Both the position numbers and the translations under genes were made by a program. Positions 1-46,972 of a DNA stretch of 46,972 nucleotides are shown here, piece by piece; positions within the stretch are counted from its first letter, which is position 1; each line of letters opens with the position of its first letter. The notes under the pieces were generated by a model that did no database searches, was not told where the DNA came from, and saw nothing but the letters and a program-made list of their open reading frames with translations. This DNA comes from Bacteroidota bacterium (GTDB taxonomy: Bacteria > Bacteroidota > Ignavibacteria > SZUA-365), in the NCBI GenBank assembly GCA_014860565.1, contig JACZJN010000005.1, positions 1-46,972 on the forward strand. The letters run 5' to 3'.

Positions 1-1
1 C

Positions 2-2092
2 CTGTTCTACAATGACAAGAACAACGAGTACACCATCTTCGCATGGACGCATCCGACGGCGGCGGGCAAGGACATCCGCTATCAGAAAATCGCCCTCCCC
101 GCATGGATCGAACAGTGGCCGGCGGGTGGCTGGCCGGTGACGGAGGCGAAGTCGGACCAGATCCTGCCGCAGGCAAACCGCGAGGTGTTCGTCTGGCAGG
201 ACGGGCGGCGGGATCCGATTCCATACGACCTCCAGGACGACGAGAACATCTACTGCCAGACACCGGGCGACTGCACGGGTCCGACGCAGATGAACTGGCG
301 CGACGTATTCGCGCGTTGGGCTTTCGGCACCGACGCGCGGGAGTTCCGGTATGTGACCAATCCCGAGGACGGGTCCACGTTCGTGGTCTGGACGGAGGAT
401 CGTGATCCGTACAACACACCCCAATCGATCGTGTTCATCCAGAAATTCGACAAGGACGGCGTTCCCCGCTGGAGCAACAACGGTGAGGCGGTCAGTCCGA
501 TGAATGTCTACGATTTGGATGCAAAGCTGCCGGATGTGTGTATTTCCGACCAGGGATCGGCGATTGTCGCATATCAGCGGACGAGCCCAGTTACTGGCCG
601 TGAAGAATGCCTGGCCACGAAATTCAATGCAGCCGGCCTGCAGCCTTGGCCCGCTCCCGCACTGCACGGCTACACCTGGTCTTCGGCGTATACCGTCCTG
701 GCAGACTCGTACACCGAGCCTCGCATTCTGTCAAGTGGTAATGGTAATGCGGTGGTTGCAGTATTGGACTCGAATAGCACAAACAACGTGACGTTTCCGC
801 ATATCTTCTCCGTCGCAAGCAATGGCGCGAATATACCGATCGGTTTGATCAATACTGCAACCCAAACGTCAGTGAGCGACAATCATGATCTGCAATTCGT
901 GTTCAACGGGATCAACGCGTACTATACGATCACGCGGAGCTGGAGTCAACCACTCATCGTTTGTGGCGCATACGACCCCTCCATCATTCCCCTGAACCCA
1001 CCATTTCGTTACGATGCGCACGCTATTTCGTTTGTCGGATTCGACAGCTACGACGTCATCAGCCGTGATTATCTGCTGTCTCCAAACTTCAGCGAGCTGT
1101 CCTTCGCGTATTCCATACAGTCGCAGGCTGGTGGTTCCTATGACGTGTGGGTCGGTCGCTACGGATATGTCTCCGGAGCATCCACACCACCCGCGACCTA
1201 CCAAGTCACGATGAACATGCCCTACGTCGATTCGAAAATGCCCGCCATCGCGGCCGACAGCGTGGTTAATACACAGTCAGGCAAGCAAGGCGTGCTGTTG
1301 GCTTGGGATACGGAAACGCATGCGCCCGGCTATCCTATCACCCATCGCGTGGAGAGCAATCGTTTCAAATTCCCGGGGGCCATGCAACCGGAATTCCTCA
1401 CGCATCTGATCCTCGCCAACGGCCTTTCCGCCCCCTCGCATCCCGACATCGCCCGCGTGATCGGCACCGCGCTGCTGGTGAGTCCGGCCGGAGTCGTGGT
1501 CTGGGAAGGCGGCGGCGAACTCGGACCCTGCACGCCCGCACGTCCGACGGAGATCTACGGCCAGTATGTCATCTACGACCGTTCTGCCCCGAATCCCGGA
1601 CCGCAATGGTCGCAGGCCGAATTGATCGCACCGGGAACCGGGAACTATCATCAGACGCGTCCGATGGTGGACCAGTCCATGCCCGGAGGCGTCGCGGTAT
1701 TCTGGTATGATGGTCAGACCGGTAACAAGAGCATCATGGGCACGCGTTTGCCGGAGCTGCACACCGATATCGGCTGGGCGAAGGATCGCGGCAAGGAGGT
1801 CCCGGCCGGAACCGGCACCTTCTCGCTCGGCGCCGTATGGCCTCAACCCGCACAGACGCTGGGCGCGCCGGTGCACGTCACCATCGATGCCGCAACGGGA
1901 CGGACCGCCGTGCTCGAGCTGCATGACCTGCTCGGCCGGAAGGTCGTGACCCTGTTCGAAGGCGAGGTGAAGGACAGCGGCATGCTTGTCCGCTTCACCC
2001 CGGCGCATTACCGGCTCGCGCCGGGCGTTTACCTGCTGCGCTTCAGTGATGGAGAGAAGCAGCAGGTGAAGCCAATCACCCTGATCCGTTGA
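2..2092 (+). CDS. T9SS-secreted protein with W-x-D-x-R repeats, 5' end cut off by window
   Basis: The reading frame is open from the first bases of the window, so the start and any signal peptide lie upstream; the ATG-like start near 137 is internal. About 696 residues are visible. Segments such as VFVWQDGRRDP, VVWTEDRDP and VAVFWYDG recur in the visible part. This resembles blade-like repeats of secreted beta-rich proteins, but I cannot assign a named family. The last ~85 residues form a T9SS type A sorting domain: WPQP, LHDLLGRKV, APGVYLLRF and a basic end PITLIR. The protein is therefore probably exported by Sec, passed through the type IX machinery and attached at the cell surface or released. 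It resembles the remnant at 14784-15889 on the other strand, which has the same WEDxR/WTEDR motifs. Substrate and role are unknown. Confidence 0.85.
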   Translation: MFYNDKNNEYTIFAWTHPTAAGKDIRYQKIALPAWIEQWPAGGWPVTEAKSDQILPQANREVFVWQDGRRDPIPYDLQDDENIYCQTPGDCTGPTQMNWRDVFARWAFGTDAREFRYVTNPEDGSTFVVWTEDRDPYNTPQSIVFIQKFDKDGVPRWSNNGEAVSPMNVYDLDAKLPDVCISDQGSAIVAYQRTSPVTGREECLATKFNAAGLQPWPAPALHGYTWSSAYTVLADSYTEPRILSSGNGNAVVAVLDSNSTNNVTFPHIFSVASNGANIPIGLINTATQTSVSDNHDLQFVFNGINAYYTITRSWSQPLIVCGAYDPSIIPLNPPFRYDAHAISFVGFDSYDVISRDYLLSPNFSELSFAYSIQSQAGGSYDVWVGRYGYVSGASTPPATYQVTMNMPYVDSKMPAIAADSVVNTQSGKQGVLLAWDTETHAPGYPITHRVESNRFKFPGAMQPEFLTHLILANGLSAPSHPDIARVIGTALLVSPAGVVVWEGGGELGPCTPARPTEIYGQYVIYDRSAPNPGPQWSQAELIAPGTGNYHQTRPMVDQSMPGGVAVFWYDGQTGNKSIMGTRLPELHTDIGWAKDRGKEVPAGTGTFSLGAVWPQPAQTLGAPVHVTIDAATGRTAVLELHDLLGRKVVTLFEGEVKDSGMLVRFTPAHYRLAPGVYLLRFSDGEKQQVKPITLIR

Positions 2093-2110
2093 GCGGTACG
2101 AGAACCGCGA

Positions 2111-2140
2111 TGTCCGTGAGGACATGTCTGTGAGGACATG
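2111..2140. repeat. Tandem pair of small hairpin units
   Basis: Two near-identical units end in GTGAGGACATG (2111-2126 and 2127-2140). Each can fold on itself, with TGTCC pairing to GGACA around a GTGA loop. They lie 19 bases after the stop of the first gene. They look like an intergenic REP-like element rather than a gene part; function is unknown. Confidence 0.6.
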
Positions 2141-2154
2141 AACCTGCTTCGCGT

Positions 2155-2178
2155 GGAGGGGTGCGACCGCACCCCTCC
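2155..2178 (+). terminator. Perfect GC hairpin between secreted-protein genes
   Basis: An 11-bp perfect stem (GGAGGGGTGCG with CGCACCCCTCC) has only two unpaired bases between the arms. It sits between the stop at 2092 and the start at 2224. There is no T-run after it, so it may be a processing or attenuation hairpin, or a dispersed palindrome, rather than a classical rho-independent terminator. Confidence 0.45.
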
Positions 2179-2223
2179 CTCCTGTCCGCAACGAGGATGT
2201 TCCATCGCACGCACGGAGTTGTC

Positions 2224-5200
2224 ATGAATGTAGCATACAGATCGCTTTTCATCCTGTTCATTTCATTAGCACACAATGGATTCCTGCACGCCGGTTCTGA
2301 TCCCTCGCTTTCCGGCAGTGCATCAACTTTGCGATTCCCGCTGCATTTCATCGCGAATGCGGGGCAGTGGAATGCGGATATTCAATTCGGGATCATCCGT
2401 GGTACGGACAAGGCGGCGTTCACACGTGAAGGTGTTCGCTTTTATTCCCCCGCGGAACGACCCGATGTGTTGCCCCTGCTCGAAACGGGAGCGCAGGCCG
2501 CGGCCACCACGAAACGGACCCTCGCGTGCAAGATGCTGGAATTCGTGAATCCCTCGCCGAACTTGCGCATGGAGGGCATCGGTCGCATCGAAACACACAC
2601 CAATTTCTATCGCGGCAATGACATGGCGAACTGGCGGACGGATGTCCCGACGTTCAGCGGGGTGCGGTATGTGAACGCCTGGGACGGCATCGATGTCGAA
2701 TACATCGAGAAAGATGGCAAGCTTCGGCAGCGAATCATCCTGCATGAAGGAGCGGACGCGAGGCAGGTTGTTTTCGCAAGCGGAGGTCTCACGGAATTGG
2801 AAATATCCACCGTTGACGAAAGCTCCCCTCGGCTGGTGAAGAAAGACGGCAAGCTCGTTCTCCCGCCGCCGTCACGGGTAATCCCGTACCGAAATTTCTT
2901 CGATGTACGCAAGGCGATCGAGACGGAATTCAACACATTCTTTGGCGGCAGCGGCATCGATGCCGGCATGGGCATGGGCGGGGACAAGGAAGGCAATATC
3001 CATATAGCGGGCGTAACAACCTCGAGCGATTTCCCTGTCCATCGCGCCATGCAGCCATCGCATGCCGGCGGCACGCTGGAGCATGATTATTTCGTCACAC
3101 GCCTGAGCGACGATGCGCGGACGATAATCTTTTCGACCTACCTGGGTGGCTCAGGGGATGAATGGTCAGGGCCGATGAAGAGTGAATTTCTTGGTACCTA
3201 TGTTGTCTCGCCCAAAAACATGGTAGCCGTCGGTGATCTCGCCTGTACGCATGTGTTGTGCAACACGGGATCCGTGGACTTTCCGAATACACCGGGCAGC
3301 CTTCAAGCGACGCGGTATGATGGCAGTCCGGTTTGGCGGTCCTCGACCGCGGTGGTGCGTCTCGGCCAGACCGGCGCGTTGGAGGCAGCGACCTGGCTTG
3401 GCGGCCCGACGTTCTTCGGCGGCATGGATATAACCACCGACCCATCGGGGAATGTCATTGTGCTCGGACTCGCTCCGGGAGAACAGTGGTTTGTGACGCC
3501 TGGAAGCCTACAGGACACTCCCAAACGCAGCCCGGTCGCCCATGATACGGTTCTGCATACCGCCGTACTGGTCAAGCTCTCGCGTGACTATTCATCCGTG
3601 CTGGTCGGCACATATATTATCGATCAGATAATATACAATCATCTCCATTTATTTCACATGGCAACGGACTCCGATGGCAACGTCATCCTTTCCTTGAATA
3701 ATTTCTATCCCACCCTGGATCCCATCCCAAGAGTAAATTCATGGATGCCACACGATCCGAAACATGGTCATATCCTGTTGAAAGTCGATGCAGCTTTCTC
3801 CAGATACATTTTCACAACTGGTCTTGGCGGCGATGCATCGATCAACAACATCATGATCGATGGTGACGATAACATTCTGATTGCAGGCACAACGTATTTC
3901 ACCGGCGGAGTCCGATTGTGGAAACCACTTTCCGAGGGACCGAGCCCGTTGTACCTTGCCAAATTCCCCCCGTCAGGAGTTGAACCGGTGTTCGTCACGC
4001 GATTCCCGTGGGATGCAGGTGGACCCACTACTACTTCATATGAACCACATGCACTCTATCCCCTCCCCTGCGGCGATATTTGTTTGATGGCCGGAACGGG
4101 GATCGAAAGACGGGTACCATATACCATCAACCCGCTCGACACCGTCGGCGGGATCTTTTCTCTCTTTACCATCGATCCTTCCGGTCAGAATTTCGTGTCG
4201 CTGGGATACTGGCATCTGGACGAAAAATACATCAGGCAAGCCGGTACCCATCAGGGTGGAGGGTTCTTGAATGGAGACCAGATTATCGCCCGGGGCGGCT
4301 ATTTCGTCCGCAACAACATTCTGACGGTCCTCTCCAGCGTCCTCCTCCGCTCCGCCGACAGCGTGAGCATGCTGCGCGCGCTGCAGGACAGATACGCGGG
4401 CGGTGAGAACGACCTGTTTCTCTACCGCACACGCCTGCCGGGCTGCGAGATGCTCTCGTGTTCGGTTGTGATGGAGGATTCCGTGCGGGTGACATGCACG
4501 CCGCCGCGGCTCGATCCCGAGCGGCTGACCGTCTCGGCCGAGGTGCGCAATATCCATCCCACGCTCGCGGCGGGCGATGTCGAGTGCGTGCTGGTGCTGC
4601 CGCCGGGACTCATGCTCGATCCGCCCGCGCAACCGCTGCGCAAGACGCCTCCCGCGGGCGCGCTGGCCGCGGGCGCGAGCGCGAGCTTCGCGTGGACGGT
4701 GAAAGTGGACACCGCGACGCTGCAGGGGAAGGGACTGTGGGTGGATGTGGTGACGTATTATCACCATGCCAGTGACGCGCCGGAGGGTCCGCCTTCCTCG
4801 ACGCGCTGCGATCATTACCTGGAAGTGGAATACATCCCCTACGGCGATCTCGAACTTGCCTGCACGGTCGAGGCGCCCTCGCGTCTCGATGTCAATGCCG
4901 CGAGCGATGGCTACGATCCCACGCCGTTTCCGGTGCGGCTCTCGGTGCGGAACATCTCGTCCGAAGCAGTGGATATCGCGCGCTTCGTCATCGACTTCGG
5001 CGGGGATATCGGCGGCGGCGTCTCGCCGGCGGGTGACCGCGTGCGTCCGGGACTGACGCTGGCGCCGGGCGCCTCGCACGAGGTGGCGTGGCTGCCGTGG
5101 GCCGAACGCCGCGCCGATGGGCGCACGACTCGTGTGATGGTCACGAGCGAGGCTGCCGCGGGCTCCGTGCTCGGGTTCTGCGAGACGGATGTGACCGTGC

Positions 5201-7260
5201 CGGGGCTCGCGCCGCTGCAATGCGCGGTGCCCGAACCGCTGCGCATCTTCATTCCCGAGGACACCACGGGCTGGCAGGCGGGGCCGTTCACCGTCGGTGT
5301 GACGCTGCGGCAGGTGCTCGACACGTTGCTGCTCGACGCATTCGCCGAAGTCGATCTCTCCGGCTGCCAGTACCTGCGACTCGCGGCAGGCGAGAGTCCG
5401 CTGCGTGGGCCATTGCGCCTCCGCGCCGACGAGCGCGATACGCTGCGCTGGGCGCTGTCACTGCGGGAGATTCCACCGGGCGGCGCGAGCGATACGATTC
5501 GCTACCGCCTCTCCGCCGGCGGGGGACGCTGGCAGCGGGAGTGTATCGACATCGTGCCCATCACGCCGTTCATCGAGGGCGCCTCCTGCGGGATCGCGGC
5601 GCGCGACTCGCTCTCGGCCGCGGAGATCGCGAGCTTCACCCCCGTGTATCTGGATTTCACGCTGGAGAACACCGGCACGGTGCCGTTCGAGGTGTCGCGG
5701 TACGAACTGTCGATGGGCACGGGTGGCGGACTGCGCAGCGTGGTGCCGCTGCGTCAGAACGGCGAGACGCTCGCGGGTGGGGCGCGGGTGGTGAAGTTCT
5801 GGGAACTGCGCGGCGAGAAGGTGCCGACGGATCGAATGATGCGTTGCGTGGTGACGGCCTATGGTCCGGCCGAGAACGTGATCGCCGCCTGCGAACACGT
5901 CATCCGGATCGAGGCGACCGACGGCGCGGTCACCTGCGCGCTCACGCTACCCGATCGCATCGCATTCGACCGCGACAGTCTGCGCTACGCTCCCAATCCC
6001 TTTTCGGCTGCGCTGCGACTGGACAATCCATTCGACAGTGACGAAACAAACGTCGAAGTGGAAATGGATCTCACAGCCGCACCGGAGTTGCATCTGGCAA
6101 CTGGAGAAAGCGCGACCCACCCGCTCGCCCTGCTTGGAAAGACCGCTGCGCTGCAATGGCAGCTCGAGGCCATCGCCACACCGGCCGAAGCCGCGCAGGA
6201 TGTGCTCGTACGCTTCCGAAGCAACCAGCACCCCGATTGGAGCACCTGCCGTGCAACGGTACTGCTGGAGCCCTGGCCGGAGATCGCGGAGGTGCGCTGC
6301 GCGACCGCAGGACACGACTCCATGTTCGCCGATGCGGCCTACGAGGCCATCGTCCCGGATCCGATCCAATTCTCCTACACCGCGACGAACAGCGGCACGG
6401 TCTCGCTCACCGGTTGCCAAGCGGCAATCGTCTTGCCCGCGGGCTTTGCTCTCGCGGGGTCGGACAGCATACAATCCTTCGGTGCGAACGCGCCGGGCAT
6501 GATCGCACCCGGCGAGAGCACGACGAGGTGGTGGACGGTGACGACCACCGATCAGCTCCAGGGCTTCGGTGCACGGGACGTCACCTGGGTGTGGTCGAGC
6601 GACCAACAGGGCAGCACGGGCGGCTGCACGCACACCGTGCGGGTTCTCCCTGACCCTTCATCCGGCATCGTGCTCACACCACGGCGATTGTACTTCGAGG
6701 CGGAATCCGGGAGCGCGCTGCCTGCGGCACAGTCGGTGAAGCTCTGGACCGGCGGCGGACTCCCGATGCCGTGGACCATGCAATCCGACGCATGGTACAT
6801 CGATATCGATCCCATCGCGGGCGACCGCACGGCAAGCATCGCGGTGCAACCCAACACCACCTTGCTGAACAAGGGACTGCACTCGAGCACCATCACCGTC
6901 GGAGGTGCCGCTGGTAATCCTCCACGGAATATCACCGTGGACTACATGATCTCCAGTCTGACCGAGGTCGAGGGACATCCCACGGCGCGCGCGCTTTCTC
7001 TCGGACCGGTGTATCCGCATCCCATTCCCCTTGCGGGAGAGGCGCGGATCCTCATACGCGGTCCGCGTGGTCAGTCCCTGCGGGTGACGCTGCATGACCT
7101 GCTCGGCCGGGAGCGCGCGCTGCTGCGCGAGGGCATGACAACGGAGCGTGAGATCCTGTATCTTCGTCCCGCCGCGCTGGGGCTCGCGCCGGGCGTCTAC
7201 CTGTTGCGCGTTCATTCAACCGAAGGACTGCAGACGAGAATAGTGACGGTGGTGAGGTAA
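2224..7260 (+). CDS. Giant secreted SBBP/DUF7948 protein with Cys-clamped Ig-like repeats, BACON-like domain and T9SS tail
   Basis: A 1678-aa protein. The ATG at 2224 is preferred over the upstream in-frame ATG at 2161 because GGAG lies 6 bases before it and it begins a signal peptide (MNVAYRSLFILFISLAHNG). Residues ~35-270 resemble DUF7948 (FIANAGQW, GVRFYSP, RIILHEGAD). Residues ~270-735 hold beta-propeller-type SBBP repeats (FGGSGIDAG, STYLGGSGDEW). From ~740 to ~1480 there are six domains of 115-135 aa, each with a cysteine near its first and last strand (LSCSV, LACTV, LQCAV, ASCGI, VTCAL, VRCAT). A BACON-like domain (~1480-1575) and a T9SS type A sorting domain (~1590-1678: LHDLLGRERALL, LAPGVYLLRV) follow. 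Probably a surface adhesin or scaffold; ligand unknown. GC content rises sharply from the SBBP half to the Ig-like half. It is a close paralogue of the gene at 9597-14672. Confidence 0.88.
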   Translation: MNVAYRSLFILFISLAHNGFLHAGSDPSLSGSASTLRFPLHFIANAGQWNADIQFGIIRGTDKAAFTREGVRFYSPAERPDVLPLLETGAQAAATTKRTLACKMLEFVNPSPNLRMEGIGRIETHTNFYRGNDMANWRTDVPTFSGVRYVNAWDGIDVEYIEKDGKLRQRIILHEGADARQVVFASGGLTELEISTVDESSPRLVKKDGKLVLPPPSRVIPYRNFFDVRKAIETEFNTFFGGSGIDAGMGMGGDKEGNIHIAGVTTSSDFPVHRAMQPSHAGGTLEHDYFVTRLSDDARTIIFSTYLGGSGDEWSGPMKSEFLGTYVVSPKNMVAVGDLACTHVLCNTGSVDFPNTPGSLQATRYDGSPVWRSSTAVVRLGQTGALEAATWLGGPTFFGGMDITTDPSGNVIVLGLAPGEQWFVTPGSLQDTPKRSPVAHDTVLHTAVLVKLSRDYSSVLVGTYIIDQIIYNHLHLFHMATDSDGNVILSLNNFYPTLDPIPRVNSWMPHDPKHGHILLKVDAAFSRYIFTTGLGGDASINNIMIDGDDNILIAGTTYFTGGVRLWKPLSEGPSPLYLAKFPPSGVEPVFVTRFPWDAGGPTTTSYEPHALYPLPCGDICLMAGTGIERRVPYTINPLDTVGGIFSLFTIDPSGQNFVSLGYWHLDEKYIRQAGTHQGGGFLNGDQIIARGGYFVRNNILTVLSSVLLRSADSVSMLRALQDRYAGGENDLFLYRTRLPGCEMLSCSVVMEDSVRVTCTPPRLDPERLTVSAEVRNIHPTLAAGDVECVLVLPPGLMLDPPAQPLRKTPPAGALAAGASASFAWTVKVDTATLQGKGLWVDVVTYYHHASDAPEGPPSSTRCDHYLEVEYIPYGDLELACTVEAPSRLDVNAASDGYDPTPFPVRLSVRNISSEAVDIARFVIDFGGDIGGGVSPAGDRVRPGLTLAPGASHEVAWLPWAERRADGRTTRVMVTSEAAAGSVLGFCETDVTVPGLAPLQCAVPEPLRIFIPEDTTGWQAGPFTVGVTLRQVLDTLLLDAFAEVDLSGCQYLRLAAGESPLRGPLRLRADERDTLRWALSLREIPPGGASDTIRYRLSAGGGRWQRECIDIVPITPFIEGASCGIAARDSLSAAEIASFTPVYLDFTLENTGTVPFEVSRYELSMGTGGGLRSVVPLRQNGETLAGGARVVKFWELRGEKVPTDRMMRCVVTAYGPAENVIAACEHVIRIEATDGAVTCALTLPDRIAFDRDSLRYAPNPFSAALRLDNPFDSDETNVEVEMDLTAAPELHLATGESATHPLALLGKTAALQWQLEAIATPAEAAQDVLVRFRSNQHPDWSTCRATVLLEPWPEIAEVRCATAGHDSMFADAAYEAIVPDPIQFSYTATNSGTVSLTGCQAAIVLPAGFALAGSDSIQSFGANAPGMIAPGESTTRWWTVTTTDQLQGFGARDVTWVWSSDQQGSTGGCTHTVRVLPDPSSGIVLTPRRLYFEAESGSALPAAQSVKLWTGGGLPMPWTMQSDAWYIDIDPIAGDRTASIAVQPNTTLLNKGLHSSTITVGGAAGNPPRNITVDYMISSLTEVEGHPTARALSLGPVYPHPIPLAGEARILIRGPRGQSLRVTLHDLLGRERALLREGMTTEREILYLRPAALGLAPGVYLLRVHSTEGLQTRIVTVVR

Positions 7261-7272
7261 CGCGCAGGGGAG

Positions 7273-7305
7273 CCCGAGGATGAAGGGAGCCCCTTCATCC
7301 TCGGG
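7273..7305. terminator. 15-bp perfect stem-loop after the SBBP gene
   Basis: CCCGAGGATGAAGGG and its exact complement CCCTTCATCCTCGGG are separated by AGC, 12 bases after the stop codon at 7260. A weak T-containing stretch follows, but no clean T-run. It probably ends or stabilises the upstream transcript. Its GAGGATGA core resembles the repeats that flank dapF at 33694 and 34647, so it may belong to a dispersed palindrome family. Confidence 0.6.
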
Positions 7306-7397
7306 ATACTCTTCGATCCGCGCTTCCGGCTGCATGCTTTCCCGGCCAGCGGGAGTTTCCTACATTACCACATCCTGTCCCTTATCGTGCGGATGTC

Positions 7398-9452
7398 ATG
7401 AAAAAACTCCTGTTGATCCTTTTTCTCTGCGCCACGCCGCTGCAGGCACAAACCGACCTGCTCGAGCAGGCGCTGTCCGGCTTCGGCCTCGATTCCTCCA
7501 CCGTGGGTTACCGGCCGCTGTCGACGTGGACCACCTCCGACCGCTCGGATCCCTTTCGCCTGCATTACTTCGACCAGCTGCTGGCGCGTCCGCTGAAGAT
7601 CCCGAACTTCACACGCGAGATGCTCTGGCGCTACAATCTCTGGCTTGAAGCCGACAGTGCGAATTTCCCGCGTCCCACGCTCGCGAAAATCCGTCCCCTC
7701 TCCGGACTGATCATGAATTCCGCCCGCAACCTCGGACACGACGTCGGCAAGTACGGCTTCGACTACACGCCGCGCATCACGACGGACGAGCCGTTGCTCG
7801 ATGCGGTGCGGGATCTCTATACCGAAGCCGGGCGTGACATGGGCGACAACATCGTTTATCCCCTGCCGACCCAGGACTGGAGCGATATCGCCGGGAAATT
7901 CCGGAAGCAGATCGCCGCGCTGCCTGCCGACCTGCAGCAGTCCCTCGCCCGCATCGTCGCCGCCATCCGCGAGGCCGGACGCTGGCGTGCGAAATCGCTC
8001 GCCGGCATCGATCCCGCGCAGTACCGGCACATCTACTCCAGCACCACGCTGGAGGAGTCGCAGTGCGACGCGCACACCTTCGACCAGACCGTGTACGACG
8101 CGGCAGTGGCCTTCGACGGTGCGTCGGCATCCTGGGGCGCCATGCAGCTGGCGCAGGCGGTAGAGAAGGAGCTTCCCCTGCTGCGCCGCCTTGCGGGTGA
8201 TTATGTCTGCGACATCCCCACTCCCGCCGGACGCATCGTGCTCGCCGGGCGCGACACGGACGTGCATGCCGCACCGGACTGCGCGCTGCTGATCGACTTC
8301 GGCGGCGACGACCTCTATGTCGGACCCGCCGGCGCGTCCTCTCCCGATCTTCCCGTCTCGGTGCTCATCGACGTTGCGGGTGACGACCAGTACCGCTGCG
8401 AGTACTCGGACATGCCCGCGCAGGGTGCCGGCGTCCTGGGCATCGGCATGCTGATCGATCTCGCGGGCGACGACCATTACATGGCGCACACCTTCGCCCA
8501 AGGCTGCGGCCGCTTCGGCGTCGGCGTGCTGTATGATGAAAGCGGAACGGACGAATACCGCAGCGAGGGGTTCGCGCAGGGCGCGGGCATGTACGGCATC
8601 GGCGTGCTGTTCGACCGCACGGGTGACGACGACTACCGCACGGTGTACTATGCGCAGGGTTACGGCTTCTCGCGTGGACTCGGCCTGTTGGTCGATGCCG
8701 CGGGCAACGACCGCTACGTCGCCGACGACATCGAACTGACGCATGTCGGCGACGAAACGCCGAAGCACAATGAAAGCGACGCGCAGGGATACGGCGCGGG
8801 ACGCCGAGGCGACCATACCGACGGACACAACATGTCCGGCGGATTGGGCATTCTCCACGATCTTCATGGCGACGACAGCTATTCCGCGGGCGTGTTCGCC
8901 CAGGGCAGCGGCTACTGGTACGGCTACGGCGTGCTCAGCGACGAGGAAGGCGACGACGTGTACCGCGGCGTGTTCTTCAACCTCGGGGCGGCGGCGCATT
9001 TCGCCATCGGCGTGCTCTTCGACAACAAGGGCAACGACCGATCCGATCTCGTGATGACGCTCGGCTTCGGCACGGCGCACGACTGTTCGGCCGCGTTCTA
9101 TATCGACGCCGACGGCGACGACAGCTACACCATGTCGGAAGGAGACGACCGCGCGTGCAGCCTCGGAAGTTCGCTGAACAATTCTTTCTCCCTATTCGCC
9201 AACATCCGCGGCAACGACCACTACGCGCCGGTGGGCAACGCGCTCGGCTACGCGATGGCGCGCCGCGCCGGGGAGTGGGCGCAGCTGGCGCCGACCACCG
9301 GACTCTTCTTCGACATCGGCGGAACGGACGAGTACGTCCACGCGCAGGCGGGGGAAGGAAAATCCTGGACACAGCAGAACGACCGCGAGTTCGGCCTGGG
9401 CGGCTACGGCATCGACATCGACGGCGGACTCATCCGCTTCGAGCGGGAATGA
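7398..9452 (+). CDS. Exported protein built of about 11 G-D-D-x-Y solenoid repeats
   Basis: A 684-aa protein with a signal peptide ending in LQAQ (residues ~1-18) and no T9SS sorting domain. Residues ~20-285 are a mixed helical region of no family I recognise. From ~290 to the end, units of mostly 22-27 residues repeat: G-[DNT]-D-x-Y, then A-Q-G-x-G, then G-x-G-[VIL]-L-x-D (for example GDDHYMAHTFAQGCGRFGVG and GTDEYRSEGFAQGAGMYGIG). The spacing and the small-hydrophobic-acidic pattern suggest a beta-solenoid with stacked Asp residues that could bind calcium or another cation; that is inference. It is not a canonical RTX repeat (GGxGxDxUx). One unit carries a ~25-residue His/Asp-rich insertion (residues ~450-475). 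The gene lies at the centre of an inverted arrangement of two giant paralogues, so a shared envelope function is possible. Confidence 0.8.
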   Translation: MKKLLLILFLCATPLQAQTDLLEQALSGFGLDSSTVGYRPLSTWTTSDRSDPFRLHYFDQLLARPLKIPNFTREMLWRYNLWLEADSANFPRPTLAKIRPLSGLIMNSARNLGHDVGKYGFDYTPRITTDEPLLDAVRDLYTEAGRDMGDNIVYPLPTQDWSDIAGKFRKQIAALPADLQQSLARIVAAIREAGRWRAKSLAGIDPAQYRHIYSSTTLEESQCDAHTFDQTVYDAAVAFDGASASWGAMQLAQAVEKELPLLRRLAGDYVCDIPTPAGRIVLAGRDTDVHAAPDCALLIDFGGDDLYVGPAGASSPDLPVSVLIDVAGDDQYRCEYSDMPAQGAGVLGIGMLIDLAGDDHYMAHTFAQGCGRFGVGVLYDESGTDEYRSEGFAQGAGMYGIGVLFDRTGDDDYRTVYYAQGYGFSRGLGLLVDAAGNDRYVADDIELTHVGDETPKHNESDAQGYGAGRRGDHTDGHNMSGGLGILHDLHGDDSYSAGVFAQGSGYWYGYGVLSDEEGDDVYRGVFFNLGAAAHFAIGVLFDNKGNDRSDLVMTLGFGTAHDCSAAFYIDADGDDSYTMSEGDDRACSLGSSLNNSFSLFANIRGNDHYAPVGNALGYAMARRAGEWAQLAPTTGLFFDIGGTDEYVHAQAGEGKSWTQQNDREFGLGGYGIDIDGGLIRFERE

Positions 9453-9454
9453 AT

Positions 9455-9587
9455 AAAGAACGCGGAGAAACGCGGATAGAGCGTATTCACGCGGATGGAT
9501 TCGTTGTCCTTCAGGAGCCGACGCGCCTGATGCATAGAAAACCATCCGCGAAAATTCGTCCGATCCGCGTTTATCCGCGTGCTCTTT
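9455..9587. repeat. Nested inverted-repeat intergenic element
   Basis: The segment between two convergent genes has outer arms at 9455-9477 and 9563-9587 (AAAGAACGCGGAGAAACGCG against ATCCGCGTTTATCCGCGTGC, imperfect). Inner arms are CGCGGATGG near 9491 and CCATCCGCG at 9542-9550. This 'CGCGGAT...ATCCGCG' style is typical of dispersed intergenic elements. It may act as a bidirectional terminator for the genes ending at 9452 and 9597. Confidence 0.6.
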
Positions 9588-9596
9588 CTAATGACC

Positions 9597-12500
9597 CTAC
9601 CTTATGATCGTCACCATCCTCGACTGCTGTCCCTCGGAAGACAGAACGCGCAGCAGATAGCTGCCGGGTGCGAGGCCGAGCGCGGCGGGACGGAGATACA
9701 GGACTTCACTGTCCGTTGTCACGCCCTCGCGCAGCAGTGCACGCTCACGTCCCAACAGGTCGTGCAGCGTAACGCGCAGGGGCAGGGCTCCGGGATTCCG
9801 CACGAGCAGACGCGCCTCTCCCGCGAGGGGAATGGGATGCGGATACACGGGTCCGAAAGAAAGTGTGCGTGTTGAGGGCTGCTCCTCGATCTCCGTCAGG
9901 CTGGCGATCAGGTACTCAACGGTGATGCCTTTCGGAAGATTCGCGACCGAACCATCAACGGTGATCGTACTCGCGTGCAAGCCCTTGTTCAGCATTGTCG
10001 TGTTCGGTTGCACCGCGATGCCTGCCGCGTGGTCGCCCGACACGGGATCGACGTCGATGTACCAGGCGTCGGGCTGCGCAGACCATGGCATCGCAAGTCC
10101 CCCGCCCGTCCAGAGCGTCACCTGCTGTGACGGGGGCAGTGCGCCGCCAAGTTCCGCCTCGAAGAACAGATGCAGGGGTGTGAGTACGATGCCGGACGAT
10201 GGATCGGGAACAACGTGCACGGTACGCGCGCAGCCGCTGCCGCTTCCCTGCTGGTCGCTCGTCCATTGCCAGGCGATGGCGAACGGTCCGAAGGACTGCA
10301 GCCGCTCGGTGGCGGTGCATGTCCACCACCATGTCACGGATGCACCCGGTGCGATGCTGCCGAAGCTCTGGATGCTGTCGGATCCCGCCAGCGCGAATTC
10401 CGGTGGAAGCACGATCGCCGCCGCGCAGCCGGTGAGCGTCACCGTGCCGCTGTTGGTCGCGGTGTAGGAGACGGAGAACGGCAGGGGAACGATCGCCTCA
10501 TACCCCCCGTCCGCATGCAGGGAGTCATGGCCGTCTGTCGCGCAGCGCACATCCGCGATTTCCGGCCAGGCTTCGATCACAGTGGTGGCGCTGCAATCCT
10601 TCCACGCGACCTGTTCCGCGCTTCTATACCGTAGCACGATATCCTGCGATTCATCCGCGTCCCCCGGCTGGGGTGTGAGCAGCCAGGTGAACTTCACGGT
10701 TCTATGACTGTCGAGCAGCGCCAGTGTTTTCTGGAGTGTTTCGCCGTTTACGAGCGCGAACCTCGAAGCACTCGTAAAATCGATCTCGGTTTCGATGGCG
10801 GTCTCGCTCGTGTCAAGGATGCTCGACAAGTCGATGGTCACCGGCACGGGATCAGGCACGTAGCGCAGGTCGGCGCGGTCGAAGAGCACCGAATCCGGCG
10901 CGGCGATCGAGCAGCGCAGGCCGTCGATACCTTCGAGATACATCGTGCGGGTGCAGACGCTCAGCACGCTGTCGGCCTCGCCAAATGCCGTGATGGTGCA
11001 GACGGCTGTTCGAGACGGACGCAATGCCCGCGCGCGAAGCCGTGGCTGCCAGGCGAGCGTCCCGCCCGCATCGAGATTCGCACCGGGTTTCGTCGTTGGA
11101 TCGAGCGGGAGCAGTCCCGCATCCGCGGGACCGAGCGCGAGTTCGAGACGATCAACTGGTACCGCTTCGGTACCGGTGTTGCCGAGTCCATAGTCGATCG
11201 CAACCTCGATACCGGCTTCGATATCCGACGCGTACATCGTGTCCGGCGCGATCATCGTACAGGCGACGGAGGCGTCCGTGATGCGTATCGCGACGACATG
11301 GCTGCACTCCCGCGTCCAGCGGCCGCCCTCCGCGGTGATCCGGAAACGAATCGTGTCGCTCGCATCCGCGGTCGGCGTGGCGCCGAGACGCAGAGGCCAG
11401 GTGAAGGGTTTGGTAATGGTGGCGAGCAGTTGTGCCGCCGTTTGTGTGGGAGTAATGCCCGTGTCCAACACCAGATACCGGCAGGCCGAAAGATCGGCGG
11501 TGACGGCGATGTTCGTCAGCAAGGTATCGTGTACGTGCCGCACCGATACCCTCGTCGATGGCATTGCCGGATCGCTCGTGCCGAGGCGGGGATTGTAGCG
11601 TATTTCCGTTGTTCCTGATGTTTCGCAACGCAGGGGATCGAGTCCCGCGACGAAGATCTCGTGCGCGCAGAGCGTGCGTACGGCACCGGAGCTGTCGCGG
11701 GCCTCCGCGGTCAAGGCAATGCGCCGGTCATCGCCGCGGCGGCTGACCGTCCCCTGCCAGTCGGCGATGAGCGTGTCCCCGGGCGATAGTATGCGTCCGC
11801 TGCGATACCGATCGCCTGCCGGCACGAAGGCAGCGCCCATGCCTTCACCGAAAGCGATAGCAACCCGGTCGATCGGCAGCGGGATGCTGCCGGTATTGGC
11901 GAGTTTCAGATGGATCGGGAAAGGCAACGGGGTGTTCGTCTCGCCGTCCGGCGCGGGAAGGAGACTGTCCGGAGCGACGAGAACGCAGGTATACTCCGGC
12001 TCCGCATGCCGGACGCGCACATAATAGGCACAGGGAGAGGCGGCGGGCGCACCCGAGGAGGGATGATCGGCGTCCCGGTAATAGATGACCGCATCCACCC
12101 AGAGTCCGTCACCGATATTCTTGCTCCGATCCACGCGCAATTTCCAGGTGAAGTTGCGCACCTCGCCGGGTCGCAGGACCACCGAACCCAGCGATTGCCG
12201 CAGGTCCGGTGTCGAGGCATCGGGTACGAGACCGTCCGGGAGCGTGAGCACGCATTCGACATCGGTGGCCCCGCGCACGGGATCGATGTTCCGCGCCTCG
12301 ACCGTGACATCGATCACGTCGGGAACGGATATCAACGGCCAGTCGGGAATAAGAAGAGAATCCGGCATCGTCATCGAACAACTCATGATCTCGCAGCCGG
12401 GTACGCGGGTGCGGATGAGCAGCAGATCCCACTCGCCACCGAAGGAGGTTTGGAATGCACGGAGTGGAGTGATATTCGGACCCGCATTTGTAAGGACAAT

Positions 12501-14672
12501 GAGATTGTTATTCCTGTCGACAGCAGAATACAAATAATATCTACATATATAGTTATTACCGGAGGGATTCTTTGCAACAGCACTTCCCGGCCGTATTGAC
12601 AAGTATCCATCATCACTGTGCCAGTAGCTGCTGTAGGTTATCGTACGTCCCGAGGAATCTAATTTAAAAAGCTGGTTCGCATATTCCGCGACGAGCACGG
12701 TATCTTCCGCGTTGATAAAGGGAATGGTCGCAGTATCGGTTACAATGGCGAGCGCGAGAAGTTCGCCACACGCATTCGTCTCGAGCAATTCAACAATAGT
12801 AGCGGCACCCGATCGTGCATCCCATGGCAGGAAAGTCGAATAGATCGGTCTTCCCCCCATCGGGGAGAACTTCGTGATGTGATGACGAAATGCCGGATTG
12901 CTTCCAGCGAGCGGATTAATCTCGGGCCAGATGTTGTTGTACAGGTCGATTCCGTAGAGGTAGATGTTGTTTTCTGGATCGACATGTGCGTAGTACCCCG
13001 CGTCACCACGACCGAAATCGCCCGGTGTACCCGGTAATTGGGTGGAGAAGATAAAATCGGACAGGTCGGGAGTCAGCTTCGTCACGAATCCCTTTCCGTC
13101 GTTAAGCCAGGCGTTCTTCAGGGGGAGGTACGCGCCATCCCAGGATCCTCCGATGACTGGGCATCCCTCATGATCCACGAGCATGAATAAAGTAAACGGT
13201 CCCGCAGCCATCGCTGTATCGGCGATGCCGTCCGGGGCGAAGAAATACGTGCCTGCCAGGACCGAATCGAGACGGGGAGAGAGGCGCGAAAGCGCGACGA
13301 CAAACCAGTCCCTGTCGCCGTGAGCGGACCCGTTGAGTATCGTGTCCTGGACTGTGCCCTTCGTGACGAACCACTGCCGGCCGCTTCCGTGGCCCATGAT
13401 GTATGCGCTCCCATCAGGACCGGTCTCAAGAAAATATCCCCAGAACCAAGTCGGCCCACCAAGCCATGTGGCAGCGTCGAGCCGACCGAACGTGTCAAGA
13501 CGTACCACCGAGGTCGCAAAATTGCGCCGGGTCGGCTCGTTCGAATTGTATCGCTGCTCCTGTACCACTCCCCCGGTCACGGGAAAATCCGTGGACTCCG
13601 TATTCCCGAGGATAATCGCTGACGATCCCGTGCTGAGCGCAAGCTGGCCACCGTTATAACTGACCCATTCGGCGTATGCCGCTCCCCAATCGTCCTTGCT
13701 TCCACCGATATATGTGCCATACCGTAGTGTTTTGGCATCTGCTGCAAGGCAGGCGACGAACAGATCGAGGTTATATGTGCCACCCTTGTTCGTTGACTGA
13801 AAACCATTGCGTATCGGCATGTCCGTCGAGGTGGTCTGCATGAACAGATACATCCGTCCGGCATCATCCATCTTGAATCCGTACACATCCTCGATGCCGT
13901 TCCCTCCGAACCAGGTGTTGAATTCCGTTTCGATGACCTTCCGCCGTTCGAAGAATGTCCGATAAGGAACCGCCATCAGTGTGTCGCCCGAGACAGCATC
14001 CGTTTCCTTTGTGCTCGTCTCGGTAGCTGAAGTGACGGGAGCGAAATCCGATCGAAGATCGCCGGCGAATGCGATTTTACCCGGATCCGCGCCCTCGTGA
14101 ATAATGATCCGTTGGGCCAGCTGCCCATTCCGTTCTCCGTACTCAATGTCGATACCGTTCCAGACGTTCTCGTACCGGATCCCCGTGAATGTTCCGACAC
14201 CCGAGTACCATCGCGTTGAATCGCTTCCGGCGTAGATATTCGTTTTCCCTGGCGCTTCCCCGATTCCAACGATCCGAAGATCCGGATTGGGATTGACGAA
14301 ATGCAGATCCATTCGTTCCAGGTTCCTGTCCGGGGATGTCTCTTTCTGCTCGGTCGGTGACTCGATGTCCGGCACACGCGCCCCGTTCGGTGCAGGACGG
14401 AAAAACGCTATGCCCTCCCTCGTGAACGTGGCCTTCTCCATTCCGCGCACGATGCCGAACTTCACACCCGCATCCCACTGTCCCTGATTTTCGACGAACA
14501 GGATCGGTATGCGGAGCCGACTGACCTCGTAGTCGGGCTGTGCCTCCCGAGAACCGCCACCGGGCCGATTCCCGGCCCGCGATTCAACTGCGTGCAAGGC
14601 GAGGATCGCGATGAAAACGGCAACGACGCGAAATGACGATTTAAACAGGCGATTCACTCGTTCCGTATACAT
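9597..14672 (-). CDS. Giant secreted SBBP/DUF7948 protein, paralogue of the gene at 2224-7260
   Basis: A 1691-aa protein. The ATG at 14672 follows GGAGG by 9 bases and opens a signal peptide (FRVVAVFIAILALHAVESRA); the in-frame upstream start at 14726 has no such support. Architecture matches its paralogue: DUF7948-like N-terminus (FVENQGQW, GIAFFRPA, RIIIHEGADP), SBBP-like propeller repeats (FGGNGIEDVYG, GTYIGGSKDDW), about six cysteine-paired Ig-like domains (MSCSM, YTCVL, LRCET, VACTM, LRCSI, VRCAT), a BACON-like segment (WSAQPDAWYIDVDP) and a T9SS type A tail (LHDLLGRERALL, LAPGSYLLRV). C-terminal DNA is close to that of the paralogue, while the N-terminal half has drifted more. The propeller half is notably AT-richer (37% GC around 12481-12540). 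It is convergent with the G-D-D-x-Y gene. Likely surface-exposed; ligand unknown. Confidence 0.87.
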   Translation of the reverse strand: MYTERVNRLFKSSFRVVAVFIAILALHAVESRAGNRPGGGSREAQPDYEVSRLRIPILFVENQGQWDAGVKFGIVRGMEKATFTREGIAFFRPAPNGARVPDIESPTEQKETSPDRNLERMDLHFVNPNPDLRIVGIGEAPGKTNIYAGSDSTRWYSGVGTFTGIRYENVWNGIDIEYGERNGQLAQRIIIHEGADPGKIAFAGDLRSDFAPVTSATETSTKETDAVSGDTLMAVPYRTFFERRKVIETEFNTWFGGNGIEDVYGFKMDDAGRMYLFMQTTSTDMPIRNGFQSTNKGGTYNLDLFVACLAADAKTLRYGTYIGGSKDDWGAAYAEWVSYNGGQLALSTGSSAIILGNTESTDFPVTGGVVQEQRYNSNEPTRRNFATSVVRLDTFGRLDAATWLGGPTWFWGYFLETGPDGSAYIMGHGSGRQWFVTKGTVQDTILNGSAHGDRDWFVVALSRLSPRLDSVLAGTYFFAPDGIADTAMAAGPFTLFMLVDHEGCPVIGGSWDGAYLPLKNAWLNDGKGFVTKLTPDLSDFIFSTQLPGTPGDFGRGDAGYYAHVDPENNIYLYGIDLYNNIWPEINPLAGSNPAFRHHITKFSPMGGRPIYSTFLPWDARSGAATIVELLETNACGELLALAIVTDTATIPFINAEDTVLVAEYANQLFKLDSSGRTITYSSYWHSDDGYLSIRPGSAVAKNPSGNNYICRYYLYSAVDRNNNLIVLTNAGPNITPLRAFQTSFGGEWDLLLIRTRVPGCEIMSCSMTMPDSLLIPDWPLISVPDVIDVTVEARNIDPVRGATDVECVLTLPDGLVPDASTPDLRQSLGSVVLRPGEVRNFTWKLRVDRSKNIGDGLWVDAVIYYRDADHPSSGAPAASPCAYYVRVRHAEPEYTCVLVAPDSLLPAPDGETNTPLPFPIHLKLANTGSIPLPIDRVAIAFGEGMGAAFVPAGDRYRSGRILSPGDTLIADWQGTVSRRGDDRRIALTAEARDSSGAVRTLCAHEIFVAGLDPLRCETSGTTEIRYNPRLGTSDPAMPSTRVSVRHVHDTLLTNIAVTADLSACRYLVLDTGITPTQTAAQLLATITKPFTWPLRLGATPTADASDTIRFRITAEGGRWTRECSHVVAIRITDASVACTMIAPDTMYASDIEAGIEVAIDYGLGNTGTEAVPVDRLELALGPADAGLLPLDPTTKPGANLDAGGTLAWQPRLRARALRPSRTAVCTITAFGEADSVLSVCTRTMYLEGIDGLRCSIAAPDSVLFDRADLRYVPDPVPVTIDLSSILDTSETAIETEIDFTSASRFALVNGETLQKTLALLDSHRTVKFTWLLTPQPGDADESQDIVLRYRSAEQVAWKDCSATTVIEAWPEIADVRCATDGHDSLHADGGYEAIVPLPFSVSYTATNSGTVTLTGCAAAIVLPPEFALAGSDSIQSFGSIAPGASVTWWWTCTATERLQSFGPFAIAWQWTSDQQGSGSGCARTVHVVPDPSSGIVLTPLHLFFEAELGGALPPSQQVTLWTGGGLAMPWSAQPDAWYIDVDPVSGDHAAGIAVQPNTTMLNKGLHASTITVDGSVANLPKGITVEYLIASLTEIEEQPSTRTLSFGPVYPHPIPLAGEARLLVRNPGALPLRVTLHDLLGRERALLREGVTTDSEVLYLRPAALGLAPGSYLLRVLSSEGQQSRMVTIIR

Positions 14673-14783
14673 GGCTCGAATCCTCCAGTCGGATGTGTCG
14701 TTAAAGATACCCATCCGGAAGGGCATTTCGCCCCTCCGGATGCCTTGATCGATGATACCGGATTCCTTGGTTCCGGAAACATA

Positions 14784-15889
14784 TCAGCGAATGACGGTGA
14801 ACTTCCTGGTTACCAATTCGCCACCTTGCCCGATGCGTAACAGATACGTGGGTACTCCTGGTGTTCGTACGAGGGCGACACGGGAATGTCGGCACTCCAC
14901 GGCGGAGGACCCACGGTGTACATCTGCACACCATTCGCGTCGATACGATTCGCGAAAACGGTCCACACCGGCTGTCCCGAATACGCCCCGCTGTAGCGGT
15001 CGTCCTGATACGTCACAACCACTCCCTGCGTCATGTTACCCAGCAGATCGAGGACGAGGATATTGTCGGTATCCAGCTCGGGATTGATCTGGTCGGGATT
15101 GGTATTCGTCGGTACCGGGATACCGTTCTGCACCCAGTTTGTCGGGTAGGGCGGACAGGCGGCAGTCGCACTCTGGATGTATTGCACGAAGATATCCCTG
15201 TTGTACGGCGGATATCCCGGATCATTGCGATAATCGATCCAGGTGATGAATGCGCCATCGACGGTGCCGACGATGCGCGGCCGCTCGGCATGGAAACCGG
15301 TCTGACAGACGGGAATGCCGTCGATCGGCCAATTGGGATCGGGTTGGCCCGTTGCAAGATCGATACGCATGGCGTAGATATCCGCCGTCGTCATGGTAGG
15401 ATCATTGCGGTAATCCTCCCACGTGACGATCACCCCGCCCATGCCATCGTATGCGACGCGCGGGTTGCGTTGGTCGAATTCCGCCCGGCAGACCGGGACA
15501 CCATCATAGCGGTCCTTGACCACATCCGGAAGGTATGCATCCCAGACCCAGAGGTTGGTCCCGGTAAAATTGTCGAAGGTAGCGATAAAAATGTCCTTGC
15601 CGTTCTGGGGATCCCTTTCGTCCTCCCAGACTGTGGTCGTGATGTCCGTGCGAGTCGGATAGGCGATGGACGGGTTGACTTGATTTTCCCTTGCCATCGA
15701 GATTCCGCGATCTTTCCATTCAGTCTGGGCGTGAAGAACCGAGGGGATACATCCCCATAGTACCAGCAGTGCGATGGTCACGGTGCGTACGAATGGGATT
15801 CGATAGTGCCGGGCAGTCACCTCGCGACGAAATGGCAGACGGCTGCTCTGGGCGACAGGGAATACTTCGGAACTCCCTGCGTTTTGCAT
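14784..15889 (-). pseudogene. Deletion remnant of a W-x-D-x-R T9SS protein gene
   Basis: The ATG at 15889 follows GGAG by 7 bases and starts a frame with a hydrophobic export segment (TIALLVLWGCIPSVLHAQ) after a long basic N-region. Repeats with WEDERDP, WEDYRND and WIDYRND follow; the family is that of the gene at 2-2092. The frame stops at 14810 after ~359 residues. In another frame the last bases encode TYLLRIGQGGELVTRKFTV and end in TGA at 14784-14786, which is recognisably the very end of a T9SS sorting domain. The intervening repeats and ~60 residues of the sorting domain are missing, so a simple frameshift is not enough; an out-of-frame internal deletion fits. A truncated protein may still be made, but it would lack the T9SS signal. 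An assembly collapse is the alternative. Confidence 0.7.
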
Positions 15890-15901
15890 GGAAATCTCCA
15901 A

Positions 15902-16511
15902 TTATAGGGTTGAGTCGCTCTGACTCGAATAGCCGGCCTTGCGGTACCTGTTGTTTCTTAGTCGGAATGCAGGTCCGTGAGGTCGGTTGTTATTTAAGAA
16001 TGGGACGCACGGTGCCAACCATCAGCCGTGCTCATTGCACGGTTGAGGAGGAACTGGTCACGTCAAGATCTACTGGTGGTCTCGGTTGTCGAAAATCTGA
16101 TACTGCTCAGGCGAACCTGCCTCCGTTGCCCATTACCCGGATTTCGCGCTTTCCCTATTCTCCATCCTTCACCTCGTCTTTGATTCTCGAATGTGGAACC
16201 AAATCTTGGAACACCCGCTACTCCCGGTCCGGCCAATGAATGCACCAACGACGGGAGGCGGCACCTCTTGCATGTTGTTGGAATACGATCTCTTGCTGCG
16301 AAAGTACGAAAAGAAGAACATCGTCGCAAGAGTTTACGATGTTATTATTTACGATGTTATTATCAGATTCTTTTTTCAATCTGGACGGATGTGTCCCAGC
16401 GGGGAACACGGATTGGACGGATGATCACGCATGGATTTCCTGGTTCACCGGGTCCCTCGGTTCCCGGGGGACGAAAAAGCCAGCCTCGTTCATCGGCGTT
16501 CCCTTTTTTCA
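15902..16511. other. Gene-free interval of about 610 bp
   Basis: I see no convincing coding sequence: frames are short, without family likeness or ribosome-binding sites. The stretch is lower in GC than its surroundings. It holds an exact 15-bp tandem duplication (16333-16362) and, near 16400-16440, GGAT-rich text (ACGGATTGGACGGATG) similar in style to the element at 9455-9587. It may be decayed sequence next to the damaged gene at 14784-15889. Confidence 0.5.
16333..16362. repeat. Exact 15-bp tandem duplication
   Basis: TTTACGATGTTATTA occurs twice in direct succession (16333-16347 and 16348-16362), inside the AT-rich gene-free stretch before glyS. Probably a replication slippage product; no function evident. 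Confidence 0.75.
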
Positions 16512-16541
16512 TTGACCGTGCAGAATTCGTACCTTTATTAA
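16512..16541 (+). promoter_or_regulatory. Candidate sigma-70-type promoter for glycyl-tRNA synthetase
   Basis: TTGACC (16512-16517) and TATTAA (16536-16541) are spaced by 18 bases, predicting a start near 16548 and a short leader before the ATG at 16582. The same bases contain TACCTTTA, which partly resembles the Bacteroidota -7 element TAnnTTTG. The assignment rests on motif match only. Confidence 0.4.
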
Positions 16542-16581
16542 TTGCACCGAATGTCAATCATCTCGTCACAACGGTACATAC

Positions 16582-18072
16582 ATGGCCAAGAATCAGCAGA
16601 ACACCCTCGAGAAAATCGTTTCCCTGTCCAAACGGCGGGGCTTCATCTTCCAATCCTCCGAGATTTACAGCGGCCTGAACGGTTGCTGGGATTACGGTCC
16701 CCTCGGCGTGGAACTGCTCCGCAACGTGAAGGAGGCCTGGTGGAAGGCGATGACCTACCGCGACGACGTCGAAGGACTCGACGCCTCCATTCTCATGCAT
16801 CCCCGCGTCTGGGAAGCGTCGGGACACGTCGAGAATTTCACCGATCCGATGGTGGACTGCAAGCAGTGCAAGAGCCGCTACCGCCTCGACGTGCTGTTCG
16901 AATCCTACAATGAGAAGCGGCAGAAGAAAGTCGCCGATGCCTATCGCGACCTGCTCGCCGAAACGGGCGGCGACGCGGAAGCTTTCACCGCGCTCCCGCG
17001 CGAACAACAGATCGAAACCGCCGGCGGGGCGCTGGTCGACGATGCCGCGGTACTCAACGCGATGAACGCGAAGGAACTGCTCGTGTGTCCGAATTGCGGC
17101 GGTTCGGGCAGCTTCACCGTACCACGGAAATTCAACCTGATGTTCAAGACCTTCATCGGTCCGGTGGAGGACAGCAACGCCGTCGTATACCTGCGTCCCG
17201 AAACCGCGCAGGGCATCTTCGTGAATTTCGCCAATGTCGCGCAGGCGACGCGTCAGAAGGTGCCGTTCGGCATCGCGCAGATCGGCAAGGCCTTCCGCAA
17301 CGAGATCAACACGAAGAACTTCCTTTTCCGCACGCGCGAATTCGAGCAGATGGAAATGCAGTTCTTCGTCAAACCCGGTACGGACGACGATTGGTATGAG
17401 CAGTGGCACGCGACGCGCCTGCAGTGGTTCATCGATCACGGCATGAACCCGGAGAAGTTGCGCATGCACCCCCACGCCCCCGACAAGCTCGCACATTACG
17501 CCAAGGCCGCGGTGGACATCGAATACGAATTCCCCTTCGGCTGGGGCGAGATCGAAGGCATTCACAACCGCACGAACTTTGATCTGAGCCGCCACATGGA
17601 ATACTCGGGCAAGAGTCTCGAGTACTTCGACCAGGAGGCGGGCGAGAAGTTCGTTCCCTTCGTCATCGAAACCTCCGCCGGGGCGTCCCGTTCCCTGATG
17701 GCGTTTCTCGTCGACGCCTTCGAGGAGCAGGAGCTGGAAAAGGAAACGCGCACCGTGCTGCATTTCCATCCGAAGCTCGCGCCGTTCAAAGCCGCCATCC
17801 TTCCGCTCGTCAACCGCGACGGCATGGACGATATCGCGATGAAACTCTACCGCGACCTGCAGCGCGACTTCAAGGTGTTTTACGATGATTCGGGTTCCGT
17901 CGGCCGCCGCTATCGCCGGCAGGATGAAGTCGGCACGCCGTACTGCGTCACCGTCGACTCGCAGACGCTCGAGGACCAGACCGTCACTATCCGCGACCGC
18001 GACAGCATGGAACAGGTGCGCATCTCCATGGACGCCCTCCGCGCGTGGCTGTTCGACAAGCTCGCGGTGTGA
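16582..18072 (+). CDS. glyQS: Glycyl-tRNA synthetase, homodimeric alpha2 (class IIa) type
   Basis: A 496-aa cytoplasmic enzyme that charges tRNA-Gly with glycine using ATP. The N-terminus ([32 protein letters not shown]) and motif 2 ([14 protein letters not shown]), followed by GKAFRNEI and [10 protein letters not shown], are diagnostic for the single-chain form. A C-terminal anticodon-binding domain follows (residues ~395-496, [15 protein letters not shown]). An insertion between ~85 and ~180 contains CKQCKSRY and CPNCGGSG, a likely zinc-binding pair. Length is normal for the family. No Shine-Dalgarno precedes the ATG, unlike many neighbours. It is monocistronic, with a candidate promoter just upstream and a palindrome downstream. 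Confidence 0.97.
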
Positions 18073-18104
18073 TCGACGATTTCGGATGCACTTTTTTTGC
18101 ATTT

Positions 18105-18132
18105 GTAGGGGCGCAGCATGCTGCGCCCCTAC
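18105..18132. terminator. Perfect 28-bp palindrome after glyQS
   Basis: GTAGGGGCGCAGCA is followed directly by its exact complement, giving a 28-base perfect palindrome. It starts 33 bases after the glyQS stop and lies between that gene and the convergent small gene ending at 18191. A T-run precedes it on the + strand (18092-18098), which reads as A-run/U-run for transcripts arriving on the - strand. It could serve as a terminator for the minus-strand gene, or be a dispersed palindromic repeat. Confidence 0.55.
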
Positions 18133-18190
18133 ACGTTTATCCGGGAAGGACGTTCATTCGACACGTTCGTCCCGTTATCCGACCACCCAA

Positions 18191-18493
18191 TTACATTTTC
18201 GCGTTCCGGCCGAGGCGTGCGGTCAGCGAATCGATCACCACGCGCGCATGTCCTTCCAGCGCCGGGTCGTCTTTCGCAAAGCGCCGCGCCTTCTCGATGC
18301 GGCGTTCGGCCAGGATGCGTGAGAAACGGAGTCCGTAGTCCATTTTATCGGTGAGAAAGAATTCGAGCTGTTCCGCCGGTGAGGCTTCGACGGCATCGGG
18401 CGCATCGATGCCCGGATTCCCGGGGAGAAGGATGATGATTCCGAGCACAATGACGGAGATAACGCTTACGAAAAGGGTGATTTTACGTGTCAT
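18191..18493 (-). CDS. Small single-pass membrane protein of unknown function
   Basis: About 100 residues. The chosen start (MTRKITLFVSVISVIVLG) gives a short basic N-end followed by one transmembrane helix (residues ~5-22). An in-frame ATG at 18517 would add eight residues; neither start has a strong ribosome-binding site. After the membrane segment comes a Pro/Ala linker (GIDAPDAVEASPAEQ), then a charged helical region (RILAERRIEKARRFAKDD). I do not recognise the family. It is divergent from fetA, with 96 bases between the starts. Confidence 0.55.
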   Translation of the reverse strand: MTRKITLFVSVISVIVLGIIILLPGNPGIDAPDAVEASPAEQLEFFLTDKMDYGLRFSRILAERRIEKARRFAKDDPALEGHARVVIDSLTARLGRNAKM

Positions 18494-18589
18494 GACTGGA
18501 TAGAGCCTGTTTTCCATCGTATGTTAATAGCCGTAAACTAAGGGAAAATTCCCTGCGTTCCACCTCCGGTATTTGCCCGACATCGCCGC

Positions 18590-19237
18590 ATGTTGCACAT
18601 CGATCAGCTTTCCTTCGCATACAAAGAGACGCCCGTGCTGCGGGACCTCTCGCTTCAGGTCGCGCGCGGGGATGCCGTCCTGATACGCGGCGCATCCGGA
18701 TGCGGGAAATCGACGCTCCTCCGGCTGCTGGCGCGCCTCGAGGCGCCGCAGCGGGGCAGCATACTGCTCGACGGCATTGATGTTACCACCATTCCGGCAC
18801 CTGCCTATCGCCGTCGCGTCGCCTATCTTCAGCAGCTGCCCGTGATGGTGGAAGGCAGCATTCGCGACAACCTGCTTCTCGCTTTCCGCTATGCCGGCGA
18901 TCCGCCACCGGACGATGGTGACCTGCGGATGCAGCTTGCGGAGGTCGAACTGCAGGACATCACCCTGGATGCCGCCGCAACGGAACTTTCCGTCGGTCAG
19001 AAGCAACGCCTCGCCCTGCTCCGCCTGCTCTCCATGCATCCCGACGTACTGCTGCTCGACGAGCCGACTGCATCGCTGGATTCGACCTCGGCCGCGCAAT
19101 TGATGAATGTCGTGAAACGGCAGCTCGACGCGCACGCCCTCACCCTGCTGATCGTTTCCCATCAGGACCTGCCGTTCGAAGAACGCCGGCTGCGCCTGCT
19201 GCACATGCGTGAAGGACACCTGGAGGAGCACGCATGA
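18590..19237 (+). CDS. fetA: ABC transporter ATP-binding protein, FetA (YbbL)-type
   Basis: A 215-aa cytoplasmic ATPase with Walker A GASGCGKST (residues ~34-42), Q-loop YLQQLP, signature LSVGQKQRLALL (in place of LSGGQ), Walker B VLLLDEPTASLD and switch His in IVSHQD. FetA works with the FetB membrane protein as a metal/iron exporter that raises resistance to oxidative stress in Escherichia coli. The stop overlaps the start of the next gene by 4 bases (ATGA), so the two are translationally coupled. The assignment to FetA rather than another small ABC ATPase depends largely on this partner. Confidence 0.88.
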   Translation: MLHIDQLSFAYKETPVLRDLSLQVARGDAVLIRGASGCGKSTLLRLLARLEAPQRGSILLDGIDVTTIPAPAYRRRVAYLQQLPVMVEGSIRDNLLLAFRYAGDPPPDDGDLRMQLAEVELQDITLDAAATELSVGQKQRLALLRLLSMHPDVLLLDEPTASLDSTSAAQLMNVVKRQLDAHALTLLIVSHQDLPFEERRLRLLHMREGHLEEHA

Positions 19238-20040
19238 CCGGCGCGCTCGACATCGGCTACGGACAGCTGGCCCTTTCGCTGATCTTCATCCTGGCGGGCG
19301 GCATCGCCTCACTGCGGCTGAAACTCGGGCTCGAACGCGATCTGCTCTGGGGAACGGTCCGCACCGTCAGTCAGCTCGCACTCATGGCAGTGGTACTCGC
19401 CTGGATATTCGAAGTACGTGCATGGTACATCGTCGTACCGATCTATGGACTCATGATATTTTTCGCGGCGCGCATCATCCGGGGACGGGTACGAACCACC
19501 ACCGTGCGCTACTTCGTTCCGACCTTTCTTTCCATGCTATTGAGCTACATGCTCGTCACTTTTATCGTCGTCGATCTCATCGTGCAGGCGCGGCCGTGGT
19601 ACATGCCCGAATATTTCCTTCCTCTCGGCGGCATGGTGATCGGGAATTCCATGAATGCCATCGCCATCGCTCTTGACCGCCTGTTCAACGATCTGCTCCG
19701 GCGCCGCGGTGAGGTCGAGCTGCTGCTCTGCCTTGGCGCCACCGGCACGGAAGCTTCCGCCGACATGTTCCGCGACGCGGTGAAGGCCGGCATGATTCCC
19801 AGCATCAACGCGATGATGGGCGTCGGACTCGTCACGATTCCCGGTATGATGACAGGCCAGCTCCTCGCCGGCTCCGATCCGCTCGTGGCAGTCAAATACC
19901 AGATCATGGTGATGCTGATGCTCGTCGGTTCGACCGCGATCGGCAGCGTCCTTGTGATCTCACTCGTCAGGCGGCGCTGCTTCTCCGCGGATCACCGACT
20001 GACCGTCCGGGCAGCGGACCGTCCCCGCAAGTCCCGGTGA
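19234..20040 (+). CDS. fetB: UPF0014 membrane permease, FetB (YbbM)-type
   Basis: A 268-aa integral membrane protein with about seven hydrophobic segments. Family hallmarks are the first helix (LIFILAGGIASLRLKLGLER), the conserved GNSMNAIAIALDRL, the cytoplasmic loop LGATGTEASADMFRDAVKAG and the following TIPGMMTGQLLAGSDP. It forms the translocation path for the ATPase encoded just before it; iron efflux is the role described for the E. coli homologue, and other transition metals are possible. The start overlaps the fetA stop (ATGA), and the C-terminal tail is basic. Confidence 0.9.
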   Translation: MTGALDIGYGQLALSLIFILAGGIASLRLKLGLERDLLWGTVRTVSQLALMAVVLAWIFEVRAWYIVVPIYGLMIFFAARIIRGRVRTTTVRYFVPTFLSMLLSYMLVTFIVVDLIVQARPWYMPEYFLPLGGMVIGNSMNAIAIALDRLFNDLLRRRGEVELLLCLGATGTEASADMFRDAVKAGMIPSINAMMGVGLVTIPGMMTGQLLAGSDPLVAVKYQIMVMLMLVGSTAIGSVLVISLVRRRCFSADHRLTVRAADRPRKSR

Positions 20041-20117
20041 AACTATTCTTCCAGAATTTTCTTACCTTGCGGAAGACTCGCAAATCCGCCTGATTCCACA
20101 ACGATCGTACGGTTCAA

Positions 20118-21494
20118 ATGGACGCTCCCCTTGTCTACATCGTGGATGATGATTATTCACTGCGTCGTCTGCTCGAATTCACTTTGAAATCGTGGGGATA
20201 CGCATCGCAGACCTTCGCCAACGGCGAGTTGTTGCTGCAGGCCCTGGATGAGCAGACGCCGGAGATCGTACTGATGGATCATATGATGCCCGGGCTGTCC
20301 GGACTGGACACGTTGAAAACCGTGCGGGACAAGTATCCGGATCTTCCGGTGATCATGCTCTCCGCGCAGGGAAAAATCGATGTCGCCGTCGAGCTGATGC
20401 GCGCGGGGGCAACGGACTACTTCACAAAGCCGGTCGATCTCAAGCGGCTGCAGTTCGCGCTCAACAACGCGATGAGCATCCACAAGTTGAAGGACAAGGT
20501 GCGGCAGCTGCAGGAAACCCTCGAAAGCACCGTACGCTTCGACAATATCATCTCCAGTTCCGGCGTGATGCAGAACGTGCTCAAGCTCGTTGACAAGGCG
20601 CGCAACAGCGACATCAATGTGCTGATCGAGGGAGAAAGCGGAACGGGAAAGGAACTGATCGCGCGGGCTATTCACTTCAACGGCAACCGCAAGGACCGTC
20701 CGTTCGTCGTCATCAACTGTGCCGCCATTCCTCGCGAGCTGCTGGAAAGCGAGCTCTTCGGACATGAGCGCGGCTCCTTTACCGGAGCAGTGGATCGGAA
20801 AATCGGAAAATTCGAAGCCGCCCACACCGGCACGATATTTCTCGATGAAATCGGCGAACTCGACATGACGCTTCAGGCAAAGCTGCTGCGCGTGATTCAG
20901 ACCAAGCAGTTCGAGCGCATCGGTGGGCTCGAGACGTATACTTCCGACGCGCGGATCATCTCTGCCACCAACCGTGATCTGCTGTCGATGGCGGAACAGC
21001 GTTCCTTCCGTGAAGACCTGTATTACCGGCTCTGCACGTTTCCGATCAAACTGCCCTCCCTTCGCGAACGGCCCTCGGAAATCCCCCTGCTGGCGGAGCA
21101 CTTCCTCAATCAGTTCGCCGCACGGGAAAACAAGCCCGGGATGACCATGGGCGCCGACACGCTCGCGCTGCTGCAGCGTTATCCCTGGCCGGGCAACGTG
21201 CGTGAATTACAGAGCATCATCGAACGCGCCGTGCTGCTTGCCGACGGTGATTCCATCGGTCCGGAGGATCTGCCGCAGGCACTGCGTTTCTCCGGCGGGC
21301 GTAGTGAAGGCGGCTTACCTGCCGAAATCTTCTCCACTCGCGAGGACGTGCTGCCGCTCGAGAAAATCAAGGAGATGGCGATACAACGAGCGCTGCGGCT
21401 GTTCGACGGCAACATGACCGAAACAGCGCGCGCCCTTTCCATCGGCCGCACGACCTTGTATGATCTGATCAAGAAATACGATATTCGTCCCTGA
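20118..21494 (+). CDS. Sigma-54-dependent response regulator (NtrC family)
   Basis: A 458-aa transcription activator. Residues ~4-120 form a receiver domain with acidic pocket DDD at 10-12, phosphoacceptor D54 (LMDHMMPG) and the conserved K in TKPVD. An AAA+ domain (~145-380) has Walker A GESGTGKE and Walker [10 protein letters not shown]. The sigma-54 contact loop reads GSFTGA, an Ala-to-Ser variant of GAFTGA. A Fis-type helix-turn-helix ends the protein ([20 protein letters not shown]). It should activate RNA polymerase-sigma-54 promoters when phosphorylated. Its stop is three bases from the stop of the convergent REC-kinase at 21498, a likely but unproven partner. Targets are unknown. Confidence 0.93.
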
Positions 21495-21497
21495 GTC

Positions 21498-22595
21498 TCA
21501 ATCCTCCGCAAGCGGCAGCAATACCGATACCGCCGTAAACCTCCCCAGCTCGCTTTCAATGCGCAGCAGTCCGCCATGAAGATCCGCGATGGTGTGCACG
21601 ATCGCCAATCCGAGTCCCACCCCGGGCTGTTCGAATTGAGAGCGATCAAACTGTGTGTACGCCCCGATCGAATGGATCTGCTGCTCCGCCATGCCGCGTC
21701 CGCGGTCGATGATCGAAATTTCATAAAACCCGTCCGCGGCCGTTCCCCGCACCTCGATCTTCGAACCGTCGAGGCTGAATTTGCAGGCGTTGTCGGCAAG
21801 CTCTTCGATGATCTTTTCATAATCGCGCGCGCCGATGCGCAGCCGCGCATTGTCGGCTTGCACGTTCACGTCCTTGCCGCGCCGGGCGCGGGCGGCGACC
21901 GACTGTACCGTATCTCGCAGCAACTCGTCGGGATAGGCCATTTCTTCGGCGAGTATTGCTTCCCTGCGTTTGTCGTCGTGGCGCAGACTTTCGAGCTCCG
22001 CGAAGCGCAGGTAGTTCTGCACCAGGCGCAGCAGACGCTGGCCGGACTGGTGAATGTTGTTGAGCATCTCGCCGACTTCGCTCACGCCGAAATCTTCCAT
22101 GTGGTCTTTCAGCAGATGGGAAATTCCGAGGATGGAATTCAGCGGTGTGAGAAATTCGTGCGGAAGGGAGCGACTGAGGGAATCGCGGAATTGATCGAGC
22201 GCGTCATTCATCTTCTGATCGTAGGACTGCCGTTTCTGCAGTCGAACGTTGACGGCATTGAGCAGTTCCTCCCGTGTGAACGGTTTGGTCAGGTAGTCGT
22301 CGGCACCAGAGAGCATACCTTTGCGCAAGTCGCTTTTATCCGACAGCGCCGAGAGAAAAATGAAGGGGATGAGTTCCGTGGCAGGATCCTTCCGCACATA
22401 CTCGAGCACGCCGAAGCCACCGAGATTGGGCATCATCACATCGCAGAGCACCAGGTCAGGCAGCTGCTCCCTGATAAGATCGATACCGTGCAGGCCGTTC
22501 TCCGCGGAGATGACGAAATACCCGGCTTCCGTCAGGCGCTCGATAATCGTTTCGCGGACGATGACATCGTCTTCGATGACGGCGATTTTGGTCAT
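21498..22595 (-). CDS. Response regulator-histidine kinase fusion (REC-HisKA-HATPase)
   Basis: A 365-aa soluble protein. The ATG at 22595 is chosen because AGGAG lies six bases upstream and it begins directly with the receiver strand MTKIAVIEDD; an in-frame start at 22640 has no such support. The receiver (~1-120) has phosphoacceptor D in VLCDVMMP and K in TKPFTREE. A HisKA segment follows with the phosphorylatable His in SLPHEFLTPLNSILG, then an HATPase_c domain with N-box ELADNACKF, DRGRGM and GVGLGLAIVHTIADLHGG. There are no membrane segments. Such proteins take phosphate at the receiver and signal through their own kinase domain to another regulator. It is convergent with the NtrC-type regulator. 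Confidence 0.92.
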   Translation of the reverse strand: MTKIAVIEDDVIVRETIIERLTEAGYFVISAENGLHGIDLIREQLPDLVLCDVMMPNLGGFGVLEYVRKDPATELIPFIFLSALSDKSDLRKGMLSGADDYLTKPFTREELLNAVNVRLQKRQSYDQKMNDALDQFRDSLSRSLPHEFLTPLNSILGISHLLKDHMEDFGVSEVGEMLNNIHQSGQRLLRLVQNYLRFAELESLRHDDKRREAILAEEMAYPDELLRDTVQSVAARARRGKDVNVQADNARLRIGARDYEKIIEELADNACKFSLDGSKIEVRGTAADGFYEISIIDRGRGMAEQQIHSIGAYTQFDRSQFEQPGVGLGLAIVHTIADLHGGLLRIESELGRFTAVSVLLPLAED

Positions 22596-22694
22596 GGCGG
22601 CTCCTGTGTGAACGGAACGGGATAATGTATGAATCTCCACGATTCAGTACAAACCAGTCGGGATTTTTGAGACTCCGAAGGAGAGAGAATGACA

Positions 22695-22723
22695 TTGTAT
22701 ATTTATGAGCATATGCTTATAAT
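22695..22723 (+). promoter_or_regulatory. Sigma-70-like promoter of the DUF134-NifX pair
   Basis: TTGTAT (22695-22700) and a perfect TATAAT (22718-22723) are separated by 17 bases. The predicted start falls at about 22730, the A of the ATG of the DUF134 gene, so the transcript may be leaderless or nearly so. No Shine-Dalgarno is seen before that ATG, which agrees. Confidence 0.6.
22703..22722. promoter_or_regulatory. Operator-like palindrome overlapping the DUF134 promoter
   Basis: TTATGAGCATATGCTTATAA is a 20-base inverted repeat with one mismatched pair, centred between 22712 and 22713. It fills the spacer and most of the -10 hexamer, so a bound dimer would block RNA polymerase. The adjacent DUF134 protein has a helix-turn-helix and is the obvious candidate ligand (autoregulation; inference). 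Confidence 0.6.
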
Positions 22724-22729
22724 ATATTC

Positions 22730-23203
22730 ATGAAAAGGAAGCGCGGACGACCGCCACATTGCCGGGCCATCGGACCTGCACCGGAGGTGACATGTTTCAA
22801 GCCCGCCGGCATCCCATTGTCGGGATGCCGGTCTATAGTCATGACACTTGACGAGCTTGAGGCAGTACGGTTGGCAGATTACGAAGGTTTGTACCAGGAC
22901 GAGGCCGCCGTACGCATGGAGGTCAGCCGGGCAACCTTCGGGCGCATACTTGAGTCGGCGAGAAAGAAAATCGCCCGCGTTCTCATCGAAGGACTCGTTC
23001 TGGAAATAACCGGAGGTGAAGTCATGTCAACACCGCAGCACATGGGGCGCGGAGGATTCTGTCTCTGTCCTTCCTGCGACATCCGCATCCCGCATCAGGC
23101 AGGAATGCCCTGTATCAAACAGCAATGTCCGCAATGCGGAAAACACATGCTCCGTGAACACGGGGAACATCACACACGACTACAGAATCGTAGAAAGGAT
23201 TAA
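22730..23203 (+). CDS. DUF134 (UPF0251) family DNA-binding protein with C-terminal zinc-ribbon
   Basis: A 157-aa protein. The DUF134 core has a basic N-end (MKRKRGRPPHCR), the recognition strand MTLDELEAVRLADYEGLYQD and a helix-turn-helix resembling sigma factor region 4 (EAAVRMEVSRATFGRILESA). A C-terminal extension carries four cysteines in two CxxC pairs, CPSC and CPQC, with His residues nearby, probably a zinc ribbon. Family members commonly sit beside NifX/NifB-type Fe-Mo cofactor domain proteins, as here, where the next gene starts within a few bases. A role as local metal- or Fe-S-responsive regulator is inferred from that context. A palindrome overlaps the promoter, and the mRNA may be leaderless. 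Confidence 0.87.
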   Translation: MKRKRGRPPHCRAIGPAPEVTCFKPAGIPLSGCRSIVMTLDELEAVRLADYEGLYQDEAAVRMEVSRATFGRILESARKKIARVLIEGLVLEITGGEVMSTPQHMGRGGFCLCPSCDIRIPHQAGMPCIKQQCPQCGKHMLREHGEHHTRLQNRRKD

Positions 23204-23208
23204 TGGAA

Positions 23209-23625
23209 ATGAAACTCGCAATTGCTTCAGACGATGGCGTGCGCGTGGCAGGACATTTCGGACGCTGCCTCGGCTTTACCATCGTGAACATCGAAAACGA
23301 TATCATCACAGACAAAAACTGGATGCCCAACCGTGTCACACACCATGTGATGAACGAGCACGGGCAGGAGCACGAGCACGGGCAGGAGCACGGGCACGGG
23401 CACGGAAACGGGCACGAGCACGGGCACAGTCACGCCGGGATCATGGAGGTGCTTCGGGGCTGCGAACTCGTTGTGGGTGGAGGAATGGGCATGCGGCTCC
23501 GTAATGATTTCATGGCCAACGGGATCGACACGATAATTACCGATCTCCCGACGGTCGATGAAGTGCTGCAGGCCTTGCGTGAAAACCGCCTGACAAACGC
23601 ACGGAGCGGCTGCGCGCCCCACTGA
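23209..23625 (+). CDS. NifX/NifB-like dinitrogenase cofactor domain protein with His-rich insert
   Basis: A 138-aa protein. The ATG at 23209 (MKLAIASDDG) fits the family start and lies 9 bases after AAAGGA; an ATG at 23203 overlapping the previous stop is the alternative. The fold of the dinitrogenase iron-molybdenum cofactor biosynthesis family is seen at both ends (VRVAGHFGRCLGFTIV; GCELVVGGGMGMRLRNDFMANGIDTII). Between them lies a low-complexity stretch (23341-23435) with 12 His in about 31 residues in EHGQEH/GHGHGNGH units, probably a metal-binding loop grown by repeat slippage. No nif structural genes are in view, so the role is more likely metal or Fe-S handling than nitrogen fixation. 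It is translationally coupled to the DUF134 regulator. Confidence 0.88.
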   Translation: MKLAIASDDGVRVAGHFGRCLGFTIVNIENDIITDKNWMPNRVTHHVMNEHGQEHEHGQEHGHGHGNGHEHGHSHAGIMEVLRGCELVVGGGMGMRLRNDFMANGIDTIITDLPTVDEVLQALRENRLTNARSGCAPH

Positions 23626-23674
23626 TCCCATACATGGGGCCGAGGGTTCTGAAGGCGCAACAGACACCCGATGA

Positions 23675-23710
23675 GGTGGGGTGCGAAGCGATACGCGGAT
23701 GCACCCCGCC
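23675..23710. terminator. Stem-loop between convergent NifX-like and hybrid-kinase genes
   Basis: GGTGGGGTGC (23675-23684) pairs with GCACCCCGCC (23701-23710), ten pairs including one wobble, around a 16-base loop. It lies between the stops at 23625 and 23719 of two convergent genes and may end both transcripts. There is no T-run, so it could instead be a REP-like palindrome. Confidence 0.45.
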
Positions 23711-23718
23711 ACTGCCCG

Positions 23719-26700
23719 TTATTTCTGGTGAACGTTTTCGAGGGCGCTGACTGACTGCTCGAAAACCCGCTGCATGACGGCAAGATGCTCCGGGATGCGA
23801 TGCAGATCGCCGCTCTCCGCGGCATGCTCCATGCGCAGGCAGACCTCCGCCATCGAACGCGCACCGAGATTAAGCGCCGATCCCTTGATCGTGTGCGCCA
23901 CGCGTCTAACAGTCTGTGTCTTCCCTGCATCCAGCGCTTCTATCATCTGTCGCACGAGGTCGGGCGTCTGCTCCCTGAAGATGGAGAGCAGTTCCGTGAA
24001 AATATCTGCCTCGCCTCCGACACTCAGCGATAGCAGCATATCGATCGTGTCCAGATCCAGGAAGTCGTCTGCATGTTCGGCCGCGACTTGCACCGTATGT
24101 GCATCGTGCGCCTGCCCCGCCCATCGCTGAATGGCCGATTGCACGGCCTCGAGGCGGATGGGCTTGGTTATATAATCGTGCATGCCCGCAGCGAGGCAGT
24201 GCTCGCGATCCCCGTCCATGGCGTTGGCCGTGACGGCAATGATCACCGGCTGGCGCTCAGGGGGCAGTTCGGCCTGAATGTGTCTTGTCGCCTCGAGACC
24301 ATCCATCTCCGGCATCTGAATGTCCATAAAGACCAGATCATAGCGTTGCCTCCCGAGTGCATCGAGAACTTCACGACCGTTCGCCGCCACGTCGGCCCGG
24401 TAGCCGAGCCGCTGCAGCACGCGCACCACCAGCTTCTGGTTCACGGGATTATCTTCCGCAATGAGAATGCGGAGCGGGAGCTTCTCGGCGAGATGCTGAT
24501 CCAACACCGGCCCTTTCTTCGGTTCCTTTCGACTTTCCTGCTTGCTCTGCAGCAGCACCGAAATGATGACATCAAAGAGCTGCGACTGCTTGACCGGCTT
24601 CGTGAGCACGGCCTGAAACAGACCGTCGTCCGGTATGCGCCCGTCATATTTGCTCAGCGAGGTGAGCAGGATGAACGGCATCGCGTTTGATGGAAAGCGT
24701 TCCCGAATCGTGCGGGCAAGCCGCACGCCGTCCATTCCGGGCATGAGCATGTCAATGATTGCCAGGTCATAACGCGATTCATCGGCGAGCACGCGTAGCG
24801 CATCGTCACCGGAAGGAACGACGAGACATTCCATGCCCCATCCGACGCACTGAAGATTCAGAATGCGGCGGTTCGTCTGATTGTCATCGATCACGAGCAC
24901 GCGACGGCCTTCCACACCGCTGAAGCGCTCCAAGTTTTCATCCCCGGGATCGCTGAGAGCCGCGGCCTGAATGGTGAATGAGAATGTGGATCCTTCTGCC
25001 AGCTTGCTTTCCACCCAGATTTCTCCGCCCATCATATCGACGAGGCGTGAAGTGATTGCCAGTCCGAGTCCCGTGCCGCCGTATTTCCTTGTCGTGGAAG
25101 AGTCGATCTGGGTGAAGGAGTGGAAGAGCATATCCGTCTTGTCTTCCGGGATGCCAATGCCGGTGTCGCGGACACCGAACTGGAGCACCACGTTCTCTCC
25201 GCTGCGCTCCTTCACGGAAACGGAGACGAAGATCTCGCCCTGTTCGGTGAACTTGATGCTGTTGCCCACGAGGTTGAGCAGTATCTGACGCAGGCGGGTA
25301 ATGTCGCCCTCGATGCGCGGCGGAACCTCGCCGTCGATCAAGTACAGCATTTCAATCTGCTTCCCGCCGATATTCGGCGTGAGGAGATCGAACACCTCCT
25401 CGATGCAGGGACGCAGATCGAACGGATGACGCTCGATCTCCATGCGACCGGATTCTATTTTCGAGAAATCCAGAATGTCGTTAATGATGGCGAGAAGGCT
25501 GTCGCCGCTTTGCCGTATCGTTTCGACATACTCGTGCTGGTCGGCGGTCAGTGGTGTCTCGAGCAGCAGTCCCGTCATGCCGATCACGCCATTCATCGGT
25601 GTACGAATTTCATGACTCATCGAGGCGAGGAAATCGCTTTTTGCCTGATCGGCGCTTTCCGCGGCCTCCTTCGCCGCGATCAGTTCCTCAGCATAGTTCT
25701 TTCGTTCCTCTTCGAGCATCTGCTCTTCGAGGTAGTGACTGATGCTTCGCGCGAGCAGCTCGATAATCTCGCTGTCGCTTGCGCGGAACTGCCGGCGGAA
25801 AGGCCGTTGCGACGAGAAATTCAGTGTGCCGAATATTTCGCCGCGCACGCGGATGGGCGTTCCGATGAAGGATTCCGCATGCCATTCGCGATACACGGGA
25901 TGATCCTGGAAATCCGGATCCGAGCCTGCCTGGCTGATGGTCAACGTCGACTGACGGCTGATCACCAGGTCACAATACGTCTGCTGGATTTCGAATCGCA
26001 GCCCGGGATGGAGCTTTTCATTTTTCGACCGCACGGCGAACAGTTCATACTCGCCTTCGGTGATGCGGCTGATGATGCCTGTTTCCATGCGGAAGATTTC
26101 CATGCCCGTGCGCAGAAAATCATCGAAGAGGTCATCGTAACTTTCGAAGGACTGCGTGCTCAGACGGTGGATCTGCTTGATATGCTCGCTGAACACGAGC
26201 AGCCGTTGTTCCGCTTTTTTCCGGTCGGAGATGTCGTGCGAAATCGAGACCATCCCTACAGGCTGTCCATCTCGTATGAGCACGGAGGTTGTCAGGTACA
26301 CCCAGAACTCGCTGCCACTCCGGGTGATGTTCAGAACATCGCCTTTCCATCCGCCGTTCATGGTCTGTTCCGCGAGTTCCATCGAAAGGTTGGACGGATT
26401 CCCCGGCGAAAGGAAAAGCGTGGAGGGCTGCCCGATAAGGTCGGTCTCGGCGTACCCGAAACGCCGGAGCACCGGTTTGTTCACGTACTGAATTTTCCCG
26501 CGCAGATCGGTGATGATAATGAAATCACTTACCGATTCCACGACCTGCGCGAAACGGGCGATCTGTTCGGTGCTGCGCCGACGTTCGCTGACATCGCGCG
26601 TCGTGACGACGATGCCGTTGATCGAGGGTATGTGGAAGTAGTTCTTGGCGATCGCTTCGAGTTCCAGCCAGCTCCCGTTGACATGGCGATGGCGGAATTC

Positions 26701-28002
26701 CACTTTCTCTTCGTATTCCGGATGCGAAAGTACGCGCTTGGAAACGGCGATCACCCGCTCGACGTCGTCGGGATGAATAAACGGAAATATCTTTTTCCCC
26801 AGCCGCTCCTTCACGCTGTAGCCGCCCATGCGCTCGACCGCCACGGTCTCATAGAGAATTTCCCCGTGTTCGCTGAGCACGGTGATCGCATCACTGAGAT
26901 TCTGCAGCAGCGACCGGAATCGCGTTTCGCTCTGCTGCAGGATGCCGCGCGTTTCCTCGCGCGTAAAAATACCGCCGAGGATACTGGCCACGACAAAAAG
27001 GATGGATTCCTCCTGTTCGGACCAGTGTCGCGGAGAATGGCAGTCGTCGAAGCCGATAAAGCCCCAGAATCTCCCTTCCGTAAAAATCGGTACGCAGATA
27101 AGAGAAAGGATGTCCTGCGGTTCGAGCAGCGCGCGCTCAACCGAGGGGAAATCGCACACAAGCCCCTTGACGCTTTTCCCTTTCGAAAGGCGTGTATACC
27201 ATCGCTCGAGTTGTGGCTCGTACGGCAGCTGCTGCAGCTGCGGGTTATCGATCTGCTGGCTTACCGAACCGCGCGCCCATTCGAAACGCTGGCTCAACAG
27301 GGCCATACTGTTCGTGGCATCGAGACCGTTTTCGAAAATGTAAACGCGGTCGACCCCGCTCGCCTCGCCGAGCGTCTGCAGCGATTCGCGGATTCCATCG
27401 TGAATGTTGGATGCAGTGATGAGCTGACGGCTGGCAATGGTGACGCCGCGCAGCAGAACATCGCGCGCCTGCAGGTCTTCAAGCGCGCGCTTGCGCACGG
27501 AGATATCGCGAAAGAAAAGGACAACATGTCCGCCGGTCAGCGGGATGAGTGAGATTTCGAAATTGACTGCACTTCCCTGCTGCGGGACGGTCACCTCGCG
27601 AATCACACGGCCCAGCGTTTCCCGTACTTCACTGAGCAATGCGGGAAGGTCGAGCAATTCGGAGAAGACAGGCAATTCGCTGATGGGTCGCGTCGTAAGC
27701 AATCCTTCACCGAAAAACACCCTTGCATTGATGCCGCCCGCTTCGAGAATGAGATTGTCTTCGGAGACCCGGAGATAGAGATCGGGTAATGTTTCAATGA
27801 TGGCGTTGCGATCCGCATCCGCCTGCGCCCATGCGCGCGAGGTACGCTCTATCACTTGATCCAACTCCGCCCGCTGCGTCTCGAATGCCCGGTACGTCGT
27901 GTCGATCAATGCGAGGAGCTTCTTCCATTCCGCCGCATCGGGTACGTTCTCGCCGAATACCTTGCGGATCTGCCGCTGCAGCACTTCATGTCGCTCATCC
28001 AT
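23719..28002 (-). CDS. Giant soluble hybrid histidine kinase (PAS-GAF-PAS-PAS-GAF-HisKA-HATPase-REC-REC-HPt)
   Basis: A 1427-aa protein. The ATG at 28002 is chosen over an in-frame TTG one codon earlier; a purine-rich GGAGGAGAGG lies upstream. Approximate order: PAS (60-170), GAF (180-335), PAS (350-465), PAS (480-595, NKPVLRRFGY), GAF (610-770), HisKA with H797 in MSHEIRTPMNGV, HATPase_c (900-1010, DTGIGIPEDK and GGTGLGLAIT), receiver 1 (D in IIDMLMPGMDG, ~1080), receiver 2 (D in FMDIQMPEMDG, ~1226) and HPt with H in AHTIKGSALNLG (~1368). No transmembrane segment is evident, so it senses cytoplasmic ligands, redox or energy state. All phosphorelay residues are present. It is divergent from the trehalose/MscS operon, suggesting but not proving a link to osmotic or desiccation stress. 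Confidence 0.93.
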   Translation of the reverse strand: MDERHEVLQRQIRKVFGENVPDAAEWKKLLALIDTTYRAFETQRAELDQVIERTSRAWAQADADRNAIIETLPDLYLRVSEDNLILEAGGINARVFFGEGLLTTRPISELPVFSELLDLPALLSEVRETLGRVIREVTVPQQGSAVNFEISLIPLTGGHVVLFFRDISVRKRALEDLQARDVLLRGVTIASRQLITASNIHDGIRESLQTLGEASGVDRVYIFENGLDATNSMALLSQRFEWARGSVSQQIDNPQLQQLPYEPQLERWYTRLSKGKSVKGLVCDFPSVERALLEPQDILSLICVPIFTEGRFWGFIGFDDCHSPRHWSEQEESILFVVASILGGIFTREETRGILQQSETRFRSLLQNLSDAITVLSEHGEILYETVAVERMGGYSVKERLGKKIFPFIHPDDVERVIAVSKRVLSHPEYEEKVEFRHRHVNGSWLELEAIAKNYFHIPSINGIVVTTRDVSERRRSTEQIARFAQVVESVSDFIIITDLRGKIQYVNKPVLRRFGYAETDLIGQPSTLFLSPGNPSNLSMELAEQTMNGGWKGDVLNITRSGSEFWVYLTTSVLIRDGQPVGMVSISHDISDRKKAEQRLLVFSEHIKQIHRLSTQSFESYDDLFDDFLRTGMEIFRMETGIISRITEGEYELFAVRSKNEKLHPGLRFEIQQTYCDLVISRQSTLTISQAGSDPDFQDHPVYREWHAESFIGTPIRVRGEIFGTLNFSSQRPFRRQFRASDSEIIELLARSISHYLEEQMLEEERKNYAEELIAAKEAAESADQAKSDFLASMSHEIRTPMNGVIGMTGLLLETPLTADQHEYVETIRQSGDSLLAIINDILDFSKIESGRMEIERHPFDLRPCIEEVFDLLTPNIGGKQIEMLYLIDGEVPPRIEGDITRLRQILLNLVGNSIKFTEQGEIFVSVSVKERSGENVVLQFGVRDTGIGIPEDKTDMLFHSFTQIDSSTTRKYGGTGLGLAITSRLVDMMGGEIWVESKLAEGSTFSFTIQAAALSDPGDENLERFSGVEGRRVLVIDDNQTNRRILNLQCVGWGMECLVVPSGDDALRVLADESRYDLAIIDMLMPGMDGVRLARTIRERFPSNAMPFILLTSLSKYDGRIPDDGLFQAVLTKPVKQSQLFDVIISVLLQSKQESRKEPKKGPVLDQHLAEKLPLRILIAEDNPVNQKLVVRVLQRLGYRADVAANGREVLDALGRQRYDLVFMDIQMPEMDGLEATRHIQAELPPERQPVIIAVTANAMDGDREHCLAAGMHDYITKPIRLEAVQSAIQRWAGQAHDAHTVQVAAEHADDFLDLDTIDMLLSLSVGGEADIFTELLSIFREQTPDLVRQMIEALDAGKTQTVRRVAHTIKGSALNLGARSMAEVCLRMEHAAESGDLHRIPEHLAVMQRVFEQSVSALENVHQK

Positions 28003-28281
28003 CAAGGGCGTCCTCTCCTCCGGGCGAGCCTCACCCGGGATTCTTCATGTTGTCACCACTCATTGCGCTGGAACAGGCGTCGTGTATTGCGGTCGGGCAG
28101 GAATTCCATCACCGCTGAAGGAGACGGTGCGTGCGCGAGGGTCCTTGCCCGCATACACGATCCTAATATACGAAGGAATGCACACCGGCGCAGTTTTCAG
28201 GGTCATGGAATTATCGTCCGGTATTTCGTGTTGTTCTTAGATACACCACATACCCGTTTGTCTCATCAAATCCCATGGATC

Positions 28282-28968
28282 ATGAAAAGTACCAGAGAAG
28301 GACGTCCATTCGCCTTCAAGGATTGTGCATTGTCCGCGATCGCCACCGGTCGCCGCGCCCAGAATCTTCGCGAACTGCGCGACCATCTCCTGGAGGTGAA
28401 CGTCGGCAGCCTCTACTATCATTTCTGGGGCGGAAGGCTTCGCCCGCAATTCGACGAACCGGAATACAACAACGATTTCGCAGCCTGGGCGCGCCACTCC
28501 CTGCATGATCACATGATTGCGGAAAGGTTGGCGATGGTTGATCCTATGGACTATGCGTCTCTCGAGGATCTTCGCGGTGAAGTCGTGGAAGTGATCGAGG
28601 AGCGCCTGGCGGAGCAGGAATTCCTTCCCTGGGCGAAGGTGGACGAACAGTTCTCCTTCATCCGCTCGCAGATCGTCGTTTTCGATACACATCGCAGCAT
28701 CGCTGATCCGGCGGAACTCGTACGCGAAATCCCGCATTCCTCCACGAGCAGCATTTTCTATCATTTCATCGATGCGCGGCGCAGGACACCGGACGGTCAG
28801 GACGATTTTTCGACCTGGCTTCGGAGCTTCGGAAGCGTCCACAACGATCTGCTCGCGGCACTGGCGGATGTGGACCCCTACTTCGCCACGCTCGGCGAAC
28901 TTCGGACGCAGCTGTCGAGCGTCGTCGGCGCCTACTTCCCGGACACTACCTCAGGAGGGATCAACTGA
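28282..28968 (+). CDS. Two-repeat DUF5752-like protein heading the trehalose operon
   Basis: A 228-aa cytoplasmic protein. The frame is open further upstream, but MKSTREGRPFAF at 28282 fits the domain start; the ribosome-binding site is weak. The two halves repeat each other: VGSLYYHFWGG...DFAAWARHSLHDHMIAERLAMVDP and TSSIFYHFIDA...DFSTWLRSFGSVHNDLLAALADVDP. Shared features are S-[LI]-[YF]-YHF, DF-x-x-W and L-A-x-VDP followed by L-x-x-LR. I match it to the DUF5752 family, members of which I recall next to trehalose-type glycosyltransferases. It overlaps treT by one base. The molecular role is unknown; a regulatory or scaffolding partner of TreT is a guess from context. Confidence 0.75.
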   Translation: MKSTREGRPFAFKDCALSAIATGRRAQNLRELRDHLLEVNVGSLYYHFWGGRLRPQFDEPEYNNDFAAWARHSLHDHMIAERLAMVDPMDYASLEDLRGEVVEVIEERLAEQEFLPWAKVDEQFSFIRSQIVVFDTHRSIADPAELVREIPHSSTSSIFYHFIDARRRTPDGQDDFSTWLRSFGSVHNDLLAALADVDPYFATLGELRTQLSSVVGAYFPDTTSGGIN

Positions 28969-30206
28969 TGCAGACCCTGAAATCCTATATCGACATCGTC
29001 GGGCATGATGTCATCGATCAGCTGCGGCAGCTGGCCGCGCCCCTGAAGGGCCGCAAAATCGTGCATGTCAATTCCACCCGTATGGGCGGAGGTGTGGCTG
29101 AAATTCTGGCCAAGCTCGTGCCTCTGATGAACGAACTCGGCCTCGACACACACTGGGAAGTCATCAACGGCAATGCGGAGTTCTACCAGTGCACGAAACA
29201 TTTTCACAACGCGCTGCAGGGCAACGCCGTTGCGATTCCCGAGGCGCTGCTTCGCAACTTCGAGGAAGTCAACCGGCAAAACGCCGAGCAGCTCCGGCCG
29301 GCGCTCGAGGACGCCGACGTCGTATTCATCCATGATCCGCAGCCCGCACCGCTGCTCGCATCCTTCCCGCAGCGAAAGGGTAAATGGATCTGGCGCTGCC
29401 ATATCGACGCCAGTCGTCCCCACCGTCCGGTATGGAAGTATCTGCGCGGCTTTCTTTCGGACTATGATGCGAGCATCTGGTCGCTTCCCGATTTTGCGCA
29501 GCCTCTGCCGCACCCGCAATACATCATTCCTCCCAGCATCGATCCACTGAGCGAAAAGAACATCGATTTACCTGAGAGTGAGATCACAGCGGTGTACGAC
29601 CGCTTTGGCATAGATCCGGAGCGTCCTTTAGTGACACAGGTTTCCCGCTTCGACCGCTTCAAGGATCCCGTCGGAGTTATCGAATCCTACCGATTGTCAA
29701 AGCGCTTCCAGCCGGGTTTGCAACTCGTGCTCGCAGGAGGCGGCGCGACCGACGATCCGGAAGGCGAGGTGGTACTCAACGAAGTCTATGCGGCGGCGAA
29801 CGACGATCCGGATATCAAAATTCTGCTTTTACCGTCCGACGCCCATCGCACCATCAATGCGCTGCAGCGTGTCAGCGATATCGTCATGCAGAAATCCACA
29901 CGTGAAGGGTTCGGACTGACGGTCACCGAGGCGATGTGGAAAGGAAAGCCGGTGATCGGTGGAAACACGGGCGGCATCCGTCTGCAGGTGATCAACCATC
30001 ATACGGGCTTCCTGGTGTCGACCCCGGAAGGCGCCGCGCTGCGCACGCGCTACCTGCTGAACCACCGCGACATCCTGGAAAGCATGGGCAATACGGCGCG
30101 CGAATTCGTGCGCGACCATTTTCTGCTTTCACGGCATCTTCGCGAATATCTTACGCTCATGGTTGTGCTGATGAGCGATCACCCTGACAGGGTTGAATTG
30201 TCATGA
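28968..30206 (+). CDS. treT: TreT-type trehalose synthase (GT4 glycosyltransferase)
   Basis: A 412-aa cytoplasmic enzyme. TreT joins NDP-glucose and glucose to trehalose in one reversible step. Supporting sequence: the N-terminal loop HVNSTRMGGGVAEILAKLVP, the acceptor-side WRCHIDASRP, the GT-B donor domain start LVTQVSRFDRFKDP, and the E-x7-E motif region REGFGLTVTEAMWKGKPVIG, followed by GNTGGIRLQV. Length is typical for the family. The ATG overlaps the previous stop (TGATG), and AGGAGGG lies about eight bases upstream. It sits in the same operon as otsA and otsB, so the organism appears to have two routes to trehalose. TreT may run in the degradative direction; this cannot be told from sequence. 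Confidence 0.88.
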   Translation: MQTLKSYIDIVGHDVIDQLRQLAAPLKGRKIVHVNSTRMGGGVAEILAKLVPLMNELGLDTHWEVINGNAEFYQCTKHFHNALQGNAVAIPEALLRNFEEVNRQNAEQLRPALEDADVVFIHDPQPAPLLASFPQRKGKWIWRCHIDASRPHRPVWKYLRGFLSDYDASIWSLPDFAQPLPHPQYIIPPSIDPLSEKNIDLPESEITAVYDRFGIDPERPLVTQVSRFDRFKDPVGVIESYRLSKRFQPGLQLVLAGGGATDDPEGEVVLNEVYAAANDDPDIKILLLPSDAHRTINALQRVSDIVMQKSTREGFGLTVTEAMWKGKPVIGGNTGGIRLQVINHHTGFLVSTPEGAALRTRYLLNHRDILESMGNTAREFVRDHFLLSRHLREYLTLMVVLMSDHPDRVELS

Positions 30207-30228
30207 CGAACGGAAGAGGGGATGCGCG

Positions 30229-31014
30229 ATGACGATACTGAGCGAACAGCTCGATTACGACGCATTCTTCCGCACACTCCGCGCGGCACCTTCACGGCTG
30301 CTGATGCTTGATTATGACGGGACCCTTGCACCCTTCACACCGCACCGCGATCGTGCCACGCCTTTCCCCGGTCTGCGTCCCCTCCTGCAAAAACTCGCCT
30401 CGGAGAAACGATGCCGAACCGTGATCGTCAGCGGCCGTGCCGTGGCGGATCTGCTGCCGCTGCTGCAGCTCAATCCCCTTCCCGAAATCTGGGGCTCCCA
30501 TGGGTGGGAGCGAATGCATGCGGACGGCACCTACACCCCTCCACCCCTGGACGAAAACACCCGGCGGATACTGGCGGAAGAATGGAATTGGCTGAAAGCG
30601 CTGTTTCCCGGCGACCGCATTGAGCAGAAGCCGGCATCCGTGGCGCTGCACTGGCGGGGACTGGAACCGGAAACAGAGGTGACGCTGCGCGGCCTGGCCT
30701 CAAAGCGGTGGAGCAACCTCCTGCTGCATGCTCCGGTCGAAATGCATGCGTTCGACGGCGGTATCGAACTGCGGACCCTCGGACGCAGCAAGGCCGATGC
30801 CGTCCACACGCTGCTGAGCGAATTTCCGACCCCCCCGGCAGCCGCCTATCTCGGCGACGACCAGACGGACGAAGACGCGTTTGCCGCACTCGATGGACGC
30901 GGACTGCGCGTCCTTGTACGTCCCGAACTGCGTCCGACGCGAGCCGATCTGCATCTCACGCCGCCGGATGAATTGATTCGCTTTCTCAACCAATGGATAT
31001 CGCACCTTTCATGA
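30229..31014 (+). CDS. otsB: Trehalose-6-phosphate phosphatase
   Basis: A 261-aa HAD-superfamily phosphatase that removes phosphate from trehalose-6-phosphate. The start at 30229 follows AGGGG by about eight bases; an in-frame ATG-free extension to 30193 is less likely. The nucleophile motif LLMLDYDGTLAPF, motif II TVIVSGR, and the magnesium motif YLGDDQTDEDAFAAL are intact. GSHGWER and the cap region fit the family. The stop overlaps the start of the MscS channel gene, consistent with one transcript. It works with OtsA encoded two genes downstream. Confidence 0.95.
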   Translation: MTILSEQLDYDAFFRTLRAAPSRLLMLDYDGTLAPFTPHRDRATPFPGLRPLLQKLASEKRCRTVIVSGRAVADLLPLLQLNPLPEIWGSHGWERMHADGTYTPPPLDENTRRILAEEWNWLKALFPGDRIEQKPASVALHWRGLEPETEVTLRGLASKRWSNLLLHAPVEMHAFDGGIELRTLGRSKADAVHTLLSEFPTPPAAAYLGDDQTDEDAFAALDGRGLRVLVRPELRPTRADLHLTPPDELIRFLNQWISHLS

Positions 31015-32168
31015 ACATTCTGAACACAACATTCCAGGGTGTCGGGCTCACTGATTGGCTGATCGCACTTGGCATTGCACTCGGAACGGCGCTTATCCTC
31101 ATTTTTACAAAACGTCTGATCGCATCCCGGTTGCTGAAACTGGCCTCGCGCACGACCACCGATGTCGACGACATGCTGGCCGGCCTGGTTGATCATATCA
31201 GTCCTTTGTTTCTGCTCGTTGCCGGACTTTACGTCGGCACCTGGTGGCTCGCGCTCCCCGCCCCGTCCCGCACATTGATCGATCATGTCTTTTTCATCGC
31301 AGCGCTGCTGCAGGCGGGGTACTGGGGAAGCCGTGTGCTGGCATATCTGATCGCCAAGAGCACGCGTCTGCGCGAGTACGAAGACCCTTCCGCGCAAACA
31401 ACCTTGAACGTGCTGGGTTTCATGAGCCGTTTGATGCTCTGGTCGGTGGTACTTCTCGTTATCCTCGATAACCTCGGATTCGATATTACCACGCTGCTTG
31501 CCAGCCTCGGCATCGGGGGCATTGCCGTGGCCCTTGCAGCGCAGGGCATTCTCGCCGAACTGTTCGCTTCGCTTTCGATTGCAATCGACAAACCGTTTGT
31601 CATCGGCGATTTCATTGTCATAGACAGCTATCTCGGCAGCATAGAGAAAATCGGCATGCGCACGACACAGATTCGCAGCCTCAGCGGAGAGCTGATCATT
31701 TTCTCGAACACCGATCTGCTGAAGAGCCGCGTACGCAACTTCAAGCGCATGCAGGAACGGCGTATTCTATTTACACTCGATGTCGTCTACGGCACTTCGT
31801 ATGAAACCGTGAAGCGCATCCCCGATCTGGTACGCAGCATTATTGAGACAGAGGAGATGGCCCGCTTCGATCGGGCACATTTCAAAAGCTACGGCCCTTC
31901 ATCACTGCAGTTTGAATTCGTGTACTACGTACTCTCGCCCGACTACACCGAGTACATGGACGTGCAGCAGCGCATCAATCTTGCGGTCTACCGAACATTC
32001 GAGGAAGAACAGATCGAGTTCGCATTTCCCACCCACACCGTGCACATGCACGCCGTCCGTGGCGCGTCTGGCCGTTCCACGGAGATCCGGACGGATGCGG
32101 ATGCCACGGCCCGGGAACATGTTTCCGATGTTGCGATCGCGGACATAGAGAAGGAGAACCCGTCGTGA
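31011..32168 (+). CDS. MscS-family mechanosensitive channel
   Basis: About 385 aa. The ATG at 31011 overlaps the otsB stop (ATGA); an in-frame ATG at 30993 would overlap more. Four to five hydrophobic helices span residues ~10-200. The MscS core is clear: pore helix with LLASLGIGGIAVALAAQGIL, then FASLSIAIDKPFVIGDFIVI and the beta-domain around STQIRSL-like TTQIRSLSGELIIFSNTDLL. A C-terminal cytoplasmic domain (RRILFTLDVVYGTSYETVKR) follows. The channel would release solutes on hypo-osmotic shock. It lies between otsB and otsA with 4-base overlaps on both sides, tying solute synthesis and release together at the level of expression. The conducted solute cannot be stated; trehalose is only a possibility. 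Confidence 0.9.
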   Translation: MNILNTTFQGVGLTDWLIALGIALGTALILIFTKRLIASRLLKLASRTTTDVDDMLAGLVDHISPLFLLVAGLYVGTWWLALPAPSRTLIDHVFFIAALLQAGYWGSRVLAYLIAKSTRLREYEDPSAQTTLNVLGFMSRLMLWSVVLLVILDNLGFDITTLLASLGIGGIAVALAAQGILAELFASLSIAIDKPFVIGDFIVIDSYLGSIEKIGMRTTQIRSLSGELIIFSNTDLLKSRVRNFKRMQERRILFTLDVVYGTSYETVKRIPDLVRSIIETEEMARFDRAHFKSYGPSSLQFEFVYYVLSPDYTEYMDVQQRINLAVYRTFEEEQIEFAFPTHTVHMHAVRGASGRSTEIRTDADATAREHVSDVAIADIEKENPS

Positions 32169-33676
32169 ACGAAAGTATACAGCAAACACCGGGGCGACTG
32201 GTCATTGTCTCGAACCGCCTCCCGGTCGTGCTTGAGCGCAGCGAGGGCACACTGACGACGCGTCCCGGTTCAGGCGGTCTGGTCACCGCACTGGCGCCGG
32301 TGTTGCGTGACCGCGGCGGTATCTGGATCGGATGGTCAGGAATGCCCGACGACGTGCAGAAGGAGGTTGATCATGTGCTCACGGACTCCTCCCTTTCGGC
32401 AGGCTACACGTTGAAGGCCGTGCCGCTCAGCGGGCAGGAATTCGAGGATTATTACCAGGGATTCGCGAACGAGATTCTCTGGCCGCTGTTTCACGATTTG
32501 CAGTCGCACTGTCATTTCGATCCGGCATACTGGACGGCATACAGAAGCGTCAACCGAAAATTCGCCTCCCACATTCGTGACACGGTGGAAGCGGCGGATT
32601 TTATCTGGGTGCACGATTACCATCTCATGCTTGCGGCAGCGGAGCTTCGCGGGATGGGAGTGGAGAATCCGCTCGGATTCTTCCTGCATATCCCCTTTCC
32701 GCCTCCTGATATCTTTTTCAAACTGCCCTGGCGGTTCCAGATCCTGAGTTCCATGCTCGCCTTCGACCTTATCGGATTCCAGACCATGCGTGACAAGCGC
32801 AATTTCGTGCAGTGCGTGCGCATGCTGCTGCCCGGCACTTCCGTGCGCAGCGAAGGCGGTTTTCACGTGCTGCGGCATGACGCGCGGGAAGTGCGCGCCG
32901 GGGTGTTTCCGATCAGCATCGATTACGGGGAATTCGAGCGGCGCGCGCGCGGACGCGAGGTCGCGGAATCCGCGTGGTACATTCACGAAGCGCTCCCCGA
33001 CAGGCAGATCGTACTCGGCGTTGACCGCCTCGATTACACCAAAGGCATTCCCTACCGTCTCAAGGCCTTCCGCAGCGCGCTGCGTCACCACCCGGAGCTG
33101 CTGGAGAAGATTACTCTTGTGCAGGTGGTCGTGCCCAGTCGCATCGATATCCCGAAGTACAATGATCTGAAAATCGAAATCGAGCAGCTGGTCGGCGAGA
33201 TCAACGGTGAGTTCACCCGTTCCGGCTGGGTGCCTATTCACTACATCTTCCGCCATCTCACGCGCGGCGAACTGCTCGGGTATTACCGTACCGCGGAAAT
33301 CGCCCTTATCACTCCGGTGAAGGATGGGATGAATCTGGTTGCGAAAGAATACATCGCCTGCAATCTCGAAGCCAATGGCGTGCTGATACTCAGCGAGTTC
33401 GCCGGTGCGGTCGCGCAGCTGCACCGAGACGCGCTGCTCGTCAATCCGTACGACATCGAAGGGATGGGAAACGCCATATACAATGCCTTCAGCATGTCCC
33501 CCGCCGAGCGCAAAAGGCGCATGCACCGGCTTCGCGCGACCGTGCGACGCTACGACATCTACCGCTGGGTCGAGGCATTCCTTGAAGCGGCGGTCTCGCG
33601 ACACCTGCAGGACTTCCCTGTCGTCTCGGAGTACATCCCGCCCGCGGATTCCCCCGACATCGGCGTGTCCATCTGA
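32165..33676 (+). CDS. otsA: Trehalose-6-phosphate synthase (GT20)
   Basis: A 503-aa cytoplasmic enzyme making trehalose-6-phosphate from UDP-glucose (or another NDP-glucose) and glucose-6-phosphate. It starts at a GTG that overlaps the MscS stop (GTGA), with AAGGAG about eight bases upstream. Diagnostic motifs: VIVSNRLPVVLE, the glycine loop PGSGGLVTAL, VHDYHLMLAAAEL, FFLHIPFPPPDIF, the substrate-binding LGVDRLDYTKGIPYRLKAF and PVKDGMNLVAKEYIACN. Length is normal. It closes the DUF5752-treT-otsB-mscS-otsA operon; the product is hydrolysed by OtsB. Confidence 0.96.
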   Translation: MNESIQQTPGRLVIVSNRLPVVLERSEGTLTTRPGSGGLVTALAPVLRDRGGIWIGWSGMPDDVQKEVDHVLTDSSLSAGYTLKAVPLSGQEFEDYYQGFANEILWPLFHDLQSHCHFDPAYWTAYRSVNRKFASHIRDTVEAADFIWVHDYHLMLAAAELRGMGVENPLGFFLHIPFPPPDIFFKLPWRFQILSSMLAFDLIGFQTMRDKRNFVQCVRMLLPGTSVRSEGGFHVLRHDAREVRAGVFPISIDYGEFERRARGREVAESAWYIHEALPDRQIVLGVDRLDYTKGIPYRLKAFRSALRHHPELLEKITLVQVVVPSRIDIPKYNDLKIEIEQLVGEINGEFTRSGWVPIHYIFRHLTRGELLGYYRTAEIALITPVKDGMNLVAKEYIACNLEANGVLILSEFAGAVAQLHRDALLVNPYDIEGMGNAIYNAFSMSPAERKRRMHRLRATVRRYDIYRWVEAFLEAAVSRHLQDFPVVSEYIPPADSPDIGVSI

Positions 33677-33693
33677 CGCGCCCCCCCTCCGGA

Positions 33694-33715
33694 GGATGAG
33701 CCTTCAGGCTCGTCC
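33694..33715. repeat. 22-nt hairpin repeat, copy 1 (upstream of dapF)
   Basis: This 22-base sequence, beginning GGATGAGCCT and ending AGGCTCGTCC, folds into a 10-bp hairpin with one wobble pair. The identical sequence occurs in inverse orientation at 34647-34668. It lies 17 bases after the otsA stop and may terminate or protect that transcript. Confidence 0.8.
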
Positions 33716-33779
33716 CTCTTGTCCCCGGCGCACATCACGGATGGCATCGAAGCAGGGAATGCCGTAATTTGCGGACGCC

Positions 33780-34658
33780 ATGCAGACCATTCATTTCACA
33801 AAAGCCCACGGTGCGCAGAACGATTTCGTCATCGTCGACGACCGCGCACGCGTGTACGACGATGATACCCGGCGGCGCTTCGCGCAGCTGACTTCGCACC
33901 GCCGCAAGGGTGTCGGTTCCGATGGCACCATCTTCATCGACGCCTCCGCGACACATGACTTCGGGATGTCCTTTTTCAATCCCGACGGCTCCGTCGGCAG
34001 CATGTGCGGCAACGGGGGACGTTGCGCCGCGCTCTACGCACTGCGCAACGGCATCGCTCCCGCGGAAATGCGTTTCGAGGTGCTGGGAAAAAGCTACGCC
34101 GCCGCGGTGTCGGGCAGCGAGGTGCGGCTGGCCTTTCCTCCTCCCGAACGCATCGAACTGGACCTTGCGTTGGAAACGGACGAAGGGATAGTCCATGCAG
34201 ACTATATCGACAACGGGGCCCCCCATCTGGTGCTTTTCGCCTCCGATTTACCATTAAGACTGCGCGCCCCATTGCAGGATATCGACATGCAGCGTGTGGG
34301 CACGCTGCTGCGCCGGCACGGACATTTCGCTCCTCGCGGCTGCAACGTGAATGTGCTGGAAGTGGATGCGGAAGCGCTCGTGCATATCCGCACGTTTGAA
34401 AAAGGAGTGGAAGCCGAAACCGAAGCCTGCGGTACCGGCACCATCGCATCAGGTTTTGTCGCCCATCTGCGCCGCGGCATTCAGCCGCCCGTGACCCTGC
34501 GCACGCATGGGGGCGATACCCTCCGCGTGCATTTCACTCCCGATGCCGGGTCGCCGACCGACCATCCCGATTATTTCACACGCGACCTGGTGCTCGAGGG
34601 ACCCGCGGTGCTGGTGTTCGAGGGGGATTATACGATGCCGGAAGAAGGACGAGCCTGA
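33780..34658 (+). CDS. dapF: Diaminopimelate epimerase
   Basis: A 292-aa cytoplasmic enzyme converting LL- to meso-diaminopimelate for lysine and peptidoglycan synthesis. Both catalytic cysteines are in their motifs: SMCGNGGRCAALYAL (residues ~75-90) and ETEACGTGTIASG (~215-227). The N-terminal FTKAHGAQNDFVIVDD, the phosphate-binding GVGSDG and NPDGSVG fit the family; the usual GNG at the start of the first motif region reads GAQND. The ATG at 33780 has no strong ribosome-binding site. The final codons and the stop lie inside copy 2 of the 22-nt repeat, so the tail (EEGRA) comes from the repeat rather than from the enzyme proper. Confidence 0.95.
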   Translation: MQTIHFTKAHGAQNDFVIVDDRARVYDDDTRRRFAQLTSHRRKGVGSDGTIFIDASATHDFGMSFFNPDGSVGSMCGNGGRCAALYALRNGIAPAEMRFEVLGKSYAAAVSGSEVRLAFPPPERIELDLALETDEGIVHADYIDNGAPHLVLFASDLPLRLRAPLQDIDMQRVGTLLRRHGHFAPRGCNVNVLEVDAEALVHIRTFEKGVEAETEACGTGTIASGFVAHLRRGIQPPVTLRTHGGDTLRVHFTPDAGSPTDHPDYFTRDLVLEGPAVLVFEGDYTMPEEGRA

Positions 34659-34668
34659 AGGCTCATCC
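34647..34668. repeat. 22-nt hairpin repeat, copy 2 (inverted, overlaps the dapF stop)
   Basis: Begins GGACGAGCCT and ends AGGCTCATCC; it is the exact reverse complement of the copy at 33694-33715. The dapF stop codon (34656-34658) is inside it, and the convergent GH13 gene ends 16 bases beyond it. It may act as a terminator between the two genes. Confidence 0.8.
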
Positions 34669-34683
34669 TCCCGAGGACCGCCC

Positions 34684-36519
34684 TTATTTCATGATGAGGT
34701 ACCCGTATGGCGGAAGGGTGATGCGCAGACTGTCGCCGACTTGCTGCACACGCGCCGAGGCAAGCAGGACTTCGCCCTCGAGGTCATCCGGCGTAGCGCA
34801 GGTGAACGCTGTTTCCAAAGCCGTGAGGTTGACCGCGGTAAATACCGGCATCGCTTCGTCAATGGTACGCGAGAACGCAAACACCGCCGTACTGTCTCCC
34901 ACCGACAGAATATGCATATCGCCTCTGCGGGCGGACTGCTGCGCTGCCCGAATGGAATTGAGGTCGGTGTAGAGAACGCGGAAGGCGAGCGAATCCACCG
35001 ACCAGTCGATCGTTTCCTTTTCAAATAGGCTGAGACGTTTGTCGCTCCCGGTTTCTTGGCCGTTGTAGATCAACGGCACCCCGGGAAGCATGTGCATCAG
35101 CACGGCGCAGGCGCGCGCGGCGCCAGGCCCGAGCCAGAGCAGCGGCGGCGCGTCGTATTTGTTCTTGTCGTGATTCGTCGTGAAGCGGAGATGCATGGCC
35201 CCACGCGGATACCGGAATTTTTCACGGAGCAACGTGGCGCTGATTTCGGTCATGGGCACTTTGCCGAAAATGATCGGCCGGAGCATGTCATACGTGCTCC
35301 ATGCATACGTGAGATCGAACGCATCAATGTGCAGCTTGGGATCGGCGCCCTCGGCGAGCATCATGACGGGCTTGATCTCTCGGAGGGCCGCGATGGCGTC
35401 GACCCAGAAATCATGGGGCACGAGTTCCGCCACGTCGCAGCGGAAGCCGTCGATACCGATGTCGCGCACCCAGTACAGCATCATCTCCTTCATCCACGCG
35501 CGCAATTCCGGTACGTCGTAGTTCAGTCCTGCCACGTCGCTCCAGTCCGGGTTCGGTGCGATGATGCGGCCCTCGTCATCCTTCCTGTACCATTCCGGGT
35601 GTTCGGTGATCAGCGGATTGTCCCACGCCGTGTGATTCGCCACGAGATCCATGATCAGATGCATGCCCTGCACATGCGTGGCAGCGACGAGCGATTTGAA
35701 ATCGTCAAGCGTCCCGAATTCCGGATTGACGGCGTAGAAGTCCTGCACGGAATACGGACTTCCCAGGCTTCCCTTGCGATTCAATTTTCCGACGGGATGA
35801 ATCGGCATCAGCCATACGACTGTCACACCCATGTCGCGCAGTTCCGGCAGCCGCTGTTCCAGCGCCTTGAACGTGCCTTCTTTCGAAAACGCGCGAAGAT
35901 ACACTTCATACACTACCGCGTCACGTACCCAGTCGGCGCTTTCCACCGGTTTTATGCCATAATATTCGCTGCGCAGAAGTTCTTCTTCTTTTTCGAACGC
36001 GCGCAATTCAACGCTGCCGATCAGTCCGCCCGGACCCGCGATATCCTCGATCCGCACAGCGAGGACGTTGCCTTTCGCTTTCACCGTTTTCGTCACATCG
36101 AAATAAAAGCGCTGACCGTACCCCATGTGCGAACCGATCTTCTCGCCGTTGAGCCAGATCTCGGCGTTGTCGTCGACCGCTTCAAAGATAAGCGCATGCG
36201 ATATTCCTGTATCAATCTCGGCGTCGAAGCGGCGGAGGTACCAGCCCAGACCGTCGTACCCGGCGAGACGCTGCTGCTGATCCCAGCTGCCGGGCACGGC
36301 GAGCGTATCCCAGCCCTCGCTCCCGCTGCCGAGATACCAGTGTCCCTTCTCCCCCACGTTGTCAGGGTCGATGCGAAATTGCCAGGTGCCGTTGAGACTG
36401 AGCGAGTAGCGGTCGAGTGGCATGCTGTCCGGATCCTTGAGTCTGCATGAAACAAAAGCGAGCGCGGCAAACAGCAGCAGCGTAACGGTGCGAACGGACG
36501 AAGGCAGCGGGCGTATCAT
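34684..36519 (-). CDS. GH13 alpha-amylase-family lipoprotein with N-terminal jelly-roll domain
   Basis: A 611-aa protein. The ATG at 36519 follows GGAG by nine bases and begins a lipoprotein signal (LLLFAALAFVSC, Cys ~24), so it is probably anchored in the envelope. Residues ~35-185 resemble the sugar-binding jelly-roll of GH2 enzymes (LNGTWQFRID, VPGSWDQQQ, EIWLNGEKIGSH). The GH13 barrel follows, with all four motifs: DLVANH, GIDGFRCDVAEL (nucleophile Asp), MLAEGADP (acid Glu) and TNHDKNKYD. Activity is expected on alpha-glucans such as maltodextrin or glycogen-like substrate; hydrolase versus transferase cannot be told. It lies 31 bases after the phosphofructokinase gene on the same strand, so the two are probably co-transcribed. 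Confidence 0.9.
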   Translation of the reverse strand: MIRPLPSSVRTVTLLLFAALAFVSCRLKDPDSMPLDRYSLSLNGTWQFRIDPDNVGEKGHWYLGSGSEGWDTLAVPGSWDQQQRLAGYDGLGWYLRRFDAEIDTGISHALIFEAVDDNAEIWLNGEKIGSHMGYGQRFYFDVTKTVKAKGNVLAVRIEDIAGPGGLIGSVELRAFEKEEELLRSEYYGIKPVESADWVRDAVVYEVYLRAFSKEGTFKALEQRLPELRDMGVTVVWLMPIHPVGKLNRKGSLGSPYSVQDFYAVNPEFGTLDDFKSLVAATHVQGMHLIMDLVANHTAWDNPLITEHPEWYRKDDEGRIIAPNPDWSDVAGLNYDVPELRAWMKEMMLYWVRDIGIDGFRCDVAELVPHDFWVDAIAALREIKPVMMLAEGADPKLHIDAFDLTYAWSTYDMLRPIIFGKVPMTEISATLLREKFRYPRGAMHLRFTTNHDKNKYDAPPLLWLGPGAARACAVLMHMLPGVPLIYNGQETGSDKRLSLFEKETIDWSVDSLAFRVLYTDLNSIRAAQQSARRGDMHILSVGDSTAVFAFSRTIDEAMPVFTAVNLTALETAFTCATPDDLEGEVLLASARVQQVGDSLRITLPPYGYLIMK

Positions 36520-36550
36520 GGAACGGTCTCCGGGAAACGGGTGAGGATGA

Positions 36551-37723
36551 TCAGTCGCCGAAGCTGATGCCGAGGTCGCGGGCGGTGAGCATGGTGTCGC
36601 AGTCGAGGGGAACAACCTTCATCCGGCTCGTGGCCTTTTTCAGCGGCACGTAACGCACGGTCGGTGGATCGAGTGCCACCATGACGCCGCTCTGCCCCCT
36701 TTCGAGCGCACGAATGGCCGCGGCGCCGAAGCGCAGCGACAGCAAGCGGTCGAAGGTCGTGGGCGAGCCGCCGCGCTGAAGGTGCCCAAGCACGACATGG
36801 CGTGATTCCTGACCGGTGATTTCCTGCAGTTGTTTCGCGACGGTTTCGCCGATGCCGCCGAGACGCTCGGCACGCCCGATTTCATGTTCGAGTACGCTGC
36901 GCGTTCCTCCTTTCGGCTTGGCACCTTCGGCGACCACGACGATGGAGAACTTCCTTCCCTGTTTGACGCGCTCGACGGTCTTGCGTGCGACGATGTCGAT
37001 ATCGTAGGGAATCTCCGGTATCAGAATTGCGTCGGCCGTGCCGGAAACACCTGCGTTCAGCGCAATCCAGCCGGCATAGCGTCCCATCACTTCGACCACC
37101 ATGATGCGGCGATGTGCCTCCGCGGTGGAATGCAGGCGATCGAGACATTCGGTTGCGAATGAGACCGCGCTGTCGAAGCCGAAGGTCGAGACCGTTTCGC
37201 TCAGATCGTTGTCGATGGTTTTCGGTACACCGACGATGCGGAGTCCTTTTTCGTAGAGTGCATTGGCGATGGAGAGCGAACCGTCGCCCCCGATCGCCAC
37301 GACCGCGTCGATTCGGTTTTTCCTGCATGCGCGAATGATTTCTCCGCTGCGGTCTATCGTCTTGTAGCTGCCGTCCTTCTGCAGTACCGGGAATTCCAGC
37401 GGATTGCCCTTGTTCGTCGTTCCCAGAATCGTTCCGCCGAGATGCGTGATACCGCGCACAGCTTCGAGAGTAAGGGGGATGATTCCCCCGTCGGGATAGT
37501 CATTCGGCATGAGTAGTCCGTTATACCCGTCGCGTATCCCCACGACCTCCCATCCGCGATGAATGGCGCCGATGGTCACGGCGCGGATCACGGCGTTGAG
37601 TCCGGGAGCGTCGCCACCGCCGGTATTTATGGCGATGCGACGGATGCGTACGGTTTTCCCGATTTTTTTGACGGTGGAAGGGGTGGTGTTTGCTGAGGAA
37701 TCTGGCTTTGACCTGCGCGGCAT
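36551..37723 (-). CDS. pfkA: 6-phosphofructokinase (PfkA superfamily, mixed-signature type)
   Basis: About 390 aa; phosphorylates fructose-6-phosphate in glycolysis. Key motifs: TGGGDAPGLNAVIRA, the nucleotide site VAIGGDGSLSIA, PKTIDNDL, VVEVMGRYAGWIAL and LGHLQRGGSPTTFDRLL. The Gly in GGDGS usually marks ATP use, while the Lys in PKTIDND is usual for pyrophosphate enzymes and for the mixed group III. ATP use is therefore more likely but not certain. The start is uncertain: the ATG at 37723 is used here, with a further in-frame ATG at 37765, and neither has a good ribosome-binding site. Both give a ~30-residue basic, Ser/Thr-rich extension before the first strand (VRIRRIAINTGGG), longer than usual. 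First gene of a pair with the GH13 lipoprotein. Confidence 0.93.
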   Translation of the reverse strand: MPRRSKPDSSANTTPSTVKKIGKTVRIRRIAINTGGGDAPGLNAVIRAVTIGAIHRGWEVVGIRDGYNGLLMPNDYPDGGIIPLTLEAVRGITHLGGTILGTTNKGNPLEFPVLQKDGSYKTIDRSGEIIRACRKNRIDAVVAIGGDGSLSIANALYEKGLRIVGVPKTIDNDLSETVSTFGFDSAVSFATECLDRLHSTAEAHRRIMVVEVMGRYAGWIALNAGVSGTADAILIPEIPYDIDIVARKTVERVKQGRKFSIVVVAEGAKPKGGTRSVLEHEIGRAERLGGIGETVAKQLQEITGQESRHVVLGHLQRGGSPTTFDRLLSLRFGAAAIRALERGQSGVMVALDPPTVRYVPLKKATSRMKVVPLDCDTMLTARDLGISFGD

Positions 37724-37864
37724 GAGGGGTATTCTCGTGTTTCTGATACTTGTGATGAATAACAAATCTAACCGTGCCCGGCCTCGAACACAAACGAGTT
37801 GTTTTTTATCGCGTCGCTCCGTATTAGTTTAGTGTTCTTCAACAATTGCGATCAGGGTATTGCC

Positions 37865-40800
37865 ATGAATGTTCCGATATTCTTTGCCCTCATGGGCGGC
37901 ATCATCCTGCTCGGTTTCCTGGCCAACCTGCTGTTCAAATGGACCAAGATTCCGAGCGTGCTGCTGCTGATGGGCATCGGCGTGTTTCTCGGCCCCGTCA
38001 CTGGCTGGCTGGCCTCGGATGCCCTGCTCACCATCGCACCGTATTTCGGAACGATGGCGCTCCTGATCATCCTGTTCGAAGGCGGACTCGAACTCGACAT
38101 CCGCACCGTGGTACAGCAGGCGCCCAAGGCCGCCGTGCTTGCCGTCGGCGTCTTTGTCGTCAGTGTCGTGCTGATCATGTGTTTCGGCATTTTCGTTATG
38201 GACATGAGTACGCTCAACGCCCTGATCCTGGCCGCCGTGCTCGGCGCGACGAGTCCGGCGATCTGCATTCCGGTGGTGTCGGGACTCAGCGTACGCAACG
38301 AAATCAAGACGATCGTGAAGCTCGAGTCCGCATTGGGAGACGTGCTGCTTATCGTTTCGGTATTGCTGCTGCTCGATTTCCATGTCTCGGGCACGCAGGG
38401 CGTCGGCAGCGTGCTCATGAGCTTCGTCACGAGCTTCGGCGTGGCGCTGGTCATCGCGACGGTTACCGGCGCGCTTTGGTCGCGGCTCATCGCATGGATG
38501 GGCAAGGAACCGCTTGCGTACATGCTCACGCTGGGCTTCATCTTCCTGCTCTATTTCATGGTGGAGGAACTGCACGGCAGTGCCGCGATCGCAGTGCTGA
38601 TGTTCGGTCTCATTCTCGAAAACATGCAGGTGATGACCGATCACATTGGCATCCGACTCCGTCAATTCTTCGGCATCGACATCAAGTCGGAGAAGTTCGT
38701 TCTCAACCAGTTCATCAAGAACATCACCGAAGAGATCTCCTTTCTGCTCCGCACCTTTTTCTTCGTCTACCTCGGGATGCTGCTCGACTTCGACGAACTG
38801 ACATGGACCATCGGCCTGTTCATTCTCGGAATGACCTTGCTGCTGCTTGTCGGACGACGCCTCCTGATGATCGGCTTCCGCCGCATCGGAAAGGATTTCA
38901 CCGAAGGTGAGCTGCAAGCCATCATGGCGATGCTGCCGCGCGGACTCGCCACCGCGGTCATGGCACTGCTGCCCTTTCAGACCGGCCATATCCCCGGTAC
39001 CGAGCTGTTCCCGATGTACGCCTTCGGCGTTATCGTGCTGACGAATCTCTACATGACCGGAAGCGTGATGTTTGCCGAGCGACGCCTGAAGTCGGAGCGG
39101 CTGCGCAGTGCGGAACCCCTTCCCGTCGGCTACGCGGGGGAAACCGCGGCCGGGGAGATCCTGTTCGAAAAAGCACCCGCCGCTCCTTCGCTTGCCGATG
39201 CTGCCGCCATTGACGCTGCCGCTCACGCCGAGGCGGGTTCCGCCAGCGGGGAACACGGGACGCAGGTCGACGAACCGCAGGTGGATCGCGAGGAGCACAC
39301 GACCACCGAGGGCATGGGCGCCGCGCGCCCGACATACGATGAGCGATATCCACCGTTCGAAGCCGCGCTGTTTTCGGCCGAGGATGAGCGCGAAGCGGAG
39401 CCGCCGCCGCAAACCTTCACGGAATGGATGGCGCGAATTTTCGGCATCCACAGCGGCGACCGCGAACGCGGCTATCTCGAGGCCTACCGCGCGGCGCATA
39501 TCACCGAACCCCTGTACTGGGTGCAGATCATGCTCGCCGCCGGCATTACCACGCTTGGGCTCATCCTCGACCAGAGCGCGATCATCATCGGCGGTGCGCT
39601 GATCATGCCGATCATGTTTCCCGTTCTCGCTGCGGGACTTTCCCTCGCGTCCGGAGATCTGTACCTACTGATCCGTATTTTCTTCAAAGTCGCGCTGACC
39701 GTTTTCATCGTCGGTATGATCTCCGCAATCCTGTCCGATCTCCTTCCCTTCGCCGAAGTGACAAAGGAAATCGCGGCGCGGACGCGTCCGACGGTCATCG
39801 ATTTCCTCGTCGCACTTTTCGCCGGCATGGCGGGAGCGGCGACGCTGTCGCGAAAAAACCGTTTCGTGCAGTTTCTCCCTGCCGCCATCATCGCCATCAC
39901 GCTGCTTCCGCCGATTGCCGTCATGGGTTTCGGCATCGCCAACGGCGGTTCGCCCGAAATCATCCAGGGCGGAGCCCTGCTGTTCACGGCCAATTTCTTC
40001 GCCAACATCCTTGGCGCCATGATCGTCTTTCTGCTCGTGGGCATGCCGAAGGCCGCGACGGTCGATGTCGTGCGGAAATGGAAAGAAAAGGAACTCGCGC
40101 ACCCGGTCATCAGCATCGTATTCGAGAAGCTGCGCCTCAGCCAGGTGGTCGGACGCACGGGTTCGGTGCGCGCCCGCTTCTTTGTCATCGCGCTTTTCCT
40201 GCTCATACTGATGATTCCGCTGCAGAGCGCACTCAATCAGCTCACGCTCGAGCTGCGCGCCCGGCAGGCGATATCGGAGATCGCGCGCGCATTCGACATC
40301 AAATACCGTTCGAGCCTCATCAACACTTCCTCGCGCATCAGCGACGATCTGATCGAAGTGAAGCTGCAGGTAGCGACCAACAGCTTTTTCACTTCCGCCG
40401 ACATCGCCCGATTCGAGGAACGCGTATCGGACCGCACCGGTGTTCCAACACGACTCGATCTCGTGCAGTCCCTCAGTGATATCGGAAAGGGCAGTACGGT
40501 CAGCGAACTGCTGACGCCCTCCTCTACCGGGTCCGCGTTCAGCACGCGCACGTTTTCGGAAGCTGTCGGCGATCTCCGCTTCCAGGCCCAGAGCATACTG
40601 CGCAGCATCCCCCTTTCGAGCCGTCTTGAAATCGTGAGCATGAATGCGGAGCTGACGCTCGATACACTGAGTCCGGCGATCAATTTCATCTACCTCTCCG
40701 ACGAACCGCTGACGGAGGACGCACGGGATATTCTCGGCACACTCATCGCCGGACGCCTGTCACTTCCGGCAAACAGCCTGCAGTTCAACTGGTTTTCGAA

Positions 40801-41140
40801 TCGCTATGCCTTCGATGTCGCGAGCAGGATGGAATTCAATGCCGCGGACCGGGTGCGCCTACGCAATCTGAATAACCTGCTCATGCGCTATCCGCAGCTC
40901 GCGCTCTCCTTGCAGTTCCCTGAAGTGGACCGCGGTGCATACCGTTTCGAGCCGCAGATGGCCGAGCTGCTTGATCACGTCCCGCTGGCCGCGGACAGCA
41001 CGCGCGTGACCGTACGCCTTGTCGCTGCCCCACGCGACAGCCTCGTGGCGCGGCTCAGCGTCAAGGGCCTGCTGCCGAGCAGTGGAGCGGGCAAAACCCG
41101 CCCCATGACGCCGGGCGACAACGGCAATCAGACGCGATGA
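37865..41140 (+). CDS. Cation/proton antiporter fused to a DUF389 membrane domain
   Basis: A 1091-aa membrane protein; the ATG at 37865 starts a transmembrane segment and is preceded by AGGG. Residues ~1-410 are a CPA-type monovalent cation/proton antiporter of about 12 helices (PSVLLLMGIGVFLGP, GATSPAICIPVVSGL, ESALGDVLLIVSVLLLL, MLPRGLATAVMALL). The position that is usually N-D or D-D reads G-D. An acidic, low-complexity linker (~430-545) carries no obvious fold. A DUF389 domain (~560-760) follows: WVQIMLAAGITTLGLI, SAIIIGGALIMPIMFPVLAA, TLLPPIAVMGFG. One more helix (~780-800) then leads to a ~280-residue soluble tail of unknown fold. The substrate ion is unknown. The frame is uninterrupted across all parts, so the fusion is real unless mis-assembled. 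Confidence 0.87.
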   Translation: MNVPIFFALMGGIILLGFLANLLFKWTKIPSVLLLMGIGVFLGPVTGWLASDALLTIAPYFGTMALLIILFEGGLELDIRTVVQQAPKAAVLAVGVFVVSVVLIMCFGIFVMDMSTLNALILAAVLGATSPAICIPVVSGLSVRNEIKTIVKLESALGDVLLIVSVLLLLDFHVSGTQGVGSVLMSFVTSFGVALVIATVTGALWSRLIAWMGKEPLAYMLTLGFIFLLYFMVEELHGSAAIAVLMFGLILENMQVMTDHIGIRLRQFFGIDIKSEKFVLNQFIKNITEEISFLLRTFFFVYLGMLLDFDELTWTIGLFILGMTLLLLVGRRLLMIGFRRIGKDFTEGELQAIMAMLPRGLATAVMALLPFQTGHIPGTELFPMYAFGVIVLTNLYMTGSVMFAERRLKSERLRSAEPLPVGYAGETAAGEILFEKAPAAPSLADAAAIDAAAHAEAGSASGEHGTQVDEPQVDREEHTTTEGMGAARPTYDERYPPFEAALFSAEDEREAEPPPQTFTEWMARIFGIHSGDRERGYLEAYRAAHITEPLYWVQIMLAAGITTLGLILDQSAIIIGGALIMPIMFPVLAAGLSLASGDLYLLIRIFFKVALTVFIVGMISAILSDLLPFAEVTKEIAARTRPTVIDFLVALFAGMAGAATLSRKNRFVQFLPAAIIAITLLPPIAVMGFGIANGGSPEIIQGGALLFTANFFANILGAMIVFLLVGMPKAATVDVVRKWKEKELAHPVISIVFEKLRLSQVVGRTGSVRARFFVIALFLLILMIPLQSALNQLTLELRARQAISEIARAFDIKYRSSLINTSSRISDDLIEVKLQVATNSFFTSADIARFEERVSDRTGVPTRLDLVQSLSDIGKGSTVSELLTPSSTGSAFSTRTFSEAVGDLRFQAQSILRSIPLSSRLEIVSMNAELTLDTLSPAINFIYLSDEPLTEDARDILGTLIAGRLSLPANSLQFNWFSNRYAFDVASRMEFNAADRVRLRNLNNLLMRYPQLALSLQFPEVDRGAYRFEPQMAELLDHVPLAADSTRVTVRLVAAPRDSLVARLSVKGLLPSSGAGKTRPMTPGDNGNQTR

Positions 41141-41237
41141 CGCCGCATCCGTTGTGCTGACGCCGCATCCGTTGTGCTGACACCGCATCCGTTACGCTGA
41201 CACCGCATCCGTTGTGCTGACACCGCATCCGTTGCGC
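41138..41237. repeat. Five-copy 20-bp tandem repeat
   Basis: Five head-to-tail 20-base units with consensus TGACACCGCATCCGTTGTGC. Units 1 and 2 are identical (G at position 5); units 3 and 5 differ by one or two bases near the end. The first three bases are the stop codon of the antiporter fusion. There are no spacers, so it is not a CRISPR. Degenerate ACGCGCTGACG motifs continue at 41254-41264 and 41276-41286. Confidence 0.95.
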
Positions 41238-41381
41238 TGACCCGAGACGGCAGACGCGCTGACGCGTGTGATGAAACGCGCTGACGTGCGAAATCAGAGA
41301 CGTCGACCTTGCGACTGCTGCAGCGTTTGGCTATTTTACCAACTCACGAAAATTCATTTTCACTCTGGAAAACCCCGTCTT

Positions 41382-42173
41382 ATGGCAGATTACCAGAAAC
41401 ACCTGTACATGATCGTTTTTCCGATCAATGCGCTGGTCGCATCGCAGCTCGAACCCAATGCGTTCGCCCAGCATTACACCATCGGCAGTGCCCGTCACTT
41501 CCAGGGCAAAGTCATTTTCGCCGAACTCGACGTCACCTTTCGCGATCCGTATTTCAAGATCGACGAGTATCTGGAGCGGACTGTCGCGCATGAAGACGGC
41601 ACCCCCAAGCGCACGAAATTCATCTCTTCGTACCGTGTGCTCGAGCATGTGCCTTTCAACATCATCAAGAAGCTGTATCTGGTCACGGTCAACGGCAAGG
41701 CGCTCGAGCTGAGCCCGGGCCCCTACACTGCCGAGAACGTGCCAGGCCTCATCCGCATCTTCCAGGAAGTCGCACCCGTGCGCAACCTGATCGCATCGCG
41801 CCTCGATCAGCGCTCCTTCGGCAAGTACATCACCGAAGACACCGCGAAGGGCGCTTCGAAATTCTGTTTCACGCAGATCGATCTCAACATCGAGGAGTTC
41901 CTCGCCGAGAGCAGGCACCGCGAGGTGATCGTATCGCCCATTCCCGACAGCAATCCCTACCGCCTGCTCGACTGCCTGACGGAGTTGCAGCAGAATACCG
42001 ACAAGACGGTGAAAACGATCAGTCTGTCGTCGGTGCTGCACAGTATTTCCTATCGCGTGCTCCGGCATGGATTCTGGTTCTTCGACAAGGACGGGAAGGA
42101 ATTGTTTTTCCCGATTCCCAGCGCGCATGAACTGGAAACCACGCATTACGAATGGTGGAAAAACGCCCGGTAG
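41382..42173 (+). CDS. Unknown cytoplasmic protein with internal duplication
   Basis: A 263-aa protein without signal peptide or membrane segment; I do not recognise the family. The start at 41382 (MADYQKHLYMIVFPINAL) is the first ATG after an AT-rich, promoter-like stretch; the open frame upstream runs through repeats. The two halves look alike: NALVASQLEPNAFAQHYTIG with RNLIASRLDQRSFGKYITED, then FKIDEYLE with LNIEEFLAE, and SSYRVLEHVPFNI...VNGKALEL with ISYRVLRHGFWFF...KDGKELFF. Each unit is about 110-120 aa, ending in a beta-rich segment. It lies 71 bases before aconitase, but the inverted repeat between them suggests separate control. Confidence 0.75.
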   Translation: MADYQKHLYMIVFPINALVASQLEPNAFAQHYTIGSARHFQGKVIFAELDVTFRDPYFKIDEYLERTVAHEDGTPKRTKFISSYRVLEHVPFNIIKKLYLVTVNGKALELSPGPYTAENVPGLIRIFQEVAPVRNLIASRLDQRSFGKYITEDTAKGASKFCFTQIDLNIEEFLAESRHREVIVSPIPDSNPYRLLDCLTELQQNTDKTVKTISLSSVLHSISYRVLRHGFWFFDKDGKELFFPIPSAHELETTHYEWWKNAR

Positions 42174-42192
42174 AGGCTATCCCCACATTTCC

Positions 42193-42236
42193 TCTCCGTT
42201 TTGTATATTAGGAGACTTGCATTCTCAAAACGGAGA
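42193..42236 (+). promoter_or_regulatory. 11-bp inverted repeat over the aconitase promoter/ribosome-binding site
   Basis: TCTCCGTTTTG (42193-42203) and its exact complement CAAAACGGAGA (42226-42236) enclose 22 bases that include TATATTA (42204-42210), a possible -10 element. The right arm contains the GGAG that precedes the aconitase ATG at 42245. It could be an operator, or, if transcription starts upstream, a hairpin that hides the ribosome-binding site. Confidence 0.6.
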
Positions 42237-42244
42237 TCAGAGCA

Positions 42245-44500
42245 ATGACGATGAATTTTGACATGATTCAGCGTGCGTATTCCGCGTTTCCCGGAAAGAT
42301 CGCATCCGCGCGCGCCCTGCTGGGCCGCCCGCTGACCTATACGGAAAAGATTCTGTATTCCCATCTGTGGGAGACACCCGAAGCGCCGCTGGGACGGGGC
42401 AAGGACTACGCGAACTTCGGTCCCGACCGCGTCGCCATGCAGGACGCCACCGCGCAGATGGCGCTGCTGCAGTTCATGAGCGCCGGCATCCCGAAAGTCG
42501 CCGTTCCTTCCACGGTCCACTGCGACCATCTCATCCTCGCCGAGCACGGCGCGAAGCAGGATCTGACGTCCTCCCTCGACCTCAACCGCGAGGTGTTCGA
42601 TTTCCTCGCCTCGGTGTCGAAGAAATACGGCATCGGCTTCTGGAAGCCGGGCGCGGGCATCATCCACCAGGTCGTGCTCGAGAACTACGCCTTCCCCGGC
42701 GGCATGATGATCGGCACCGATTCGCACACCCCCAACGCGGGCGGACTCGGCATGGTCGCCATCGGTGTCGGCGGCGCGGACGCGGTGGACGTGATGGCCG
42801 GCATGCCCTGGGAACTGAAATTCCCGAAACTCATCGGTGTCAAGCTGACCGGGAAACTGAGCGGCTGGACATCCCCGAAAGACATCATCCTCAAGCTCGC
42901 GGGCATTCTCACTGTCAAGGGCGGCACGGGCGCCATCGTCGAATATTTCGGCGACGGCTGCGCGAACATCTCCGCCACGGGCAAGGGCACGATCTGCAAC
43001 ATGGGTGCGGAAATCGGCGCCACGACCTCGGTCTTCCCCTACGACGCGAAGAGCGCCGCCTACCTGCGCAGCACTGCGCGCGCCGACCTGGCGGATCTCG
43101 CCGACGGCATCGCCGCGCATCTGCAGGCCGACCCCGAAGTCGCCGCCGATCCGGAAAAGTACTACGACCAGGTGATTCACATCGACCTCGACACGCTCGA
43201 GCCGCATGTGAACGGTCCCTTCACCCCCGACCGCGCGCATCCGATCTCGGAATTCGCGAAAGCCGTGCGGGAAAACGGCTGGCCCGAGGAATTGCGCGTC
43301 GCGCTGATCGGCTCCTGCACCAATTCCAGTTACGAGGACATCGACCGCGTGGCCGCGATCGCGCGCCAGGCGAAGGAGAAGTCCCTGCTGACGAAATCCG
43401 AATTCACCATCACACCCGGTTCGGAGCAGGTGCGCGCGACCATCGAACGCGACGGACAGCTGGCACTGCTCGAGAGCATCGGCGGACAGGTGCTCGCCAA
43501 TGCCTGCGGTCCCTGCATCGGCCAGTGGAAGCGCCACGACGTGCAGAAGGGCGATCGCAACTCGATCATCACCTCCTTCAACCGCAACTTCACCGGACGC
43601 AATGACGGCAATCCCGACACGCATGCCTTCGTGGCCAGTCCGGAAACCGTCGCGGCCCTCGCGCTCGCCGGCACGCTGACCTTCGACTTCACGAAAGAGA
43701 CGCTGGTCAACGAGAAGGGCGAAACCGTGCGTCTCGACGCCCCGACCGGCGACGAACTTCCCGTACAGGGCTTCGTGCCTGATCCCGACGGCCTTGTTCC
43801 CCCGGCGGAAGACGGCAGCGGCGTCAGCGTGGTGGTCGATCCGGCGAGCAACCGCCTGCAGGTGCTCACGCCCTTCGCCCCCCCGCAGCCGGGAGAATAC
43901 GACAACCTGCGCCTGCTGCTGAAGGTGCGCGGCAAGTGCACGACCGACCACATTTCCATGGCGGGTCCGTGGCTGCGTTTCCGCGGACACCTCGACAACA
44001 TCTCGAACAACATGTTCATCGGCGCGATCAACGAATACAACGGCGTGCCGAACAAGGTGAAGAACCAGATCACCGGCGAATACGACGAAGTACCCAACGT
44101 GGCCCGCGCCTACAAAGCGGCCGGCGACGGCTGGGTCGTGATCGGCGACGAGAATTACGGTGAGGGTTCGAGCCGCGAACATGCGGCGATGGAGCCGCGT
44201 CATCTCGGCGGCAAGGCCATCATCGTCAAGTCCTTCGCCCGCATCCACGAGACCAATCTCAAGAAGCAGGGCATGCTACCGCTGACATTCGCCGATCCGG
44301 CGGACTACGCGAAAATCCAGGAAGACGACCGCATCAAGCTCGATGTGGCCAGCCTGGCACCGGCTACACAGATGACGATGACCGTCATGCATGCCGATGG
44401 TTCGAGCGACACCGTCATGCTCAACCACACGATGAATGCACAGCAGATCGAGTGGTTCCATGCCGGCAGCGCGCTCAACCTGATCGCGCGGGGGAAATAA
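42245..44500 (+). CDS. Aconitate hydratase (mitochondrial-type)
   Basis: A 751-aa 4Fe-4S enzyme interconverting citrate and isocitrate in the TCA cycle. Hallmarks: [45 protein letters not shown], the cluster cysteines in [10 protein letters not shown] (~358) and [10 protein letters not shown] (~420 and 423), and the swivelling domain with [35 protein letters not shown] and [17 protein letters not shown]. Length and order match the mitochondrial ACO2-like class rather than AcnB. GGAG lies nine bases before the ATG, inside an inverted repeat. A strong terminator follows the stop. Confidence 0.96.
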
Positions 44501-44530
44501 CGCGCCGCGTTCTTCCGAACCTGAAATATC

Positions 44531-44571
44531 AAAAATCCCGGTCGCCAATAAACAGCGACCGGGATTTTTTT
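44531..44571. terminator. Bidirectional rho-independent terminator
   Basis: AAAAATCCCGGTCGC (44531-44545) pairs perfectly with GCGACCGGGATTTTT (44555-44569) around a nine-base loop, followed by a T-run to 44571. The A-run on the left makes it work on the other strand as well. It lies between the convergent stops of aconitase (44500) and the secreted protein (44595). Confidence 0.93.
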
Positions 44572-44594
44572 AACCATTACGCGCTCATGACTTC

Positions 44595-46972
44595 TCAGCG
44601 CATCAGCAGCATCTTCCGCTGGATCAGGCCTTGATCCGTTGTCAGCCTGTAGAAATACAATCCGCTCGGCAGGCCACCGCTGCGCAGCACAACCGAATGC
44701 ACACCGCGAAGGTAGTCCGCATCGGTGACAACCGTCACTTCCCGACCCATCGCGTCATAGACAGCGAGGCGTACATGCGTGTCCTCCCCGAGTTTGAAGG
44801 TGAAGGACGTCACATCCCGGAAGGGATTCGGGTAATTGGGCCAGACGTCTATGTTGGTGGGGAGCAGAATATCCTCGTACCTCCGCTGTTGAAGTTTCGG
44901 CACCCGCGTGATACTGGCATGCGTCAGGTTGCTGAAAAGCCGTGGATACCGATCGATGAACACGTGTAATGTCGAGTCAAACGCGACGACACCGGCAAGG
45001 GTATCGAGCGCGGCAAGTCCCCGCGCATAGCCTCCCGGCATGGCCTGTGGGGACAGGATGGCCTTGCGTAGGAACGCATCGCGCAGAAGCGTATCCGACC
45101 CGACGAAGCTGTAGCTGTCGAGCACCGAAAGGGCACTGCCCGCATCCCCTTCCTTTTCAAGAATATCCGACGCGAGCAGCTTACAGCGAAGATCCTGTCG
45201 ATTGAGGCAGATGGATAGAAGGCTCGCGACCAGTGATGGTGCATCCACCTGCTTCATCGACCGGTAGAGAAATGCCAGATCCTGCACATTCGCGGTCTGA
45301 CCGCCTCCTGCCTGCAGGAAGGATTCCATCGCACTCCGAGCACTCGTGCGGGAATTATTCGCAAGGTGCTGCAGCACCGTCTGCCGTATTCCGGATGGCG
45401 AGGGCGTGATGCTCGCCGAACTGTTCTTTGACAGCACTCCCCGTTCCGTTCCGGTGAAGGGGACGGAATCGCAGGCCAGTGCATAATCCGTCGACACATA
45501 TCCGTAGATGTTCGGTGGGCATGCCTGCAGCGGGGTGCCCGATCCGTATCCCCAGAAATTCGCATCGGCGTAGATGGCGCCTGTCGGCGCACTGGCATGA
45601 TACCAGTGTACAGGATCGAGAACCCCGATGGAATTCTGTGACGCGACACAATTCGTCGGAGACCACCAGAAGTGCTCTCCGAACATTATTTCGGAATCCT
45701 GACAATACATGGCCATCGTATTTGCACGGAACTTGTTCCGCCCAAGAACCGGTGTGGCGAAATCCGACCCCTGGATGAGCGTTCCTCCGAATGCGACCAG
45801 TGGAATACCGACGTTGAGGAAACGATCTCTTTCGAGGTAACAGTTTCCTCCCTGGGCAAAAATGCCATAACTGAAGAATCCGGTATTCCCCTGAACGGAA
45901 TCGCGGCAGGAAAACAGCTCACCGTTTCCCCACATCGTGACGAACGTGCCACCCCCGCCGAGGTCGACGGCGTTCTCGTTCGTGAACGCATACCCATCCA
46001 CGACGGTGATCACGCTCTCGTTCCAGGGAATACCCGCAAAGTGTGATCGCTCGGAATAGAGCCGTGAATCCGGTCCGACCGAGAGCAGAATCCGCGCGAA
46101 GCTGCTCTCATCGCTGAGGATGGAGTTGCCGACAAGCCCGAGTCCGCCTCCGTCACGCACGAAGATGTTGGCAGTACCTTCTAGGTCACAGCAACTGACC
46201 GTGCAATTCGAGAGGAGGAGCGAATCCTCCACCACGATCGCGGCGTTCGCTGCAAGCTGAAGGGTCTTGTTCGCGAGCGTGACAATTGCCCCGTGGGTTA
46301 TCGTGAGCGTATGCGCGAAACAGGTATCCAGGAAATTCAGTGATCCATCGTCCATCGGTGTGAGACGATACAGGCCCGCACTACCCTGCGGGAAGTAATC
46401 GGTGAATCCGTTCGCTGTCGTAATCGTATCGGTGATATCCGCGGGTCGCACAATCCAGATATCACCTGTGGCCACATTCTCCACCAGCCACTGTTCCGCG
46501 GCCCCAAGTTGCGTGGATAGTTTGACGGTGATGTGCCGCTGTCCCTCGGGATGTGTCCGCCCGTTGAGTACGAAGAGATATGGTTCATTCGTTGTACGAT
46601 GCATGAATTCGCTGATGATCACGAAGGTTGAATCCTCGTCGTCCATCGGACTCGTGGCGTCCTGCCGCAGGCTGAGCACCTCGTTCACATATGCATTCTC
46701 TCCGGCATCCGGATACCCGCGAACGCTCCAGATTTTCGAGTTCTGCCAAGTCAAGTCTTCTTGGATGATGTCGGCGATTGGCCGGAGGAAGTCGTTGATA
46801 TAGGCAGCGGTGGAGTCCCATTTGCTCTCGCCATTCCAGTCGCATCGGCGGCGGGCAAGTTCGCGGTCGATATACCCCATCGTGCCCGCGTTCATATCGA
46901 TGTCTCCTCCAGTCTGCACGTGGAGAGATGAATCGTCTACCCATTGCTGCCGCGTCTCGGGCCACCATGGAT
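44595..46972 (-). CDS. T9SS-secreted beta-helix protein, 5' end cut off by window
   Basis: The frame stays open to the right edge: codons upstream of the GTG at 46919 read PWWPETRQQWVDDSSLHV without a stop, so the start is outside the window. About 791 residues are visible. The middle (roughly visible residues 210-420) has strand-turn repeats like a right-handed beta-helix (ITHGAIVTLANKTLQLAANA, VEDSLLLSNCTVSC, NIFVRDGGGLGLVG). It is followed by a helical stretch with RDAFLRKAILSPQAMPG. The last ~85 residues are a T9SS type A domain: WPNYPNPFRDVTSFTF, VYDAMGREV, LPSGLYFYRLTT and QRKMLLMR. It is probably a cell-surface or released protein; substrate unknown. Convergent with aconitase across the terminator. 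Confidence 0.87.
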   Translation of the reverse strand, partial: PWWPETRQQWVDDSSLHVQTGGDIDMNAGTMGYIDRELARRRCDWNGESKWDSTAAYINDFLRPIADIIQEDLTWQNSKIWSVRGYPDAGENAYVNEVLSLRQDATSPMDDEDSTFVIISEFMHRTTNEPYLFVLNGRTHPEGQRHITVKLSTQLGAAEQWLVENVATGDIWIVRPADITDTITTANGFTDYFPQGSAGLYRLTPMDDGSLNFLDTCFAHTLTITHGAIVTLANKTLQLAANAAIVVEDSLLLSNCTVSCCDLEGTANIFVRDGGGLGLVGNSILSDESSFARILLSVGPDSRLYSERSHFAGIPWNESVITVVDGYAFTNENAVDLGGGGTFVTMWGNGELFSCRDSVQGNTGFFSYGIFAQGGNCYLERDRFLNVGIPLVAFGGTLIQGSDFATPVLGRNKFRANTMAMYCQDSEIMFGEHFWWSPTNCVASQNSIGVLDPVHWYHASAPTGAIYADANFWGYGSGTPLQACPPNIYGYVSTDYALACDSVPFTGTERGVLSKNSSASITPSPSGIRQTVLQHLANNSRTSARSAMESFLQAGGGQTANVQDLAFLYRSMKQVDAPSLVASLLSICLNRQDLRCKLLASDILEKEGDAGSALSVLDSYSFVGSDTLLRDAFLRKAILSPQAMPGGYARGLAALDTLAGVVAFDSTLHVFIDRYPRLFSNLTHASITRVPKLQQRRYEDILLPTNIDVWPNYPNPFRDVTSFTFKLGEDTHVRLAVYDAMGREVTVVTDADYLRGVHSVVLRSGGLPSGLYFYRLTTDQGLIQRKMLLMR

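Follow-up and report, generated by a model that had tools for sequence, protein, structure and literature searches.

NhaP-type antiporters (CPA1) have 13 transmembrane segments (TM), KefC is a CPA2 protein, and in SLC9C1 the antiporter is followed by a second membrane domain. Changing Asp130 or Asp159 of PaNhaP to Ser abolished transport (excerpts of PMC4381880). For KefC, the excerpts of PMC11150392 list Q155, D156, T127 and the carbonyl of S125 as the K+ site, with no TM5 aspartate among them. The excerpts of PMC10620092 describe the sperm protein SLC9C1 as a Na+/H+ exchanger with a voltage-sensing domain, and those of PMC5484666 report UmpAB of Halomonas, a pair of DUF1538 membrane proteins from a salt-tolerance screen, as a Na+(Li+,K+)/H+ antiporter. 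In the literature searched, neither a described function of DUF389, nor a link between DUF389 and an antiporter, nor a mention of TIGR00341 was found. TIGR00271 is mentioned in a single paper. A DUF389 gene appears as over-expressed in one study and as of 'unknown function' in another, and the excerpts of a paper on haloarchaeal composite genes report other fusions.

Here, we analyzed a window of 46,972 nucleotides (contig JACZJN010000005.1 of the Bacteroidota assembly GCA_014860565.1) that carries a gene for an antiporter fused to DUF389 (Table 1). The initial annotation had placed an antiporter, an acidic linker, DUF389 and a soluble tail in one frame of 1091 residues, and Pfam and hydropathy agree with this layout. 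Na_H_Exchanger (PF00999) covers residues 17-394 (128.9 bits, E 2.9e-37, curated cut-off 26.2) and DUF389 (PF04087) residues 579-713 (82 bits, E 5.4e-23, curated cut-off 23.9), while hydropathy gives 13 TM, a gap of 145 residues (405-549), 7 TM and a tail of 301 residues (791-1091). An alternative upstream TTG start would yield 1113 aa; the ATG was preferred because the start M[ND]VxIFF... is common to 7/7 fusions of the window's own family (f1). Within the linker, residues 421-520 hold 22 D/E against 5 K/R. The tail is probably periplasmic, in the topology predicted for the fusion protein. The full-length AF2 model was unusable (mean pLDDT 45), so no interface between the two halves is visible.

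Table 1. Features of the fusion gene and its surroundings in the window.
Feature	Position	Strand	Basis or remark
Osmoprotection island	28968..33676	+	Pfam
TreT	28968-30206	+	Pfam
OtsB	30193-31014	+	Pfam
MscS channel	30993-32168	+	Pfam
OtsA	32165-33676	+	Pfam
Phosphofructokinase, divergent upstream neighbour	36551..37765	-	
Whole fusion gene	37865..41140	+	ATG to stop, 1091 aa plus stop, uninterrupted
CPA antiporter domain, residues 1-404, 13 predicted TM	37865..39076	+	PF00999, hydropathy, PDB matches
TM5 T129-S130-P131 replacing CPA1 'TDP'	38249..38257	+	Aligned to PaNhaP T129-D130-P131
TM6 E154-S-A-L-G158-D159 replacing 'ESxxND'	38324..38341	+	Aligned to PaNhaP E154/S155/N158/D159
Linker, residues 405-549, acidic, length-variable, predicted cytoplasmic	39077..39511	+	Composition, positive-inside
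DUF389 membrane domain, residues 550-790, about 7 TM	39512..40234	+	PF04087, hydropathy
DUF389 internal repeat, first copy, TM2-TM3, ~residues 567-610	39563..39694	+	hhalign half 1 vs half 2; bounds approximate
DUF389 internal repeat, second copy, TM5-TM6, ~residues 665-709	39857..39991	+	hhalign half 1 vs half 2; bounds approximate
Tail, residues 791-1091, alpha/beta, predicted periplasmic	40235..41137	+	Low-confidence model
301-aa conserved gene, no Pfam match, between fusion and aconitase	41268..42173	+	
Aconitase, conserved downstream neighbour	42245..44500	+	Also adjoins unfused f3 antiporter

The antiporter half matches MjNhaP1 (4czb) and PaNhaP (4cza) in the PDB and falls within the Na_H_Exchanger superfamily across its TM domain. 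It shares with NhaP-type CPA1 antiporters the fold family, the essential acid of TM6 at position 159 and the pair E154-R331, which corresponds to E154-R337 in the register of the PaNhaP alignment; E154, R331 and an acid (D or E) at 159 were found in 12/12 aligned fusions. In contrast to CPA1 (NhaP/NHE), TDP is replaced by TSP (or ISP), with S130 in 12/12 aligned fusions, and ND by GD, GE or AD; the window's protein has G-D at residues 158-159, and G-E occurs in two of the seven f1 fusions. All 28 subfamily members read lack the Asp of TDP and the Asn of ND and keep the TM6 acid, and position 130 is by nature Ser or Ala in this subfamily. The G-D had been called atypical in the initial annotation. 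It does not mark the fusion, since 12/12 unfused distant relatives read likewise lack this Asn (G-E, S-D or T-D), and by alignment it is a trait of the subfamily. Taken together, we infer that the antiporter half represents a non-canonical CPA subfamily and a putative monovalent cation/H+ antiporter. Activity is not to be assumed, given the Ser or Ala at position 130 and the inactive D130S variant of PaNhaP.

Among named groups, the best of three PRK05326 models (NCBIfam, NhaP2/CvrA K+/H+ antiporter equivalog) reached 90.3 bits against a curated cut-off of 355. As in KefC, the main ion-site acid is a single one in TM6, with no Asp at the TM5 break listed for KefC in the excerpts of PMC11150392, and a large C-terminal module follows. 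The control module of KefC is an RCK domain, whereas the C-terminal module of the fusion is itself a membrane domain; Pfam gave no RCK match at E<=10 in the fusion protein, and the CPA2 model TIGR00932 scored 24.2 bits, far below its cut-off of 238.3. NhaP-type proteins differ from the fusion by the C-terminal DUF389 domain and tail. SLC9C1 is likewise a single chain that combines an antiporter with another membrane domain, but the latter is unrelated to DUF389, as is the family of UmpAB, another case of DUF membrane proteins linked to antiport.

The initial annotation had proposed a search for proteins with the same domain order. This yielded 13 full-length fusions, the window's included; their genomes were assembled separately and represent four families of the class, and the 11 other aligned fusions are 35-86% identical to the window's protein. 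A first impression that the fusion was limited to one family was overturned by the copies in further families. As counter-evidence, the initial annotation had named relatives that never join the two parts and a stop or frameshift in the linker; what was found are conserved fusions whose frames are open throughout in the assemblies, even though the linker varies in length. An assembly artefact, a frameshift or a chance in-frame joining of two genes was therefore rejected, and its probability is close to nil. An apparent second fusion in genome G258 (896-aa frame) was a read-through of a high-GC frame over what is really a stand-alone gene. No antiporter relatives were confirmed in viral contigs.

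In trees, the fused DUF389 domains (nine used) are monophyletic (support 100/99), and the fused antiporters form one clade (98/99) together with the antiporter of another family (f3), which is unfused and nests beside f1 (98/97). In f3 the DUF389 half is missing and the antiporter still adjoins aconitase. Because f3 lies inside the fused clade and the fused DUF389 domains are monophyletic, f3 was set aside as the ancestral unfused state. We favour one old fusion from which f3 would later have lost the DUF389 half; two separate fusion events are less likely. Conservation between families is 46-50% for the antiporter half, 32-33% for the TM part of DUF389 and 22-24% for the tail.

The 301-aa gene was present in 7/7 other f1 genomes with the fusion or part of it. 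In f1, the fusion gene lies within a syntenic block with trehalose-synthesis and MscS genes, and the order of the osmoprotection island is identical in genomes G008, G005 and G010. This block was not seen around the fusions of f59, f60 and f62. Models of defence systems gave no match.

DUF389 was found in 118/296 sampled genomes of the phylum and also on plasmids. The stand-alone proteins inspected (DUF389/TIGR00271/TIGR00341) have the same DUF389 core, last TM and soluble tail, whereas the fused form carries the antiporter and a longer tail and is more divergent. Two families of Na+/H+ antiporter are associated with stand-alone DUF389 genes. CPA antiporters occurred in 8/80 neighbourhoods (2/80 controls, p 0.049), NhaA in 6/80 (0/80 controls) and either of them in 12/80 (2/80 controls, Fisher p 0.005), these matched-control p-values being modest and the related genomes not independent. 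The remaining 68/80 neighbourhoods were without a CPA or NhaA antiporter. From genome counts, 0.70 CPA genes near DUF389 were expected and 8 seen (P 5e-7). MscS was found in 7/80 neighbourhoods (1/80 controls). Among 12 annotated plasmid neighbourhoods, three include an antiporter of CPA or NhaA type and nine list none in an incomplete gene table; examples are the clusters NhaA-DUF389-antiporter in Hymenobacter and DUF389-antiporter-channel-MscS in Caulobacter.

The fused domain belongs to DUF389 (PF04087) and stays below the NCBIfam cut-offs of TIGR00271 (91.5 bits vs 146.5) and TIGR00341 (61.1 bits vs 94.75). Fused domains are among the most divergent DUF389, with 82-88 bits in f1 and 43-45 in f59, f60 and f62, compared with mostly 105-174 elsewhere. 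Across 81 stand-alone proteins, E635, R639, D646 and P682-P683 hardly vary, and these residues, together with N710, are retained in 7/7 f1 fusions; in the fusions of f59, f60 and f62 several signature residues have decayed and the domain itself is kept. TM2-3 and TM5-6 align as an internal repeat (hhalign score 23.5, E 7e-4, 44 columns, HHalign probability 26%), above all of 200 column shuffles (mean 10.5, maximum 18.4), and the offset of three TM implies inverted copies. This suggests a pore or transporter fold.

FNT channels and aquaporins share a 3+3 inverted repeat in which the second helix of each repeat is broken. The AF2 model of the DUF389 half had a mean pLDDT of 60 (65-86 in the block to ~residue 730, 49-70 beyond), and in VIA-align FNT channels ranked on top with 3te2 (Z 11.2, rmsd 4.1, 200 residues) and 7mxy (Z 10.8, rmsd 4.9, 212 residues), along with aquaporin 2o9f (Z 10.6, rmsd 3.4, 171 residues); Z values below ~13 can be common among helical bundles, and the possible likeness comes from a weak model. 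Foldseek gave 0 matches of this half to the PDB at E<=0.001. By hhalign, the profile of 9 FNT proteins scored below the shuffle mean, and the score of the profile of 30 MIP proteins was reached by 1/60 shuffles; no sequence homology to FNT or MIP proteins was found.

For the fusion as a whole, we give about even chances to a role in ionic and osmotic homeostasis as an exchanger of monovalent cations for H+, with the DUF389 module tuning or complementing the exchange. The antiporter half would exchange Na+ or K+ for H+ through the acidic TM6 site (D159, or E), the cytoplasmic linker would tether it to the DUF389 membrane domain, and the tail would face the cell envelope from the periplasm. Most likely, DUF389 would adjust or complement the exchanger according to the envelope, osmotic or ionic state, and the stand-alone proteins, as separate chains, may partner NhaP- and NhaA-type antiporters in the same way. 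An ancillary role of DUF389 within the fusion is favoured by its loss in f3 and by the signature decay in f59, f60 and f62. The same two observations, along with the lower conservation of DUF389 and tail, would also fit a scaffold or membrane/envelope anchor that mainly stabilises, clusters or localises the antiporter and neither senses nor transports by itself. We consider such a scaffold unlikely, as the six signature residues are kept throughout f1 and, judging by the gene neighbourhoods of its stand-alone form, DUF389 seems to have its own function.

Doubtful is a reading in which DUF389 itself forms a pore or acts as a transporter, with a 3+3 inverted repeat like FNT channels or aquaporins, and moves an anion, a small solute or water, so that the fusion would pair cation/H+ exchange with a second flux in a single chain. 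The repeat score, the top VIA-align rows and the near-invariant residues of the stand-alone proteins point to it; the low HHalign probability, the low Z values and model confidence, the empty Foldseek search, FNT and MIP profiles no better than shuffles and the decayed residues argue against it. Quite unlikely is its more specific form, an unrecognised FNT/aquaporin-like family in which the exchanger is joined to a channel carrying a balancing anion, weak acid or solute and gated by the tail in osmotic or pH stress. A transport-dead, sensor-like CPA fold that controls DUF389 would agree with the missing Asp and Asn and with the inactive PaNhaP variant, but the fusions retain E154, R331 and the acid at 159, and KefC binds K+ without a TM5 aspartate in the excerpted site list; we regard this as highly improbable. 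The initial annotation had seen in the fusion a hint of a role for DUF389 in ion transport or its control. Fusion and neighbourhoods bear out the association with antiporters, and between transport and control the evidence points both ways: loss in f3 and signature decay favour an ancillary role and the internal repeat a pore or transporter.

An old conserved fusion, together with clustering with two kinds of Na+/H+ antiporters, leads to a testable hypothesis for DUF389 in salt, pH and osmotic balance. Natural constructs are at hand in the fusions, the natural loss in f3 and the operon pairs. Also, since the antiporter subfamily lacks two textbook residues of the CPA1 site, it can be used to test which site residues are needed.

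The window protein is encoded by a frame of 1091 residues free of stops, with both Pfam domains above cut-off, which bears out the initial annotation of an antiporter and DUF389 in one frame. Four PDB sequence matches (MjNhaP1, PaNhaP) cover only the first half of the fusion. Hydropathy analysis predicts 13 transmembrane (TM) segments followed by a gap of 145 residues and seven further TM segments, after which comes a 301-residue tail; by the positive-inside rule, the linker is predicted to be cytoplasmic and the tail periplasmic. Three fusions from other families gave 12–13 plus 6–7 segments with the same simple method.

Features of the window and loci with genes neighboring stand-alone DUF389
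Feature	Position or loci	Strand	Basis or remark
Antiporter-DUF389 fusion	37865-41140	+	
Na_H_Exchanger	residues 17-394 of the fusion		Pfam, 128.9 bits, above cut-off
DUF389	residues 579-713 of the fusion		Pfam, 82 bits, above cut-off
301-aa gene	41268-42173		conserved between fusion and aconitase in f1
Trehalose island	27856-33676		TreT, OtsA/OtsB; OtsB and OtsA flank a gene for an MscS channel
Amylase-like protein	34684-36615	-	GH2 sugar-binding domain at N-terminus
Adjacent CPA antiporter	L074, L090, L105, L110, L115		ORF coordinates
Adjacent NhaA	L074, L093, L098, L103, L104		ORF coordinates
MlaE-like permease	L075, L083, L117, L118, L123-L126, L130		

The same domain order was found in four families: a profile from 12 fusions, run against 391 genomes of the class, yielded 13 full-length fusions, seven of them in the window's own family (f1), three in f59, one in f60 and two in f62. 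Two more (G009, G573) are cut by contig ends. In the G564 fusion a TAG was flagged within the match, yet the unaltered frame codes for 1027 residues. Family f1 comprises 12 genomes: besides the seven with the full fusion, G009 bears just a C-terminal portion that abuts a contig edge, G007 only a stand-alone DUF389, and three gave no match. A DUF389 search in 294 class genomes contributed five additional frames (1030–1102 residues) that read as antiporter-DUF389 proteins. In 296 phylum genomes no further frame of antiporter-fusion length was detected; an 896-aa frame in G258, considered as a second fusion, is really a stand-alone gene and was rejected. Over the whole length including the tail, the 11 other proteins of a 12-row alignment are 35–86% identical to that of the window. 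The fusion is real, old and found beyond a single genome. Two frames with Na_H_Exchanger, 945 and 966 residues long (G044:C1:2154002, G118:C26:448), are perhaps other antiporter fusions.

An antiporter tree of 31 rows unites all 13 fused antiporters with two unfused ones from f3, another family within the same order, in a single clade (98/99) and places f3 next to f1 (98/97). The nine fused domains entered in a DUF389 tree of 38 rows are monophyletic (100/99), and their sister is L054, a stand-alone protein from another lineage. Rooting was at the midpoint, long outgroup branches were flagged, and the bootstrap of the DUF389 tree is unsettled. In two of the three f3 genomes the unfused antiporter is complete (432 and 438 aa) and aconitase follows it directly, while in the third it is cut at a contig edge; the three genomes yielded no DUF389. 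These sequences are most simply explained by one fusion event, after which f3 lost its DUF389 half.

The initial annotation called the G-D at the ion-binding helix atypical. When aligned to PaNhaP, the window protein has T129, S130 (PaNhaP D130), P131, E154, S155, G158 (N158), D159 and R331 (R337), and G73 in place of E73. In PaNhaP (PMC4381880), the ion is in direct contact with D159 and E73 and is bound by D130 via water, N158 does not serve as a ligand, and transport is abolished by D130S or D159S and raised by E73A. We read 28 subfamily members: 13 fused ones, three from f3 and 12 distantly related ones without the fusion; another seven places from the profile search lie outside this set. 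Each of the 28 lacks both the Asp of the TDP motif (TM5) and the Asn of the ND motif (TM6) and carries D or E at position 159. The G-D thus departs from the ND of CPA1, but it is a trait of the subfamily including unfused relatives. Antiporters near stand-alone DUF389 (80 loci) had TDP and ND in 8/8 cases. The K+ ligands of KefC are Q155, D156, T127 and the carbonyl of S125 (PMC11150392), so one main acid can be enough for a working site; by analogy, we infer that the subfamily may operate in this KefC-like manner. In two sister proteins (L006, L007), D159 and D598 of DUF389 are both Glu and T129 is Ile, probably a single shared event.

Among 81 stand-alone DUF389 proteins, 25 columns are at least 95% identical. 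Of these, E635, R639, D646, P682, P683 and N710 are kept in 7/7 f1 fusions; other conserved columns are not all kept (P586 in 2/4 checked). The six f59, f60 and f62 rows all retain G565, P582, G654 and G688, with D646 in five, P682 and N710 in four, P683 in three, R639 in two and E635 in none. Identity between f1 and these families is 46–50% in the antiporter, 32–33% in the DUF389 TM part and 22–24% in the tail; therefore, the antiporter half is more constrained.

TM2-TM3 and TM5-TM6 of DUF389 resemble each other (hhalign score 23.5, E 7e-4, 44 columns; HHalign probability 26%), compared with a maximum of 18.4 in 200 column shuffles. The offset of three helices implies inverted copies, an arrangement that many channels and transporters share. 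For the DUF389 half, AF2 gave a model with a mean pLDDT of 60, and Foldseek found nothing for it at E≤0.001, the best rows being zinc transporters (E 0.014 and above, TM-scores 0.26 or less). A second aligner placed FNT channels and aquaporins on top with Z 10–11, values that helical bundles can reach without kinship, and DUF389 sequence profiles gave no link to FNT or MIP; an FNT/aquaporin-like fold is offered as a hypothesis. The start of the tail (residues ~788–870; model 284–366), where model confidence is uneven, aligns with a ribosomal protein domain, which we take to be S3, over ~80 residues (Z 9–9.6), perhaps merely a common alpha/beta arrangement.

Upstream of the fusion lie TreT, OtsB, MscS, OtsA, then DapF, the amylase-like gene and phosphofructokinase. 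This order is kept entirely in G008 and G005, through the 301-aa gene to aconitase, and in G010 with the 301-aa gene present and the amylase-like gene without match; fetched pieces of G011, G001 and G002 show those parts that they cover. A DUF5752 gene precedes the trehalose island, whose order is kept in three other genomes. Pfam returned no match for the 301-aa gene; at the f3 locus L009 the gap of ~310 bp is too small for it, and it may have arrived or departed along with the DUF389 half. Fourteen other window proteins, used as queries against the 10–12 kb around the f59, f60 and f62 fusions, gave no matches, so the context is an f1 trait.

For stand-alone genes, we analyzed 80 of 124 DUF389 places from the phylum search, each with ~11 kb of surrounding sequence or less where a contig ended. 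The choice was blind to neighbors but gave priority to long frames and outliers. As controls we took 80 stretches of 11 kb; most of the same genomes contributed, some of them twice or more. CPA antiporters occurred in 8/80 neighborhoods vs. 2/80 controls (p 0.049), unchanged with a profile rebuilt from seeds outside the case set. With profiles made from case proteins, NhaA occurred in six vs. none (p 0.014) and MscS in seven vs. one (p 0.03); CPA or NhaA gave 12 vs. two (p 0.005). A histidine-kinase family used for comparison showed no excess (13 vs. 17 in controls). Genome-wide PF00999 counts predict 0.70 CPA loci against eight seen (P 5e-7, treating 79 loci as independent and uniform). Of these eight, one pair belongs to the same genus and another pair to the same family. 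In nine loci, DUF389 and the antiporter are immediate neighbors. Fifteen further stand-alone class loci include two with CPA within 5 kb: in L266 the frame is adjacent (78 bp), and in L273 it lies at a distance of 2.4 kb and is divided between two frames. A permease gene, presumably MlaE-like, lies near DUF389 in 9/80 loci vs. 0/80 controls; several genomes being related, this may be inherited gene order.

The DUF389 half also matched 37 plasmid records. Thirteen regions were inspected, of which 12 are annotated, and three of these have a Na+/H+ antiporter nearby: adjacent in Caulobacter, consecutive as NhaA, DUF389 and antiporter in Hymenobacter swuensis, and separated by one gene in Hymenobacter DG25B. 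The incomplete gene table lists none for the other nine, one of which has SulP and chloride-channel genes. The TIGR00341/DUF389 genes L217 and L230, on plasmids of Acinetobacter (also carrying blaNDM-1) and Enterococcus faecium, are flanked by recombinase or IS genes and apparently mobile.

The fusion is one end of a broader association that ties DUF389 to Na+/H+ antiporters within ion-related gene clusters. The DUF389 half is likeliest a partner module that tunes or complements an active exchanger; it may do so through regulation, as a scaffold or by carrying a flux itself.
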